From Synechococcus sp. PCC 7335 (GTDB lineage Bacteria; Cyanobacteriota; Cyanobacteriia; Phormidesmidales; Phormidesmidaceae), in contig NZ_DS989904.1 in the NCBI RefSeq assembly GCF_000155595.1, positions 4,147,987 to 4,211,986 on the forward strand: a DNA stretch of 64,000 nt, written 5' to 3'. Made by a program: the position numbers and the translations under genes. Shown here in pieces: positions 1-64,000 of the stretch; position 1 is the stretch's first letter; every line of letters starts with the position of its first letter. The notes under the pieces are model-generated. The model worked only from the letters and a program-made list of their open reading frames with translations. It was not told where the DNA came from and did not search any database.

Positions 1-1073
1 TCGCGTGCTAGAGCAGAGGCAAGGTCAAAGCGGAAGCCGTCTACATGCATCTCCTGAACCCAATAGCGCAAGCTGTCCATAATTAGCTTTAGCACTTGAG
101 GATGACGCACGTTCAAAGAATTACCACAGCCAGTGAAGTCCATGTAATACCGCGGCGCTGTTTCTACCAAACGGTAATAGGCAGCGTTATCAATACCGCG
201 CAAAGAGAACGTAGGCCCCAGATGGTTCCCTTCTCCGGTGTGGTTATAAACCACATCAAGAATGACTTCGATATTAGCTTCATGCAGCGCCTTCACCATG
301 GCTTTGAACTCACGTACCTGCTGCCCAGGTTTAGCACTGTAGCCGGCGTGCGGGGCAAAATATCCGAGTGAGTCATAACCCCAATAGTTGTGCAGACCGG
401 TTGTGACCAGATGACCTGGATAGACGTTGTAGTGATGGACAGGCAGTAGTTCAACAGCGGTGATTCCGAGGTCTTTAAGATGGGCGATCGCCTCTGGATG
501 GGCCATCCCAGCATAGGTGCCTCTTAGGTGGGGCGGAATTTTATCGTGCTGTTTAGTAAAGCCCCGAACGTGAACTTCATAGATAATGGTTTGATCCCAA
601 GGAATATCTGGATGTTGGTCACCTTGCCAATCGAAGCTATCATCAGCTACTACGGATTTTGGCATGGCCGAACTGCTATCGGTCAGGGAGAAATCTAAAT
701 CGCGATCTAGATTTGCAAAATCGTCCATTGGAAAGCTAAATAGCTCAGGACCAAAGCGAATATCGCCTGTCAGCGCCTTTGCATAAGGATCGATCAGCAG
801 TTTGTTAACGTTAAACCGATGGCCGAGCTTGGGCTGATAGGGACCTTCTACTCGAAATCCGTACCGCTGACCGGGACCTATTCCTGGAATGAAACCGTGC
901 CAAATATAATTGGTCACCTTCGGCAGGGAAACCTGCGTCTCTTGCCCAGATTCATCAAACAAACATAGAATTACCTTGGTGGCATTCTCAGAAAACAGCG
1001 CGAAATTTGTACCTGTTTCCATCCACGTGGCGCCTAAAGGATGGGACTTCCCTGGCCAAACTTCTACTGTCAT
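1..1073 (-). CDS. glgX: Glycogen debranching enzyme (isoamylase/GlgX type), N-terminal part
   Basis: About 357 residues are present; the gene starts at 1073 (ATG on the minus strand) and runs off the left edge, so the C-terminal half is missing. The N-terminus (TVEVWPGKSHPLGATW) and the following roughly 150 residues are the CBM48-type domain of isoamylases. The GH13 barrel then shows DVVYNHTGEGN (conserved region I) and, close to the edge, VDGFRFDLAS (region II with the nucleophilic Asp). The family cleaves alpha-1,6 branches of glycogen in the cytoplasm. The leader directly upstream of the ATG is a 15-bp tandem repeat (separate entry). GlgX versus the closely related TreX cannot be told apart from this half alone. 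Confidence 0.9.
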   Translation of the reverse strand, partial: MTVEVWPGKSHPLGATWMETGTNFALFSENATKVILCLFDESGQETQVSLPKVTNYIWHGFIPGIGPGQRYGFRVEGPYQPKLGHRFNVNKLLIDPYAKALTGDIRFGPELFSFPMDDFANLDRDLDFSLTDSSSAMPKSVVADDSFDWQGDQHPDIPWDQTIIYEVHVRGFTKQHDKIPPHLRGTYAGMAHPEAIAHLKDLGITAVELLPVHHYNVYPGHLVTTGLHNYWGYDSLGYFAPHAGYSAKPGQQVREFKAMVKALHEANIEVILDVVYNHTGEGNHLGPTFSLRGIDNAAYYRLVETAPRYYMDFTGCGNSLNVRHPQVLKLIMDSLRYWVQEMHVDGFRFDLASALAR

Positions 1074-1075
1074 TA

Positions 1076-1150
1076 CTCCTAACCCTTAAAATCCTAATCT
1101 TTGAAATCCTAACTCTTGAGATCCCGACCCTGGGGATCTTGTACCTATGA
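1076..1150. repeat. Degenerate 15-bp tandem repeat in the glgX leader, about 5 copies
   Basis: Five consecutive 15-mers align without gaps: ctcctaacccttaaa, atcctaatctttgaa, atcctaactcttgag, atcccgaccctgggg and a weaker fifth. On the glgX strand each good copy reads roughly ttcaagagttaggat. The copy touching the ATG ends in TTAGGAG, so the repeat overlaps the likely ribosome-binding region. The rest of the 1074-1440 spacer holds no convincing gene. Confidence 0.8.
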
Positions 1151-1440
1151 ATAGCACCTATAAACCATATGTTCTTAAGTATCTGTTAGAAGTACATATC
1201 ACCTCTTGAACCGTACCAAAGATTGCTCTCTAGCGGGAAAGACTCTGAGATAGAACGCCACCGCGTCAATCGGTTGCAAAAAGGTCACGACCTCAAAGCT
1301 AAGTACAAGCCTAAGAAAAGTTTGGAGAAGACATCAGAAAGTCAAAGCCAACATGATCTAGACATACCAGTGTGGTTGTCCGCGCATTGGTCGCCTCTGC
1401 TGTCAGAATAGTCGAAAGGTAGTTTTCTTCTAGACTTGTT

Positions 1441-2403
1441 ATGCGTCAGCTATACCCGCCCATCGAGCCTTATTTTCGTGGGATGCTGCCGGTTTCGTCT
1501 CTACATACGCTCTATTACGAAGAAGTAGGCAATCCCAATGGCAAGCCTGTGGTTTTCTTGCATGGCGGACCGGGCGGCGGCATTGTCTCGCTATATCGAC
1601 AGTTTTTTGATCCGGCCAAGTGGCGAATTATCTTGTTCGACCAACGTGGCTGTGGCCAAAGTACGCCGCATGCAGAACTGACTGAAAACACAACCTGGGA
1701 TCTAGTAGCAGATATTGAAAGGCTGCGATCGCACCTTTCTATCTCAACATGGACTGTTTTTGGAGGTAGCTGGGGCAGCACCTTAGCGCTTACCTACGCA
1801 CAAACGCATCCAGATAGATGCGATGGTCTGATTCTGCGCGGCATCTTTATGCTTCGGCCCAAGGAAATTCAGTGGTTCTATCAATCTGGTGCTAGCAATA
1901 TTTTTCCAGATGCTTGGGAAGGCTATCTTGCGCCTATCCCACCAGAAGAACGCAGCGATTTGGTCACAGCCTACTACGATCGGCTCACCAGTGAGGACGC
2001 TACTACTCGAGAAACAGCCGCCAGAGCCTGGTCTATTTGGGAAGCCAGCACTAGCAAACTGATCCCTGATACCGATCTAATTGAACGCTTTGGCGAAGGC
2101 AGCTTTGCCGATGCTTTTGCCAGAATCGAATGCCACTACTTCATTAACGGTGGTTTCTTTGATAATCCTAATTACCTACTTGATAACATCGACGCCATCC
2201 GGCATATTCCTACCGTTATTGTCCAAGGTCGCTACGATGTGGTTTGTCCAATGACTTCTGCTTGGGAACTCCATCGCCTTTGGCCAGAATCTGAGCTGAT
2301 CATTGTCAATGAGGCTGGACATTCTGCAACTGAACCTGGGATTACGAGTGCGCTCGTAGAAGCTAGCGATCGCTTTGCTAAACAGGGCAGTCAACCGGAA
2401 TAA
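1441..2403 (+). CDS. pip: Proline iminopeptidase (alpha/beta hydrolase, S33)
   Basis: 320 residues, normal length for the bacterial enzyme, which removes N-terminal proline from peptides in the cytoplasm. Visible motifs are the MRQLYPPIEPY start, the oxyanion-hole loop HGGPGGG (41-47), the nucleophile elbow GGSWGS with Ser110, and the likely acid and base Asp266 (QGRYDVVCP) and His294 (EAGHSATEPG). The ATG at 1441 matches the usual family N-terminus. It is a single-gene unit; the chromate transporter begins about 150 bp downstream. Family identification is secure and exact substrate preference is inferred. Confidence 0.93.
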   Translation: MRQLYPPIEPYFRGMLPVSSLHTLYYEEVGNPNGKPVVFLHGGPGGGIVSLYRQFFDPAKWRIILFDQRGCGQSTPHAELTENTTWDLVADIERLRSHLSISTWTVFGGSWGSTLALTYAQTHPDRCDGLILRGIFMLRPKEIQWFYQSGASNIFPDAWEGYLAPIPPEERSDLVTAYYDRLTSEDATTRETAARAWSIWEASTSKLIPDTDLIERFGEGSFADAFARIECHYFINGGFFDNPNYLLDNIDAIRHIPTVIVQGRYDVVCPMTSAWELHRLWPESELIIVNEAGHSATEPGITSALVEASDRFAKQGSQPE

Positions 2404-2555
2404 GTACCTAGCTGACCTACTTTTAGGTTCTTGACTCATAACGCGACTCGTAAAAAGATGATGGAGCCAACCGCCGCGCCATTACAAAGTAGCTTGTTAA
2501 TTTAGTCTTAAGGTAGATTCGGTATTGTCGAGCACCTAGTGTCACAAATTGAATC

Positions 2556-3749
2556 ATGGAACAGCAGCCAGAGACGATTGCCTATTCATCGCTGCCGCCT
2601 GAACAACAGCAAAGTCGACTTCGTGAGCTAGCAAGCGTGTTTTTCCGACTAGGCGTAGTTGCCTTTGGAGGACCGGCTGCCCATGTTGCCATGATGGATG
2701 ATGAGGTAGTCAAAAGGCGGCGGTGGATGAGTCGCGACCAGCTACTCGATCTAATTGGCGTTACGAACCTTTTGCCTGGGCCAAATTCTACTGAGCTAGC
2801 GATTCATATCGGCTATGAGCGCGCCCGATGGCGAGGGCTGTTTGTCGCTGGAGGAAGCTTCATCTTTCCAGCGATGGTGATGGTGTGGGTACTAGCAGCA
2901 CTGTATGTGCGCTATCAAACAGTGCCACAGGTAGGCTGGTTGCTGTATGGGATCAAACCTGTGATTATTGCGGTGGTACTTCAGGCGCTATGGAAGCTAG
3001 GTAAGAAAGCAGCTAAAGATCTACCAACGACGGCAGTAGGGTTGGGTGCAATTGCTCTTTACTTTACAGGTATGAACGAAATCCTGTTGCTTTTACTGTC
3101 AGGATTAGTCGTGATGCTAGTCAAAAATTACCAGAACAGAAATGTTGGGGTTGGCGCAATCTTGTTGCCATTTTCAGGATTATTAGCTCAAGTAGGAAGG
3201 ACCGCTGCAACCGCTGTCTCTATCGGCTGGGGAGGTGTCTTCTTATTCTTTCTAAAAGTCGGCTGTGTGCTATATGGTAGCGGTTATGTGTTGCTAGCTT
3301 TTCTTCAAAGAGATTTAGTAGAGAAACAATGGTTAACTTCGCAACAACTTTTAGACGCGATCGCTATCGGCCAAATCACTCCCGGCCCAGTGTTTACCAC
3401 AGCTACGTTTGTGGGCTATCTCCTAGCAGGCAACGCCGGGGCGATCGCTGGCACAATTGGTATCTTCCTTCCGGCCTTTTTGCTGGTAGGTTTAGTCAAT
3501 CCCTGGGTCCCTAAGATCCGCCGGTCACCGTGGGCTAGCGGTTTCCTAGACGGTGTTAATGCTGGGTCTTTAGGACTTATGGCCGGAGTCACCTATACCT
3601 TAGCCCAAGCAGCGTTCGTAGATTGGTTGACAGTTGGTTTAGCGCTGTTAAGCGCTGTATTGGTGCTTCGCTTCAAGATAAACTCGGCTTGGTTAGTTCT
3701 AGCGGGCGGCGGAATCGGTCTCTGCCTACATCTGAGTGGATTAGTATAG
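2556..3749 (+). CDS. chrA: Chromate transporter, two-domain CHR family
   Basis: 397 residues, the length of the long-chain ChrA type with two homologous CHR domains. The first domain shows FRLGVVAFGGPAAHVAMM and LLPGPNSTELAIHIGY. The second repeats the pattern with FLKVGCVLYGSGYVLLAFL and IGQITPGPVFTTATFVGYL. About ten hydrophobic segments are evident. ChrA proteins export chromate driven by the membrane potential, and many genomic copies have an unproven substrate. There is no chrB-like regulator next to it. Nothing in the sequence suggests truncation. Confidence 0.9.
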   Translation: MEQQPETIAYSSLPPEQQQSRLRELASVFFRLGVVAFGGPAAHVAMMDDEVVKRRRWMSRDQLLDLIGVTNLLPGPNSTELAIHIGYERARWRGLFVAGGSFIFPAMVMVWVLAALYVRYQTVPQVGWLLYGIKPVIIAVVLQALWKLGKKAAKDLPTTAVGLGAIALYFTGMNEILLLLLSGLVVMLVKNYQNRNVGVGAILLPFSGLLAQVGRTAATAVSIGWGGVFLFFLKVGCVLYGSGYVLLAFLQRDLVEKQWLTSQQLLDAIAIGQITPGPVFTTATFVGYLLAGNAGAIAGTIGIFLPAFLLVGLVNPWVPKIRRSPWASGFLDGVNAGSLGLMAGVTYTLAQAAFVDWLTVGLALLSAVLVLRFKINSAWLVLAGGGIGLCLHLSGLV

Positions 3750-3759
3750 GGGGAAGCGC

Positions 3760-3787
3760 CAAGACCTGTTGCTCAAGACCCACTGCT
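3760..3787. repeat. 14-bp tandem duplication downstream of chrA
   Basis: caagacctgttgct is followed directly by caagacccactgct (three mismatches). It is one of many short tandem duplications in this window. Confidence 0.5.
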
Positions 3788-3864
3788 CTAGAAGCCTGAC
3801 TTGATGAGGTTAAAACTTCCCCAAACCATAGTTCACGTTGTCTGTAGTGAGTTTCTATCTTTCT

Positions 3865-4503
3865 TCAACACTGTCTTTCTTCTATATTGGGGCTACCTTC
3901 TGTTGTGATGTCTATTTCTTCTCTTCGTAGTATCTCTTGCGCTCTAACGGTATCAGTCACAATCTCCTTTCTCAAAGATACATTCTGATAGGGCACAATT
4001 CGACGGCAAGATAGTGCTTGCTCTTCATAGATACCCATGCGAACAGAGCCGTCTTCAGCAGTTTCAGCTTCCCCTATATCTATTCTTGTTTCTCCACCAT
4101 ATACCGATTCAATCTCGATGATGATTTTCTCTTTGGTGACAGGCACATCCGCGCTGGCGTCAGTTGTCACGATGCGTTTGGATATCTTCACCTCGCCGGT
4201 TTTCACTCTGCGAGTTTGAGCTACAAGCTGCTCTTCATATAGTTCGATAGACGATGGTCTTACCCCAGCAGCGCGACCATCGCTTATAGACATAGAAGGG
4301 TTCGACACAACAGAATCTTTACTCTGTGGTTCTGTAGCTATGTCTCTAGAAGAATCAACTCCTGGTTCGACAGCTGCTTCAACAGGAATTGATTCTTCTA
4401 CTGATCTCATTACAGGAATACGATCATCATCGTTCAAAGGACCAGGCATAATAGCTCCAAGGGCTGAATAAATAATCTCTGCTATATAGTGACCTATCGG
4501 CAC
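3865..4503 (-). CDS. DUF2382 (YsnF/AvaK-type) stress protein without PRC barrel
   Basis: 212 residues from a GTG at 4503; an alternative ATG is at 4449, removing 18 residues. The C-terminal two thirds carry the DUF2382 pattern twice: SIELYEEQLVAQTRRVKTGEVKIS, then GIYEEQALSCRRIVPYQNVSLRKEIV and ILRREEIDI. The first 75 residues are low in complexity and rich in Ser, Asp and Pro. DUF2382 proteins are stress-induced in several bacteria but their biochemical role is not established. It is divergent from the membrane-protein gene at 4773, and a second DUF2382 gene (with a PRC barrel) lies just beyond that one. Confidence 0.8.
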   Translation of the reverse strand: MPIGHYIAEIIYSALGAIMPGPLNDDDRIPVMRSVEESIPVEAAVEPGVDSSRDIATEPQSKDSVVSNPSMSISDGRAAGVRPSSIELYEEQLVAQTRRVKTGEVKISKRIVTTDASADVPVTKEKIIIEIESVYGGETRIDIGEAETAEDGSVRMGIYEEQALSCRRIVPYQNVSLRKEIVTDTVRAQEILRREEIDITTEGSPNIEERQC

Positions 4504-4772
4504 TGAGATCTTCTTCCGTCAAGGGAAAGATAAAGTTTAATAAGAAACATTAAGAGCTAGTAGATCTCCACACTTACCTCATATTTCCGGATTAATTTAT
4601 TATATTCCCTCAATTTGGTATTTATAAACACAGAAAATTCTATACCTTTCGTCTGAATACATTCACTCTTTTGAATGGTTTGTGTCTGCCTACTTCTTTA
4701 TAGGATGAGCCTCTAATTACTTACCTCTTGAGACGTAATGTAATAAACGACCCCTACTGGAGCCTTTGCACT

Positions 4773-5468
4773 ATGGCATATACACCTGATAGAACACCAC
4801 CTGATAGAACAACGCCCGATAGAACAATACCTGATAGAACAAGCTCGAATGTTCATGTCACTTCTGCAACCACGAGCGCCGTACCTGCGAATCCAGTTAT
4901 GGAATATCACGATACCGTTCGCTGGGGTCCTATTTTTGCAGGTATCGTAGTAGCCCTTGTTTCGCAACTGATGTTAAGTGCTTTGGGAGCAGCCGTTGGC
5001 GGATATGCGGCAGGTGAAGCGACGCCTGGTTCGATCGGCACAGGCATAGGGATCTGGGCAATTATCAGCTTATTAATTTCTCTTTTCTTAGGCGCATGGG
5101 CAATGGCAGCTTCCTGTGGTCCGATGAACAAGAAGACAGCAATGCTCAACGCAACCATTATGTGGGCAACGACCCTAGTAATCAGTGGTTGGCTGCTCGC
5201 TAGCGGTGTTTCTGGAGCCTTCGGTGTGATAGCTTCTAGCGCTGGCGGTGCACTTACTCAGGTTATTGAGCCCGGTGGTGCTTCTCTACCTAATCCCGAC
5301 CAAGTTACTCAAGCAGCTCCCAACGTCACCCCCCAAGAAGCGGCACAATATGCAGCGTCAGCAGCCACAGCTAGTATTTCCTTCATCATTGGTTCCTTGC
5401 TGGGATTGGTCGCTGCGCTAATCGGCTCTACAGTTGGCGCAAAGCGGCCTAGAGCTGTTGTTCGATAG
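4773..5468 (+). CDS. Four-helix membrane protein with N-terminal PDRT repeats
   Basis: 231 residues from the ATG at 4773, chosen because GGAG sits about 11 nt upstream and the preceding 15 codons look unrelated. The N-terminus has four 5-residue repeats of PDRT plus one residue. After YHDTVRWGPIFAGIVVAL come about four membrane segments rich in Gly and Ala, and the protein ends in a basic tail. The hydrophobic core resembles the family often labelled PhnA-like membrane proteins, whose function is unknown. It lies between two DUF2382 genes, which suggests an envelope-stress role. A strong terminator follows at 5526. Confidence 0.75.
   Translation: MAYTPDRTPPDRTTPDRTIPDRTSSNVHVTSATTSAVPANPVMEYHDTVRWGPIFAGIVVALVSQLMLSALGAAVGGYAAGEATPGSIGTGIGIWAIISLLISLFLGAWAMAASCGPMNKKTAMLNATIMWATTLVISGWLLASGVSGAFGVIASSAGGALTQVIEPGGASLPNPDQVTQAAPNVTPQEAAQYAASAATASISFIIGSLLGLVAALIGSTVGAKRPRAVVR
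4785..4844 (+). repeat. 15-bp tandem repeat, 4 copies, coding for PDRTx
   Basis: Units: cctgatagaacacca, cctgatagaacaacg, cccgatagaacaata, cctgatagaacaagc. They are in frame in the membrane-protein gene and encode PDRT plus a variable residue. Most differences fall in the last bases of the unit. Confidence 0.9.
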
Positions 5469-5479
5469 ATAACTACTCA

Positions 5480-5511
5480 GCTTTTTGAAGTGACCGCTTT
5501 TTGAAATGACA
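5480..5511. repeat. 16-bp tandem duplication
   Basis: gctttttgaagtgacc is followed by gctttttgaaatgaca (two mismatches), just after the stop codon at 5468. Confidence 0.7.
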
Positions 5512-5525
5512 AATCTTGTTTGCCG

Positions 5526-5562
5526 AGGTGACGTACGTACTACGTCACCTTTCTTCTTTTTT
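5526..5562 (+). terminator. Rho-independent terminator
   Basis: A perfect 10-bp stem (AGGTGACGTA / TACGTCACCT) with a 5-nt loop is followed by TTCTTCTTTTTT. It ends the membrane-protein transcript. The remaining spacer to 5851 is AT-rich and probably holds the promoter of the next gene; I see no gene in it. Confidence 0.9.
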
Positions 5563-5851
5563 AAAGGGGGTTACTAGAAAAGAAGGAGATAGAATAGTGC
5601 ATTTGGCATAGACACGAACACCTCAAAGCTTTTAGAACTCAAGCGTCTAGATAGTCTTTCGGCATCAGCATACATACCCTCTCTTACGTATGACATTTCA
5701 ATACAACAGCAAAAATCATGTCCTCTGTCTAGAAAGAAATATCACTATATGAATAGAAAAAAAATATAAGGCTCTTTCCTATATGCGATGAAAGATAATA
5801 TCTGTTCTTTTAGACTTAGTAGGTACATAACCACTCAAAGAGGTAAAACGT

Positions 5852-6718
5852 ATGGCATTAGTAAGCCTAAAGAACACTTATCCAGACTATAAGAATACTT
5901 TTAGTGACAATAGCCTTAGCCACCTAGACGACTATACCGTCTACGCAGACGGCGACGACAAAGTTGGCTCTGTAGAAGATGGCTTGTTCGATGATACTAC
6001 CGGCCAGTTTCGCTACCTAATTGTGGATACAGGCTTTTGGTTCTTCGGTAAGAAAGTTTTGCTCCCAATCGGTCGTGCTAAGTTTGATAATGCTCAAAAA
6101 CGAGTGTATGTAGCAGGACTGAGTAAGGGTCAGGTAGAGAATCTACCTGAATATAATGAGAGCACAACCGTAGACTATGACTACGAGGAAAATGTACGCG
6201 GCATCTATAGAGAGAACGCAGCTAGTCAGAGTGCTCCGGTCGGTGCTGCTGGCGTAGCGAGTACTGCTGGTACTTACACCCGCGATAACTACACATACGA
6301 TAGAGACCCTGACCTATACGCAGTAGATAATACGGATACGAATCAGCCCATCCGCCTTTATGAAGAGCGTTTGATTGCTGATAAGAATGTCGTCAAAACC
6401 GGTGACGTCGTTGTAGGCAAGCGGGTTGAGGCTGAGACAGCGAAAGTATCTGTTCCGATTGAGAAAGAGAGAGTTGTGGTCGAGCGAACCACACCTACTA
6501 CAACCACCGCTGGAACTACTGCACACGATTTTGCTGAAGGTGAAGTTGCCCGCGTAGAAGTATTTGAGGAGCAAGCAGATATTCGTAAAGAAGCTGTGGT
6601 TCGTGAAGAGGTTTCAGTTAGAAAAGAGCGCGAGCAAGAAGTTGTTAGCGAAGAAGCTACTATCCGCCGAGAAGAGTTGGATGTAGATGCTGGCAGTTCG
6701 ACGGTAATTGATCGATAG
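5852..6718 (+). CDS. PRC-barrel plus DUF2382 stress protein (AvaK-like)
   Basis: 288 residues. Residues about 20-110 form a PRC-barrel-like domain (DDKVGSVEDGLFDDTTGQFRYLIVDTGFW, KVLLPIGRAKFDN). A Tyr- and Asp-rich linker follows. From about 168 to the end is DUF2382, with LYEERLIADKNVVKTGDVVVGKR and then VFEEQADIRKEAVVREEVSVRKE and ATIRREELDV. The domain order is that of cyanobacterial AvaK-like proteins. A good AGAGGT ribosome site precedes the ATG. A terminator follows at 6774. Functionally it is likely linked to the other DUF2382 gene at 3865, by family only. Confidence 0.88.
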   Translation: MALVSLKNTYPDYKNTFSDNSLSHLDDYTVYADGDDKVGSVEDGLFDDTTGQFRYLIVDTGFWFFGKKVLLPIGRAKFDNAQKRVYVAGLSKGQVENLPEYNESTTVDYDYEENVRGIYRENAASQSAPVGAAGVASTAGTYTRDNYTYDRDPDLYAVDNTDTNQPIRLYEERLIADKNVVKTGDVVVGKRVEAETAKVSVPIEKERVVVERTTPTTTTAGTTAHDFAEGEVARVEVFEEQADIRKEAVVREEVSVRKEREQEVVSEEATIRREELDVDAGSSTVIDR

Positions 6719-6773
6719 TTTTTTGCTATCAGAGCAACTTGCTCAGTACAAGCGAATCGTAATAACTTATCAG

Positions 6774-6809
6774 AAGGGTTAGAGGTCAAATGACCTTCAA
6801 ACCCTTTTT
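6774..6809 (+). terminator. Stem-loop terminator after the PRC/DUF2382 gene
   Basis: AAGGGTT pairs with AACCCTT, and an inner AGGTCA/TGACCT continues the stem. The 3' arm runs into CCTTTTTA. The hairpin is T-rich on one side only, favouring plus-strand termination. Confidence 0.75.
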
Positions 6810-6879
6810 ACCTCTGTTGATTTGAATGCTCCGAATAAAAGGTCAATCACGAAGAGCATTACATAAGTGTCAAAAAGCC

Positions 6880-7803
6880 TCAGCTCTCACTTTTTCTTCG
6901 CTGTTGATCGTCCTCTAGTAGATCAAACCGCTTTGGATAAGATAGGCCGTGCCTAGTAAATTCTTTCTTGGCCCTTACTGTTAGATCTGTCTTATAGGCA
7001 AATTCATCTCTAGCATCTAGGGGATAGGAGCGCAGTTTGTACAAACTCCCCCAGCTATGTTCAGACATTACAACTGTAATAGGTAGCTTCAGATGCGTAT
7101 ATTTACTGGTATAGGCAATCCGATACAAGATGTTCTCAACTTGCTCAGGGTTTACTTCGTGGTCTAAATAAAACTCCGTGACAACCTGCGCCTCTAGTTC
7201 GCCCATGTTGGCATTAGAGACAGGGTTAGTCCAAATGTGGCTGTGTGGAATAGTCACGATATTATCGGAGGGAGTCTGCAAGCGAATACCCCTCAATCCG
7301 TAGCTAACAACCTCGCCGTACTCATCTGCGATCGCCACCCTATCTCCAACCCGATATGGCGCTTCAAACAACCCAACGATGCCTGCAATAATCGAGCTAG
7401 CATAATCTTTAAAGGCAAACCCTAGAGCAACCGCAACGGTACCAGTCACTGCTAGTACGTTCTCTCTCGAAAGGTTTAAAAACAGATTCATCAATAGAAT
7501 GACAGTTATCGTCATGACAGTCGTTCGTACAAACGGCTGAAACTGTTTTATCCGTAAGCGATTGTGCCTAGCTACTTGCTCTGATAGCCAGATTACCAAA
7601 GCGTCTACGCCTTTAATAGTCAGATAGCAAACAACAATAATAATCAGCGCCTGAAGAATCTTTGGCCCAGTAATTTTGCTAATCAACTCTCTAGTTTGAT
7701 CGGCTGCCTCTCTAGCGGAGTCTTGAGTTGAGTTTTGTGCCGACCCCGGGGTTGATTGTGCTATCAGCATCCTTATCAAGGGCTTTCTAAATAGATCAAT
7801 CAT
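6880..7803 (-). CDS. Small-conductance mechanosensitive channel (MscS family), first of three
   Basis: 307 residues. Hydrophobic helices lie at about 50-73 and 92-111, followed by the pore helix 116-147 (VLAVTGTVAVALGFAFKDYASSIIAG) and the MscS beta domain starting at FEAPYRVGDRVAIADEYGEV. The length fits the compact three-helix MscS class. The C-terminus is short and charged. MscS channels release solutes on hypo-osmotic shock. It is convergent with the PRC/DUF2382 gene and downstream of the winged-helix gene at 7866-9323, probably in the same transcription direction. Confidence 0.9.
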   Translation of the reverse strand: MIDLFRKPLIRMLIAQSTPGSAQNSTQDSAREAADQTRELISKITGPKILQALIIIVVCYLTIKGVDALVIWLSEQVARHNRLRIKQFQPFVRTTVMTITVILLMNLFLNLSRENVLAVTGTVAVALGFAFKDYASSIIAGIVGLFEAPYRVGDRVAIADEYGEVVSYGLRGIRLQTPSDNIVTIPHSHIWTNPVSNANMGELEAQVVTEFYLDHEVNPEQVENILYRIAYTSKYTHLKLPITVVMSEHSWGSLYKLRSYPLDARDEFAYKTDLTVRAKKEFTRHGLSYPKRFDLLEDDQQRRKSES

Positions 7804-7865
7804 CTATGACTTATTCCTATTAAGCTACCTTCATCAATCTAATTACTATCGCTTCTTGCTCTATT

Positions 7866-9323
7866 TCATGATGTCATAATGATGAAATTGTTGTTCGCTA
7901 GCTCTCTTTTTAGTCTTGGGTAGTGAATTGGGTTAGTTTTAATCACGCCGTTCTTCTGTTCAATAACACCCTCGTTGCGCAGAACTTGAACCTGATTGTT
8001 AACAACTTGGGGAGAGTCTCCTAGACTTTCTGCTAATGCATCAATGGTAAGGTCGCCATGAAGCATCAGTGCATACAGCAGATATAAATCGCTTTGACTA
8101 AGCTCCGGGAGAGGCGGTAGTTTTGGTAGCTGAGCAACAATTTTGACAGGTTGGGTACTGCCTTGATTGGGCTTCTGATTGGGCTTCTGACTAGACTTCT
8201 CCAGAGTGCCTTGCTTATTCACATGGCCCTTTTTCAACCCCCGACTTAGCCCTTTATTTGAACCGCTGTCCATGCAACTACCGGTATCGCTACCCGTGGG
8301 ATAGTCAGTATCTTTTTCGTAGCGTAGTGACCTGATGAATAGCTGCAGTGCTACGATGCTTATCCCATCTGAGATATTAGCTAGACGGTTGAAATACTCA
8401 AGTTTTGGGCTAGCGCTCTGCGTATCACTGTCGTGATCAATCGCCTCTTTGACAAAACGTACGGAAGACTTTACTGTTGCTGTTGCCTCTTGAGCAATCT
8501 CTGAAAGTGTTTCAACTGGCTTGTCAATAGAAAAACTAACATCTTTCAGCTGGTTTGGATTTCCTAGACGTTTGTGTAGGGCTGCATCACTGAAGTGAAT
8601 ATCAAACTGACTGATAATAGGATCTAGCCATTCCTGAAGCTGTTCTCCAGATAGACTGGGTAGGTGCAACACTTGGTCGCAGTAGGCATGAAATTTGAGG
8701 GTAGACTTTAAATACTCCCAGCCAATTTGTCCGCAGCCTAGCACCATGAACTGACTTGAGTCGTTCATTACCGTATCTTGCATATAGTCAATACCATCTA
8801 GACCTTGGACACTTCGTAAAAAGCACCAACAAAGATTAGGAATAACAGTGAGCTGCTTCGCACTAGGCCGCTCCATTTCATCAGACTTCGGTGCGACCGG
8901 ACCGATTTCTTTCTCTAGTCTTCTTCGAATGTTTGCGCCATGTGGCGGACGCTTCACCCAATCTAGTAGTTTAAAAGTTATCTGCTTGTTCTCAATATCC
9001 AACCTAGAAAGACTTTCCCCTAGGATCAAAGAAACTGGCAAGACAGGCTGAGCTAGAAAAACTATAGAGTTATTAGCGCTATTGGGATTTTCCATCCATT
9101 GTGCGATCGCGCTATTTAAAGGATCTAATATAGCCTGTGTTGCAGAAGGATGAGCTGATAGATCATTTGCTGCATCTATCAGCGCACTAGCGACCTCATC
9201 TGGTAGATTAGCGAGGGCTTCTTCTGGCTCTGGCGCAAGATGAGTATCCTTAGCAAACCAACCTACTCGAAAGAAACGTTTGTCGAGTAGCCAATCTCTG
9301 AATTTGGAGGCTTGTTTGGCCAT
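7866..9323 (-). CDS. Unknown protein with C-terminal winged-helix-like domain
   Basis: 485 residues. I do not recognise the family. The first about 340 residues look soluble and alpha-helical with no motif I can name. A low-complexity linker around 345-395 contains KPNQKPNQ repeats. The C-terminal about 75 residues (LSQSDLYLLYALMLHGDLTIDALAESLG, then VNNQVQVLRNEGVIEQKNGVIK) read like a winged helix-turn-helix. It lies between two mscS genes on the same strand, so a regulatory or accessory role with them is possible but unproven. The ATG at 9323 is the only good start. Confidence 0.6.
   Translation of the reverse strand: MAKQASKFRDWLLDKRFFRVGWFAKDTHLAPEPEEALANLPDEVASALIDAANDLSAHPSATQAILDPLNSAIAQWMENPNSANNSIVFLAQPVLPVSLILGESLSRLDIENKQITFKLLDWVKRPPHGANIRRRLEKEIGPVAPKSDEMERPSAKQLTVIPNLCWCFLRSVQGLDGIDYMQDTVMNDSSQFMVLGCGQIGWEYLKSTLKFHAYCDQVLHLPSLSGEQLQEWLDPIISQFDIHFSDAALHKRLGNPNQLKDVSFSIDKPVETLSEIAQEATATVKSSVRFVKEAIDHDSDTQSASPKLEYFNRLANISDGISIVALQLFIRSLRYEKDTDYPTGSDTGSCMDSGSNKGLSRGLKKGHVNKQGTLEKSSQKPNQKPNQGSTQPVKIVAQLPKLPPLPELSQSDLYLLYALMLHGDLTIDALAESLGDSPQVVNNQVQVLRNEGVIEQKNGVIKTNPIHYPRLKRELANNNFIIMTS
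8165..8200 (-). repeat. 12-bp tandem repeat, 3 copies, in the linker of the winged-helix protein
   Basis: gattgggcttct occurs twice in a row and then as gactagacttct. On the coding strand it gives the Gln-Lys-Pro-Asn repeats. The frame is preserved. Confidence 0.85.
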
Positions 9324-9556
9324 AGTGATTTAGTAGTGCAGCTATTTCCTTCTGCCTCTATCAACAGAGCTCTATAGTCATTCCCATAAGCGCTTCGCTC
9401 ATCCCGATATAAACCCTAAATTCAGACAAGAAGCGGATTCATACCATGAGACAACCCAATACCTCAGTAGCTCACTAAAACACAACCTACTAACGTCCGA
9501 CCCATCGATATGGGGATATGTAAAACATGGGTATGCTCGCAGATTATGTCGGGTAA

Positions 9557-9612
9557 CTATTTGCTGAGTAGCTATCTGTTGGATATCTATTTGTTGGATA
9601 TCTATAGTATAG
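9557..9612. repeat. 15-bp tandem repeat abutting the stop codon of mscS
   Basis: Units: ctatttgctgagtag, ctatctgttggatat, ctatttgttggatat, then a partial ctatagtatag. The following CTA at 9613 is the stop codon of the mscS gene on the minus strand, and it continues the repeat phase. The rest of the 9324-9612 spacer shows no gene. Confidence 0.85.
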
Positions 9613-10707
9613 CTATTGACCGTTTTCTGTTTGCTCGCGCTGTCTTTTGACCATTGTTAGCACAGAGCGAGAAAGATTGAGTGCTCTAGGCGAGTCTCCT
9701 TCTGGCTGAACAGGCCACCCTTCTCGTTGCTTGGCTCTATTCCCGTCAGTTTCCTCGGTCTGATCATGGAAGAGAACCTGTTGAGTGGGAAAGGGTAGAT
9801 CTATTCCAGCAGCAACCAACTCGTTACATACATTTTCTAGAACCCAATCTCTTGATGCTACCATGTCAGCCTGTCTCGGCGGTTCAATCCACCAGCGAGC
9901 TCGGATGTTAATTGTGCTATCTGCTAGCGCGACAACTAGTGCTTCTGGTGCGGGATCTTTGATGACTTCATTGCGGCTACTGAGGGTTCTAAGGATGATT
10001 TTCTTCGCTTGGGCGATATCATCGCCATAGCCAATTCCGATATCGTATTCTAATCGTCTACGATCATAAGCAGTATTGACGATGACTGCGTTAGTAAAAA
10101 GTTCTGCATTAGGAATCACTACCCGGCGACCATCATAAGTGCGAATAGTCGTTGCTCTTGTCTGAATGTGTTCTACAGTTCCTTCGTAGCCATTAAAGAT
10201 AATTTGATCGTTTAGCTTGAAAGGTTCTGTTAGCAGAATTAATATACCCGCTAGGAAGTTCTGTAGAATATCTTTAAAGGCAAAGCCAATAGCAACACCG
10301 CCAATACCCAAAGCTGCTAGAGCGTCAGCAGGATTAAAGCTAGGAAAAATGATAGTAGCCGCAATTAGGAAACCTAGAATAACCAGCCCCCCTTGAATCA
10401 AACGACCAAAAACTAGACCAACGTTGCGCGTGTCTCGATGTTTGGTTTGCCGTCGAATAAAAGATCGAACAAATCTACCTAGAATCCAAAAAAGGATAAA
10501 GATGACAATGCCGATAACAATATTTGGAAGCAGTGCGATCGCCCCTTGAATCATACTTGAGAGCTTTTCCGTTGCTGCTGAAAGTGAAATACTATTTTCC
10601 ACGTTTTTCTTAGAGAATCCTATCAACTTTGTATACAAGAGCACAGTATAGAACAAGATGTAACCTATTCCTCTATCTGTGAATGGACCAAGCTTAGAAA
10701 GAATCAA
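9613..10707 (-). CDS. Mechanosensitive channel, MscS family, second of three
   Basis: 364 residues from a TTG at 10707. That start is uncertain: a GTG at 10602 would remove 35 residues, and the family helix TM1 only begins near residue 60. Helices lie at about 60-77 and 104-121, and the pore helix at 129-158 contains ALAALGIGGVAIGFAFKDILQNF. The beta domain follows at EPFKLNDQIIFNGYEGTVEHI. A charged C-terminal tail of about 50 residues is absent from the other two copies in the window. Same strand as the winged-helix gene downstream. Confidence 0.88.
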   Translation of the reverse strand: MILSKLGPFTDRGIGYILFYTVLLYTKLIGFSKKNVENSISLSAATEKLSSMIQGAIALLPNIVIGIVIFILFWILGRFVRSFIRRQTKHRDTRNVGLVFGRLIQGGLVILGFLIAATIIFPSFNPADALAALGIGGVAIGFAFKDILQNFLAGILILLTEPFKLNDQIIFNGYEGTVEHIQTRATTIRTYDGRRVVIPNAELFTNAVIVNTAYDRRRLEYDIGIGYGDDIAQAKKIILRTLSSRNEVIKDPAPEALVVALADSTINIRARWWIEPPRQADMVASRDWVLENVCNELVAAGIDLPFPTQQVLFHDQTEETDGNRAKQREGWPVQPEGDSPRALNLSRSVLTMVKRQREQTENGQ

Positions 10708-11046
10708 CAGGGTTTTGTTGCTTCAGTAAGATCTGCAAAGACTATACAAATTTCCGAAAGCTTTAGCTAACAGTAGATTACCCAACCACATAAGTAAGAC
10801 TGCACCTGAACTGCACCGCGTCGTTACAAACATGGAATACAAAGCATCAAAAAGAGCTAACCGGAACATCTTCTCGGTTAGCCCTTTTTCTTATTGATGG
10901 CGTTTGCTCAGCAGCTCGTTGCTAGACTTAGTCAAACGATAATCAACGATACTTATAGTTGTAACGCTTTGATAGGTATGGTTGTTTCGATGCGGTCATA
11001 AAAACCAATGTCAAAACACCAATACAAAGTAACTACTATAAGACAA
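10708..11046. other. Spacer of 339 bp holding a bidirectional terminator
   Basis: Apart from the hairpin at 10856-10889 I see no gene or RNA. The promoter of the mscS gene should lie in its left part. Confidence 0.5.
10856..10889. terminator. Bidirectional stem-loop terminator
   Basis: A perfect 8-bp stem, GCTAACCG / CGGTTAGC, with an 11-nt loop. It has CCTTTTT on its right and, read on the minus strand, CTCTTTTTG on its left. It lies downstream of the minus-strand gene at 11047-11409. Confidence 0.85.
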
Positions 11047-11409
11047 CTATGGAGTGATTTCTTCTAACGCTTCTTGAATGTTTTCTTCGACAGAAGTAGC
11101 GCTCGAGTCTTTAGGACTATACATGTTCTCCTTATCCCCTGCACCCTGCACGCCATTTAACCCCTCAGCGGAGTTCTTCATAACGCTCTTGCCATCGTTA
11201 TTGCTAGAAAGCTTGCCAGAGATTGTGTTCTCAGACTTTTTTTGGACGGTGTTTAACTGCTCCAAACCCTTCGAAGGACTAGAGTTGCTACCGCCGATAG
11301 CAAGCGCCGGAGCAGCACTAGTGAAGAGGAAAACCGCACAGACAGCCGCGATCACAAATGGACGGAAGCTAGCAGTCAACGTTGAAAGATAGTTGAGTAT
11401 CTTTTTCAT
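11047..11409 (-). CDS. Exported low-temperature-induced-like protein
   Basis: 120 residues. A signal peptide is clear: KK at the start, hydrophobic FVIAAVCAVFLFTSAAPALA, probable cleavage after ALA at about residue 37. The mature part is hydrophilic, with GLEQLNTVQKKSENTISG and GLNGVQGAGDKENMYSPKDSSA and an acidic end. This pattern is that of small cyanobacterial proteins annotated as low-temperature-induced; their molecular role is unknown. AGGAG lies 8 nt before the ATG. The CsbD-like exported gene upstream on the same strand ends about 160 bp away. Confidence 0.75.
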   Translation of the reverse strand: MKKILNYLSTLTASFRPFVIAAVCAVFLFTSAAPALAIGGSNSSPSKGLEQLNTVQKKSENTISGKLSSNNDGKSVMKNSAEGLNGVQGAGDKENMYSPKDSSATSVEENIQEALEEITP

Positions 11410-11569
11410 GGAAATTTCTCCTGAGAATTTAAAAGATGAACGAGTCGAGTAACACAGTTTGCTCTGTAGGCTACTTGCTAGACAGCTAGCTTTATAGAAA
11501 GTCCTTCAACTCGACTCAATTTTAGGCTAGGACATAGCTACTCTATACAAGGAGTGCAGTTAACAATTC

Positions 11570-12004
11570 CTAATTAAAGAAGTCCTTAATAGATTCAACT
11601 ACGCCACCAGTAGCGTCTTCGACGTCGTCAGCAGCGTCAGCAGCAGCACCTTTGGTCCGGCCAATGTCGCGCTTTACCTTGCCCTCTAGTTGGTCAGTCG
11701 CTCCGTCTATCTTATTAGCAGCGCTGTCCATATCTAAAGAGTCTTTGGTTGCACCGACACCACGCTTGATTGTACCAACTGCACTATCAACAGCTCCTTC
11801 AACTTGGTCACTAGCACCAGCACCAGCAACCCTATCTAGCTCAGCAGCAGCCCGCTCGTTGACGACATCAGCTGCCGCTTGTGAGCCAACTGCATACGCA
11901 GATGCTACGGAACTGCCAAAGATCGCAATAGTCACCATCACCAGACAGGCTGCGCGAAAAAACCACTGCCTTAGCGCATTCAAACGTTGGTCAAGAACAA
12001 CCAT
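11570..12004 (-). CDS. Exported CsbD-like stress protein
   Basis: 144 residues. A signal-anchor or signal peptide (WFFRAACLVMVTIAIFGSSVASAYA) ends near residue 38. The mature part is low in complexity and rich in Ala and Asp, with repeated GAVDSAVGTIKRGVG and DQLEGKVKRDIGRTKGAAAD motifs like CsbD stress proteins, predicted amphipathic helices. CsbD proteins are general-stress proteins of unknown mechanism. AAGGAGA lies about 8 nt before the ATG. Its promoter must be in the palindrome-rich spacer 12005-12613. Confidence 0.75.
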   Translation of the reverse strand: MVVLDQRLNALRQWFFRAACLVMVTIAIFGSSVASAYAVGSQAAADVVNERAAAELDRVAGAGASDQVEGAVDSAVGTIKRGVGATKDSLDMDSAANKIDGATDQLEGKVKRDIGRTKGAAADAADDVEDATGGVVESIKDFFN

Positions 12005-12082
12005 CCTAACGTCTCCTTATTATTCCTAAAATAATTTAGTCAGCTCCTTAATAGAATCGCTTTATCGATCCTAGCCCCATCC

Positions 12083-12096
12083 ATCTTCCGGAAGAT
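12083..12096. promoter_or_regulatory. 14-bp perfect palindrome
   Basis: ATCTTCCGGAAGAT, about 79 nt upstream of the CsbD-like gene start. Possible operator; no regulator is identified. Confidence 0.4.
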
Positions 12097-12193
12097 TCGA
12101 GTGCATCTATAGAAAGAAACAATTGTCTATGCTCGCCCAGGATCTCTACTTATCTAGAGAGCTTGACATTCTAACTGTCTATAGAAACCTTGT

Positions 12194-12215
12194 GAGTTCT
12201 TCAATTGAAGAACTC
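12194..12215. promoter_or_regulatory. 22-bp perfect palindrome
   Basis: The left arm GAGTTCTTCAA is followed immediately by its reverse complement TTGAAGAACTC, with no loop. A loop-free dyad suits a dimeric regulator better than an RNA hairpin. There is no T-run on either side, so it is not a terminator. Confidence 0.5.
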
Positions 12216-12278
12216 CCACTTGCCCGCTGCTAGCACAACCTAGCGCTACTGAACTTAACAGGCCCTAACAGATAATCC

Positions 12279-12345
12279 GTGATAGGCATAGTGCAAAGAA
12301 GCATTTGTACTGAAGACTGGTTCTATAGTCCATCTGGCCTATCAC
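12279..12345. other. Candidate structured RNA or long inverted repeat
   Basis: Arms GTGATAGGC (12279-12287) and GCCTATCAC (12337-12345) are perfect complements around 49 nt, inside which GACT and AGTC can form an inner stem. Whether it is transcribed is unknown. Confidence 0.3.
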
Positions 12346-12613
12346 ATAAGGGTTTCAAACGTTTCCTCCTTAATAGATATAAGAGGAATGATCCATCTCT
12401 ATCCTTTGTGGTGCGGCATAGTCATAATTTTAGATAAAATAAGAGCTATCCTACGAAGGATATGCACCAAAAGGGTACGGCGTCTACATTAGATAGTTAA
12501 TCTACTTGATGATGAATTGAGCAAGCATTCTTTGTTAACTCTCCTTCTTGTGACCTATCGTAGCTCAGCCCTGATTATGAATAACAGTTCGTCAAACCAA
12601 GAGAAAAGGTAAT

Positions 12614-12655
12614 ATGGAAACAACTGAGCAGCGGATGGAGTCAACTGAGCAGCGA
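12614..12655 (+). repeat. 21-bp tandem duplication including the start codon
   Basis: Seven codons are repeated head to tail: METTEQR at 12614-12634 and MESTEQR at 12635-12655, with three base differences. Confidence 0.9.
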
Positions 12656-13033
12656 ACTGTTGGACAAATCGAACGGGAGCTTTCACAAAAGATACAGGCG
12701 CTTTACAAAAAGCATCTGGGTCAACAACCCAGTAAAGTGTCATGTCAACTATTTAGTCGAAAGCTTGTCGTTGTTCTAGAAGATTCGGTGACTCAGCCAG
12801 AGAAGCTACTTTTCGAAGAAGGGCAGTTAGAACTAGCGGAGAAAGTTCGTACGGATTTAAACGAGGCGATGCAGCCTCAGATCAAGACATTAGTTGAAGA
12901 AATACTAGGCGTTGACGTTCTAGACCTACTGTGCGACGCAGCCATCGAAACAGGCAGAATTGGTATTATCGTTGTCCTATCAGACGCACCGAAAGTCCGT
13001 AATCCAGAAGCTATTCCTAAGCTAAAGAAGTAA
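12614..13033 (+). CDS. DUF2294 family protein
   Basis: 139 residues. After a duplicated N-terminal heptad (METTEQR MESTEQR) the protein follows the DUF2294 pattern: QIERELSQKIQALYKKHLGQQPSKVSCQLF, then LVVVLEDSVTQPEKLL, then VRTDLNEAMQPQIKTLVEEILGVDVLDLLCD. The family is short and cytosolic; function is unknown. Because the duplication includes an ATG, either 12614 or 12635 could be the start. GAGAAAAGG upstream favours 12614. It is monocistronic, in a cluster of stress genes. Confidence 0.85.
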   Translation: METTEQRMESTEQRTVGQIERELSQKIQALYKKHLGQQPSKVSCQLFSRKLVVVLEDSVTQPEKLLFEEGQLELAEKVRTDLNEAMQPQIKTLVEEILGVDVLDLLCDAAIETGRIGIIVVLSDAPKVRNPEAIPKLKK

Positions 13034-13598
13034 AGCATTTAGCGAAGCTAATCAAAATCCCTGTTTTAGGAAATTTTGTGTCCTCAGAAACTCTGGGTTC
13101 TGCGCAATAAGTTTCGCGTGATGAGTTTTAGTGAATTAATCAGATAAGATAAGCTTTCTGCTGTAATGCTGGTCTTGAAAGTGTTGGTCGTGAAATTACG
13201 GCCTCGGATACAGCGGTTCGAATAGAATCTGCTACTGACCTACCATAGAACACTGGAGGTCTGTAAGAGCCATAGCGGTATATGTGCAAAGAGAATATAT
13301 ATCAGAAGGTAGGCCTCTGCTTTAGCTTTATTCCTTCTATTGATTGACTAGTCCCTTGTACGCACCATCTTAATATCTTTAGTGACTAGACAAGCTTGGC
13401 AAAGAGAGTTGTGTCGATGGGTTCCTTCGGCTCCTGTTTACAGGCTAATTTATTTTTGTAAAGATGACTCTAATTCTCTTAGAGCTGCTTCTCTAGTCTT
13501 TATCTACGAGTATGTTTCATCTATAGGCAGTCATACTTGTGAAATCTTGCGTACATAGCGCAGATACTTTCGTTTAAAAGAACTACTGGAGCATTTTT
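13034..13598. other. 565-bp spacer without a visible gene
   Basis: No ORF with coding character on either strand. A weak imperfect hairpin at 13053-13078 (CAAAAT / ATTTTG) lies after the DUF2294 gene but lacks a T-run. The right part should hold the promoter of the DUF2267 gene. Confidence 0.5.
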
Positions 13599-14387
13599 AT
13601 GGCAATAGAGTTAAAAGAGGATCTTGCATACATCTTGCTGAAGAAGATGAGCGATCGCCCAGACTCGTCTGAGCCGCTTCCCTTGAGCTTGACAGCAGCA
13701 GATTTTGTCGGCCGCAATACCGACAGAACTGAGATTCTGGCGCACCTTGACTACATGAACCAGAAAGGGTACATCAAGGCAGACTTCTCCGGAGATGCTT
13801 ACGCCGACTCAGGTCCTAACCCACTGCCAGATAATGTAGAGCTTCAGTCTGTTGAGCTTACACCCAGTGGCCAGGACCTGTTTAAAAGGATGAGCGAGAA
13901 TCCTCCTGAAGGCCTGCAGTCAGGGCCAAGTACGCCGATTGCGACTAAAGATATGGACTTTTTGAAGAAGGTCATGCTCAAAGGCCATATCTCTGATATC
14001 TACGATGCCAGAGACCTTACAGAGATAGTCTTTCGCACCATGCGAGACCTAATGACCACAGAAGCTGCAGGCAATGTCGCTAGCGAACTGCACACATCCG
14101 CGGTCGATACTGACAAGAAAGCAGCTCAAGAAGAGGTTGCTGATTTGTGGAAAGACTCTAATCCGTTGGTTCGGTTCCTGAGTCAGATTCGACCTAAGCT
14201 GAAGTTTGATGATAAGACCTTCTTTTTTAGAATCGAGAAAGAAGGAGGGTTGCCAAAAACCACTGGTCCACAAACAGTCGTCAAGGCAGTCTTTAGCGCC
14301 ACTAAAGAAGAACTTTCTAACGAGCGAGTTGCTGAGATAGCAGAGTTCATGCCGGGTGAAGTTCGTACATTATGGGAGGAAGCATAA
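13599..14387 (+). CDS. Winged-helix-like domain plus DUF2267 protein
   Basis: 262 residues. Residues 1-105 (LAYILLKKMSDRP, DRTEILAHLDYMNQKGYIKADF, VELTPSGQDLFKRM) look like a winged helix. Residues about 115-262 match DUF2267: SDIYDARDLTEIVFRTMRDLMTTEA, LTTE-type helix, and the ending ATKEELSNERVAEIAEFMPGEVRTLWEEA. DUF2267 has no established biochemical role. The gene is followed after 3 nt by the 100-residue gene at 14391, so the two probably form an operon. Confidence 0.8.
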   Translation: MAIELKEDLAYILLKKMSDRPDSSEPLPLSLTAADFVGRNTDRTEILAHLDYMNQKGYIKADFSGDAYADSGPNPLPDNVELQSVELTPSGQDLFKRMSENPPEGLQSGPSTPIATKDMDFLKKVMLKGHISDIYDARDLTEIVFRTMRDLMTTEAAGNVASELHTSAVDTDKKAAQEEVADLWKDSNPLVRFLSQIRPKLKFDDKTFFFRIEKEGGLPKTTGPQTVVKAVFSATKEELSNERVAEIAEFMPGEVRTLWEEA

Positions 14388-14390
14388 ATT

Positions 14391-14693
14391 ATGGCAACGA
14401 CCGACAACAATCCAAGCGGACACGATCCAAGAGAACCCAATCAGCCGGGGACCGAAAATATTAACCCTGGTGATAAGGAAGCGCCTCCGGGTACTTCTGT
14501 GGAAGAAAAGGGCGAGAAGACTGCCGTGGCCTATGAAGATGCTACCGGCAATCCAGTTGAGGTGCCAACCTACTTCACTGTAGAAGGCGAAGACGGCGAG
14601 AAAGAAGCACTACATCACGTGAAGGATGCAGAAGAGATTTCCGACGTGATCCGCCAGGCGCGCACAGATGAAGAGGGCGATCGCAAATGGTAG
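14391..14693 (+). CDS. Small acidic hydrophilic protein, unknown
   Basis: 100 residues, almost no hydrophobic core in the first half (Asn, Pro, Glu, Gly rich), then a short ordered part (AYEDATGNPVEVPTYFTVEGEDGEKEALHHV) and a helical end. I do not recognise a family. The ATG is 3 nt after the DUF2267 stop, with GGGAGG inside the end of that gene, which supports translation and co-expression. Confidence 0.65.
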   Translation: MATTDNNPSGHDPREPNQPGTENINPGDKEAPPGTSVEEKGEKTAVAYEDATGNPVEVPTYFTVEGEDGEKEALHHVKDAEEISDVIRQARTDEEGDRKW

Positions 14694-14994
14694 TAATAAG
14701 CATACCAAGCTAAAAACTAAGCTAAAAAAACAAGTCTGCCTTTCACATCCTTCACCTAGCTTCTGTAGTTATGAGTGCTTGATATAGCGATTGAGGCCAG
14801 AGCCGGTTCGAGCTGGTTCAATTGCGCTTGCACAATTGCTAACATTGGCGGTAGCCTAGTTTCCGACAGCTCATCATAGAGAGCCCCTATCTGAGTGGCT
14901 TGTCTGTGGTGAGCTTTTCGATGATAAATGCAGCTAGTCATCTGAAAGGTAGTCGTCTAGGTACATACATCTAGATATAGGTGAAGGGACCGAT
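14694..14994. other. 301-bp spacer with a 12-bp duplication
   Basis: aagctaaaaact and aagctaaaaaaa are tandem at 14707-14730. A minus-strand ORF of 61 codons (14756-14941) has no upstream ribosome site or recognisable family and is not called. Confidence 0.45.
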
Positions 14995-15900
14995 ATGGAT
15001 ATGTTGCTCGAAGAAATCCGAAGTAAGCTGGTTGATATAGCGGCGCAGGCGATCGTTGTCTTTCCTCAGATTATTTTGGCAGTGATTATTCTGCTGCTCA
15101 CCCGAACGGTAGCTAATCTGGTTCGCCGAGGCATGCACAGAGTAGCCTCGAGAACGCTCAAGAGTCTTTCCCTACAGTCTTTGCTTGTTCAGACCAGCTT
15201 CGCGGCAACGTGGACTGCTGGTATTCTGTTTGCCTGTATTATCGCTTTTCCTGATCTTGGGTTTGGTGATTTAATTGCTCTGTTAGGACTAGGCTCAGTT
15301 GCCATAGGTTTTGCTTTTCAAGACATCTTCAAAAACTTTTTATCTGGCGTTTTACTGCTACTCCAAGAGCCTTTCTCAATAGGAGATCAAATTATCGTCG
15401 ATAGCTTTGAAGGCACTGTCGAAGAAATTGCGCTGCGCTCCACACAGATCAGAACCTATCAGGGTGAGCTAGTTGTGGTGCCCAATTCTATTGTCTTTAC
15501 TAGTCCGGTACAGGTGATGACAGGTAGGCCAAGCAGGCGGACCGATCTAGCAATTGGCGTAGACTACAATACACCCCTATCCCATGCAGTCAGAACGCTG
15601 ACGGAAGCTGCTAGAAGTGTCGAAGAAGTCACTTCTAATCCGGCAGTCGAGGTGGACATCGTCGGCTTTGGTGATAGCTCTATTGATATGGTCGTGCGCT
15701 ACTGGACCCGATCAGATCAGGCCTCTGTTCGCCGATTAAAGACGCAGATGATGCTAGTTCTGAAGAAAGCTTGTGATCAAGCAGATATCAATATTCCATA
15801 TCCTATTCGTACGATCTATCACTTTGATCAGGAAAAATACAGTGATAACGCTCGCATAGAAGACGCGAATGGTCGTTCACAAACACCCACACATAAGTGA
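14995..15900 (+). CDS. Mechanosensitive channel, MscS family, third of three
   Basis: 301 residues. Helices at about 19-41 and 66-85, pore helix about 90-122 (DLIALLGLGSVAIGFAFQDIFKNFLSG), then the beta domain EPFSIGDQIIVDSFEGTVEEIALRSTQIRTYQGELVVVPN. It is closer in pattern to the 9613 copy than to the 6880 copy, judging by the TRTYDGRRVVIPN-like stretch. GAAGGG precedes the ATG at a suitable distance. It is on the opposite strand from the other two channels and has no close operon partner. Confidence 0.9.
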   Translation: MDMLLEEIRSKLVDIAAQAIVVFPQIILAVIILLLTRTVANLVRRGMHRVASRTLKSLSLQSLLVQTSFAATWTAGILFACIIAFPDLGFGDLIALLGLGSVAIGFAFQDIFKNFLSGVLLLLQEPFSIGDQIIVDSFEGTVEEIALRSTQIRTYQGELVVVPNSIVFTSPVQVMTGRPSRRTDLAIGVDYNTPLSHAVRTLTEAARSVEEVTSNPAVEVDIVGFGDSSIDMVVRYWTRSDQASVRRLKTQMMLVLKKACDQADINIPYPIRTIYHFDQEKYSDNARIEDANGRSQTPTHK

Positions 15901-16012
15901 GGTTGTAACACATCAACTGCTTGGCACAGAAAAAATAAAGCAGCTATATCGCATCTATGTAGATGCAATAGTACATATCTAAAAGTATTCACTGGGGTAC
16001 CTATTGGCACAG

Positions 16013-17008
16013 TCATAATGCGCTAGGGTAGTGACAGGCGACCTCATGGCTAGCGCTAAGGGGCCGAAGGTTTGGTTGGGCTTGCTGGCAGTGATCATCG
16101 CTTTTTGGACAGCGCCCATAGAGGCGGCAAACATGGGGAGAAGGATTGATGGGGCTACGTGGCTCTCCCGTCAGCGGAATTCGTTGTGGAACGGCAGCAA
16201 AACTAGGAATCGCCGAAACGAGCGCCTGTGTGTAGGGATGCTGGGGATGATTGAAGATGGTGTCGGTAGGACCCGTTTCTACAAGCTTGCCAAGATACAT
16301 CACTAAAATGCGATCGCATAATAATCTCACTACGTTTAGATCGTGCGAGATGAATAGGTAGCTCATGTTGAGCTGCTGTTTGAGATCTTTGAGCAGATGC
16401 AGAATGATGGCCTGGACAGAAACGTCAAGGGCAGACGTCGGCTCATCAAGAATGAGAAGTTTAGGGTTTAAAGCGATCGCCCGAGCAATGCCCACGCGGG
16501 CTTTTTGTCCGCCAGATAGCTGATGAGGAAAGCGGCTGAGTAGCTCTGTTGGAAGACCGACTAGCTGGGCAAGTTCGGCAGCGCGCTGCTGTAGCTGTGG
16601 TTTTGTGTAAGTAGGGCCTAGTCGTTTAATTGGCTCTGCGATCGTGTCGAAAGCAGTAAACCGTGGATTTAGACTATCGCTATGGTCTTGAAAAACCATC
16701 TGTAGATCGGCTCGGTATGGACTGTGAGAGAACATACTGACTGGAATTTGACCGATAGAAACGTTGTTAAATAGGACTTTCCCAGATGTTGGCTCAATCA
16801 AACGAGCAATCAAACGAATTAAGGTAGATTTCCCGCAGCCAGATTCACCGACTAAGCCAATACTTTCTCCTGGCTGAATGCTGAAGGTGACCCCATCTAC
16901 CGCATGAAGATGAGATGGCCGCTGGCGAGAAAGCCAGGCAGCAGAGGCTGAATTAACTGGGAAATGTTTGGCAAGCTCTGAAACTTGTAGCAGAGGAGCG
17001 TTGTTCAT
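16013..17008 (-). CDS. Peptide ABC importer ATPase, second subunit (DppF/OppF type)
   Basis: 331 residues from the ATG at 17008, which overlaps the preceding gene's stop in ATGA; a longer reading from 17113 lies inside that gene. Walker A is GESGCGKST, the signature is LSGGQKARVGIARAI, Walker B is LLILDEPTSALD. The C-terminal extension has the Cys motif CRLYGRCPKSDDHC typical of Opp/Dpp ATPases, where recent structures place an iron-sulfur cluster. It is the last gene of the five-gene importer operon. Confidence 0.92.
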   Translation of the reverse strand: MNNAPLLQVSELAKHFPVNSASAAWLSRQRPSHLHAVDGVTFSIQPGESIGLVGESGCGKSTLIRLIARLIEPTSGKVLFNNVSIGQIPVSMFSHSPYRADLQMVFQDHSDSLNPRFTAFDTIAEPIKRLGPTYTKPQLQQRAAELAQLVGLPTELLSRFPHQLSGGQKARVGIARAIALNPKLLILDEPTSALDVSVQAIILHLLKDLKQQLNMSYLFISHDLNVVRLLCDRILVMYLGKLVETGPTDTIFNHPQHPYTQALVSAIPSFAAVPQRIPLTGEPRSPINPSPHVCRLYGRCPKSDDHCQQAQPNLRPLSASHEVACHYPSAL

Positions 17009-18072
17009 GTCGTGTCTATTTCTAGCGGGTGCCAGCAGGCGACCTGATGATCTTGAGTAATCTGTTGTTCTAAAAGGGGCGCGCTGAAGCACTGGTCGGT
17101 AGCGCGATCGCACCGACTGATAAACCGACAGGGCGGCAGGTCTGCTCGGCGCAAGTCTGGTAGGTCCCCTAGAATAGGAACCAAATCATTGAACCCCTTA
17201 TGCGGCTCAGGCGTGGCGGCAATTAGCTTGGTGGTATAAGGATGAGCGGGAGAGCGAAAAAGCATATGAGTCGGGGCGCTTTCAACTAGATGGCCAGCGT
17301 GCATAACCAGGATGCGATCGCAGTATTCTGAGGCTAGTGCTAAATCGTGAGTGATCACAATGGTCGCCATTCGCTTTGCCGTGGCTAGCTCTTTGAGCAG
17401 CGTCATTACCGTAGCTTGAGTAGTGACATCTAGACCGGTTGTCGGTTCGTCAGCAATCAGTAGCTGGGGGGAACAGGCGATCGCCAAAGCAATCATAACG
17501 CGCTGACATAGACCACCCGAAAGCTCGTAAGGGTAGGCATTGTAGCGCTGCCGTGGGTCAGGGATTCTAACGCTGGCGAGCAGTTCTAATGCACGTGGCT
17601 TAAGTTGAGTTCTAGAAAGCGTAGTGTGAGCGCGCAAAACATCGACAATTTGCTTACCCACTTTGCGAATTGGATTCAGCGCAGTGCGCGGACTCTGAAA
17701 AATCATCGACAGTGCTTTGCCGCGTAGCCGCCTCAGTTCTTTCTCAGAAGTTTTCAGTAAATCGTAGGTGTCAGACTGCTGCCAAAGAACCTCGCCACTA
17801 GTGATGTGAGCCGCCGGATCGAGGATGCCCATAATGGCCAGAGCAAGGACAGACTTTCCAGAGCCAGATTCGCCGACAATACCCACTGTTTCACTAGGGT
17901 AAACCTGTAAACTAATGTTTTCTAGAGCGTTGACAGTACCAGTACGGGTACGAAATTCCAGAGAAAGATTTCGAACAGAAAGAAGAGACATACCATCGCT
18001 TGAAACCGTTTCTCCTGTGAGGGAATCTACTTTGTACTGTGAAAACTGAGCGACCTGTGGATTATCTTTCAC
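17005..18072 (-). CDS. Peptide ABC importer ATPase, first subunit (DppD/OppD type)
   Basis: 355 residues, GTG start at 18072 overlapping the dppC-type stop (GTGA). Walker A GESGSGKSV, signature LSGGLCQRVMIALAIA (LSGG variant with LCQ), Walker B LLIADEPTTGLD, and the C-terminal Cys motif CRFISRCDRATDQC. About 30 extra residues precede the first beta strand. It forms the heterodimeric motor with the 16013 gene. Confidence 0.92.
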   Translation of the reverse strand: MKDNPQVAQFSQYKVDSLTGETVSSDGMSLLSVRNLSLEFRTRTGTVNALENISLQVYPSETVGIVGESGSGKSVLALAIMGILDPAAHITSGEVLWQQSDTYDLLKTSEKELRRLRGKALSMIFQSPRTALNPIRKVGKQIVDVLRAHTTLSRTQLKPRALELLASVRIPDPRQRYNAYPYELSGGLCQRVMIALAIACSPQLLIADEPTTGLDVTTQATVMTLLKELATAKRMATIVITHDLALASEYCDRILVMHAGHLVESAPTHMLFRSPAHPYTTKLIAATPEPHKGFNDLVPILGDLPDLRRADLPPCRFISRCDRATDQCFSAPLLEQQITQDHQVACWHPLEIDTT

Positions 18073-18938
18073 GTTCTCATCCTGGGGTCAATCAAATCTC
18101 TTAGGCCATCACCTAGCAGATTGAAACAAAACACGGCAATCATCAGAACAATACCGGGGAAGATAGCTAGCCACCATTCTCCAGAGATAATATAGGTTGC
18201 TCCTTCAGCGACCATAATGCCCCATTCGGGTGTAGGGGGACGGACACCCAGGCCAATAAAAGAAAGTCCAGCAGCGTTAAGAATGGCCCATCCCATGTTG
18301 AGTGAAATATGCACCATCATCACAGGAAGAACGTTGGGAAATAAATGGTATGTCATGATTTGCAGGTGATTGTTACCGGCTAGGCGCGCAGCTTCTACAT
18401 AGCCAGCCTCACGACGAATCAACACTTCGGAGCGAATAACGCGGGTATAAAGCGGAATGTTGATGACCGCAGTCGCGTAAATAATGTTCTCGACTGTATT
18501 ACCGAGCGCCGCTACTAGTCCCATTGCTAGAACGAACAAAGGAAAAGCCATGATGGTATCGACCAAGCGACTGATAATGCGATCTGCTAGACCACCAAAG
18601 TAGCCTGCACAGGTGCCTAGGATACTACCGAGAAAAAATGAAAGCGCAACGGCAACCACAGCAATACCTAGGTCTAACCGAGTCGCCACAATCACGCGGC
18701 TAAGGATGTCGCGGCCAAGATCATCAGTGCCAAACCAGTGCGAGACTGTCGGGGGTGAGAGCGGAACGGTGGCGTCGCTAGCGAGCGGATCATAAGGGGC
18801 GATCGCACTGCCAAACAGCGCAAATAGCACTAGGACAAAGAATAGAAGAAACGCGAAGAAGGTAACAATATTCTCGCTAATAATATAGCGAGCCTGTGAC
18901 CAGAAAGATTGCTTTGAAGAGGTCTGTAGCAAAGTCAC
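18069..18938 (-). CDS. Peptide ABC importer permease, DppC type
   Basis: 289 residues, GTG start overlapping the upstream stop by 4 nt. It shows the family markers APYDPLASDATVPLSPP and HWFGTDDLGRDILSRVI, six membrane segments, and the EAA-like loop EAARLAGNNHLQIMTYHLFPNVLPV. It ends in FNLLGDGLRDLIDPR, as standard for DppC. It pairs with the DppB-type gene at 18935-19963. Confidence 0.93.
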   Translation of the reverse strand: MTLLQTSSKQSFWSQARYIISENIVTFFAFLLFFVLVLFALFGSAIAPYDPLASDATVPLSPPTVSHWFGTDDLGRDILSRVIVATRLDLGIAVVAVALSFFLGSILGTCAGYFGGLADRIISRLVDTIMAFPLFVLAMGLVAALGNTVENIIYATAVINIPLYTRVIRSEVLIRREAGYVEAARLAGNNHLQIMTYHLFPNVLPVMMVHISLNMGWAILNAAGLSFIGLGVRPPTPEWGIMVAEGATYIISGEWWLAIFPGIVLMIAVFCFNLLGDGLRDLIDPRMRT

Positions 18939-19963
18939 GATTCTACCCCCGCTCTAGGATCAATCACGACGTACAACAAATCGATCAGCAGATTAAGCAC
19001 GACATACAGCAAAGCCATCGTTAGCACAAATCCTTGCACCGCTGCATAGTCTGAAGCGACCAAGGCCGACACAGCGTAAGAACCGATTCCTGGCCAGGAG
19101 AACACTTTTTCTACCAGCACATTTGCACCCAGTAAGAAAGAGAAAACAACACCTAAAGTGGTGACAATAGGTAAAAGAGCATTACGAAAAGCGTAGCCAA
19201 ACAGCACGGTTCTAGTAGATAGACCACTCGCTCTAGCAGTGCGAATAAAATCGCTAGAGAGTACAGCAAGCATCGCTGCTCGAGTAACTCTAGCTAGCGG
19301 CGCTAGGGCAAACAGACCGAGAGTAACAGCCGGTAAAAATAGCTGTGACAGCGCTGCCCAAAAGATTTCTAGATTACCTGACAAAAGGCTATCTATCAGA
19401 TATAGGCCTGTAATAGAGCGAGGGGGAGAATAAAGAATATCCAACCGTCCAAGCGGCGCTGGTGCGATTCCAAAGAGAAAGTAAAAGACATAGATCAGTA
19501 AAAGACCTGTGAAGAAAGTAGGCAGAGAAACGCCTGCTGTTGCCAAGACCCGAACGCCATGGTCTATCCAAGACCCGGGACGAGTGGCAGCGAGAATACC
19601 CAAAGGGATCGCTAACGTGAGTGAAAAGAACAGCCCTGCCAACGTTAATTCTAAAGAAGCTGGCAGCCGAGTGAGCAAGTCAGAAAGAACCGTTTGGCCT
19701 GTAGTCAGTGAACTACCAAGATCGCCTCGCGCCAGTTCTCCAAGATAAATGAAAAATTGTTCTGGAAGGCTGCGATTGAGACCTAACGTTTCACGAACTT
19801 GCTCTATAGCCTCTTGGCTAGCAGCAGGCCCGGCGAAGTAAGCCGCCGGATCACCAGGTAGAGCGCGAGTGAGGATAAAGGTAAGGACAATAACGCCAAG
19901 CACACTCGGAATAGCAGCAAAGGTTCGACGAGCGATCAAGGCGGCGGTAGAGGAGCGAGCCAT
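18935..19963 (-). CDS. Peptide ABC importer permease, DppB type
   Basis: 342 residues. FTLTRALPGDPAAYFAG-type N-terminus (here FILTRALPGDPAAYFAGPAAS), six membrane segments, EAA-like loop ARASGLSTRTVLFGYAFRNALLPIVT, and the ending LLIDLLYVVIDPR. The ATG is 1 nt from the stop of the substrate-binding gene, so the five genes read as one transcript starting at 21650. Confidence 0.93.
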   Translation of the reverse strand: MARSSTAALIARRTFAAIPSVLGVIVLTFILTRALPGDPAAYFAGPAASQEAIEQVRETLGLNRSLPEQFFIYLGELARGDLGSSLTTGQTVLSDLLTRLPASLELTLAGLFFSLTLAIPLGILAATRPGSWIDHGVRVLATAGVSLPTFFTGLLLIYVFYFLFGIAPAPLGRLDILYSPPRSITGLYLIDSLLSGNLEIFWAALSQLFLPAVTLGLFALAPLARVTRAAMLAVLSSDFIRTARASGLSTRTVLFGYAFRNALLPIVTTLGVVFSFLLGANVLVEKVFSWPGIGSYAVSALVASDYAAVQGFVLTMALLYVVLNLLIDLLYVVIDPRAGVES

Positions 19964-19964
19964 A

Positions 19965-21650
19965 CTACACCTTCTCTAGAGGGCGATAGTCTAGCTGACG
20001 GTGAAACCAGTACTGATAGCCTTCAACATTGTTTTGCATAGCGACAGACAGGTAAGGCTGCGCGATTGGAATACGCGGCATTTCTTCGAATGCAATTTTC
20101 AAGAATCCTTTGACGTTTTCCTCATACTCAGGTGTCCCTGCTTCTTGTTTTAGAGCCGCATCTACAAACGTATCTAGCTTAGGATTCTGGTAGGAACTGC
20201 CGTTGAAAGTGGCATTTTGACCGTGATAGGAATAGAAGAAAAAATAGTCAGGGTAGTTGAGCCAGCCGCCAAATCCGTTGACAATCATAGGTCGGCTTTT
20301 TTCGACTAGCACGCCTCTAAAATTGGCGCTAGGCACCTTCTCCAAAGTTACATTGATGCCAAGCGGTGCTAGCGCCTCTTGGATAAGTACACACATCGGC
20401 TCGGCCCATTCCTGGGTACCTAAATCAAAGGCAAGCGTAGTATCAAAGCCGTCTGGATAGCCGGATTCGGCCATCAGCGCTTGGGCTCTATCTGGATCTG
20501 TATTGTAAGGATAGGGCTGGGGCCATTCAATCGTACTAGGCTCCATACTTTGCGCCCCGTACATAGGGACACACTGGCCATAGAGCGCAGTTTCTACAAT
20601 GGCATCATAGGGCATGGCGTAGGCGACGGCCTGACGAACTTTGACATCGCTGAAGGGGTTAGCGGCTCCAGAAAGTTCTGCCTGGGTATTGAGATCGACA
20701 GCGTACAGACAGTTTTCAATCGGCGTAGAGACCACAGTGAATCTATCGGTGGCGCTCAGTTCACTGATGTCTTTCTCAGAGACGTTATAGAACATATCGA
20801 CATCTCCTCTTTCTAGCAGAGCGCGACGATTGCCCGCTTCAGGAACGTTGAGTTCAATGATTCTTTCAATAGCGGGGAGCGGCCCAGATTTCCAGTCGTC
20901 GTTTCGCACGAGTACCACCCGCTCTTCGGGCTGAAAAGTTTCTAGCTTGTAGGCACCGCCGCCAGCAGGGTTAGCATTCGCCCATTCGAGGCCCCAAGGA
21001 TCGTCTTCGGTAACGTGAGGTTCTATCAGCGCAGAGTTCATAATGGCTGGAATTGGAACAGCCATATCCATCAGCGTCAGTTTGTCCTTGCGGATAAAGT
21101 CAACTCTAAAGGTGTGGTCGTCAACAATCACGAACTGATCAGGGCTTTCGAGGGCGCCTGCTTTCATCTGAAAGGTAGGAAAGCCACCTACCGAGACCGC
21201 TCGGTCGTAAGACCATTTCACATCTTTGGCAGTGATAGGCGTACCGTCATGAAAAGTAGCGTCTTGCCGGAGGTTGAAGGTAGCAGATAGCCCGTCTTCT
21301 GCCACTTCCCATGACTCAGCAAGTTCGGGTTGGATATCGGTATAGTCGTAGGAAAGAGAGCCGTCTTCGAGGGTTTTGGTGCCGAAGGTGACAAGGCGAT
21401 CGTAAATTGCCCAAGAGGTCCCATAGGCAGGGCGGTTAGTGCCGACTTGGTGCAGGTCTAGCCCATTAGGGAAGCCACCGCCTTGAACAATAGTAAGCGC
21501 ACTTCCTTCAGAATTATCTTCGCTGCTGTCGGTTGAGTCGCTACTAGGTTCAGTGGGCTCAGAAGTGCTTCCACAGGCATTGATCAAGGCTGCTAGAGAG
21601 ATACCGGTCGTAAACGCTGCTCCCTGCTTGAATAAATCTCGTCGCCGCAT
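19965..21650 (-). CDS. Peptide ABC importer substrate-binding lipoprotein (SBP family 5)
   Basis: 561 residues. The N-terminus combines a twin-arginine-like MRRRDLF with a hydrophobic stretch and a lipobox-like LINAC with Cys26, so it is probably a Tat-exported lipoprotein; this reading is inferred. A Ser/Glu/Asp-rich tether follows. Mature motifs of family 5 are visible: WEVAEDGLSATFNLRQDATFHDGTPITAKDV and SDVKVRQAVAYAMPYD. The ligand (peptides, or another family-5 substrate such as nickel or opines) cannot be decided. First gene of the importer operon. Confidence 0.92.
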   Translation of the reverse strand: MRRRDLFKQGAAFTTGISLAALINACGSTSEPTEPSSDSTDSSEDNSEGSALTIVQGGGFPNGLDLHQVGTNRPAYGTSWAIYDRLVTFGTKTLEDGSLSYDYTDIQPELAESWEVAEDGLSATFNLRQDATFHDGTPITAKDVKWSYDRAVSVGGFPTFQMKAGALESPDQFVIVDDHTFRVDFIRKDKLTLMDMAVPIPAIMNSALIEPHVTEDDPWGLEWANANPAGGGAYKLETFQPEERVVLVRNDDWKSGPLPAIERIIELNVPEAGNRRALLERGDVDMFYNVSEKDISELSATDRFTVVSTPIENCLYAVDLNTQAELSGAANPFSDVKVRQAVAYAMPYDAIVETALYGQCVPMYGAQSMEPSTIEWPQPYPYNTDPDRAQALMAESGYPDGFDTTLAFDLGTQEWAEPMCVLIQEALAPLGINVTLEKVPSANFRGVLVEKSRPMIVNGFGGWLNYPDYFFFYSYHGQNATFNGSSYQNPKLDTFVDAALKQEAGTPEYEENVKGFLKIAFEEMPRIPIAQPYLSVAMQNNVEGYQYWFHRQLDYRPLEKV

Positions 21651-22042
21651 AGCTATGTTTCTCTCCCAACTCGTTTGGCAAGTACCATTGATTGAAGGTT
21701 AGAAGACGTAGATGAATCTTTCTGGGAAGAATTCGAGAAGAATTCGAGAAGAACTACAAGGAGAGTGAAGATTTCTATGCTGTTCACGCTGATGGTAACT
21801 TGCCAAGGGTTTGAACGGGGTTGATAGATGAAAGTTGTCTATCAGGTGGATATAGAGATGGATGTATTCGTAAGCTGGATGGGTAAGTACCGGCGTGTAG
21901 AGGTCTCTTTTGCCTCTGGGGATAGGCTTCAAGAACGGGTATTTAGAACGCTACAGTTTTTGAGCTACTATTTCAGATAGCCTTTCCTATTAAAAGAATA
22001 ATAAGACAGTTAATTGTAAGGCCTGTTATTCCAAGAAGAACA
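21651..22042. other. 392-bp divergent spacer with an 11-bp tandem repeat
   Basis: gaagaattcga occurs at 21726-21736 and 21737-21747, with a truncated third copy, about 80 nt upstream of the importer operon. No gene is convincing here. Confidence 0.6.
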
Positions 22043-22357
22043 ATGCTGACCTTCCGGCGAGTGACTATCTTCAGCAGCGTAGTTGCGAGCCTATGCGTTT
22101 TGATACTTCCCCTTTGGATTCTGGGTGTTCCAGGGATAGAGAATGACTATGCGAGGGGTTGGAGGATGGGACTCAACGCTATTTTGCTTTATCCACTTTC
22201 CTGCCTAATAAACTATGCTTTCTATCTCCTTCTTACTAGATTGAGTAGTGTTGGTCGGCTACGTCGTCAACAGATTAATCGCTCTGTTGCGATCGCACTA
22301 CTCACTTTATTCGGGCTACGAATGATTCAAGCTTTTACAATAATCATAGGAGCATAA
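22043..22357 (+). CDS. Small membrane protein, unknown
   Basis: 104 residues with three hydrophobic segments (about 8-30, 45-67, 82-103) and basic loops. No family recognised. It ends 8 nt before the GTG of the CHASE histidine kinase, so it is likely co-transcribed and may serve in the same sensing unit. Weak ribosome site (AAGAAGAAC). Confidence 0.6.
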   Translation: MLTFRRVTIFSSVVASLCVLILPLWILGVPGIENDYARGWRMGLNAILLYPLSCLINYAFYLLLTRLSSVGRLRRQQINRSVAIALLTLFGLRMIQAFTIIIGA

Positions 22358-22365
22358 TCGTCCTT

Positions 22366-24186
22366 GTGCGTATAGGCCGTCCTACTCTACCTATTGCGCT
22401 AACGCTGGCTGTAGGCATCGGCCTTTCTGGGCTAAGTGCTGCTGCGATCGCCCGTCAAGAACGCACCAACCAACGCCTTCAGTTCCAACGTCAAACGGAT
22501 AGTCTTGCCACTTCACTCCAGCGCAGTATCAACCGGTACACCGACATTCTGTTATCCTTAAGCGATTTCTACGCGGTCGCAGAACAAACCATTCCCCGCA
22601 CCGATTTTAACCGTTTTGTAGAACGAGCACTGGCCACCTACCCAGGCATTCAAGCGCTAGAATGGGCTCCTTTCGTACTAGCTGATACGCTCAACGCCCA
22701 GGGAACTGATAGTCAATTAACTGAAATCAAAGCGGAGAATTCTGGTCTGCCAACCCGGACGACTTTCGAGGCGACCATTAGAGCTGAAGGCTATCCTACT
22801 TTTCAAATCACTGAGCAGGATAGTCAAGGGAAGCTAGTCCGTGCAGGCGATCGCCCCTACTATGTCCCAGTTACATATGTGCAGCCTTACAAAGGCAATG
22901 AGCCTGCACTTGGCTATGATCTGACCTCTGATGATATACGCCAAGCTGCGCTAGAAACCGCGCGTGATACAGGCCGCGTTGCGGCTTCTGGTCGGATTCG
23001 ATTGGTCCAAGAAGATAACAACCAGTTTGGCTTTCTGGTCTTCCTACCGCTGTATTCATCTCGGATGGTGCCTAGCTCCGTTCAAGACCGCCGAGCGCAG
23101 CTACAGGGTTATCTACTCGGTGTTTTTCGAGTCGCAGAGGTTGTAGAAGAATCTCTTGAAACGTTCAGCTACGATATTGATTTCGCGCTCAGCGATCGCT
23201 CAGCTTCTCCTACTGAAGAACTTCTTGGGGTCTATCAAGCAAACACTCGAACGGTTACAACAGTTTTTCAGAGAAACGCTCTTCTGACAAACCGGAAGCA
23301 ACGGACACTTTGCCCAACAGTTGAAGCCTGCGTTCATCAGCTTACGGTAGGTGAACGCTCTTGGGTGATCGCTTTCACGCCTGCCGCGAACTATCCGACA
23401 ACTACCCCGTGGCGAGCTTTGTCTACCTTGATTATCGGCCTGCTACTAACCTTTATGGTTGCTCGCTACTTTGCTCAGACTCAAAGCGCGTTGATCAAAA
23501 CTCAAGAACTCAGCGCTCTCAAAATTCGTCTTTTCTCGATGGCTTCTCACGAATTACGAACGCCTTTGGCAAGCATCTTGCTTTCTGCTCAGGTGTTGGA
23601 AACAGACTTAGATAGAACAGAGCGTCCTCGGATCTACCGCCGGATTCGAGCGGCTGCTAAGCGTATGAATCAGCTTCTAGGAGACTTGTTGACGCTGGCA
23701 CGAGCTGAGTCTGGCAAGCTTGAATTCTCGCCAGAAACGCTCAATCTATCCTTGTTTTGCAAACAGATCATTGATGAAGTGAGGTGTAGTTTTGACGTTC
23801 CGCCTACTGTCAACTTTATTGTTTCATCGACAGTGCCAACAGCGGCCTATTTCGATCCTCAGCTACTACGAGCAGTGCTCACTAATTTGCTTTCTAATGC
23901 GGTGAAATATTCTAAGGAGCTACCACAGGTGTCACTGAGCGTCACGTGTCAGCTTCATAATCTAGTTTTTCAAGTGAGCGATCGCGGCATCGGTATTCAT
24001 AAAGCAGATCAAGCCCGGCTCAATGAAGCTTTCTATCGGGGCAAGAATGTAGGCCATATTCAAGGGACGGGACTCGGACTTTCGGTTGTCTCTGCCTGTC
24101 TACAATTGCATCACGGCACTCTGCTTTGCGAAAGCGCTTTAGGTGAAGGTACTACGTTTACCGTAACGCTACCTCAGATAGAGTAG
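22366..24186 (+). CDS. CHASE-domain membrane histidine kinase
   Basis: 606 residues from GTG. TM1 at about 8-28, a periplasmic CHASE-type domain about 75-310 (NRFVERALATYPGIQALEWAPFV, then RDTGRVAASGRIRLVQ), TM2 about 350-368, HisKA with His395 in SMASHELRTPLASIL, and HATPase with NLLSNAVKYS, DRGIGI and GTGLGLSVV. CHASE domains sense extracellular small molecules; the ligand is unknown. The response regulator gene at 24254 converges on it and is its most likely partner by location. Confidence 0.93.
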   Translation: MRIGRPTLPIALTLAVGIGLSGLSAAAIARQERTNQRLQFQRQTDSLATSLQRSINRYTDILLSLSDFYAVAEQTIPRTDFNRFVERALATYPGIQALEWAPFVLADTLNAQGTDSQLTEIKAENSGLPTRTTFEATIRAEGYPTFQITEQDSQGKLVRAGDRPYYVPVTYVQPYKGNEPALGYDLTSDDIRQAALETARDTGRVAASGRIRLVQEDNNQFGFLVFLPLYSSRMVPSSVQDRRAQLQGYLLGVFRVAEVVEESLETFSYDIDFALSDRSASPTEELLGVYQANTRTVTTVFQRNALLTNRKQRTLCPTVEACVHQLTVGERSWVIAFTPAANYPTTTPWRALSTLIIGLLLTFMVARYFAQTQSALIKTQELSALKIRLFSMASHELRTPLASILLSAQVLETDLDRTERPRIYRRIRAAAKRMNQLLGDLLTLARAESGKLEFSPETLNLSLFCKQIIDEVRCSFDVPPTVNFIVSSTVPTAAYFDPQLLRAVLTNLLSNAVKYSKELPQVSLSVTCQLHNLVFQVSDRGIGIHKADQARLNEAFYRGKNVGHIQGTGLGLSVVSACLQLHHGTLLCESALGEGTTFTVTLPQIE

Positions 24187-24253
24187 AAGATAGAGATATT
24201 TGTGATGGTCTCTATTAAAAACTTCTGTCGGTAGTCGGTTTAACCAAGGCGTA

Positions 24254-24928
24254 TCAAGCTAACTGAAGGCGATAGCCAACCCCATGGACCGTTTCAATAA
24301 AAGATTTAGGCGCACCAGCAGCTCTAAGTTTGTTGCGCAGACTTTTGATGTGCGCTTTGACGGTTTCTTCGTCAGGTGGACTTTGCAAAGACCACAGCGA
24401 CTCTAGAATGAAGCTACGGCTCAAAACACGGCGGCCATTTCGCATCAGCAATTCAAGAATAGAAAATTCTTTGGGGGTAAGCCGTAGAGCCTGCTGAGCA
24501 TAGCTAGCTTCATAAGTTTCAGGATTGAGCTGAAGATGTTCGTAGGCAAGGGCGATCGCCGCTGGTATGCTGCCTCGACGTAACAGCGCTCGAATCTGCG
24601 CTAGCAGCTCTGATAAATCAAAGGGCTTTACCATATAGGCGTCTGCGCCCGCATCTAGTCCACGAACCTTGTCTTGACTGGTATCACGCGCTGTTAGCAT
24701 TAGTACTGGGAGCTGATGACCTCGACTGCGTAGTCGCTGGCAAAGGCCAATCCCATCTAGATAGGGCAAGGTCACATCCATCAGCGTCAGGTCGTAGTCC
24801 AAAGTCTGCATCTGGCTCCAGCCGGCCTCACCATCTTTGACCACATCGACAATGTACTGCTCAGCCGTCAAAGCCTCTGAAAGCGACTCTGCTAGCTGAA
24901 TATCATCTTCAATTAATAGAAGACGCAT
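24254..24928 (-). CDS. OmpR-family response regulator
   Basis: 224 residues. Receiver domain 1-120 with acidic pocket EDD (7-9), phosphoacceptor Asp51 (LTLMDVTLP), and Lys101 (KPFDLSELLAQI). The winged helix about 130-224 contains LRLTPKEFSILELLMRNGRRVLSRSFI and the ending FIETVHGVGYRLQLA. It is convergent with the CHASE kinase (68 nt between stops). The 298-bp spacer upstream (24929-25226) holds no gene I can see. Confidence 0.92.
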   Translation of the reverse strand: MRLLLIEDDIQLAESLSEALTAEQYIVDVVKDGEAGWSQMQTLDYDLTLMDVTLPYLDGIGLCQRLRSRGHQLPVLMLTARDTSQDKVRGLDAGADAYMVKPFDLSELLAQIRALLRRGSIPAAIALAYEHLQLNPETYEASYAQQALRLTPKEFSILELLMRNGRRVLSRSFILESLWSLQSPPDEETVKAHIKSLRNKLRAAGAPKSFIETVHGVGYRLQLA

Positions 24929-25226
24929 AGCTGTGTCCCTGACTCTTGCGCGACTTCTCTAGCATGATGGATCTACAGCGGTTCGTTGTGTACTAGAGCA
25001 CATTCCTCGCGGCGATCTAAGCGGTTGTTTAAATTGTGGTAGCAGAGCACCGTCTATCGTCCCAGCTATACATACGCATTGCGCTGTAGACAGGAGCTAA
25101 AGCCTCCCGTGGTGTAGTAGGCACAGCGCGCAAAGCTATAGATCCACACAGAATCTTCTTAATCTGCGTGCCTGATTATATTAAGTTTAGATTATGAAAG
25201 GATAAGAAAAGGTTAATGACAGATAG

Positions 25227-25898
25227 ATGGCTATTGAAATAGCGACTCATTCCCCGTCGACTAAAAAGTACTTGAAAATAACTACTTTGCTAACGACCCT
25301 TAGCATATTTTCTCTAGCACTTATTGGGATGCAAACTGCTGTTCCAGTAGCACTTTTGACTCGAGATCCGGCTGCGATCGCCGACCATCCATTTTTCTAT
25401 GGAGCTGTTTCAAACATAGGCATACAGCTATGGACAGCAACAGCAGCAGTTTGTTTTATGGGCGCTGCTCTTGTTCATGCTTTTCAAACTGCAAAGGAAC
25501 AGAAGCATTTCCTATTAGTATTCGGTTGCTTCAGCGCGATATTAGGCCTAGACGATTTGTTCATGCTACATGAGTTAGTTTTCCCAAAGAACCTAGGCAT
25601 AGGAGAAAAGTTTGTGTTACTTGCCTATATTATTGCTTTCCTGCCATGTCTCTTTCGCTTTCGTAAACAATTCCTCAGGATACAGCCGCTTCTTTTCCTG
25701 CTAAGCATCACGCTATTTGCTTCTTCTGTCGGCTTCGATAACATTATTCCAACGAATAACCTATCGAAAAATAATACCTTTTTGATAGAAGACGGCTTCA
25801 AGTTTCTAGGGATTCTGCTATGGTTTCTCTATTTTACTTGGGTGTCTGTTCGTTCGGTTTTGATGTCGGTAGATACGCTATTGGCAGATCGTCATTAG
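25227..25898 (+). CDS. Multi-pass membrane protein, unknown
   Basis: 223 residues with about six hydrophobic segments (for example LTTLSIFSLALIGMQ, LWTATAAVCFMGAALVHAF, LLFLLSITLFASSVGF, LGILLWFLYFTWVSV). An acidic cluster with His (LDDLFMLHELVF) sits in the middle and could bind a metal; that is speculation. No family recognised. The ATG is preceded by AATGACAGATAG with only a weak ribosome site. Confidence 0.65.
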   Translation: MAIEIATHSPSTKKYLKITTLLTTLSIFSLALIGMQTAVPVALLTRDPAAIADHPFFYGAVSNIGIQLWTATAAVCFMGAALVHAFQTAKEQKHFLLVFGCFSAILGLDDLFMLHELVFPKNLGIGEKFVLLAYIIAFLPCLFRFRKQFLRIQPLLFLLSITLFASSVGFDNIIPTNNLSKNNTFLIEDGFKFLGILLWFLYFTWVSVRSVLMSVDTLLADRH

Positions 25899-26053
25899 CA
25901 GATAAAGCTAGACAATAGAACCCAATCTGTCGGTTTTATAGAGGTGCGATTGGTGATGCGATCGCCAGTATGAAATCGTATCTGTTGGTCAAGTATCTGA
26001 ACAACTAGCTACCTTGGGCTTTGATAAGGCGGTGTACCTATCACTATTTGCTT

Positions 26054-26242
26054 ATGCCTGCGGCGGTGTTTGGATTTGTGACACTGGCACTAGCAATGAG
26101 TGAATGGCCATGGGGGCAAAGTTCACTTCATCGCCTGGCTACCGGAAGAATGCTAGGAGGAATTGTGCTCGCATTTCTTTACTGGCTACCCCTTAGTCTT
26201 GGTTTATCCCCTACAGCGCGGGCACTTCAGAGTCGTTGGTGA
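26054..26242 (+). CDS. Possible small two-helix membrane protein
   Basis: 62 residues from an ATG (a TTG at 26021 would extend it by 11). Hydrophobic stretches VFGFVTLALAM and GIVLAFLYWLPLSLGL with a polar middle. No recognised family and no good ribosome site, so it could be spurious. The flanking spacers 25899-26053 and 26243-26374 show nothing else. Confidence 0.35.
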   Translation: MPAAVFGFVTLALAMSEWPWGQSSLHRLATGRMLGGIVLAFLYWLPLSLGLSPTARALQSRW

Positions 26243-26374
26243 CTGCGATCACGGATATAAGGAATTCAGTCAGATCGCACAAACTGCTGCTAATAGGCAC
26301 AGATGAACTATAGTTAGTATGTACTACTAAGTTAGTGCTGTTAATAGCTGTTCATAAAATCTAAGGCATCCCTC

Positions 26375-26869
26375 ATGACTATTGAATTCATTGACCATGC
26401 TTTAAACATTGTCCTTGCTGGCCTGCTCTATGGTTCTGAAGCCTGGGTGATCGGCGCTTTCGGGCTTTATATAGCTACGCGCGAATCCCCTAGCTCTTCG
26501 TCAGCTTCTGCGATGTTCGTAGCTACAGAAACAACAGATGTAGAATCTAAGCTAGAAGAAATCGTTAAAGCAAAGTCTAACTTTGAACGCTCAGTAGCTA
26601 TATTGCCTTATCCAGCGGAGTTCGCACAGATTGTTTGTGAACCGGTTGACTGGAAACAATGGAAAGTCAGCGACCTGCGGAAGGCAAGTGTTGCTAAAAC
26701 ATGCGGCGTTCGTACCCGTCCTATTGGCTCTCGCCGCAATTTACCTAAGCCTGATTTGATTGCTCAATACAAGCAACAGCTAAAGCGACTCACCAAAGTT
26801 CCAACAATCGCTTCAGCCCAAGCAAAAGACACTAAAAAGCGACTGAAAAGCGAAGGAGTCATGCCCTGA
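26375..26869 (+). CDS. Membrane-anchored protein with small C-terminal helical domain, unknown
   Basis: 164 residues. The N-terminal segment ALNIVLAGLLYGSEAWVIGAFGLYIA is one hydrophobic anchor. A Ser/Ala-rich linker follows. The C-terminal part (FAQIVCEPVDWKQWKVSDLRKASVAKTCGV, then LPKPDLIAQYKQQLKRL) has the WKVSDLRKA pattern of a SAP/Rho-N-like helical domain. It ends basic. Likely a cyanobacterial conserved protein, but I cannot name a function. It stops about 60 bp before the antiporter gene in the same direction. Confidence 0.6.
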   Translation: MTIEFIDHALNIVLAGLLYGSEAWVIGAFGLYIATRESPSSSSASAMFVATETTDVESKLEEIVKAKSNFERSVAILPYPAEFAQIVCEPVDWKQWKVSDLRKASVAKTCGVRTRPIGSRRNLPKPDLIAQYKQQLKRLTKVPTIASAQAKDTKKRLKSEGVMP

Positions 26870-26927
26870 CCCACGGGCAGACAAGCTGACGTAAGATGAA
26901 GCTTTGGGCGCTTTGCTCAGGTACAAA

Positions 26928-28649
26928 ATGGCTTCAGAGCTTAGTTTCACGATTGATCTTATGCTCGTTCTGGGTGCGGCAGCAACAGGGGGCTATTTTG
27001 TCAGCCGTTTGAGTCAGCCAGTCCTGCTAGGGTATTTAGGCAGCGGCTTGATTATCGGTCCGCTCGGACTTAACCTCATTCGTGATACTGCCAATATTCA
27101 AGAGCTAGCTGAGATTGGCGTTGCTTTTCTGCTCTTTGCTCTTGGCGTTCAATTTTCGCTAGAAGAACTTAATAGAGTCCGCAATATCGCCCTGCAGGGC
27201 AGTCTTTGTCAGATCGGTATCACCACTGCGCTGGTCACCGCCATCATGCTCTCTTTTGGTTGGGTAGATAGCCTAGCGCAAGGTTTGTTTTGGGGCGCAC
27301 TTCTCTCACTATCTTCGACAGCCGTAGCACTCAAAACGTTGACCGAGCGCGGCGAAACCAACACCCGCCATGGTCAGATCATGTTGGCTATTTTGATCGC
27401 ACAGGATTTGGCATTGGGTTTGATGCTGGCAGTGGTTCCAGCCATCAACCAGCCCGGTCCGCTGTGGCAAGTTGTTGGCCTCGTCTTACTAAAAGTCAGT
27501 AGTTTTTTGGTTGCAGCGGTATTGGTTGGTCGCTTCGTGATTCCGACTGTGATCCGGCAAGTGGCGCTCACGGAAAGCAACGAACTTTTTTTGCTGACGC
27601 TAATTGCCCTGTGTTTAGGCGTGGCGATTATCACTGCGCGGTTGGGGCTTTCGATTGAAATTGGTGCGTTTGTGGCCGGGCTGATGATTGCTGAAGTTGA
27701 CTATGCTGACCAGGCATTAGGCAAGGTGCTACCGCTGCGCGATACGTTTGCCAGCCTGTTTTTTGTCTCGATTGGTATGCTGATTGACCCCGAGATATTA
27801 ATTCAAAATCTCAGCAAAATTCTTAGCCTGGTGAGTCTGGTTATGGTCGGAAAAGCACTGGTAATCTTACCCATCGTCTTGCTGTTTGGCTATTCACTCA
27901 AGACGGCTGTGCTTACTAGCTGTGGTATCAATCAGATTGGTGAATTCTCCTTTGTACTGGCAGTAGTTGGTCTAGAAAACGAGCTGATTACTCAAGAAAC
28001 CTACTTGCTGCTCCTAGGAACCACGGCTATAACCCTCGTGCTGACACCTACGTCTCTTCAGCTAGCTGAGCCGTTGATCAAGTGGGTACACCAGCAGCCT
28101 CGGCTCATGAGCTTTTTAAGCAGGCTAGAGTCACCACAGCAAAGTTCGGGAGAAGACGCGATCGCCAACCATGTGGTCGTTGCTGGCTATGGCCGAGTTG
28201 GTGGCGTCATTGTTGAACTGTTGCATCGGCAAAACCACCCGGTGCTGGTGCTAGAAAATAGCGAAGCCGCTGTCCAGTCACTGCGTCGTCAGAGCATTCC
28301 CTTTATTATGGGAGATGCTGATGCCGAGTTGATCCTAGCTAGAGCTAATCTCACGACAGCGAAGGCGCTGGTCATCGCTCTACCCGACCCAATGAGTACT
28401 CGGCTGCTGCTAAAACGGGCGCGGGCGATCGCACCTAAGCTCGACATCATCGCTCGGGCCCATACCACCAAAGAGCTCGACCAGCTTAGCCAGCTGGGCG
28501 CTCAAGAAGTCGTCCAACCCGAATTTGAGGCGGCGCTTGCGCTTTGTACTCACCTGCTAGCTACGCTTGGTGAGATTGACGATCAGCTCGGCACTACTAT
28601 GGCAAAGATCCGAGCTGACCACTACCAGGCCGTTCGCCGTAATATCTAA
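26928..28649 (+). CDS. KefB-like monovalent cation:proton antiporter with TrkA-N domain (CPA2)
   Basis: 573 residues from ATG 26928; a TTG at 26904 would add eight residues. The CPA2 exchanger domain covers about 1-385, with GYLGSGLIIGPLGL, LFALGVQFSLEELNRV and IEIGAFVAGLMIAEVDY. The TrkA-N Rossmann domain begins at VVVAGYGRVGGVIVELL (about 420) and ends the protein; no TrkA-C is seen. The family exchanges K+ or Na+ for protons in the cytoplasmic membrane. The ion specificity is not visible. Confidence 0.92.
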   Translation: MASELSFTIDLMLVLGAAATGGYFVSRLSQPVLLGYLGSGLIIGPLGLNLIRDTANIQELAEIGVAFLLFALGVQFSLEELNRVRNIALQGSLCQIGITTALVTAIMLSFGWVDSLAQGLFWGALLSLSSTAVALKTLTERGETNTRHGQIMLAILIAQDLALGLMLAVVPAINQPGPLWQVVGLVLLKVSSFLVAAVLVGRFVIPTVIRQVALTESNELFLLTLIALCLGVAIITARLGLSIEIGAFVAGLMIAEVDYADQALGKVLPLRDTFASLFFVSIGMLIDPEILIQNLSKILSLVSLVMVGKALVILPIVLLFGYSLKTAVLTSCGINQIGEFSFVLAVVGLENELITQETYLLLLGTTAITLVLTPTSLQLAEPLIKWVHQQPRLMSFLSRLESPQQSSGEDAIANHVVVAGYGRVGGVIVELLHRQNHPVLVLENSEAAVQSLRRQSIPFIMGDADAELILARANLTTAKALVIALPDPMSTRLLLKRARAIAPKLDIIARAHTTKELDQLSQLGAQEVVQPEFEAALALCTHLLATLGEIDDQLGTTMAKIRADHYQAVRRNI

Positions 28650-28670
28650 GGGGAGTCTTTTTCTCTTCCT

Positions 28671-29630
28671 ATGCGTATTCTCATCACTGGTGCAGCAGGT
28701 TTCTTGGGCCAACGTCTCGCTCGTCGGCTGCTCTCAAACCCTAATCTCCAGCATCTCACACTTGTCGATCTAACACCGCCGCCTGTACCTAATAGCGACT
28801 CAAGAGTCAGTAGCCTTGCCGCTGATCTGGCTCGCCCTACAGCTAGCAAAGTCCTAGTGAGCGCAGATATTACAGCGGTTTATCATCTAGCCGCCGTTGT
28901 CAGTGGCCAAGCCGAAGCTAACTTCGATCTGGGCATGGCGGTGAACTGCGATGGTACTCGCTATCTGCTAGAAGCCGTTCGTCATCAAGCACCCGGTGCA
29001 AAGTTCATCTTTGCTAGCTCTCTAGCTGTTTTTGGGGGTGACCTCCCGGAAGTGATTGCAGACAATACCGTCGTGCAGCCCCAGTCCTCATACGGCACTG
29101 AAAAAGCCATCTGTGAGCTATGGATCAACGACTACACTCGAAAAGGCTTCATTGATGGACGGGTGCTACGCTTACCAACTGTCTGCGTACGACCTGGCAA
29201 ACCCAACGCGGCTGCGTCCTCCTTTGCAAGTGGCATTATCCGCGAACCTCTACAGGGAGAAACGGCCGTCTGCCCGGTCGATCCTACGCTTTCTCTCTGG
29301 CTATCTAGTCCGACAGCAGTTGTCAATAACCTGATACATGCCCTGTCGCTAGAGAGTGCGCAGTTTACCTATAGTCGAACGCTCAACCTGCCAGGCATTA
29401 CAGTAACAGTAGCGTCTATGATTGATGCCCTAGAAGCGATCGCCGGTCAGACCGTCTCCAGTCGTATCAGCTATCAGCCGGATCAGGCTATTTCAGAAAT
29501 TGTCGCGAGCTGGCCTAGTCGGTTTGATACTAAACAAGCAGTCGCCCTAGGGTTTGAAGGCGATCGCAATTTTCAAGACATTATTCACAGCTTCATAGCG
29601 GAAACCGATGTAAAGGAGTGCAGGAACTAG
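28671..29630 (+). CDS. NAD-dependent epimerase/dehydratase family, DenD-like (D-erythronate dehydrogenase)
   Basis: 319 residues. N-terminal GAAGFLGQRLA is the extended-SDR NAD-binding motif. Further signs are YHLAAVVSGQAEANFDLGMAVN, an SSYGTEKA active-site Tyr-x3-Lys, and RLPTVCVRPGKPNAAASSFASGIIREPLQG, the stretch typical of DenD. D-erythronate dehydrogenase oxidises D-erythronate to 2-dehydro-D-erythronate; none of the other pathway genes are nearby, so the activity is inferred. It begins 21 nt after the antiporter. Confidence 0.75.
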   Translation: MRILITGAAGFLGQRLARRLLSNPNLQHLTLVDLTPPPVPNSDSRVSSLAADLARPTASKVLVSADITAVYHLAAVVSGQAEANFDLGMAVNCDGTRYLLEAVRHQAPGAKFIFASSLAVFGGDLPEVIADNTVVQPQSSYGTEKAICELWINDYTRKGFIDGRVLRLPTVCVRPGKPNAAASSFASGIIREPLQGETAVCPVDPTLSLWLSSPTAVVNNLIHALSLESAQFTYSRTLNLPGITVTVASMIDALEAIAGQTVSSRISYQPDQAISEIVASWPSRFDTKQAVALGFEGDRNFQDIIHSFIAETDVKECRN

Positions 29631-29646
29631 AATGCAGGAACTAGGA
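29619..29646. repeat. 14-bp tandem duplication across the stop codon of the DenD-like gene
   Basis: tgcaggaactagaa is followed by tgcaggaactagga. The first copy contains the TAG stop at 29628-29630. The spacer to 29859 has no gene. Confidence 0.85.
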
Positions 29647-29859
29647 ATTCATAGAGCAACAGCGTAGCAAATACAGTATAAATAAAGACTAGATAACGCA
29701 AGGCAGCCTGTCTCATAGTGAAGACAAGCTTTCTAGATGGTTACGAATGAACTTTTTTAAAGTAATGCTGAGAAATTCCTGAGAGATTGCTCTAGAAAAG
29801 CGTCCGTTTTCTAGCAACCCGCTATTGTGGAATATAACCATCTCTTGCCGAGGGCCATC

Positions 29860-30720
29860 ATGCTCAAACCGGTGCTTCATGCTGTTCAGTTATTCCTTAA
29901 GGGAGCGACTGGCAAAGATCGTCAGGCTAAACATCATCTGTCTGAACATCTATTACGACTGCAGCTTGCCTACGACCAATTGCAGTTAGAGCATAGCGAT
30001 CTAGAACAAAAGCATAGCCGCCTTCAGCAAAAGCAGATTGATCTGACTCAGCGTCTTAGTCGTAACAAAACTGATACAGACGAACTTTTGAGCATTGCCG
30101 ATAGTGAAGTCGACTCTTTGATCAGCGAGAATGAAGATCTACAGCTTAGACTTAGAGAAAGTGAAACAGAAAACTCAGCTCTCAAAGAAAGTAATGGCTC
30201 TTTGCTAGGTAGAGTTGCTTTCCTAGAACAGCAGCTCGACATACGCTCTTACCAGAATGGCAGTGCTGAACACAGCAGCACGGAGTCGAAGTCCGGCGCT
30301 ATTGATACGAATCCCTTTCTGGGCCTAGAAGACAGTTCAGATGAAAGTACTTCGCTTTATACCTTACCTGTTGATCTTTCCAACTTATCAATTGCTTTAG
30401 TCGGTGGTCATGAAACTACCTACCGAGAAGTTACAGAAGCCCTTAAACAATACGGCCTGAAACGCTGTATCCACGTTCCCCCTCATAGCATTGCCAGCAA
30501 CAGCCGCAACCAGATCAAAGATAAGATTAGCACCTGTGATCTTGTTGTCACTATTACTAGCTACGTTGATCATTCTGTTGCCAGATGCGTCAAACAGCTC
30601 AAAGATGCTCATATGCTAGGCGGTGGCTATATCCGGGTTAGCTGTCATGGCAAAAGTGGCCTAATCAGAGAGGTCCTCGAATACTTTAGTACGTCTATGC
30701 AACCCTCTAGCGTTCTTTAG
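29860..30720 (+). CDS. Coiled-coil DUF2325 protein
   Basis: 286 residues from ATG 29860 with GAGGG about 5 nt upstream; a GTG at 29827 would add 11 residues. Residues about 20-140 are a long Gln/Leu/Glu-rich coiled coil. The last about 110 residues match DUF2325: LSIALVGGHETTYREVTEALKQYG, then STCDLVVTITSYVDHSVARCVK, then GGGYIRVSCHGKSGLIREVL. The domain has Rossmann-like character and no established enzyme function. It converges on the 5-oxoprolinase with 22 bp between the stops and is monocistronic. Confidence 0.85.
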   Translation: MLKPVLHAVQLFLKGATGKDRQAKHHLSEHLLRLQLAYDQLQLEHSDLEQKHSRLQQKQIDLTQRLSRNKTDTDELLSIADSEVDSLISENEDLQLRLRESETENSALKESNGSLLGRVAFLEQQLDIRSYQNGSAEHSSTESKSGAIDTNPFLGLEDSSDESTSLYTLPVDLSNLSIALVGGHETTYREVTEALKQYGLKRCIHVPPHSIASNSRNQIKDKISTCDLVVTITSYVDHSVARCVKQLKDAHMLGGGYIRVSCHGKSGLIREVLEYFSTSMQPSSVL

Positions 30721-30742
30721 CTAGGCGGCGAAATGCATTCCG

Positions 30743-33700
30743 CTATGTGCTACACCGGCCAAATCCTCCGCCACCTGGAGTTTCGATAACAAAGGTATCA
30801 CCGGGCTCTACGTTAACTGTGGCAGTACTCGCTAGCTCTTGACGGCTACCATCGCGGCGTTGAATCCAGTTATGGCCAACGCTACCAGCCTCGCCACCTG
30901 CCTGTCCAAAGGGCGGAATCCGCCGATGACTAGAGAGAATCGCTGCTGTCATGGGTTCTTTGAAGCGCAGTCGCCGCACGGCACCGTGCCCACCTCGGTG
31001 ATGACCTGCACCGCCGCTATTTTCTCGGATAGAGAAGCTTTCTAAAAGAACAGGGAAACGCCATTCAAGCACTTCTGGATCGGTGAGGTGCGAGTTGGTC
31101 ATGTGGGTTTGCACTGCGTCTGTACCATCGAAGTCAGGGCCAGCACCAGCACCACCGCAGATTGTCTCGTAATACTGATAGCGCTGATTGCCAAAGGTGA
31201 AGTTATTCATGGTTCCTTGCGAAGCCGCTAGCACACCTAGAGCACCATACAATGTATCAACAATTGCCTGAGAGGTTTCGACATTCCCTGCAACCACAGC
31301 AGCTGGATATTCAGGATTAAGCAGACAGCCTTCGGGAATGACGATCTTTAGCGGTTTCAGACAGCCTGCATTTAAGGGAATATCATCGTCTACGAGCGTT
31401 CTAAAGACATAGAGGACGGCTGCTTTACAAATAGCGGATGGGGCATTGAAGTTGCTATTTAGCTGGGGTGAGGTTCCTGAAAAGTCGATGGTGGCACTCC
31501 GATCTTGTTTGTCAATTTGAATGGTGACCTGGATGCGATCGCCACTGTCCATCTCGTAGGTAAAGCTGCCATCGCTTAGCCGATCAATCGCTCGCCGAAC
31601 GGCCGCTTCAGCGTTATCTTGTACATAGCCCATATAAGCCTGTACTGTATCGAGTCCATACTGTTCTAGCATCCGCTGTAGCTCTTGCACTCCTTTCTCG
31701 TTCGCAGCAATCTGTGCCTGCAAATCAGCGATATTCTGAGTCGGATTACGCACTGGGTATTCTCCCGTTGTTAGCATTTGCTGCAGCTCAGTCTCTCGAA
31801 ATCGACCCGCCTCGACAAGTTGAAAGTTGTCGAACAGCACCCCTTCCTGCTCTACCGACGTACTATTAGAAGGCATTGATCCTGGCGTTATTCCGCCAAT
31901 ATCAGCATGATGTCCGCGAGAAGCTAAGTAGAAGATCACATTGCTACTACCTTTGTCAAAGACAGGCGTAATGGCGGTTATATCGGGTAGGTGGGTACCG
32001 CCGTGGTAGGGATTGTTCAATATGTAAACGTCCCCTGGTTGAAGAGAGTCACCACGGCTATCTACCAGCGATTTAACACTTTCACTCATCGAACCCAAAT
32101 GGACTGGAATATGGGGCGCATTTGCAACAAGTTGTCCGTTTTGATCAAAGACGGCACAAGAAAAATCAAGCCTTTCTTTGATGTTTACTGAATAGCTAGT
32201 ATTTTGCAGCGTAGTGCCCATTTGCTCAGCGATCGAGCGAAACAGATTGTTGAAGATTTCCAGCATTACCGGATCAGCGGTTTTAGTGCTGATATCGACA
32301 TTTCCTAAGCTCCTTTCTGAAGCTTGATAGGTCAGGATTAGATGGTTGCGATCGCTCACTTCAACTTGCCAATCTGGTTCAATCACAGTCGTGCCTGTTG
32401 TTTCCACCACTAGTGCTGGTCCTAAAACCGTGTCTCCCGGCTGTAGCTCTTTGCGCTGATAAACCGGCGTCTGATGCCAGTCCCCAGCCGTATAAATTTT
32501 CACATGCTCAACTGGCTGAGGGCTTGCTGCTGATTGTCGCTCTAGCTGAGGTTCATTCGCTGTTTGAGTTTGGGCCACCAGCTCAATCGAAATGGCCTCA
32601 ACTATTAGGTCTTTGCCTGCGGCTACAAACCCGTACCGCTGGTGATGCTTAGTTTCAAACTGCTGCTGCATCTGTCTAGCTGGCTCGAAGTTGACAAGCA
32701 GCGTCGAATCGGTCCCGTCGTATTTCAAATGCGCCTGTTGCCGAACTTCTAATCCAGTTGGCTGAACTGACTGTTGGGCGAGTTCGCCTTCTGCATCGGC
32801 AATCAGTTCATCAAAGCGAGGCAATAGGTCTAATTCCGCTGTCAGTGGCGCTTCTATCGAGCTTTCTCTCAGCACTCTGATTTCCGCTAGCCCAATTCCA
32901 TAGGCAGAAAGTACTCCCGCATAAGGATGAATTAAAACCCGCTTCATGCCCAGCGCCGCTGCGATCAAACAAGCATGTTGTCCGCCCGCCCCACCAAAGC
33001 AACAGAGCGTATACTTAGACACGTCGTAGCCTTTTTGCAGCGAGATTTGTTTAATCGCGTTGGCCATTTTCTCGACCGCGATACTCAAGAATCCATCGGC
33101 AACCGCAGCGGCACTACGACCATCACCAATCTCAGCGGTCAGTTGCTCAAGCTTTTCAGCGACAACTTGTCGATTTAGGGGTGCATTTGCTTTGGGGCCA
33201 AACACCTGTGGAAAGAAACCAGGCTGAAGCTTACCTACTTGCACATTGCAGTCCGTCACAGTTAGCGGTCCACCTCGGCCATAGCTAGCTGGACCTGGAT
33301 TAGCCCCGGCAGATGATGGCCCTACCCGGTAGCGACTGCCATCGTATTGAATGATTGAACCACCACCGGCTGCTACTGTGTTAATTGCCATCATTGGCGT
33401 TCGCAGCCGCACGCCAGCGACTTCTGAGTCAAAGGTACGCTCATATTCCCCCGCATAGTGAGCCACATCTGTAGAGGTGCCGCCCATGTCAAAGCTGATA
33501 ATTTTCTCGAATCCAGCTAGTTCGCTAGTCTTAACGGCTCCGACAATTCCGCCTGCAGGGCCAGAGAGGATGCTGTCTTTTCCTTGAAAGAACTGAGCAT
33601 CGCTCAAGCCACCATTCGACTGCATGAACATCAGCGAGGGCACATCATCTGTAGACGCTGAGCTCGATATTTGACTGGTCACCCGGTCTACATATCGTCG

Positions 33701-34390
33701 CAAAATCGGCGAAAGATAAGCATCGACCACCGTTGTATCGCCTCGACTGACCAACTTCATCAGCGGGCTTACCTGATGGGATAGTGAAACTTGGGTGAAG
33801 CCAATTTGCCGAGCGAGTTTACCTAGGGCTTGCTCGTGCTTTGGGTATCGGTAGCCGTGCATCAGGGCGATCGCACAACTTCGGATCCCTTGAGCGTAAG
33901 CTTCCCTTAACTGCCGTTGAGCTTCATCTATTTGTAGCGGTATCAAAACTTCGCCCTGAGCGCCTATCCTTTCTTCAACTTCCACCACGCGCTCATAAAG
34001 CATCTGCGGCAGCACAATCTCTCTCGCGAAGATATTGGGCCGATTTTGATAGCCGATTCTAAGGGCATCGCCAAAGCCTTGAGTGATGACAAGCAGAGTG
34101 CGATCGCCCTGATGTTCTAGCAGTGCATTAGTCGCCACCGTCGTCCCCATTTTTATTCCAGCAATTTGTTCAGCCGGAATCGGGTCGTCTGCGCCCAGGC
34201 CCAAGCAATCACGAATTCCCTGCACCGGCGCATCTGAATACTGCTCAGGGTTCTCAGAAAGTAGCTTATGAACAACAATCTCGCCGTTGGGTCGCTTGGC
34301 TACCACATCCGTAAAGGTGCCGCCTCGATCGATCCAAAACTGCCATTGCCTATCGGATTTACCCATGCCCGCCTGTTCGGTATTGTTCAT
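30743..34390 (-). CDS. 5-oxoprolinase, hydantoinase A/B fusion
   Basis: 1215 residues, the length of the single-chain eukaryote-type and bacterial fused enzyme. HyuA part (about 15-690) begins [18 protein letters not shown] and has [17 protein letters not shown] and [13 protein letters not shown], an actin-like ATP fold. HyuB part (about 715-1210) begins [19 protein letters not shown] and shows [26 protein letters not shown] and the ending ETPGGGGFG. The reaction is ATP-dependent hydrolysis of 5-oxoproline to glutamate. A hydantoinase or acetophenone carboxylase-like substrate cannot be excluded from sequence alone. Monocistronic. Confidence 0.9.
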
Positions 34391-34832
34391 TGCTGCTTTA
34401 ATCTGCTGCTTTAATCTAAGTCAATCGGTTAGGACTCGTGGTGAGTTGACTGCAAACCTAGCGATCGCTATATACTTTCGTCCACTAGATATCTTTGACA
34501 GTTGCTGATTTACACGGAGCACTTTCGCCACCGATTTCACCACCGATTGACACCTAGTACTTTACTTTCGGCATTAACGAACACCTAGCGCTTTTGCCAT
34601 CAAGCTGACAGGAAACACTAGAACGTTGGTGACCATTTTACTTTTGTATTCTGCTAACACAGAACGACCTCTCATAAAATCGATCATGAACAAGACAACT
34701 TGCGCTATCTAGCTGCACTCGGCTATCTAGCTTCATGCCGCTTCAAGGTCTGCCACAAACAAGGGAGTACAGGTAACCGTCAACGTTAAACTATAGACCG
34801 CTAAATAGCCGCTCTTATGAGCATCCAAAAGA
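34391..34832. other. 442-bp divergent spacer with a 12-bp tandem duplication
   Basis: ttcgccaccgat and ttcaccaccgat are adjacent at 34524-34547, and acacctag recurs within about 35 bp afterwards. No gene or RNA is apparent; it must carry promoters for both flanks. Confidence 0.5.
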
Positions 34833-35390
34833 ATGAATCGCTTCTTTACTCGCCCGGCAATCATGCCCGCTGCCCCTGTCGCAGCCGCCCTTGTTCTATC
34901 TGTAAGCGCCTTTGGCTGCAATCAGGTTCAAACTAACGCCTCAGAAGCGACTGCTGAGTTTCAAGGTACCGCTATCACCACCTACACCTGGCAAGTCGAA
35001 TACATTCCCACCAGTCCTGGTCAAGATAGACCCAATGATCGCCGCCTAGAACAATTCGAATCCACTACGCTCACAACGACTAATGGCATCCGCCCTGACG
35101 CCGCCGGTTCTGGTCCTGATAGTAAAGGACTCTGGTGGCCTACCTTACCGCCCGAACCCACTGTAGACGATATCGAGTCTCGCCTTCGCCCAGGCGAAAC
35201 CGCTCGCTCTCCAGAAATTATCAAGTCCGCTGACTACACACTAAGCTTCAACCAGGCAGGTGAAGAAAAAACTCTTCCCACCGACTACGAAGTCTACCGC
35301 GAAGCAGTCAAAGCCTTTGAAAGGGGTCGTCCTCTCCAGCTCACCCTAGGGCCCCAAGACAACTCCGTCATCCAAGCAGAGATCCAGTAA
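34833..35390 (+). CDS. Exported lipoprotein-like protein, unknown
   Basis: 185 residues. The N-terminus has basic residues, a hydrophobic Ala/Val stretch and AFGC with Cys29, an imperfect lipobox. The rest (TAITTYTWQVEYIPTSPGQ, a Pro/Asp-rich middle, then ADYTLSFNQAGEEKTLP) looks like a soluble beta-rich domain. No family recognised. trpS starts about 95 bp downstream in the same direction. Confidence 0.65.
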   Translation: MNRFFTRPAIMPAAPVAAALVLSVSAFGCNQVQTNASEATAEFQGTAITTYTWQVEYIPTSPGQDRPNDRRLEQFESTTLTTTNGIRPDAAGSGPDSKGLWWPTLPPEPTVDDIESRLRPGETARSPEIIKSADYTLSFNQAGEEKTLPTDYEVYREAVKAFERGRPLQLTLGPQDNSVIQAEIQ

Positions 35391-35485
35391 TCTCCATTTG
35401 GCCTTCTGGTAGCTGAGCAAAGTCGACGCCTTGCTCGCCCACGCCGCCTCCCCTAAAATTAGACAGCTCTCTCCTACCTGTGCCC

Positions 35486-36496
35486 ATGCCTCAGCCTCGC
35501 ATCCTTTCAGGCATCCAAACCACCGGCAACATGCATCTAGGTAACTATCTTGGTGCTATTCGAAACTGGGTCGAACTACAGGCTCAGTACGATTGCTTTT
35601 TGTTCATGGCAGATCTGCATGCCATTACCGTTCCTCAAGATCCTAAAACCCTGGCTGAAAATACGCTTAAGCTAGCTGCTACTTATATTGCTTGCGGAAT
35701 CGATCCTGAACAATCCACTATCTTTGTCCAATCTCAACTACCAGAACATAGTGAACTAGCGTGGCTGTTCAACTGCATCACACCGCTTAATTGGCTAGAA
35801 CGAATGATCCAATTCAAGGAGAAAGCGCTCAAGCAGGGAGAAAATGTCAGTGTTGGCTTGATGGATTATCCGGTGCTACAGGCAGCCGATATCTTGCTAT
35901 ACGAACCTGATTTGGTGCCTGTTGGCGAAGATCAAAAGCAGCATTTAGAGTTAACTCGCGACATCGCTGGCAGACTCAACCATCAGTTTGGCAAAAAGAA
36001 GAAACCAGTTCTCAAGGTGCCAGAACCATTGATACGCGAGACTGGAGCGCGGGTAATGAGCCTCACTGATGGGACGAAAAAGATGTCCAAATCAGACCCT
36101 TCAGATCAAAGTCGAATTGATCTAACTGATACCCCGCAAGCGATCACCAAAAAGATTAAACGAGCAAAAACCGATCTCGAACGGGGCTTGGAATTCGATA
36201 ATCCTGAACGGCCAGAATGTAACAATCTGCTAGGTCTTTATCAACTACTCTCAGGTCAAACAAAAGCAGCCGTTGCTGATGAATGCCGAGATATGGGATG
36301 GGGACAGTTCAAGCCATTGCTAGCTGAGACTACAGTGGAGGCACTACGACCGATCCAGGAGAAGTACGCTGAGCTAATGGATGATCGCACCTATTTGCTC
36401 TCAGTATTAGCCGATGGGAAAAGCAAAGCGCAGGCGATCGCAATCCCCACGCTAGACAAGGTCAAAACGGCTATGGGCTTCACGCTATCAACCTAA
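35486..36496 (+). CDS. trpS: Tryptophanyl-tRNA synthetase
   Basis: 336 residues from ATG 35486 (a GTG at 35480 would add two). Class I signature motifs are visible: TGNMHLGNYLGA (HIGH-like), DYPVLQAADILLYEPDLVPVGEDQKQHLELTRDIAGRLN, and KKMSKSDPSD (KMSKS, near residue 200). Length is normal for bacterial TrpRS. It charges tRNA(Trp) in the cytoplasm. Confidence 0.97.
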   Translation: MPQPRILSGIQTTGNMHLGNYLGAIRNWVELQAQYDCFLFMADLHAITVPQDPKTLAENTLKLAATYIACGIDPEQSTIFVQSQLPEHSELAWLFNCITPLNWLERMIQFKEKALKQGENVSVGLMDYPVLQAADILLYEPDLVPVGEDQKQHLELTRDIAGRLNHQFGKKKKPVLKVPEPLIRETGARVMSLTDGTKKMSKSDPSDQSRIDLTDTPQAITKKIKRAKTDLERGLEFDNPERPECNNLLGLYQLLSGQTKAAVADECRDMGWGQFKPLLAETTVEALRPIQEKYAELMDDRTYLLSVLADGKSKAQAIAIPTLDKVKTAMGFTLST

Positions 36497-36639
36497 ACAC
36501 CGCATCACAAACAGACAAGCTCGAACATGACTCATTTCAATCGCAGAACATGATCGGCTTTGATGCCTAGGCTCGATAGAATAGCAACTAAGAAAGAACA
36601 TTTAAGAAGTCAGTTCTAAGAAGCTGAGCCGCCGAGCCT

Positions 36640-37575
36640 ATGGATGCAGTATCAAATCGATTTCGCGCGGCCATCAAGTCCAAAAAGTTTATCGTCACGG
36701 CTGAAGTGATGCCGCCCAAAGGCGCTAATCCACAGCACATGCTAGAGATGGCTGACGGTTTGAAGGACTGGGTACATGCTGTCAATGTGACCGACGGTAG
36801 TAGAGCAGTGCTGCGAATGTCTTCTTTAGCCTGCTCTGCACTATTGCGCCAGGCTGGAATTGAACCTATTTGCCAGATGACTGGGCGTGATCGCAATGCT
36901 ATTGCCCTCCAAGCCGACCTCATGGGAGCCCACGCTCTGGGAGTTCGCAACGTTCTAGCCCTGACCGGCGATCCGCTCAAGGCAGGTGACCATCCCAAAG
37001 CCAAACCTGTCCATGAGCTAGACTCTATTCGCCTTCTGCGCTTGATTAGAAAGCTCAACGAAGGCACTGACTATAACGAGAAACCTATGAACGACGGCGC
37101 ACTAGATATCTTTCCAGGCGCAGCCGTCGACCCACAGTCCACAAGCTGGTCAGGGCTGCAAAGCCGATTCGAGAAAAAGTTAACCTCGGGCGCGCAGTTT
37201 TTTCAAAGTCAGCTAATCTCTGATTTTGACAAGTTAGAGAAGTTTATGGATCAAGTGGCGGTGGGATGCGATCGCCCTATCCTAGCTGGCATCTTTCTAC
37301 TCAAATCCGCTAAGAACGCCGCCTTCATCAACCGCTGCGTTCCCGGCGTCGACATCCCTCAGCATCTGATTGATAGATTGGCGGCCGCCAAAGAACCCCT
37401 TCACGAAGGCATGAAAATTGCCGCCGAGCAAGTACAAGCCGCACGTCAGCTCTGTCAGGGCGTCCATATGATGGCGGTTAGAAGAGAAGATCTGATTCCC
37501 CAGATCCTAGAGATGGCAGGCGTAGAACCCCAAACACAAAGGCAAGTAGCTAGCACCTCAAGCGCAGTGAGGTAG
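36640..37575 (+). CDS. Methylenetetrahydrofolate reductase family protein
   Basis: 311 residues. TAEVMPPKGANPQHMLEMAD corresponds to the N-terminal strand and substrate Glu of MTHFR barrels; further motifs are QMTGRDRNAIALQADLMGAHALGVRNVLALTGDP and GAQFFQSQLISDFD. MTHFR reduces 5,10-methylene-THF to 5-methyl-THF using FAD. The cyanobacterial form is shorter in sequence identity to E. coli MetF, so I leave the symbol open. About 140 bp after trpS, same strand. Confidence 0.85.
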   Translation: MDAVSNRFRAAIKSKKFIVTAEVMPPKGANPQHMLEMADGLKDWVHAVNVTDGSRAVLRMSSLACSALLRQAGIEPICQMTGRDRNAIALQADLMGAHALGVRNVLALTGDPLKAGDHPKAKPVHELDSIRLLRLIRKLNEGTDYNEKPMNDGALDIFPGAAVDPQSTSWSGLQSRFEKKLTSGAQFFQSQLISDFDKLEKFMDQVAVGCDRPILAGIFLLKSAKNAAFINRCVPGVDIPQHLIDRLAAAKEPLHEGMKIAAEQVQAARQLCQGVHMMAVRREDLIPQILEMAGVEPQTQRQVASTSSAVR

Positions 37576-37583
37576 CCATTTAT

Positions 37584-37763
37584 ATGCATATCATTTCCTA
37601 TAGCGAGCAGGAATACGAACGTTTGGTTGAGATGCTAAACAATTTGATCGATCAAGTAGGTGAGGACGAACTGCATCCCTTAGCTTCGATGATGGATGTC
37701 ATTGGAACCCTCATCGAGAGCTACAAAACAAAGTACGTGCCAGAACTAGAAGAGGTCGGCTAG
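37584..37763 (+). CDS. Orphan HigA-like antitoxin N-terminal domain, 59 residues
   Basis: MHIISYSEQEYERLVEMLNN begins the 59-residue product. It reads like the N-terminal helix pair of HigA-type antitoxins (EYERL...LIDQ...DELHPLASMMDVIGTLIESYKTKY), but the helix-turn-helix that should follow is absent. There is no toxin gene beside it. It starts 8 nt after the MTHFR-family stop and is probably co-transcribed with it. It may be a functional small protein or a remnant. Confidence 0.6.
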   Translation: MHIISYSEQEYERLVEMLNNLIDQVGEDELHPLASMMDVIGTLIESYKTKYVPELEEVG

Positions 37764-37821
37764 AAAAAGTTGGATGTGCTAGAGAGAAAGCATTGCCTCT
37801 AGTTTAGCTCTGGCTGCATAT

Positions 37822-40800
37822 TTAGGTCTGAGCAGCTTGGCTCTGGGTAGTAGTCTGACCAGTAGAGCGACCAATGCCTGTTGTTCTACTTAATATCCTA
37901 GCGGTTCTGCTCCTGGCGCCGCTGATATAGGTAAAGAATACGGGAATGACCACTAGCGTTAGTAGCGTAGAGGTTGAGAAGCCACCGATGACTGCGATCG
38001 CCATCGGACTGCGCGTTTCACCGCCTGCCCCGAGTTCCAAGGCAATCGGTACCATCCCTGCCACCGTTGAGATCGAAGTCATCAAAATCGGTCGCAGTCT
38101 GGTAATTCCCGCTTCGATCACCGCCTGACGCCGCGACTTCCCTTCTCTCATCGCAATCAGCGCATAGTCCACTAGCAAAATCGAGTTCTTCGTCACCAGA
38201 CCAATCAGCAGTACGATGCCGATCAACGCGAATAATCCCATCGGCTTTTGCGCGACTAGTAGCCCCATCAACGCACCACCAACGCACAGCGGCAGTGCCA
38301 TCATCACAGCAATAGGATACAAAAAGTCGTTGTACAACAGCACCAACACGGCATAGATCATCAAGATCGCCGTGCCTAGCGCTAGCCCAAATCGGCTAAA
38401 GACTTCCTGCTGGATCTCAGCATCGCCTGTTGACTGCTCTCTGACACCATCAGGTAAGTTTTGCATGATGGGTAGCTCACCAACGGCCTCGATAGCTTGA
38501 CCTAGCGTGATACCCTGAAGGTTAGCACCGACAGTGATCTGGCGAGAGCGATTGAAGCGATCGATCTGAGCAGGGCCGCTACCAAAACTGATATCGGCAA
38601 CTGCAATTAGCGGCACCATCTGACCATTTTGACCGGGTACTTGCAGGTTCTCTAGTGTGCTTAGATCATCAACAGCCTCGGGGGCTAATCGCACACGAAT
38701 AGGAATCTGGCGATCGCCCACATCGAAATCAGCTAGGTTTGATTCACTATCGCCCAGCGTTGCCAAAGAAGCCGTCCGAGCAATGCTACTTACCGACACG
38801 CCTAAATCTGCGGCTCTAGCCGGATCGGGTCGAATCAAGACCTCTGGCTGCACCAGCGAGGCGGTAGAGTTCACTTCCACCATGCCTGGAATCTGTCGCA
38901 CCTGCTGAGTCAGATCTTGAGCGGTTCGCGTCAGCAGCTCAGGATTTTCACCCGTGAGAACCAGTTCATAATCTTTGCCACCACCGCCCGCACCCTGACT
39001 GACAAAATTAATTCTAACGCCCGGAATAGTTTGAAATTCTTTGCGGAGCTGCTCCTCATAGAGGCTGCGCTCTATTCGTTCTTCTTTGGGCTTTAGCTGT
39101 ACAGAAGCGGAGGCATCGCCTGGGGTGTTGGTCATGAACACATCTTCTGTCGCAGGTTTAGAAAGGAGAAGATTGGTAACGCGATCGCTCACCAGCTCCG
39201 TTCTTTCCAAAGTCGTTCCCGGTGGTAAAGAGATACTAATAGAGGTTCGACTAGTATTACCTGAGTCAAACAGACTAGTCGGTAAGAACCGGGCCAAGTT
39301 CATACTGCCAATGAAGAACAATAGTGCTAGCACAATCGTAATCAGGCGATGATTTAGCGCTGTGTTCAACAGTTTATGGTACGGCAACAGATAGCGCGGC
39401 ACCCGTAGCCCATCAGCAGCAACGACTGTGTTTCCCTCATTACCTCCATCGGCTGGTTTGAGCAAATAGGCCGCCATCATGGGACTTACTAGTCGGGCCA
39501 CCAGCGTAGAGAACATCGTTGCTACCGCTACCGTCACGCCAAACGGCTTGAAGAACTGGCCTGGAATTCCTCCCATGAAAGCAACTGGAAGGAATACGGC
39601 AACAATTGTCGCCGTGGTGGTGACGACGGCTAAGCCAACTTCTGCTGTCGAATCGATTGCAGCTTTAAAAGGTGGCTTACCCATTTGAATGTGACGCTCG
39701 GTATTCTCAATTTCTACGATCGCATCGTCTACTAGGTTGCCAACCGCCAATGTCAATGCCAGCAGAGACATACTGTTGAGCGTGTAGCCTAACGCTTGCA
39801 AAACCAGAAAAGTGGGGATGATTGAAAGCGGCAGCGCCGTCGCGGTAATCAGCGTTGTCCGCCAGTTGCGGAGGAAAAGACCCACCACAATCACCGCCAA
39901 AATGCAGCCTAGTATCAGCGCATCAATAGACGCTTGATACGAGTCTCTAATGTCGGTGCCTTGGGTGAACGTCAGCTCAAAAGTGATATCTTCTGGCAGC
40001 GTCTGCTCAAGCTCAGCGATCGCCTCTGTGACCGAGTCTTCTACCGTGACTACCACGCTACCCTTACTGCGATAGACCCGAAAGCCTACCACTGGCTGAC
40101 CATTTAGATAGGCAGACTGGCGGATTTCGCCAAAGTCGTCTTCGACTGAGCCCAAACTACTAAGCGGCGTAGTTCCCCCAGCCGGTAAGACAATTTGTAG
40201 CGATCGCAGCTCATCTACCGTTGCTGCACTGCCTAGCGTCCGAATGCCTTGCTCTATCCCCGAGATATCGCTGCGGCCCCCCGGCAAGTTGATATTAAAC
40301 TGGCGAATTTGGTCATTCACCTCAGTCGCTGTGATACCTAAGGCGTTGAGCTGAGCTGGATCGAGATTTACACGGATCTCTCTATCGACACCACCGACTC
40401 GGTCAACTCTAGCCACGCCTTCTGCTGCTAGAAGTTTGCGGCCAATCTCTCTATCAACAAGATCGCTAATTTCTTCGACTGAGCGCTGATCTGAGCCAAC
40501 GGTATAGATGACAACAGGCCCACCAGAAAACTCTAGCCGCTGCACAATTGGGTCGCTCGCATCTTCCGGAAAATCTTGGCGAATCCGGGTAATCGCATCA
40601 CGAACATCATTAGTAGCCTGGTCAGTATCAACCCCCAAATTAAATTCAATGACTGTTTCTGACGATCCGTCACTCACAGTCGAGGTCAGCGAGTCAATGT
40701 TGCCAAGACCGGCCACTGCATCTTCTATCTTTTTAGTGATCTGGTTTTCCATCTCGGCAGGGCCAGCGCCTGTCTGGGTCACCTGCACCTGTACCGCTGG

Positions 40801-40929
40801 CACATCGATATTCGGATTGGCATCAATGCCCAGATTGCCAAAGGCAACTAAACCTGTGATCGTGAGTACCAAAAATAAAACAATCGTCGGCACCGGACGC
40901 CGAATTGACCATTCAGAAATGTTGAACAT
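37822..40929 (-). CDS. RND efflux transporter, AcrB/HAE1-type inner-membrane pump
   Basis: 1035 residues, full length. Twelve-helix pattern with two large periplasmic loops. Start FNISEWSIRRPVPTIVLFLVLTITGLVAF; proton-relay TM4 motif VGNLVDDAIVEIENTERH; TM10-11 region VLLIGLVTKNSILLVDYALI with a conserved Lys. This is the drug/solvent efflux class rather than the heavy-metal class. Its adaptor lies 2 nt upstream on the same strand (40932-42344). No outer-membrane TolC gene is in the window. Confidence 0.94.
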   Translation of the reverse strand: MFNISEWSIRRPVPTIVLFLVLTITGLVAFGNLGIDANPNIDVPAVQVQVTQTGAGPAEMENQITKKIEDAVAGLGNIDSLTSTVSDGSSETVIEFNLGVDTDQATNDVRDAITRIRQDFPEDASDPIVQRLEFSGGPVVIYTVGSDQRSVEEISDLVDREIGRKLLAAEGVARVDRVGGVDREIRVNLDPAQLNALGITATEVNDQIRQFNINLPGGRSDISGIEQGIRTLGSAATVDELRSLQIVLPAGGTTPLSSLGSVEDDFGEIRQSAYLNGQPVVGFRVYRSKGSVVVTVEDSVTEAIAELEQTLPEDITFELTFTQGTDIRDSYQASIDALILGCILAVIVVGLFLRNWRTTLITATALPLSIIPTFLVLQALGYTLNSMSLLALTLAVGNLVDDAIVEIENTERHIQMGKPPFKAAIDSTAEVGLAVVTTTATIVAVFLPVAFMGGIPGQFFKPFGVTVAVATMFSTLVARLVSPMMAAYLLKPADGGNEGNTVVAADGLRVPRYLLPYHKLLNTALNHRLITIVLALLFFIGSMNLARFLPTSLFDSGNTSRTSISISLPPGTTLERTELVSDRVTNLLLSKPATEDVFMTNTPGDASASVQLKPKEERIERSLYEEQLRKEFQTIPGVRINFVSQGAGGGGKDYELVLTGENPELLTRTAQDLTQQVRQIPGMVEVNSTASLVQPEVLIRPDPARAADLGVSVSSIARTASLATLGDSESNLADFDVGDRQIPIRVRLAPEAVDDLSTLENLQVPGQNGQMVPLIAVADISFGSGPAQIDRFNRSRQITVGANLQGITLGQAIEAVGELPIMQNLPDGVREQSTGDAEIQQEVFSRFGLALGTAILMIYAVLVLLYNDFLYPIAVMMALPLCVGGALMGLLVAQKPMGLFALIGIVLLIGLVTKNSILLVDYALIAMREGKSRRQAVIEAGITRLRPILMTSISTVAGMVPIALELGAGGETRSPMAIAVIGGFSTSTLLTLVVIPVFFTYISGARSRTARILSRTTGIGRSTGQTTTQSQAAQT

Positions 40930-40931
40930 AT

Positions 40932-42344
40932 CTAGTTGCTGCCCTCAAAGCTACTCTCTGAGACAATGCCAGGGCCATCGTTGGAAACTACATCTACTAG
41001 ATCGCCATCTTGTACATAGCTCGCCCCTTCTAAAACAACTGGGACATCAGCCTGCAATCCAGAAACGATTTCGATTTGCGCAGGCTGATTTCCGCTTGCT
41101 GGAATCTGCTCACCTGTGGTTACAGGCTGGGCTTTAACAGTGCCATCCGCAGCTAACTGGTAGACTACAAAGCCACCGCTGCTTTGCGGTAGAACGGCTT
41201 CTGCTGGTACCGTTACCCCTTCACGCGTTCCGACCACAATCGCTGCTTGCAAAAACATACCAGGACGTAGGCGATCGCTCCCTGGCAACCCTACTTTTAC
41301 GGTCGCCTTTCTCGTCTGCGCGTCAACGGTTGGATCAATTGATCGCACAAAGCCCTGAAGCTGCAAAGCAGCATCAGAGTTAGACGAGATCTGAACTGGC
41401 GTACCCGGTGTTACTTTGGCCATCTGCGTCTGCGGAATCTCGACCGCTAGCTCTAATTCGTCATTACTAATTAGCTTGAATAGAGGTGTGCCTGTACTAG
41501 CTGTATCTCCTACTGTTGCTGCTCTTTCCGCAATTACGCCATCGCTAGGTGCGATCACCAAGGTTTGATCTAGCTGGGTTTTTAACTGATTGACCTCAGC
41601 TTCGGCGCTACGAACAGATGCCTGGGCGCTTGAAATCGCCGCCTGCTGCGCGCCGACGGTTTGCTCTGCGGTAGCAACTTCAGTTCTCCGCTCGGTTAGA
41701 GACTCAGCGCTGATAGCTCCCTGCTCGAATAGCGAACTATATCGGTCAAAGTTTTCTCTGGCTTCGGCTAGAGAAGCTTGGGCTTGGGCCGCCTCTGCTC
41801 GTCTCTGCTCGACGGTGGCGATCGCCGCACTTACCTGGGCCTGGGATTGCTCGATCTCACTACGCAAAACCGAATCGTCAAGAACAGCCAGAATTTGGCC
41901 TGCCGCAACGCGATCGCCCTCGCGCACGTTCACTGCCCGAATCTGTAAACCACTTGCTCTAGGCGATACTGAAAGCAAGTCAAACGCTTCGACGGTGCCA
42001 TTGGTCTCAATGGTTTGGCGAATGGAAGTAGATTGCGATCGCACCGTGGTTACCGTCGCACTCGCTACCGCCGTTGGTTCGACTAGCGGCGCCTCTCCTC
42101 TAGAAGCGACCATAGACAGCAGCTTTTGGCCCCCTATTGCTAGCCCTAGTCCTAGACCCAACCCTAGCAATAGGCCTCTGGGTCCACTTAACCAGCCGGG
42201 AACGTTTCGAACCGGTCGCTTTCGTTTCTTAGGTTTCAAAATCCCGTCTGTGAGGCCTTTTGAGCTTGAGGTAGGCACCACCTCCGGTTCTATAGAGCTA
42301 TCTTCGTCGTCTCGGAAATCGTGCTGAAGATCTTGGTAAGCCAC
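40932..42344 (-). CDS. RND efflux periplasmic adaptor (membrane fusion protein)
   Basis: 470 residues. Cytoplasmic N-terminus (basic, KPKKRKRPVRN), one membrane anchor about 52-77, then lipoyl half-motif SPRASGLQIRAVNVREGDRVAAGQILAVLDD, an Ala/Gln/Glu-rich coiled-coil hairpin about 158-260, the second lipoyl half DGVIAERAATVGDTASTG, and a beta-barrel. The long cytoplasmic tail before the anchor is unusual. Upstream of the ATG are two perfect copies of a 13-bp motif (separate entry), possibly the operator. Confidence 0.93.
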   Translation of the reverse strand: MAYQDLQHDFRDDEDSSIEPEVVPTSSSKGLTDGILKPKKRKRPVRNVPGWLSGPRGLLLGLGLGLGLAIGGQKLLSMVASRGEAPLVEPTAVASATVTTVRSQSTSIRQTIETNGTVEAFDLLSVSPRASGLQIRAVNVREGDRVAAGQILAVLDDSVLRSEIEQSQAQVSAAIATVEQRRAEAAQAQASLAEARENFDRYSSLFEQGAISAESLTERRTEVATAEQTVGAQQAAISSAQASVRSAEAEVNQLKTQLDQTLVIAPSDGVIAERAATVGDTASTGTPLFKLISNDELELAVEIPQTQMAKVTPGTPVQISSNSDAALQLQGFVRSIDPTVDAQTRKATVKVGLPGSDRLRPGMFLQAAIVVGTREGVTVPAEAVLPQSSGGFVVYQLAADGTVKAQPVTTGEQIPASGNQPAQIEIVSGLQADVPVVLEGASYVQDGDLVDVVSNDGPGIVSESSFEGSN

Positions 42345-42374
42345 AGGGGTACGTATTTGCCAGTTTGCCAGCGG

Positions 42375-42401
42375 AGTGTTTACAAAAAAGTGTTTACAAA
42401 A
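42375..42401. promoter_or_regulatory. Perfect direct repeat upstream of the RND operon
   Basis: agtgtttacaaaa occurs at 42375-42387 and 42389-42401, start to start 14 bp. It lies 30-57 nt upstream of the adaptor ATG, where a repressor could overlap the promoter or the 5' leader. No regulator gene is adjacent to the operon. Confidence 0.45.
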
Positions 42402-42538
42402 GTTTAATATTCCTATTATTGCTTACACTTCCCCATTTTGCGTAGATCCCTAAGACAGCAAAAAAATAGGACCAAACCTGTTACCCTATACCCCATCAGC
42501 TGATCTGTAATAGCTCGTAATCCTAGACAAGCGCGATC

Positions 42539-43828
42539 ATGAAAACCAAATCCTGGTGGCAGAAACTAAAGCGCAATCCGCTTGCTCGATTTGGTGCGGT
42601 TGTCCTAATCGTCTTTTACATCGCAGTCATCTTTGCTGATTTCGTCGCCCCCTACGATCCACTCAATCAGCAGCCCAATGGTTCCTTACTCCCTCCTACA
42701 AGCATCTACTGGGTGAACCAGGAAACCAACCAATTTATTGGCCCACACATCTATCCCACCATTCAAGGGCCTATTGATATCGATACCGGACTAAGAGAAA
42801 AGGAAGTGGACTTTAGCCGTCCTGCACCGCTGCGCTTGTTTGTGCGGGGCGATCAGTATCAACTTTTTAAGTTCACGTTGCCACTGATTACGGGCTTCTC
42901 GTTCGAAGACAACATTACGATGAGAGAAGTTCCTATCTTTCCAGGCATCTCTAGCAATCTGCATCTATTCGGTCCAGTCGGACCCGCTACGTTACCATTT
43001 CAAACAGCCGAGCCCATAGTAGACCCAGTAGAACCGATAGCACAGCCGGATAGTGACTTCTTAGAACCTATAGAGCTACCCCCAGCAGAGGTAGAGGTTA
43101 GTCCGGTGGCCACTACCCCTGCCTATTTCAACATTTTTGGTACGGACAGAGCGGCAAGGGATGTGTTTAGCCGCTTGGTCTACGGAGGGCGCATTAGTCT
43201 CGGTATTGGCATTGTCGGTATCTCAATTTCTTTTCCGCTGGGCTTACTGGTAGGCGGAATCTCTGGCTACTTCGGAGGTATTGTCGATTCTGTGATCATG
43301 CGTTTGGTCGAGGTAATCATGACGATTCCCTCTATCTATCTGCTGGTTGCGTTAGGTGTGATTCTGCCACCTCAGCTCGATAGCGCTCAGCGGTTTCTGC
43401 TGATCGTGCTAATTATCTCGTTTATCGGCTGGGCAGGGTTAGCTAGGGTAATTCGAGGTGAAGTGCTCTCGCTCAAAGAAAGAACGTTCGTACAGGCATC
43501 ACGCTCGATGGGCGGACGCAGCCTACATATTATTACCCGCCACATCTTGCCGCAAACCGCCACCTACGTAATTATTGCGGCCACACTGTCTATTCCTAGC
43601 TACATCGTCTCTGAAGCTGTCTTAAGCCTAATTGGGCTCGGTATCACCGAGCCCGATCCGTCCTGGGGCAATATGCTTTCTGCTGGCACCGACGCTTCGA
43701 TCTTGGTGCTCAATCCCTGGTTGGTTTGGCCTCCGGCCGCATTGATTGTGATTGTTGTTCTTTGCTTCAATCTGCTCGGTGATGGCCTCAGAGATGCTCT
43801 CGACCCTCGCAGTTTGGAAGAACGTTGA
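42539..43828 (+). CDS. ABC permease, DppC/OppC family, with large periplasmic insertion
   Basis: 429 residues against about 290 for a normal DppC. FADFVAPYDPLNQQPNGSLLPPTSIYWVN is the family N-terminus after TM1. Then about 130 extra residues (44-190, including a Pro/Glu/Asp-rich stretch around 160-185) precede the usual FGTDRAARDVFSRLVYGGRISLGIG core. EAA-like loop FVQASRSMGGRSLHIITRHILPQT; ending FNLLGDGLRDALDPR. No other importer subunit is adjacent, so its partners are elsewhere. Confidence 0.9.
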   Translation: MKTKSWWQKLKRNPLARFGAVVLIVFYIAVIFADFVAPYDPLNQQPNGSLLPPTSIYWVNQETNQFIGPHIYPTIQGPIDIDTGLREKEVDFSRPAPLRLFVRGDQYQLFKFTLPLITGFSFEDNITMREVPIFPGISSNLHLFGPVGPATLPFQTAEPIVDPVEPIAQPDSDFLEPIELPPAEVEVSPVATTPAYFNIFGTDRAARDVFSRLVYGGRISLGIGIVGISISFPLGLLVGGISGYFGGIVDSVIMRLVEVIMTIPSIYLLVALGVILPPQLDSAQRFLLIVLIISFIGWAGLARVIRGEVLSLKERTFVQASRSMGGRSLHIITRHILPQTATYVIIAATLSIPSYIVSEAVLSLIGLGITEPDPSWGNMLSAGTDASILVLNPWLVWPPAALIVIVVLCFNLLGDGLRDALDPRSLEER

Positions 43829-43846
43829 TATTAGAAAGCGCCGACC

Positions 43847-44569
43847 TTAAGCCACTGGCTGAGGCCCTGTTCTACTTTGGCTCAGCTCCTGATGAACGCT
43901 AGTTCCAATTTGGATAGCCTCATTAAGTAGACGGCCATAGTCACTAGCTTCATCACTAACCCACAATAGCTGTAACGTCGCCAGGTTTCGCTCAATGCTA
44001 TGGAACATTTCTTGACGCCTAGCCATGAACTGTTGATGTTTTCGCATGATTCTTTCAGTCATGAGGCCACACACCAAGCTTTCTCTAGTCAAGTGAAGTG
44101 CTTCTATAACACCTTCTCTGTTCTCTAGGCTTGGTTTTCCTGGGTATGAGAGCGTATTTTTTGCCGCACCTAGCTCTTCTAATATTTCAACGGCTGAGAC
44201 CACTTCGTTGAAGCGGTCAATTTCATCGAGTAAATGGCTAAGGGTGAGCAGACGCCTGCCCTCATGCCAGCGGTAATAGGTCCAAGCGATAGTCAGAGTG
44301 ATCGCGCCTAGCACGCCAAGCGGCAAAGCTCCCCAAACTGCCTGCATATTGTCACCACTTGCTGAGCGCACGGTCAACAGCGTCAAAGGCAGACAAAAGA
44401 TTAGACCCACTGCCAGCAGCAAGCCCAGCTCACTTAATAGAGCCAGTCGATGCGTGGGCAAGAAAGCCGTCTGACGATAGGCCCATCCAATAGTGACATC
44501 GCCAACATCTAGCCCTGTCATCTCATCTAGCTCTCGCTGCGTAATTCTCAGATTATCTAGAGTCTTCAT
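43847..44569 (-). CDS. Two-helix membrane protein with cytosolic helical domain, unknown
   Basis: 240 residues. Hydrophobic pair at about 42-66 and 80-99; the remainder is helical and charged, with LTLSHLLDEIDRFNEVVSAVEILEELG and MRKHQQFMARRQEMFHSIERNLATLQL. No family recognised. It converges on the ABC permease, 18 bp between stops, without an evident terminator. Confidence 0.6.
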   Translation of the reverse strand: MKTLDNLRITQRELDEMTGLDVGDVTIGWAYRQTAFLPTHRLALLSELGLLLAVGLIFCLPLTLLTVRSASGDNMQAVWGALPLGVLGAITLTIAWTYYRWHEGRRLLTLSHLLDEIDRFNEVVSAVEILEELGAAKNTLSYPGKPSLENREGVIEALHLTRESLVCGLMTERIMRKHQQFMARRQEMFHSIERNLATLQLLWVSDEASDYGRLLNEAIQIGTSVHQELSQSRTGPQPVA

Positions 44570-44601
44570 TGCTAGATTTTCTCTGTAACGTTTCTTACTT
44601 T

Positions 44602-44631
44602 GCTGAAGTATATATAGCTGAAGTACATATA
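44602..44631. repeat. 15-bp tandem duplication
   Basis: gctgaagtatatata and gctgaagtacatata (one mismatch), 33-62 nt upstream of the minus-strand gene start at 44569. Confidence 0.85.
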
Positions 44632-44775
44632 GCTTTGGTCACTTAGCTTGCGACATTTGTAACGGCTGTAACCTTTATAGAAAGCAGGCTAAGGACTCAT
44701 GTGTACCTACTTCATCAGGTCACGCTATATTCTCCGCGCTAATTTCTGCTTTCTCTCCCACTATTTTCTTTCCCA

Positions 44776-45501
44776 CTAATAGAGCCCGAGCATGGAGCCC
44801 AGCGTCCGCAAGACTTGGGAGTAGAAGTTACCCTCAACCTCAGGTCGAAAGATTTGGAAAATCTGGCCGTCAGAACCGACAAAAGGCCGTAGCGTCCAGC
44901 CTAGCTGAGAACCTACTAGCCCATACAGCACCACCCAACCCTGCAATAGTTTCAAGCGCAGCTTTTGATCAAAGCCATCAGGTCCGGCCATGTCCACCAT
45001 TCCTTTGTAAAACAGGCGCACACCTACACAGCCAGTAATTGCCATTACCAACACGTTGAGTAGCAAGAAAAAATCATACTCTCTAACAGAAATGAGAAAA
45101 AACAAAATGACTGGCGCAAAGCTAAAGAGCAAAACGCTAATTACCGCGACCGCTGTAAGCGCCATAGTGACGTACTGCTTGAAGCTGAGCTGAGAGCCAA
45201 ACAGAATATCAAAAAAATATAGCGTCGGCACGCAGATCAGCAGCGTGAGCAAGTACAGCGCTGGCAGCTTGATTGCAGAGGAAATAATCTGTAAACCACC
45301 TCCGTACGAGCCCAAAATGCCACCGTAGACCGCGAAGAAAAAGGTACTAGCGATCAGCAAAGAGCCGATCTTACTTTCTAGTTTGGTTTCATTGCGGACT
45401 TCTTCTAAAAACGTACGGCGATCACGCAGCAAACGAATTAATACAGCAAAATGATTCGAGCTACGACTTTTGGGTCTGATCTTCAAAGAATCTTGGTTCA
45501 T
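44776..45501 (-). CDS. Five- to six-helix membrane protein, Yip1-like
   Basis: 241 residues. After a polar N-terminus (LIRLLRDRRTFLEEVRNETKLESKIGSLL) there are about five hydrophobic segments. The hydrophobicity layout and the RRTFLEEV-type entry resemble the Yip1-like domain and proteins labelled WH2-domain in cyanobacteria; I can name only the family resemblance. Function unknown. Divergent from glcF. Confidence 0.6.
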   Translation of the reverse strand: MNQDSLKIRPKSRSSNHFAVLIRLLRDRRTFLEEVRNETKLESKIGSLLIASTFFFAVYGGILGSYGGGLQIISSAIKLPALYLLTLLICVPTLYFFDILFGSQLSFKQYVTMALTAVAVISVLLFSFAPVILFFLISVREYDFFLLLNVLVMAITGCVGVRLFYKGMVDMAGPDGFDQKLRLKLLQGWVVLYGLVGSQLGWTLRPFVGSDGQIFQIFRPEVEGNFYSQVLRTLGSMLGLY

Positions 45502-45734
45502 TACGGCTAAACGCTCCTGGCTTTGGCTTTACTGCACTGGCAGTCACTGTCATAAAACTTGGCTTGAAAACACTATCTAGCAACGGATAAGCTCAAGGGT
45601 TCCTCGATGTGTTTCCTTAAGCGTCCTCGGCTATTCGCGACCCTGGTTTAGGGTGCTACAGGTATAGGCGATCGCATTCCGCAAACGCGCTAAGCTAAAC
45701 AACAGGGAACCTAAACGAATTGCGAAAGCGAGCC

Positions 45735-47120
45735 ATGCAAACTACAGACAGTCCGCTAAAGCTAGACACCAGCCTCTCTACAAACAAAGCAATCCCCGAT
45801 GAATCACCCATTGATTTACCTAGCTTCGACAATAGCGCTCCTCCAGAGCAGAGTCTGATCGACGCTTGTGTCCACTGTGGATTTTGTCTACCCACTTGCC
45901 CGAGCTACCGCGTCATTGGCAAAGAAAACGACTCTCCCCGGGGCCGCATCTATCTAATGGACGCTATCAACAAAGGAGAAGCCCCCCTTTCCCCTGCTTC
46001 TGTTCAGCACTTTGATACCTGTTTGGGCTGTCTTGCCTGCACTACTGCTTGCCCTTCGGGCGTACAGTACGACAAGCTCATCTCCAGCGTTCGTCCTCAA
46101 ATCCAACGTAATCATCCTCGTTCAATTAAACAAAAGGCTGTCCGTCAGCTAATTTTCTCTCTTTTTCCCTATCCAGATCGCATTCGCCTACTACTAACGC
46201 CCCTGATTCTCTATCAGAAGCTAGGCATCTCCAAACTGCTACAAAAAACTGGGCTATTAAAGCAGCTTTCTCCCAACCTAGCGGCTATGGAGAGCCTGCT
46301 ACCGCCCGTCACTGCTAGCTGCTTTTCAGACAATCTCCCAGAAGAGATTCCAGCGACTACCGACAAACGATATCGAGTGGGTATGATCCTTGGCTGTGTT
46401 CAAAGAGTCTTCTTTTCTGGTGTCAATCAAGCGACTGCTAGAGTGTTGAGTGCTAACGGCTGCGAAATTGTCGTCCCTAGAAGTCAAGGTTGCTGCTCGG
46501 CGCTACCTGAGCATCAAGGTGAGACAGCCCAGGCACAAGCGCTAGCTCGTCAAATGATTGATAGCTTCGAAGGAACAGGTGTTGAATACATCATTATCAA
46601 TGCTGCTGGATGTGGTCATACCCTTAAAGAATACGGACATATTCTGGCAGACGATCCGGCCTACGCAGATCGAGCCAAAGCCTTCAGCGCTAAAGTCCGC
46701 GATGTTCAAGAGTTTTTAGCAGAGGTTGGATTAAACGCAGAGCTACACCCCTTACAAAAAGATCCGCTGGTCACGGTCTACCAAGACGCTTGCCACCTAC
46801 TACACGGTCAGAAGATTAGCCGCCAGCCTAGAACGCTATTACAACAGATTCCTGGGCTCGTCTTGAAAGAACCCTTAGATGCAGCGCTTTGCTGCGGCAG
46901 CGCGGGCGTTTATAACATGCTACAGCCAGAAATTGCTGAAGAGTTAGGGCAGATGAAAGCAACAAACCTAGTTAAAACAGGTGCGACGCTGATTGCATCC
47001 TCCAATCCTGGTTGTTCTCTGCAGATCAAACAAGCCTTAGAAAAACAAGGACAAAAAGTAATGCTAAAGCATCCAATGGAGCTGCTGGATCTTTCTATTC
47101 AGGGCCAGAAACTAAGTTAG
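45735..47120 (+). CDS. glcF: Glycolate oxidase iron-sulfur subunit (GlcF)
   Basis: 461 residues from ATG 45735 (a TTG at 45720 would add five). Two ferredoxin motifs: CVHCGFCLPTCPSY (Cys45, 48, 51, 55) and CLGCLACTTACPSG. Two CCG domains: GCCSALPEHQG and CCGSAGVYN. GlcF carries electrons from the GlcD/GlcE flavoprotein; those genes are not in the window. Glycolate comes from photorespiration, which fits a carbon-fixing host. Confidence 0.9.
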   Translation: MQTTDSPLKLDTSLSTNKAIPDESPIDLPSFDNSAPPEQSLIDACVHCGFCLPTCPSYRVIGKENDSPRGRIYLMDAINKGEAPLSPASVQHFDTCLGCLACTTACPSGVQYDKLISSVRPQIQRNHPRSIKQKAVRQLIFSLFPYPDRIRLLLTPLILYQKLGISKLLQKTGLLKQLSPNLAAMESLLPPVTASCFSDNLPEEIPATTDKRYRVGMILGCVQRVFFSGVNQATARVLSANGCEIVVPRSQGCCSALPEHQGETAQAQALARQMIDSFEGTGVEYIIINAAGCGHTLKEYGHILADDPAYADRAKAFSAKVRDVQEFLAEVGLNAELHPLQKDPLVTVYQDACHLLHGQKISRQPRTLLQQIPGLVLKEPLDAALCCGSAGVYNMLQPEIAEELGQMKATNLVKTGATLIASSNPGCSLQIKQALEKQGQKVMLKHPMELLDLSIQGQKLS

Positions 47121-47301
47121 CAAAGATAGATACTCTAGTAACTAATTTAATAGCGAGTTTAGTCACAAAGAGAGAGTGTGTAGCCTTATCCTTACTATCT
47201 CCGAAAAGTAGCACCCGAAAAAGCGTGTGAGCAATTAAAGAGTGTCAGCAAACTGTGTTAGCGATCGCTAGCCTTCTACCGGTTTAAACCCGTTCATCGT
47301 T

Positions 47302-48069
47302 CTAATGCGGTTGTTCCTGTTTTATTCTTCCCTGCATTCTCTCTTGCTTTCGCTTATAAAACTGAGAGGCCGCTATCCCAAAGCTGTACAAAATACCTGC
47401 GTTGCTGCTTGCGCCGACAGCCGCTCCCACAACGGGAATTAGCTCTACTACGCTCAATCCAGTTTTCACCGCGCTAGAGGTACCCAACGACAGCGTGAAG
47501 ATAGTCAGCGCCTCACCTTTTCTAGCCGGAGCGTTCACATCAAACTCGTAGGCGGCAGCCACTCGATAAAGCATCTCTGACTGTAGGGCCGAGATTGCTG
47601 CTACGTCAATCGCGAACAATCCTAGCGCCACTGGCGGAACAATGTTTGTCGCGAAGCCTACCCCACCCGCTTTAATGGTCGTGTCTATAACAATCCGGTG
47701 CGCAATCTCTTCATCCGACTCATATGGATGCTCCGCTTTTAGCTTCACGACATCTGCTACGGCTTTCTCCTTATCTACTCTGCCCAGGGCACTGGTTAGC
47801 CATTTAAACCCAGGTACCTTTGCTACGTAGTCCACAGCCGAGTTTTCGGCAATCGGTTCTAGCGTTTTACCCACGCTCTCGGTTGTTTGCTCTAAGGCAG
47901 AATGAGCCGATTCTGTAGCAACCTCACTGACAATAGAAGTCGTCTCGAGTGCAGATTTAGAGACCTTATTAAATATTTGGGTCCCAACAGCTGAGACCAA
48001 ACCACCCAGCTGCTCTGCTGTGAAGAAGGCTTGAGCAAAGGAATCTGATACGCTCTGGGGGGTAGTCAT
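47302..48069 (-). CDS. EcsC-like/DUF697-like protein
   Basis: 255 residues. The second half reads VDTTIKAGGVGFATNIVPPVALGLFAIDV-like with QSEMLYRVAAAYEFDV, GEALTIFTLSLGTSS, and IPVVGAAVGASSNAGILYSFGIAA, the pattern of EcsC/DUF697-related cyanobacterial proteins. Two or three weakly hydrophobic helices suggest membrane association. Role unknown. Convergent with glcF, downstream spacer 181 bp without a gene. Confidence 0.65.
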   Translation of the reverse strand: MTTPQSVSDSFAQAFFTAEQLGGLVSAVGTQIFNKVSKSALETTSIVSEVATESAHSALEQTTESVGKTLEPIAENSAVDYVAKVPGFKWLTSALGRVDKEKAVADVVKLKAEHPYESDEEIAHRIVIDTTIKAGGVGFATNIVPPVALGLFAIDVAAISALQSEMLYRVAAAYEFDVNAPARKGEALTIFTLSLGTSSAVKTGLSVVELIPVVGAAVGASSNAGILYSFGIAASQFYKRKQERMQGRIKQEQPH

Positions 48070-48139
48070 ATTGCTATGTTTTATCTAGTCGTTGATAGCC
48101 GACTCAACGCTAAGGGACCCGTCCGTATAAAAAAAGTAT

Positions 48140-49507
48140 CTAAAGAGAGAGATGCTCACAGACAGGTTCGACTGTCTGATGCTTGGGTTTACGGCTAATC
48201 ACAAGTAACGGAAATAGAAATAGATACAGAGCGTATGGAATAAAGCCTGGTCCGACAGCTAGTGCAGTCGCTGGAACGAGTCCAGCAATATTCCAAGGAA
48301 TGAGTGGCGCGATGACGACTGCTGTATCTTCTAAAGATAGTGCTAGCTGTTCTGAACTCCGTTTTCCGACGAAGTGCGGTTGATAGTATGGCCGCATAAT
48401 CTGCTCAGTTAGCAAGATTGCAATGGTTTGCGTACAGCCAAACAGATTAGCGATGATGCTGACTAAAACAGTTGCCTGGCCTAGATGCTGTTTGCTGCGG
48501 ATGCGGTTGAGCCACCGATCTAAAAAGCTGAGAACTTTGCTGCCTGAAAAGATTCCCGCAAACGCTGTAGAAAGTAGCACAACCAGCATCGCTTTGGCCA
48601 TCGGTAGCAACCCGCCACCTAGTAGAATAGACTGCAGCGGCGAGTCTTGTTCTAGCTGGAAGCCGAGCAAAAGGAACTGGATTAGCGTTAGGAAGGAATA
48701 GTGTTGAATAGTGTGAGCGATCGCACATCCTAATCCAATACTTACCCCCATTGCCCACCGCACATCTACTCTTAGCACTGCTAATAAAAGAACCGAAATC
48801 GCCGGTAGCAGTGCCACAGCAGATAGATCAAATGCTTCTGGGAGCGCGGCTGTAATCGAAGCTTCGACAAGCTGCACAGGATGCAATAAGGAAAGTCCTG
48901 CATAAAATGCGATCGACAGTATTAGCGGCCACATACCGCTCGCTATCATATTCCGCAGGTTCCTATAGAGATCTGTATGGGTCACACTGGCTACTAGATG
49001 CGCACTAGAAGACATCGGTGAACATCGATCTCCGACAAATGCACCAGCGATAATCGCACCTGCAACCGGATTGACATCTACACTGCTACCTCTAGCGATC
49101 ACCATCAGCGCAATCCCAATCGTGCCGACTGTGCCAAACGAAGTGCCGATTAGAACAGACACTGCTCCTGTGAGTAGAAAAGCCCATAGGATAAAAAACT
49201 GAGCCGAAATTAGCTGCGTGCCGTAATAGACCAGTGCTGGTACTGTTCCGGCAGCCATCCACACTGCTGTTACCATTCCAATTAGCAACAGCACCTGAAT
49301 TACCGGTAGAGACTGGCGCGCGCCCCCTATGGCCATCCGTAATAAAATAGAAACCGCAAACCCTCTGCGATTTAATACGTAAATAAAGAGCAATAGCGAA
49401 GTAAATAGGGCATAAGCAATGAATATGCCAGCTAGAGCGCTACCGACTAGCAAACAGAAAGAAAGAAAGAGTACAACAGCTAAATCAAGATTTTTAGACC
49501 GAATCAT
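48140..49507 (-). CDS. Na+/H+ antiporter, NhaC family
   Basis: 455 residues, about eleven hydrophobic segments. LIGTSFGTVGTIGIALMVIARG, GAIIAGAFVGDRCSPMSSSAHLVASVTHTDLYRN and EQIMRPYY with DTAVVIAPLIPWN are the NhaC-family signs. The family includes sodium exchangers and malate-Na+/lactate transporters, so the ion pair is not certain. The LysR gene at 49721 is divergent and likely its regulator. Confidence 0.88.
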   Translation of the reverse strand: MIRSKNLDLAVVLFLSFCLLVGSALAGIFIAYALFTSLLLFIYVLNRRGFAVSILLRMAIGGARQSLPVIQVLLLIGMVTAVWMAAGTVPALVYYGTQLISAQFFILWAFLLTGAVSVLIGTSFGTVGTIGIALMVIARGSSVDVNPVAGAIIAGAFVGDRCSPMSSSAHLVASVTHTDLYRNLRNMIASGMWPLILSIAFYAGLSLLHPVQLVEASITAALPEAFDLSAVALLPAISVLLLAVLRVDVRWAMGVSIGLGCAIAHTIQHYSFLTLIQFLLLGFQLEQDSPLQSILLGGGLLPMAKAMLVVLLSTAFAGIFSGSKVLSFLDRWLNRIRSKQHLGQATVLVSIIANLFGCTQTIAILLTEQIMRPYYQPHFVGKRSSEQLALSLEDTAVVIAPLIPWNIAGLVPATALAVGPGFIPYALYLFLFPLLVISRKPKHQTVEPVCEHLSL

Positions 49508-49625
49508 AGTTGCTGTTAGCGGCGCCGCTGATTGGAGTTGTCTTCACAAGGCCACTTTGGTTTAGACCTCGCTTAAGGGTAGGTAGTTTTGGCCTTTTGT
49601 AGCAAGTGCAAAAGTGATGGGTTGT

Positions 49626-49640
49626 ATCGATAGAAACGAT
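49626..49640. promoter_or_regulatory. LysR-type box candidate between the antiporter and LysR genes
   Basis: ATC-N9-GAT (atcgatagaaacgat) fits the T-N11-A core with dyad symmetry and lies in the divergent spacer, about 80 nt from the lysR ATG. Short motif, so chance occurrence is possible. Confidence 0.4.
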
Positions 49641-49720
49641 GGCGCCAGCAAACAAAACTCAGGTCTACTAGTAGGGAGACTATTTGGCTTCTCTAACCAC
49701 TATCTCTGACCACTAGATGT

Positions 49721-50647
49721 ATGGCGAACCCAGGGCAACTCAAGATCTCACAGCTTGCAGCGCTGGTTGCCGTTGCAGACCACGGTAGCTTTAGCACAGC
49801 AGCACTGCATTTGAACCTAGCGCAGTCTACGATTAGCCATGCGATCGCCACGCTAGAAACAGAGTTGGGCATTGTCCTTTTGATTCGGGGTCGCAATGGC
49901 GCGGTGTTGACGCCACTAGGCCTACAGATTTGCCAGCAGGCCAGAGCTGTCTTAACTCAACTAGACAGCATTCGCCACACGGCGCAGCAGGCTAAAGGTT
50001 TGCAGACAGGGCGAGTGAGAGTAGCGGCTTTTCGGACGGTGGCCACCCACATTTTGCCGGATGTGATTTCTCGCTTTCGGCGATCGCATCCCGCCCTTAC
50101 CGTTGAGATTGATGAATATGATCGATACGCAGAAGTTGAGCAAGCGCTCAGAGAAGGTAGGGCTGATATAGGTTTTGTTCTGCTGCCTACCGCTACAGAC
50201 TTTCAGTACTGGGAGATCCTGCGTGACGACTTTGTTGCCCTGCTCCCCCCAACTCAAAACGCAACGGCTAAAGCTGACGCCTCCTTGACTTGGGAAGAGC
50301 TTGTGAGCTATCCACGCGCTGCGAATAAACGCTCTACACAGAACAATAGGCTGGTCGAAGAACACCTAGCCCAGTTCGGCTATCGTCTGCCGATTGATTA
50401 TGCTGTCCGCGAAGACTCCACGCTCATGAGCTTAGTGACTAAAGGGTTAGGCGCAGCTGTCCTCGCTCGGCTAGAAGCAGAACCGATTCCACCCGGCGTG
50501 CGAGTCAAATCTTTGCCAGAGCCGTTAGAAAGAGTTATCGGTGTCGCTATTCTAGAAAACGCCGTGCTGCCTCGGGCTGTCTTCGTCTTTTTAGATGTCC
50601 TCCTAGCAGCACCTATTCAGACAGCAGGAAAACCAACTTCCTCATAA
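49721..50647 (+). CDS. LysR-type transcriptional regulator
   Basis: 308 residues. Winged helix-turn-helix in the first 65 residues (KISQLAALVAVADHGSFSTAALHLNLAQSTISHAIATLETELG), then a two-lobe periplasmic-binding-like effector domain with RVAAFRTVATHILPDVISRFRRSHPAL. Divergent from the NhaC-family antiporter, which is the usual geometry for a LysR target. Confidence 0.95.
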   Translation: MANPGQLKISQLAALVAVADHGSFSTAALHLNLAQSTISHAIATLETELGIVLLIRGRNGAVLTPLGLQICQQARAVLTQLDSIRHTAQQAKGLQTGRVRVAAFRTVATHILPDVISRFRRSHPALTVEIDEYDRYAEVEQALREGRADIGFVLLPTATDFQYWEILRDDFVALLPPTQNATAKADASLTWEELVSYPRAANKRSTQNNRLVEEHLAQFGYRLPIDYAVREDSTLMSLVTKGLGAAVLARLEAEPIPPGVRVKSLPEPLERVIGVAILENAVLPRAVFVFLDVLLAAPIQTAGKPTSS

Positions 50648-50902
50648 TGCTTCCCCTTCTGGAAGCGGGTCGTAATCATCCTGAGGTAGAACTTTATACG
50701 CGGAATATTTATCTATGTACAAAGTGTATTAAGCCAGCAGGAATGCTAGGAAGCGGTCTAGAATATTTTGGTACAAGAGAGTATGTATTTGTACGGATGG
50801 CCATTATAGAAGTCGTTAGAATAAAGCGGCTCTTACAACTTTTATTGCCGACTTTCTATCTGCCCCTGCTTTACCTGTTCTTTTGACTCTGTTGTTTTGA
50901 TT

Positions 50903-52414
50903 ATGACTCCTCCTGATGACTATTACCGTCGTCTGCGTATATCAAGAGATGCTAACCAGCAAGAGGTCAAAACAGCTTTCAGGCGTTTAGCACGGCAGTA
51001 TCACCCCGATCTTCATCCCAATCAGCCGGGAATTATCGCAAAGTTTCATGCTATTCGAGAAGCCTATGAAGTGCTTCGAGACCGTGTTCAAAGGCAGCAC
51101 TACGATCAGAGTCAGCAGCGACCTGATAAGAGAGAGGGTAAAACCCAAGCCTATAGATCAGGGGCCTATAGCAGCAATGCGCCTTTAGGCCAGCACTCGG
51201 CAGACGAGTTTTACCTTAGAGGCATTCGCTCTGCCATCGCTCACCGCTATGAGGATGCGATCGCTGACTATACTCAGGCAATTGAGCTGAACAACCAGTT
51301 TGTAGAAGCCTACCTCCGCCGCGCTGAAGTTCGCTACGTACTAGGTGATGATTCTGGTGTGCTAGTTGACTGTCAGCGGGCAGTGTCACTACATGGCACA
51401 AGTCATGGGGTAGACAGCCAAATCTACTACTACCAGGGGATGGCCCGCTTTCGTCTAGGGTATGTAGAAAGCGCGATCGCTGCCTTCTCTGAAGCCATTA
51501 AGCTAGATGGCGGTGATGCTCGCTATTACTATCAGCGCGGCATTGCCTACCAAGAGCTTCACGACTATACCGAAGCGCAACGAGATATTAGACACTCAGC
51601 GCAGCTTTATCGCAAGCAGGGAGACCTTGCGAGCTATCACCATCTACAGCAGGTCTCAAAAGAGCAGTTCCCACCATCGTCTGATCGGGCAAAGCGATCA
51701 CTTCTCGCTAAATTGATCAGACCAGTTCGTTTTCTGAGTAATTCCAATCGTCAAAACGAACATCGGGGCCGCCGCAAAACAGAAGTCCGTGGAACAAAAG
51801 TCCGTAGAACAGAAGTAAGGATTAACCGACGTGATCTCAATGCGTTAGGGTTTATTTCGATTCTTCGGCTGATCAGCAACCCAGCCGGAGAGCTGGTCTC
51901 GCTTTATGAGAAGCTCGGTCCGCGCCAAACTAGCTTAGTGGGCTACGGCTTAGCTATTCTCGCTAACCTTTGCTTTGTTTTTGGCACTAGCGAACGGCTT
52001 GCCGTCAGTAGCTGGCTGATTGCTTCTCGGCTATGGGTTGTTGGCGGATTAACTTTTGTGACTATGGTGCTAGCTGTTTCACTAGCTAAAGTTTGGCTAA
52101 GGTTAAGGGGATTGTGGGCTGCTGATATCTTCGTGCTTGGAACGGCAATAGTTCCTTTGGGACTGCTAAGTGTTGTCAATGCGGTTCTTCCTGATCTAGC
52201 AATGACGATGATGGGCGATCGCGGACCTTGGCTAGCGCATATCGGTCTGCTAGCAGCGACGCTTTGGTCTTTCTCCCATTCTGTGATGACGATCCAGAAC
52301 GGGCTTTGTCAAATCCATCCGTTCTCGACCAAGCTGGCCGCTTGGCTGGCTCCAGTCATTTTAGGGCTAGGGCTAGCTACAGGGGTAGCTACATGGGGAT
52401 TTCTTGCTCACTAG
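50903..52414 (+). CDS. DnaJ-domain, TPR and membrane-domain fusion protein
   Basis: 503 residues from ATG 50903 (TTG 50897 possible). J domain about 5-65 with YHPDLHP. TPR-like repeats about 95-230 (AIAHRYEDAIADYTQAIELNNQFVEAYLRRAEVRY, AIAAFSEAIKLDGGDARYYYQRGIAYQEL). A basic linker contains a 15-bp in-frame repeat. The C-terminal about 190 residues are a five-helix Yip1-like membrane domain starting ISILRLISNPAGELVSLYEKLG. It would place a DnaK co-chaperone on a membrane; the client is unknown. Confidence 0.85.
   Translation: MTPPDDYYRRLRISRDANQQEVKTAFRRLARQYHPDLHPNQPGIIAKFHAIREAYEVLRDRVQRQHYDQSQQRPDKREGKTQAYRSGAYSSNAPLGQHSADEFYLRGIRSAIAHRYEDAIADYTQAIELNNQFVEAYLRRAEVRYVLGDDSGVLVDCQRAVSLHGTSHGVDSQIYYYQGMARFRLGYVESAIAAFSEAIKLDGGDARYYYQRGIAYQELHDYTEAQRDIRHSAQLYRKQGDLASYHHLQQVSKEQFPPSSDRAKRSLLAKLIRPVRFLSNSNRQNEHRGRRKTEVRGTKVRRTEVRINRRDLNALGFISILRLISNPAGELVSLYEKLGPRQTSLVGYGLAILANLCFVFGTSERLAVSSWLIASRLWVVGGLTFVTMVLAVSLAKVWLRLRGLWAADIFVLGTAIVPLGLLSVVNAVLPDLAMTMMGDRGPWLAHIGLLAATLWSFSHSVMTIQNGLCQIHPFSTKLAAWLAPVILGLGLATGVATWGFLAH
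51779..51823 (+). repeat. 15-bp tandem repeat, 3 copies, in the DnaJ fusion gene
   Basis: acagaagtccgtgga, acaaaagtccgtaga, acagaagtaaggatt. In frame, encoding basic TEVRG/TKVRR/TEVRI. Confidence 0.85.
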
Positions 52415-52454
52415 TCCACTAGCCTATTAAATGTCAATCTTATGCCCGGTGATG

Positions 52455-52476
52455 GCCCAGCAATAGCCCAACGATA
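52455..52476. repeat. 11-bp tandem duplication
   Basis: gcccagcaata then gcccaacgata, in the spacer after the DnaJ fusion gene. Confidence 0.6.
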
Positions 52477-52522
52477 GCAATGGTTAGTGCTTTGCTGTAG
52501 TCGGTGGCTTATCATAGTCGAT

Positions 52523-52552
52523 GCCTTGGTATAGATTGCCTTGGTATAGGTT
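52523..52552. repeat. 15-bp tandem duplication
   Basis: gccttggtatagatt then gccttggtataggtt (one mismatch), just beyond the 3' end of holB. Confidence 0.85.
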
Positions 52553-52569
52553 GACGCTGTTCATCGAAG

Positions 52570-53559
52570 TTACAGACTGAACATCCTATTTTTTGTTAGC
52601 GTCGAGAGCGTTACTTCCCATACCAGCCTTGGCTGCACATACGCCAGCAGATACTCTCTTGCCTTTTCTAACGCTTCAAGCTCTTCTATTTCGCTTTGCC
52701 CTTGCTGCCAATAGCGGTGCTGTAGATAGTCCAATAGCCATAGCTGAGCTTCTGTATCTAGGGTTTGATTAATCTCTTTAGCAATCTCTAATGCAGTTTG
52801 TATACGAACAGGGGGCTTCTCTAAGCTTGCCAAAAGTTCAGAGGGTAAAGCTTGCATCTGCTGCCAACTATCGATCGCCTGTCCTGGAGAGCCCTGGGCG
52901 ATCGCCATTATCTCCATTGACTGCACAATTTCTTCAGACCCTGTTTGGGTCAGTACCTGCACCATCTGCTCGTTGTTCAACCGGCGAAAAGGAATTGACT
53001 GACAGCGAGAAACAAGTGTCGATAGCAGAGCCTGCTGATCCGGTGCGAGTAAGACTAAGGTGGCTTGACCAGGCTCTTCCAGCGTTTTCAAAAGGGCATT
53101 AGCTGCCCCTTCAGCCATTTTCTCTGCTTGCTCAATTATGACCACAGCTCGATCTGATTCCAAGGGTGGCCGACTCAAAAAACGAGCGATTCTTCTAATC
53201 TGAGGAAGGCGAATGCGCGGTGGACTTTTGCGCTTTAGCCCAGCCTCAGCCGCCTCAGCCGCCGTTAAGAGCTTGCCCTGATGTAGATAGGTCGGCTCAA
53301 TCCACAGCAAATCCGGGTGATTACGATCACGAATTCTTCTGGCTAAAATCGCTGTAGCTGATGCACTCTGACCTAGCCTAGAAGACAACAATAGTTGGGC
53401 AAATCCTGTTGCCGCCAAGGACTTCCCAGTTCCCGTTGGACCAACAAATAGATAGCCTGGGGCTACCCGCTGTAATTGCACTACTCGGCGCAGCAACGTT
53501 ATTGCTTGTTCTTGACCGATTAGGCTCGCAAAAGGATCGACACTCTTATCTACAATCAT
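52570..53559 (-). CDS. holB: DNA polymerase III delta-prime subunit-like ATPase
   Basis: 329 residues from ATG 53559, chosen because it lies 2 nt after the tmk stop; a longer reading to 53592 would overlap tmk. Walker A GPTGTGKSLAA and RRIRDRNHPDLLWIEP, PLESDRAVVIIEQAEKMAEGAANALLKTLEEPG, and STLVSRCQSIPFRRL are clamp-loader delta-prime/gamma features. The subunit loads the beta clamp. Operon with tmk, the usual bacterial arrangement. Confidence 0.88.
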   Translation of the reverse strand: MIVDKSVDPFASLIGQEQAITLLRRVVQLQRVAPGYLFVGPTGTGKSLAATGFAQLLLSSRLGQSASATAILARRIRDRNHPDLLWIEPTYLHQGKLLTAAEAAEAGLKRKSPPRIRLPQIRRIARFLSRPPLESDRAVVIIEQAEKMAEGAANALLKTLEEPGQATLVLLAPDQQALLSTLVSRCQSIPFRRLNNEQMVQVLTQTGSEEIVQSMEIMAIAQGSPGQAIDSWQQMQALPSELLASLEKPPVRIQTALEIAKEINQTLDTEAQLWLLDYLQHRYWQQGQSEIEELEALEKAREYLLAYVQPRLVWEVTLSTLTKNRMFSL

Positions 53560-53561
53560 AT

Positions 53562-54275
53562 CTATTGCGAAGTTGCCCATTCTGGATACCACTGCTTCAA
53601 CCGCCTTTGCAAGACTTGCTGAATGCTCATAGCTACCTCATCAGCAGTGCGATCGCCAGCTACGCTCACCGTTGTAGCATTCTCCTTTGCTAACATGGCA
53701 AACCCATCATGTACTCGCTGATGAAAGGCCATACTTGCCTGCTCGATTCGATCTGCTTGGCCCCGCGCCCGCATTCTATCTAGCCCTACTTCGGGAGGAA
53801 CGTTCAACCACAGAGTCAAATCGCCCCTAAGCCCTGCCGTCGCGATCTGATTTAGCGTCGTGATTAGCGATAAATCTAGTTGGCGACCATAGCCCTGATA
53901 TGCCACAGTCGAATCTATGTAGCGATCGCACAGCACCCAGTAGCCTGCTTCTAACCACGGCAATAAAACTTCCTCCACGTGCTGAGCTCGGTCTGCCGCA
54001 TATAGCAACAGTTCAGCTTTGTTGGTAACGGGCGTCAAAGCGTCGTTTGCCGATCTCGGTTCATTCAGTTTCGATTCATTCAACAGCAGCTGACGCAGTT
54101 GCTTACCTAGCACCGTGCCTCCTGGCTCTCGGGTCATCTTCACGCCTGCGACGTGGCCTTTTGACAACAAAAGTTGCCAGCTTTTGTTTTGAACTATCCA
54201 ATCGTATAATCTTTGAAGCTGAGTCGTTTTGCCACACCCTTCTCCTCCTTCGAATACAATCAGTTTTCCACGCAT
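53562..54275 (-). CDS. tmk: Thymidylate kinase
   Basis: 237 residues, slightly longer than the usual 205-215, owing to an insert around 55-70 (LNESKLNEPRSANDALTP). P-loop FEGGEGCGKTTQ, the DR(Y/W) motif in VLCDRYIDSTVAYQGYGR, and the LID-like DRMRARGQADRIEQ. Makes dTDP from dTMP. First gene of the tmk-holB pair. Confidence 0.93.
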   Translation of the reverse strand: MRGKLIVFEGGEGCGKTTQLQRLYDWIVQNKSWQLLLSKGHVAGVKMTREPGGTVLGKQLRQLLLNESKLNEPRSANDALTPVTNKAELLLYAADRAQHVEEVLLPWLEAGYWVLCDRYIDSTVAYQGYGRQLDLSLITTLNQIATAGLRGDLTLWLNVPPEVGLDRMRARGQADRIEQASMAFHQRVHDGFAMLAKENATTVSVAGDRTADEVAMSIQQVLQRRLKQWYPEWATSQ

Positions 54276-54461
54276 TTACCTAGTCTCCTAACCGCTATCT
54301 CAGCAATCTGCACAAGTCTCACAAGCGCCGCCTTATGGCACGTTTTCAGCTCGCATATTTCCTAACCCTACAAACTAGCGGTATTCTGTCACTGGTCTTC
54401 GATAGGATACCAGGCACGGCAGTCACAGCCGCGCTGCCACCCACTTTTTAAATCCACTACT

Positions 54462-54797
54462 ATGGCCCGTTACACTAATCTATTCATGACTGGCGCCCCC
54501 AAGGAAGAAGTCCATCAAGGGCTCGTCACAGCTTTGATGGACTGTGATCTTGATTTGGTTTATCAAGATCCTGTCTACATTGTCGCCAAAGAAAAACCAG
54601 GACAAGTTTCTCTTGCGCAGTTAGCAACTGTTGAGATATTGCTTAACCCGCCTGCTGTTCAATCTCAAGGAGCGAAAATCGATTTAATCGTTAGAAACGA
54701 AGAGCTGCCGCTTCGCCAAGAGAATCACTGCCACACTATCTTCAATCAAGTGAATCAAGCCATCTCGGAAGTGAGTGCCAGGGGTGTTAGTGTCTAA
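54462..54797 (+). CDS. Conserved small cytosolic protein, unknown
   Basis: 111 residues. Compact alpha/beta composition: TGAPKEEVHQGLVTALMDCDLDLVYQDPVYIVAKEKPGQVSLAQLATVEILL, then KIDLIVRNEELPLRQENHC. It looks like a conserved cyanobacterial protein but I cannot name a function. ATG at 54462. An imperfect 19-bp tandem duplication follows at 54823. Confidence 0.6.
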   Translation: MARYTNLFMTGAPKEEVHQGLVTALMDCDLDLVYQDPVYIVAKEKPGQVSLAQLATVEILLNPPAVQSQGAKIDLIVRNEELPLRQENHCHTIFNQVNQAISEVSARGVSV

Positions 54798-54822
54798 CTG
54801 GCCTAACTCCTTGTCTAGCTAT

Positions 54823-54860
54823 AGAGACCCAAACCTAAAGAAGAGACCTAGGCCTAAAGC
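54823..54860. repeat. 19-bp imperfect tandem duplication
   Basis: Both copies start agagacc and contain cctaaag at the same offset; about five mismatches. Confidence 0.5.
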
Positions 54861-54968
54861 AAGTCTAAAGAGTGAATCTGAAGTAGTGAACCGAATTTTG
54901 ATTCCCAAACCTTTAGGGGCACGATAGGCTAACAATGCTAACGGCATTTTATTAGGAGGCTCTAGGAC

Positions 54969-56051
54969 GTGGATAAGATTGATTCGCAGCCTTCAGATCG
55001 TAACCATCGCGCTAAGAATCTTCACGACCATGGCCCGTTTGATAGCCGTGGTCACGGTTATGGCGGTCACGATCATGGCGCTCGTGCCCACAAAGGCCTC
55101 TACACATACCGTGCCGAAGTTAGAAGAGTGTTGCTGCTAACACTCGGCCTCAACGTTGTTGTCGTTATTTTAAAGGCAATTGTAGCCTGGTGGACTGGTT
55201 CTCTTAGCCTAATGGCAGATGCACTTCATAGCGTCACCGATAGTGCTAACAACGTCTTAGGGCTCGTCACTAATCAGCTCGCCTCAGCAGAGCCAGATCG
55301 TGAGCATCCTTATGGGCACCAAAAATTCGAGGCCGTAGGCGCGCTCGGTATTGCTGCTTTTCTAGGCATCGCCTGCTACGAGATACTAGAAGGAGCTATA
55401 TCGCGGATTTTCACCGCGAGCGATCCGACCGTTATGAATGCCATATCGCTTTGGATCATGATCTTAGTTTTAGGTGTCAATATCTTCGTTGCCTTCTATG
55501 AACGAGGAGTGGGCAGAAAGCTAAACAGCAATATTCTGATTGCTGATGCTCAGCACACCATGAGCGACATTTGGATTACGATTACTGTTCTCGGTGGGCT
55601 CATTGGTGTTTGGCTTGGAGTTCAGTGGCTGGATGTCGCATTAGCTTTTCCAGTGGCAGTTTTGGTTATTCGCAGCGGCTGGGTTGTCCTGTCAGCAAAC
55701 CTACCTTGGCTTGTTGATGAGATGGCGATCGCACCCGAAGCGATCCACAACATCGTGATGCAAGTCCCCGGTGTGCTTAACTGCCATAGCATTGCTTCTA
55801 GGGGTGTTTTAGGTCGCCAAATCTTTATCGACATGCACTTAGTTGTCGAGCCTACAGATATCTTGAGCGCTCATAACATCACAGAACAAATCGAGCAGTT
55901 GATTGCTGAGGCCTTTGGACCTAGCCGCGTAACTATCCATGTTGAGCCCCATAGCTATGTCGAGCCAGAAATTTCATACGGCACCGGGCATCGCAAAAAC
56001 AAGCACCACAAACATGAGCCCCGACCGAAACGCTCTAAAAAAGCCGAATGA
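54969..56051 (+). CDS. Cation diffusion facilitator (CDF) metal exporter
   Basis: 360 residues from GTG 54969 with AGGAGG about 12 nt upstream. A His-rich cytosolic N-terminus (His at 13, 20, 21, 29, 34, 36, 41) precedes TM1. TM2 metal site MADALHSVTDSANN and TM5 site IADAQHTMSDIWIT give the HxxxD pairs. C-terminal metal-sensing domain ends in GTGHRKNKHHKHEPRPKRSKK, again His- and Lys-rich. Probable zinc or related divalent export; the exact metal is not visible. pgsA starts 9 nt after it. Confidence 0.92.
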   Translation: MDKIDSQPSDRNHRAKNLHDHGPFDSRGHGYGGHDHGARAHKGLYTYRAEVRRVLLLTLGLNVVVVILKAIVAWWTGSLSLMADALHSVTDSANNVLGLVTNQLASAEPDREHPYGHQKFEAVGALGIAAFLGIACYEILEGAISRIFTASDPTVMNAISLWIMILVLGVNIFVAFYERGVGRKLNSNILIADAQHTMSDIWITITVLGGLIGVWLGVQWLDVALAFPVAVLVIRSGWVVLSANLPWLVDEMAIAPEAIHNIVMQVPGVLNCHSIASRGVLGRQIFIDMHLVVEPTDILSAHNITEQIEQLIAEAFGPSRVTIHVEPHSYVEPEISYGTGHRKNKHHKHEPRPKRSKKAE

Positions 56052-56060
56052 GAACGCAGA

Positions 56061-56597
56061 ATGAATCTACCTACTTGGATTACTATCTCTAGACTGCTCG
56101 GCGTCCCGATTGTCCTGTTTGCACTTTTAGAGCCTACTGACTTCCGCCGTTGGATTAGCGTCGTCGTTTTTGTCGTTTTTGCAGGGACAGATTGGTTAGA
56201 TGGCTACCTTGCTCGCAAGCTCAACCAAGTCACCGAGTTAGGCAAGTTCCTAGACCCGCTAGTCGACAAGCTACTGGTTATGGCGCCTTTGATCGCCTTA
56301 GTTGGCTTGGGAGAGATTCCTGCTTGGGGCGTATTTCTTATCTTGGCTAGAGAGCTGACTATCTCTGGCTGGCGCGTCAACCCAGTCTTTCAAGATGGCA
56401 AAGTACCGGGAGCTGGGATATGGGGAAAGGTAAAAACCGTTGTGCAGATTACTGCGATCGCTCTTCTCTTAGCTCCTTTAGGCGATCTCTGGCAGAACAT
56501 CGCCCTTCTGCTTTTCTGGATAGCCGTTGTCCTTACTTGGATATCAGGACTACTCTACTTATTTCCAGCAAGTCCCAAAGCTAGCTCTAAGCCTTGA
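56061..56597 (+). CDS. pgsA: CDP-diacylglycerol-glycerol-3-phosphate phosphatidyltransferase
   Basis: 178 residues. The CDP-alcohol signature DWLDGYLARKLNQVTELGKF...DPLVDK (DGxxAR, then GxxxD, then D) is complete. About four to five membrane helices. It makes phosphatidylglycerol phosphate, precursor of the only phospholipid of cyanobacterial thylakoids. 9 nt after the CDF gene, so probably co-transcribed. Confidence 0.93.
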   Translation: MNLPTWITISRLLGVPIVLFALLEPTDFRRWISVVVFVVFAGTDWLDGYLARKLNQVTELGKFLDPLVDKLLVMAPLIALVGLGEIPAWGVFLILARELTISGWRVNPVFQDGKVPGAGIWGKVKTVVQITAIALLLAPLGDLWQNIALLLFWIAVVLTWISGLLYLFPASPKASSKP

Positions 56598-56639
56598 GCT
56601 CTGCCTTTATCTTTCTAGATCTTCTGCCGGTTCTATCCT

Positions 56640-57062
56640 CTATCCCTCTTCTTCGTCCACCATGTTAGGGCTGATCAAGGTGATATCAAACTCATCCGGT
56701 GCGACTCCTGAAAAAGTATCTCTGGCTAGCTGATAGAAGATTGCCCTAGCTTGTGGACCAAATACAATTTCATCTTCATTAACTAAGTCATGAGACTGTA
56801 CTTTCCGGCCGTTGATCAACATGCCATTCGCACTTGGCTTACCTTTGAGGTTGCCGTCCACGATTCGATAGAGCGTCTTTTTCTCATCCTTAGGCAGCTG
56901 CACTAGTGTGGCATGGTGTCGCGACACGAACTGGGAAGCCAGTCGAATATCGCACTTAGGATCTCGTCCAATCGAGTACACTGAGCTGTCTAAACAGATC
57001 TCTCGCCTTCCTTGGCTATCTTCTATGATTAGGATGCTAGTGAGCGGAGAACTTGAAGACAT
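56640..57062 (-). CDS. FHA-domain protein
   Basis: 140 residues. FHA core: VYSIGRDPKCDIRLASQFVSRHHATLVQL, then GKPSANGMLINGRKVQSHDLVNEDEIVFGP. The SRHH and NG elements are the phosphothreonine-binding residues. A short acidic tail follows. No kinase is in the window, so the partner is unknown. Convergent with pgsA. Confidence 0.9.
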   Translation of the reverse strand: MSSSSPLTSILIIEDSQGRREICLDSSVYSIGRDPKCDIRLASQFVSRHHATLVQLPKDEKKTLYRIVDGNLKGKPSANGMLINGRKVQSHDLVNEDEIVFGPQARAIFYQLARDTFSGVAPDEFDITLISPNMVDEEEG

Positions 57063-57463
57063 AATCGATACCAGAGTAAACTAAAAAGCGATCGCCTGAG
57101 CCAACTTAATAAATCAATCTATTGCCACTTAGCTCTACACATTCGTCGCGATAGATATAGCCGTTGATGCACATAGAACTGAGTGGGTAGCCATCGCTAA
57201 ATGCATTTGACAACCACTATTATATATTCAAGCCATATCCATAGCTTGCCAAAAAAACCACTTAAATAACGCACCAAAGGTGTCTATTTATTCAATACCT
57301 TACAACGCTTTTGGGGCTAGGCATGTGAAGACGCAAATACCTGCTATTTGCTGACACAGATGTCAACCAAAAAAGAGGTGACCATCTGATCACCTCAAGA
57401 CTATTCCTTCAATACAGCACTTTTAATACAGCTCTTTCGACACGCAACTTTCTGGTGGCCTCT
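57063..57463. other. 401-bp spacer with the prk terminator
   Basis: No gene seen besides the terminator at 57369-57396. The right part is the prk 3' region and the left part should hold the FHA-gene promoter. Confidence 0.5.
57369..57396 (-). terminator. Rho-independent terminator of prk
   Basis: On the minus strand GAGGTGA / TCACCTC forms a 7-bp stem with an 8-nt loop followed by six T. It lies about 68 nt after the prk stop. Confidence 0.85.
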
Positions 57464-58471
57464 CTAAGCAACTGAACCTGCGGGCACTTTCTTAGCCGCA
57501 GTTAGCTTCTCATACGTAGCTCGCATCTTGAGACCAACTAGTACCTGAAACAACCCACTACCGTTGTTAGAGCCAGGATAATCACGGTGGTTGAGCAATA
57601 GCTCTGTCATCTCGCCATAGTGATTAGTTGAAGTGTTACTCAAGTGACTCTCCACATAAATCACTTCTTCTAAGCGATCAAACTCACCATCGAGTTCTAA
57701 TACTGAAACCTCATTGCCAAAGTAGCTATCGGGACCGTATTGCATCCGTAGCCCTGGGTAAGAACAAGTCAGCTTGCGACCGCAAGGAATCCAGTTGATT
57801 GTCGATCCCTCATCAAACAGATAGACCGGCTCAAAGCCCTCAATTCCCTCACGCTGAATTAGGCGAACCCGCAAGATCTTGTTTTCCTTATCGTTAGGAA
57901 TTAGGTTCGTCGGTAGAATTTGGATGACTACGTCGGCGTATTGTTTTTGCACGTCGATATAGGCTTCAAAGTCGGGCTTACGTGCGTTGATTGCCGCTAG
58001 CACGTCCTCATAGGTATGACCGCGCTCAGCCATGTCTCGCTGAATCTTCCAGTTAATTTTTACCTCGTCACTGATATCGAGGTAAACGCTAAAGTCCAAA
58101 AGATTACGCACCCGCTCATCATACAAAGGGTGCAAGCCTTCTATCACAATAATTTTGTTAGGTTCAACCTTTTCTGGCGGATCGAGTTCGCCTGTCTCAT
58201 GGTTGTAGATCGGCTTATCGATCGTATTGCCTTCTTTTAGCGCCTTAATCTGCTCATACATCAGATCAAAGTTGTTTGCCTTTGGATTGAGTGCCGTAAC
58301 CTTCTTTTCCTTACGCTGCTTTCGATCCAAACTATGGTAATCATCCAAACAGATGACTGTCATAAACTCTTCACCAAAGAGGTCCGCCAACCGACGTAAA
58401 AAAGTCGATTTGCCGCATCCCGAGTCTCCGGCAACACCGATTAAAACTACCTGGCTGTCTTTACTGGTCAT
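57464..58471 (-). CDS. prk: Phosphoribulokinase
   Basis: 335 residues, normal length. P-loop GVAGDSGCGKSTFLRR; regulatory redox pair Cys19 and Cys41 (DSGCGKS and VICLDDYHS); second pair Cys230 and Cys236 in IPCGRKLTCSYPG. Catalyses ATP plus ribulose 5-phosphate to RuBP in the Calvin cycle; the four cysteines support thioredoxin/GAPDH-CP12 regulation as known for cyanobacteria. Divergent from petH, 601 bp apart. Direct evidence for an oxygenic autotroph. Confidence 0.97.
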   Translation of the reverse strand: MTSKDSQVVLIGVAGDSGCGKSTFLRRLADLFGEEFMTVICLDDYHSLDRKQRKEKKVTALNPKANNFDLMYEQIKALKEGNTIDKPIYNHETGELDPPEKVEPNKIIVIEGLHPLYDERVRNLLDFSVYLDISDEVKINWKIQRDMAERGHTYEDVLAAINARKPDFEAYIDVQKQYADVVIQILPTNLIPNDKENKILRVRLIQREGIEGFEPVYLFDEGSTINWIPCGRKLTCSYPGLRMQYGPDSYFGNEVSVLELDGEFDRLEEVIYVESHLSNTSTNHYGEMTELLLNHRDYPGSNNGSGLFQVLVGLKMRATYEKLTAAKKVPAGSVA

Positions 58472-60308
<1,837 letters not shown>

Positions 60309-60363
60309 GTAGCCAATTGCTTGAGTAAGGTGCTCTCAAAAGACATCTGAATGAACAAGATTG

Positions 60364-60411
60364 GGAGGGCCGTTTTCGAAAGAGAGCGGCCCTCCTTGTA
60401 CAATTGGGAGG
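60364..60411 (+). promoter_or_regulatory. Leader of hom with two mutually exclusive hairpins
   Basis: Hairpin A: GGAGGGCCG (60364-60372) with CGGCCCTCC (60387-60395), 9 perfect pairs. Hairpin B: CCCTCC (60390-60395) with GGGAGG (60406-60411), 6 pairs across 10 nt. The two share CCCTCC, so only one can form. B hides the strongest Shine-Dalgarno of the region. No T-run follows A, so it is a poor terminator. Lies in the 127-bp petH-hom spacer. Confidence 0.5.
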
Positions 60412-60419
60412 ATCATTTC

Positions 60420-60446
60420 GTGAGATTACCAGGCGTTGAACTCTAA
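60420..60446 (+). CDS. Possible 8-codon leader ORF overlapping the hom start
   Basis: GTG at 60420 lies 8 nt after GGGAGG and reads MRLPGVEL then TAA. The hom TTG at 60436 is inside it in another frame. In the hom frame a TGA at 60421 blocks earlier starts. Confidence 0.4.
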   Translation: MRLPGVEL

Positions 60447-61755
60447 AGCGGTACTAAAAGTCGGAATATTAGGACTGGGCACCGTGGGCACAGGGGTGGC
60501 CAAAATTCTATTAGAAACCAAGGGCCGACATGCGCTGCTAAACACCTTGGAAATTGAGAAAGTGGGCGTGCGATCGCTTAAACCTCGTAGCATTGATCTC
60601 CCCGAGACCCTCTACACAACAGATCTCGATAGCATCGTCAGCGATCCTAGTATCGACATCATTGTTGAAGTGATTGGCGGACTAGAGCCTGCGCGATCGC
60701 TCATTCTCAAGGCTATCGAAAACGGCAAGCACGTTGTAAGTGCTAATAAAGCCGTGGTTTCCCGCTATGGCGAAGAAATTTATGCAGCTGCTACTACAGC
60801 CGGCGTCTACGTCATGATCGAAGCAGCAGTGGGTGGCGGCATTCCAATTATTGCCCCGCTTAAGCAAGCTCTTTGCGTGAATCGCATTCAGGCGGTTATG
60901 GGCATCATCAACGGCACGACTAACTACATTCTCACTCGGATGCAGAATGAAGGGGGCGATTTTGAATCGATTCTTACCGACGCTCAATCATTAGGCTACG
61001 CCGAAGCTGATCCTACTGCTGATGTTGATGGACTAGATGCGGCTGATAAGATTTCGATTCTAGCGGCACTCGCTTTTGGCGGACGGATTAAGCGAGAAGA
61101 CATCTACTGTGAAGGCATTCGCAATGTCAGTGCAGCCGATATTTCATACGCTGAAAAGCTAGGGTTTGTGATCAAACTACTGGCGATCGCACAGCTACCT
61201 AAGCAGCTACCTCAAAAAATAAACGCTGACAGTGCTAGGCGAATTCAGGCCCGCGTGCATCCAACCCTGGTCCCAATCGATCATCCGCTGGCCAGTGTTA
61301 ATGATGTCAATAATGCGGTTCTAGTTGAGGGTGAGCCGATTGGCCAAGTCATGCTCTACGGTCCGGGTGCTGGAGAAGGTCCAACGGCTAGTGCTGTCGT
61401 GGCTGATTTGATGGCGATCGCTGCTAATCCTACCTGTGATCACGCTCTAAACCCTCTGCTTGCCTGCTCGCATACTTACTCGCTCGATATCGTTCCTAGC
61501 ACCGAAGTCGTCACTCGTCTCTACGTTCGTCTTTTGGTAAAAGACACTCCCGGTGTGATTGGTAAACTAGGGACTTGCTTTGGGCGCTATGACGTCAGCT
61601 TAGAATCGATTGTTCAGATCGGTATTCAAAATCGCCTAGTTGAGCTTGTCGTTGTTACTCATGAAGTATCAGAAGGAGCCTTTCAGCAGGCACTTGAAGA
61701 AATTCGTCAATTTCCTGAAGTAACAGATATTCCTAGCTTGCTGCATGTCCTTTAG
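60436..61755 (+). CDS. hom: Homoserine dehydrogenase
   Basis: 439 residues from TTG 60436, the only start available in the frame because TGA lies at 60421. NAD(P)-binding GLGTVGTG, catalytic part VSANKAVVSRYGEEIY and MGIINGTTNYILTRM, LGYAEADPTADVDGLDAADK, and C-terminal ACT domain RLYVRLLVKDTPGVIGKLGTCFGRYDVSLESI. It makes homoserine for threonine and methionine; the ACT domain should bind threonine. The weak start and the leader hairpins hint at translational control. prmC follows without a gap. Confidence 0.95.
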   Translation: MNSKAVLKVGILGLGTVGTGVAKILLETKGRHALLNTLEIEKVGVRSLKPRSIDLPETLYTTDLDSIVSDPSIDIIVEVIGGLEPARSLILKAIENGKHVVSANKAVVSRYGEEIYAAATTAGVYVMIEAAVGGGIPIIAPLKQALCVNRIQAVMGIINGTTNYILTRMQNEGGDFESILTDAQSLGYAEADPTADVDGLDAADKISILAALAFGGRIKREDIYCEGIRNVSAADISYAEKLGFVIKLLAIAQLPKQLPQKINADSARRIQARVHPTLVPIDHPLASVNDVNNAVLVEGEPIGQVMLYGPGAGEGPTASAVVADLMAIAANPTCDHALNPLLACSHTYSLDIVPSTEVVTRLYVRLLVKDTPGVIGKLGTCFGRYDVSLESIVQIGIQNRLVELVVVTHEVSEGAFQQALEEIRQFPEVTDIPSLLHVL

Positions 61756-62661
61756 ATGTCTACTGCTGTACCTGGGCAAGCTTTGTATCAATGGCGGCAG
61801 TGGGCTATCCAGCTTGCTAAAAAAAGCAATATCGATCTAGGCGAAGTCGATTGGTTTTTGCAAGGGCTCAGCCAGCTTACAGGTCTGTCTCTGCAGCTAG
61901 GCGACTACCAAAACCAGCCTGGCGTTCTACTAAGCGTACCGCTACGTGAATTAACCGAAAGATGGCAACGTCGCATAGATCAAAATGTGCCTGTTCAATA
62001 TCTGGTTGGTGAAACCCCCTGGCGGAACTTTTTGCTTACCGTGACACCAGATGTGCTGATTCCACGTCCAGAAACTGAGCTAATGATCGATATTGCCGCT
62101 GAGCTAGTCGCCAATCGTCCGAACGCAAAGCAGGAACACGTAGGTAACTGGGCTGATCTGGGTACAGGCAGCGGGGCGATCGCACTCGGTTTAGCATATA
62201 CCTTGCCAAATGCTCGGGTTCACGCTGTCGATATTAGCGATGCGGCGGTCAAAATAGCTCGGCTCAACGCCGAAAAACATTCTCTCGCCCACCGTATTAC
62301 CTTCTTTCAAGGCAGTTGGCTATCGCCCCTTGGACATCTTCAGGGACAGCTCACCGGCATCGTCTCAAATCCACCCTATATTCCTAGTCAGCTTGTGCTT
62401 ACCCTTCAGCCTGAAGTGGCTAACCACGAACCACACCTAGCGCTAGACGGCGGGTTAGACGGACTAAGCTGTATCCGCCATCTTATCTCTGAGGGGGCTA
62501 CCTATCTACAGCCTGGTGGTCTTTGGCTAACTGAACTGATGATGGGGCAAGCAACAACAGTAGCCGATCTCCTGAGTCAGCAGGGTGCATACACTGATGT
62601 CACCATCCACCAAGACCTCTCCGGGATAGACAGATTTGTCTCTGCTCGCAAAGCTCTATAA
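61756..62661 (+). CDS. prmC: Release factor glutamine methyltransferase
   Basis: 301 residues. N-terminal helical domain about 1-85, VLIPRPETELMID at 100-112, SAM-binding ADLGTGSGAIALGLA at 133-147, and the catalytic NPPY at 205-208. Methylates the GGQ glutamine of RF1/RF2. Its ATG directly follows the hom stop, which implies coupling with hom. Confidence 0.95.
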   Translation: MSTAVPGQALYQWRQWAIQLAKKSNIDLGEVDWFLQGLSQLTGLSLQLGDYQNQPGVLLSVPLRELTERWQRRIDQNVPVQYLVGETPWRNFLLTVTPDVLIPRPETELMIDIAAELVANRPNAKQEHVGNWADLGTGSGAIALGLAYTLPNARVHAVDISDAAVKIARLNAEKHSLAHRITFFQGSWLSPLGHLQGQLTGIVSNPPYIPSQLVLTLQPEVANHEPHLALDGGLDGLSCIRHLISEGATYLQPGGLWLTELMMGQATTVADLLSQQGAYTDVTIHQDLSGIDRFVSARKAL

Positions 62662-62701
62662 TCAGCGCACACAAGTCAGCAATCAGCGCACACAAGTCAG
62701 C
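62660..62701. repeat. 21-bp perfect tandem duplication after prmC
   Basis: The unit aatcagcgcaca + caagtcagc occurs at 62660-62680 and 62681-62701 identically; a degraded third copy continues to about 62723. It begins at the prmC stop codon. Confidence 0.9.
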
Positions 62702-62756
62702 TCATCAGCTTACATAGGCCAGCTCATCAAGCTAACCTCTATAAAAAGGTAAAACC

Positions 62757-62864
62757 ATGGAAAGTACCGCTTCACTCGACTGGATATTGGCTGCTAGCGC
62801 GATCGCTATCTTCCTTGGCGGTCTTTTCCTTCTTTTTGATGGCATCAATGGTAGCGGTGACTGA
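62757..62864 (+). CDS. 35-residue single-helix membrane peptide
   Basis: MESTASLDWILAASAIAIFL, then GGLFLLFDGINGSGD. One hydrophobic helix about 8-27 and a polar end. AAAAAGG 7 nt before the ATG is a good ribosome site. The size and layout are like small subunits of photosynthetic or NDH complexes, but I cannot assign it to one. Confidence 0.6.
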   Translation: MESTASLDWILAASAIAIFLGGLFLLFDGINGSGD

Positions 62865-62876
62865 CAGAGAATAACC

Positions 62877-63410
62877 TTAGTAGCATGTATTCCCACCCGT
62901 ATTTGGAACCGATTGCTCTTTAGATTTGCGCATGGCCCCGATCAGAGTGGATACAATCACACAGCGTTTGATAGTTGGCGCTTGTTCACTTGAAAGTGTG
63001 ATACGTCCTAATCTCTCTACATTACCATCTTCATCAAAGCGAACGTAGCGCACGTCGCCTGAGCTTGCAAAGCTTGTTTCATCATCTATTTGTACAGACG
63101 CAGAGTCTGAGACTTCCCACTGTGCTTCGTCTATCGCAACAGGTTGATGCACAGCCCATTCTACAAAATCATTTCGTTCTCGTATACTAAACTGCCAGGT
63201 AAGCCCTCGACTTTGGGCAATTATTTGAGCCTGTCGAATAGCTGAGTGTATTTGGTCTCTGCTAGTAGTTAGCCGATTTCCCTCCAAAAAGCTGAACCAG
63301 CTAGGGGCTGCAATCGTGCTTAATATTCCAACAATAGCAACCACAACAAAAACTTCAATCAGCGTAAAGCCAGCCGTACTATCAGCAGTATCTATCTGTT
63401 GATGTTTCAT
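62877..63410 (-). CDS. Type IV pilin-like pseudopilin (GspH/FimT family)
   Basis: 177 residues. Prepilin leader with cleavage site G14|F15 and Glu5 of the mature form (GFTLIEVFVVVAIVGILSTIAAPSWFSFLEGNR). FimT/GspH middle with LTTSRDQIHSAIRQAQIIAQSRG. Ends in a Cys (NTGGNTCY). Same strand and close to the partial gene upstream, so likely part of a pilin/pseudopilin operon entering from the right. Confidence 0.88.
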   Translation of the reverse strand: MKHQQIDTADSTAGFTLIEVFVVVAIVGILSTIAAPSWFSFLEGNRLTTSRDQIHSAIRQAQIIAQSRGLTWQFSIRERNDFVEWAVHQPVAIDEAQWEVSDSASVQIDDETSFASSGDVRYVRFDEDGNVERLGRITLSSEQAPTIKRCVIVSTLIGAMRKSKEQSVPNTGGNTCY

Positions 63411-63504
63411 CTTTGTCTCTTAACCTGCTATCTTTTCAAACCGCTACCTTTGAACCCTTTCTGACTACGTCTTGGTTGAGTAGTCCTTGAACGGTGTAAG
63501 GTGA

Positions 63505-64000
63505 TCAAATTCTTTTATCAACGACCCCTCTTACCAGCACCCTAGTTTCTAGAATTGGCAATGCACTTTCACTATTGGCCATATTGATAGCCCCAGGTTG
63601 TGCGTCGTAGGCATTTCCTCTCAAGAAGACATAAACATCCTGATTAGTACGTTCTTCACTATCTGTGTCGGGGCTTCGCACGCAGGCAAAGAAACTGGTA
63701 TGGTCTGTTGTCGTTGCTGCGCTGGGCATCACCTGGTATAGAGAATTTCCTGAAGCGTCTGTGCCGTAGGTGCTACAGGGTTCAGTCGGATCAGACAGCG
63801 GTGAGCGATTTAAAGTTGCGGTTGGATTGTCCACAAAATCAACTAGCGCCGCTGAGCTGCCAGAGGGATTTCCACGAGTAAGATCGGGCGTCCAATCCTC
63901 AAAAGAGGACTCGCTATCACCCAAATTGGCAGGATCGCGATAGCCTTCTCTGATCACCATATTGGCTGTATTGCCTCTATATTTTGAAAGCTCGTATCGG
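63505..64000 (-). CDS. Partial protein of the pseudopilin operon, N-terminus outside
   Basis: The frame is open to the right edge: residues upstream of Met at 63960 read RYELSKYRGNTAN. About 165 residues of the C-terminal part are visible: extracellular-type sequence with two Cys (EPCSTYG, FFACVRSPD), and the end ILETRVLVRGVVDKRI. It may be a larger pseudopilin of the hormogonium polysaccharide secretion type (HpsC-like), based on location and character only. Confidence 0.5.
   Translation of the reverse strand, partial: RYELSKYRGNTANMVIREGYRDPANLGDSESSFEDWTPDLTRGNPSGSSAALVDFVDNPTATLNRSPLSDPTEPCSTYGTDASGNSLYQVMPSAATTTDHTSFFACVRSPDTDSEERTNQDVYVFLRGNAYDAQPGAINMANSESALPILETRVLVRGVVDKRI

Follow-up and report, generated by a model that had tools for sequence, protein, structure and literature searches.

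Mechanosensitive channels of the MscS family are known as stand-alone safety valves, and we know of no MscS channel that works with a dedicated soluble partner protein. Soluble regulators of the MalT/STAND type are tethered to a transporter. Bicarbonate uptake is carried out by the MpsABC/DabAB systems; deletion of mpsC reportedly caused no growth defect in S. aureus, and mpsC reportedly does not adjoin mpsAB outside staphylococci (PMC6689103). Genes related to several of these systems, together with genes for AvaK/YsnF proteins, occupy a 12-kb block in Synechococcus sp. PCC 7335, analyzed here within a window of 64,000 nucleotides, the whole stretch of DNA under study (G- and L-numbers denote the genomes and loci compared, respectively). 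The block probably combines, in one small cyanobacterial lineage, three units that are each conserved on their own and belong to the envelope and osmotic-stress repertoire of larger cyanobacteria; its core novelty would be the E-D pair, an MscS channel with a dedicated soluble partner.

Unit 1 comprises genes A, B, and C. Gene A (3865-4503, minus strand) encodes a DUF2382 protein with the YsnF/AvaK domain (Pfam PF09557, E=4.6e-23), and gene C (5852-6718, plus strand) an AvaK-like protein with a PRC barrel and DUF2382 (PF05239, 1e-12; PF09557, 9.1e-29). Both products pass the TIGR02271 cut-off of 49.75 bits (54.6 and 62.8 bits, respectively), and synteny agrees with both assignments. The frame of gene B (plus strand, 4728-5468) opens at a TTG at 4728, although translation more likely begins with an ATG at 4773 (4773-5468). 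Its product is a membrane protein without a named family, with four hydrophobic stretches, and an orthologue occurs between A and C in relatives. The label "PhnA-like", given to this frame in an earlier note on the same DNA, was not confirmed: there was no Pfam match and nothing in NCBIfam above cut-off.

Unit 2 comprises genes G to L. Gene G (11047-11409, minus strand) encodes a small protein whose N-terminus carries a hydrophobic segment resembling a signal, and has orthologues in relatives; no family in Pfam or NCBIfam was found above cut-off, and its former description as low-temperature-induced was not confirmed. Gene H (11570-12004, minus strand), whose product has a similar N-terminal segment, does match CsbD (E=1.6e-5), as previously claimed, and agrees in synteny, but its 25.1 bits fall short of the Pfam cut-off of 40 bits. 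Gene I (12614-13033, plus strand) belongs to the family formerly named DUF2294 and now MpsC (PF10057, 1.8e-36). Its membership of an MpsABC system was considered and rejected, because the MpsB/DabA partner (PF10070) was found in none of 18 genomes searched, the window's included. Gene J (13599-14387, plus strand) combines an N-terminal part of weak winged-helix resemblance with DUF2267 (PF10025, 9.3e-25). An AlphaFold model of J, built from 59 sequences (the window's plus 58 relatives taken from a listing of 78 full-length ones), reached a pLDDT of 79.7; the single Foldseek match below 1e-3 was 2ysk, a Thermus protein without assigned function, followed by weak PadR/MarR winged helices, so no new function for J emerges. 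Gene K (14391-14693, plus strand), located 3 nt after J, encodes a hydrophilic protein of 100 aa without a Pfam match, and gene L (14995-15900, plus strand) an MscS channel (PF00924, 1.7e-21) whose assignment is in keeping with synteny. In the gaps between H and I of eight loci, one conserved patch was seen upstream of H.

Unit 3 comprises the minus-strand genes F (9613-10707), a second MscS channel (PF00924, 3.7e-21) that precedes E; E (7866-9323), encoding the partner protein, with an N-terminal region without family match and a C-terminal winged helix; and D (6880-7803), an MscS channel from the E-associated subfamily, identified by PF00924 (1.9e-18) and by its phyletic pattern. The beta domain of D scores 66.7 bits against a Pfam cut-off of 20.2. 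The two DUF2382 proteins, three MscS channels, DUF2294 protein, and DUF2267 protein of the earlier note are thus all borne out. Its positions mostly stand too, but its gene list lacked E and K, and the long spacers it described around each gene hold only in part, since D and E are 62 nt apart and J and K 3 nt.

The earlier note had read the whole 12 kb as one coordinated osmotic, desiccation, and cold module, expressed together under stress. Part of this reading is sustained by gene content: across 292 genomes, the families MpsC, DUF2382, and DUF2267 (gene J) share genomes with one another and with K far above expectation (uncorrected for phylogeny and genome size), with J in 36 genomes, K in 38 (the window's own included for K), and both in 32 of the 292. 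The genome G105 carries a parallel cluster with three MscS genes, a G-like gene, and K, and in a Nostoc strain that overproduces alkanes, genes of the AvaK and CsbD types are reported to increase jointly (PMC7660261). What does not hold is the unity of the block. The coding strand switches three times along it (A; B-C; D-H; I-L), so its genes cannot be one transcript. Conservation of the whole neighborhood in relatives was checked in eight genomes carrying all or part of unit 2 (G000-G006 and G009, several of them drafts) and rejected: all three units were seen together only in two of the eight, namely the window's genome (G000) and its closest relative (G002), and the units are conserved apart. 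Cf. Phormidesmis sp. LEGE 11477 is a strain that has this block. A-B-C and G-H/I-J-K-L each keep their gene order in the Phormidesmis/Leptolyngbya group, away from one another, and the order F-E-D recurs in G002, G003, and G105. The block genes are scattered in most genomes, and DUF2382 was never within reach of E on the same contig in the eight other sampled genomes having both.

Promoter patterns were not common to different units, as far as the two patterns searched are concerned. A scan for the SigB/SigF-type consensus ahead of nine genes of the cluster, both in the window and in L069, gave three matches, of which A had two in the window and B had one in L069; this is about the background rate, and shared promoters of this type were rejected. 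A palindrome near ACTCAAAAGAGT, spotted by eye in an alignment and hence post hoc, was more frequent in the gaps of unit 1, with 5 copies in 7.5 kb versus 15 in 191 kb over eight loci. No copy turned up in the other gaps (8.2 kb from five loci), those of unit 2 among them, where the background predicts less than one; for this reason the palindrome neither ties the units together nor excludes a tie. Taken as a whole, a single module under joint control appears quite improbable.

At the other extreme, the stress genes could have drifted together by chance, functionally uncoupled except for the E-D pair, as might be suggested by the other relatives, where the units are on different contigs or at a distance from each other. 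Against such an accumulation, the assembly yielded 14 MscS genes, and three of them share 8.1 kb, for which random placement gives P=0.0018; units 2 and 3 are also neighbors repeatedly. Their genes adjoin again, in other orders, in four loci outside the window's own lineage (L201, L261, L262, and L144, from G105, G016, G154, and a Pleurocapsa, taken together), L261 also holding a distant G orthologue of 34% identity; the pooled chance for the three in-sample loci is about 1e-4, with an 8-kb limit picked post hoc. Chance accumulation is thus somewhat doubtful, and these four loci show that the osmotic neighborhood proposed earlier was partly right. The assembly of separately conserved units splits the former "stress cluster" into parts with separate histories, the recurring associations being those of MpsC, DUF2267, K, and AvaK.

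The E-D pair was followed through 292 genomes of the cyanobacterial phylum, the searches for E and for D scoring only the best six or seven candidates per genome. E and the D subfamily were present in the same 24 genomes, the window's included, and in no others (Fisher p=1.1e-35, uncorrected for relatedness); G066 was excluded from the E count, its match being 41 residues long and limited to the HTH. No D match fell between 1e-77 and the limit of 1e-40. D is a distinct MscS subfamily, found only with E in these genomes. In 24 of 26 pairs the matched parts are within 200 nt, E coming first, and the remaining two are 760 nt and 420 kb apart (the latter in G092). At L144, E adjoins F, and no D was found in 3.3 kb of sequence beyond E. 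Among 72,556 plasmid records, E (with the L193 protein as query) and D were each found in one place, both in Halomonas NZ_CP040452.1, where their reading frames are 40 nt apart; the window's own E retrieved nothing from these records at 0.01. The pair is common to cyanobacteria and a gammaproteobacterium. No published channel-partner pair of this kind was among the literature matches listed.

The winged helix at the C-terminus of E (HTH_24, 24.3 bits versus a cut-off of 21.9, E=2.3e-5; a CggR-like domain at 4.2e-4 in a profile search) could mean that E is simply a transcription factor controlling the operon of its channel, with no contact to the channel itself. Several features speak against this. 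The winged helix makes up the smaller share of E, and many invariant residues are located in the rest of the protein. The recognition-helix region varies among orthologues, in an alignment judged by eye. E precedes D, and in L193, L194, L200, and L202 the two frames overlap, by 1-4 nt. In the draft genome G238, a single frame of 711 codons covers both genes, a fusion that, if real, would tether such a factor to the membrane; the genes are separate in its two sampled congeners and the internal ATG for D is kept, so that loss of a stop codon or faulty assembly may account for it. A plain transcription factor is, on balance, unlikely. Outside the winged helix, E gave no useful family match, and PHROGs yielded weak matches only (best 0.0082). 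The predicted model, with a seemingly alternating alpha/beta secondary structure, has a pLDDT of 43.7 from three sequences, which leaves the fold unproven and the model too poor for a structure search.

As a dedicated partner, E would be a cytosolic protein that binds the D channel and sets its opening, with the N-terminal region as putative sensor and the winged helix serving in assembly or DNA contact. F, which precedes E in part of the tree, may be made together with it. Units 1 and 2, judging from their families and co-occurrence, would contribute to the same physiological response through AvaK-type proteins, small exported proteins, and the products of the MpsC, DUF2267, and K genes. It is a long shot that E-D is a mechanosensitive signalling device, in which a tension change would release or reshape D-bound E to act on DNA or partners, turning osmotic shock into gene expression. 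The D subfamily, never without E in the sample and once in one frame with it, suggests partner control of some bacterial tension channels, and E-D offers a small, testable two-gene system.

Compared with the described systems, gene I shares the Pfam family of MpsC, but the MpsABC/DabAB systems differ by the MpsB/DabA component, which was not found in the 18 genomes. A and C are AvaK/YsnF proteins by both TIGR02271 and DUF2382, differing in their arrangement as a pair around the membrane protein B. E resembles the MalT/STAND-type regulators in being a soluble winged-helix protein genetically tied to a membrane protein; it differs in that none of 39 E sequences (some representing the same gene twice) has the Walker A motif GxxxxGK[ST], L224 fitting a relaxed pattern only, and in a fold that comes from a poor model. 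D, F, and L all have the MscS beta and C-terminal domains (PF00924/PF21082) above the Pfam cut-offs, and D stands apart in belonging to a subfamily that, across the 292 genomes, occurred only alongside E.

The block of stress and envelope genes, taken in an earlier note as one coordinated osmotic, desiccation and cold module, does exist as a genomic location but does not form a single system. The open reading frames and families listed there are mostly present (the genes are lettered A to L along the window), but two genes had been overlooked, E (7866-9323), encoding a protein with a C-terminal winged helix, and K (14391-14693), encoding a 100-aa hydrophilic protein; a two-gene system formed by E and the MscS channel D escaped that first reading because E was missing from its list. 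The names "PhnA-like" and "low-temperature-induced" are unsupported by Pfam or NCBIfam, and the CsbD assignment (gene H) scored under Pfam's cut-off. Fourteen MscS genes were found in the 5.97-Mb assembly containing the window, and three of them (D, F and L) inside 8,115 nt have a chance of 0.0018 under a model of random placement. The GC content of the block is 0.43-0.47, and that of its flanks 0.48-0.51.

In a survey of 38 genomes (own and relatives), searched for DUF2267, DUF2382, E and MpsC, E was present in 15. Outside the window's own genome and its closest relative, 14 E loci were retrieved: in 13 of them E is followed by a D-type MscS, and the contig of the last stops at E. The E and D frames share 1-4 nt in L193, L194, L200 and L202. 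In a sample of 292 genomes from the phylum, with scoring limited to the top 6 or 7 candidates from each, the E profile matched 24 genomes, a 41-residue HTH-only match in G066 being set aside, and the D protein matched 24 at 1e-40 or better, the weakest match at 1e-77. The two sets are the identical 24 genomes, representing 17 genera in the D tally (Fisher p=1.1e-35, in a test that ignores relatedness). Spacing between the matched parts was at most 200 nt in 24 of 26 pairs; the exceptions were G090, at 760 nt, and G092, where the genes are unlinked. In one draft genome, G238, a single frame of 711 codons encodes both E and D; a hydrophobic stretch separates the two parts and would leave E on the cytosolic side, with the N-terminus of the MscS part outside. 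This frame still contains an ATG for D, and E and D are separate genes in the congeners G039 and G101. That E and D belong together is well supported; how they work as channel and partner we infer. Two tandem E-D pairs occur in G204 (L215/L229; G204:C102:3994-8003), the second E with one stop codon, and the E of G242 (L208; G242:C22:17803-19032) also has one stop codon.

A search of 72,556 plasmid records with the E of L193 yielded a single record at 0.01, and the window's D a single record at 1e-30; both matches fall on the same record, the 1.8-Mb replicon of Halomonas sp. PA16-9 (NZ_CP040452.1); the window's own E matched none of these records at 0.01. The E-like frame in Halomonas corresponds to the C-terminal half at 25% identity; 40 nt beyond it lies an MscS sharing 38% identity with D across 232 residues. 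Just upstream, in another frame, is a sequence resembling, by eye, the N-terminal half of E. The spread of this E-like gene across two frames (L258) reflects gene breakage or a sequencing error. Queries with the two Halomonas proteins found no second plasmid record.

All Pfam matches of E better than 0.02, from 14 orthologues, are winged helices or HTH domains, and the 11 best solved-structure matches of its profile, with values from 0.0004 to 0.26 and headed by CggR, are winged-helix regulators. A Walker A motif was absent from all 39 E sequences, a set in which some genes are represented twice. The AlphaFold model shows an alternating alpha/beta pattern, only a hint because the model is poor (43.7). 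The one hydrophobic window of E, residues 87-105, extends over a predicted strand into the beginning of a helix and is read as part of a soluble domain.

Judged by alignment of the window genes to 20 regions retrieved from the relatives survey, the block is divided into three units. Unit 1 consists of A and C, which encode DUF2382 (AvaK-type) proteins, flanking the membrane protein gene B, and keeps this order in G000, G001, G002, G003, G005, G006, G009 and G016, a longer PRC-DUF2382 protein occupying the A position in G009 and G016; in G004, A and C lie on separate short contigs. Unit 2, in which G and H diverge from I (MpsC/DUF2294), J (DUF2267), K and L, is complete in G000, G001, G002, G003, G006 and G009; the G005 contig starts at I, and a search of G004 found no MpsC. 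Unit 3 is F-E-D. Within the regions retrieved, several of them from drafts, the three units are joined in only two of eight unit-2 genomes, the window's own and G002 (Cf. Phormidesmis sp. LEGE 11477). The F-E-D operon of G003 lies ~1 kb from a gene (L189 10895-13993) whose start resembles, by eye, the large RND-type transporter gene at 37822-40929 of the window, some 27 kb from F-E-D there, which suggests a local rearrangement.

A wider scan with a DUF2267 alignment identified 311 relatives, and the 80 highest-ranking ones were analysed. Unit 2 or part of it was found at eight loci (L109-L116), seven from the Phormidesmis/Leptolyngbya group and one from Vasconcelosia minhoensis, and eight more have MpsC upstream of J in the same orientation (L149, L152, L162, L169, L170, L173, L174 and L177), from Microcoleus, Tychonema and two other records. 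Six of the remaining 64 have another cluster family nearby (L123, L134, L144, L145, L154 and L158), which in L123, L145 and L158 is only an MscS; the stretch examined around J held none at the other 58.

F directly precedes E in G000, G002, G003, G006, G105 and an uncultured Pleurocapsa, and unit-2 genes meet E again at four other loci: a parallel cluster in G105 (F, E, D, a third MscS, a G-like gene and K), G016 (MpsC, K, an MscS, E and D), G154 (an MscS, J, D and E) and Pleurocapsa L144 (E, F and J, no D). With the window's genome excluded and G016 counted a single time, three linked cases in 25 gene-genome pairs have a chance of about 1e-4, assuming uniform placement in 4.5 Mb and an 8-kb limit set after the cases were seen. 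DUF2382 was near E in none of the eight other sampled genomes having both, the genes being on different contigs in drafts. A protein encoded at 47302-48069 of the window resembles, by eye, an EcsC-type protein (L261 9236-10267) inside the G105 cluster.

Among the 292 genomes, MpsC occurs in 23, J in 36, K in 38 and DUF2382 in 56, with strong overlaps (I-J 20, J-K 32, I-DUF2382 20, J-DUF2382 31), and the genes are mostly unlinked. This co-occurrence is taken as a shared repertoire rather than a complex, because accessory families are more numerous in large genomes and the counts take no account of genome size. Overlap with the E/D genomes is weaker: 11 for J (expected 3.0), 8 for I (1.9), 9 for K (3.1) and 9 for DUF2382 (4.6). 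The MpsC-family protein (12614-13033) occurs in genomes where searches found no DabA/MpsB.

A scan for SigB-like promoters and a comparison of the A-B and H-I gaps between genomes revealed nothing demonstrably common to units 1 and 2; the comparison found a palindrome associated with unit 1. This near-palindrome, ACTCTTTTGAAT (4665-4676, A-B gap), spotted post hoc, is also present in G002 and, in two copies, in G009; it is a candidate operator of the two AvaK-type genes. Upstream of H, a patch (around CATCCATCT...GATTC; H-I gap, 12005-12613) is conserved in several relatives and is possibly a promoter or operator.

According to published work, CsbD-like and AvaK-like genes are raised together in an alkane-overproducing Nostoc (PMC7660261), drought raises all0459 and cold raises the cluster all0457-all0459 containing it (PMC4103569), and mpsC is dispensable in S. 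aureus (PMC6689103); control of avaKa by OrrA is the topic of a paper in the reference list of PMC13131328. Among the literature matches listed, no description of an MscS channel with a partner protein such as E was found, and the two-gene channel-partner system E-D is the most important content of the block.
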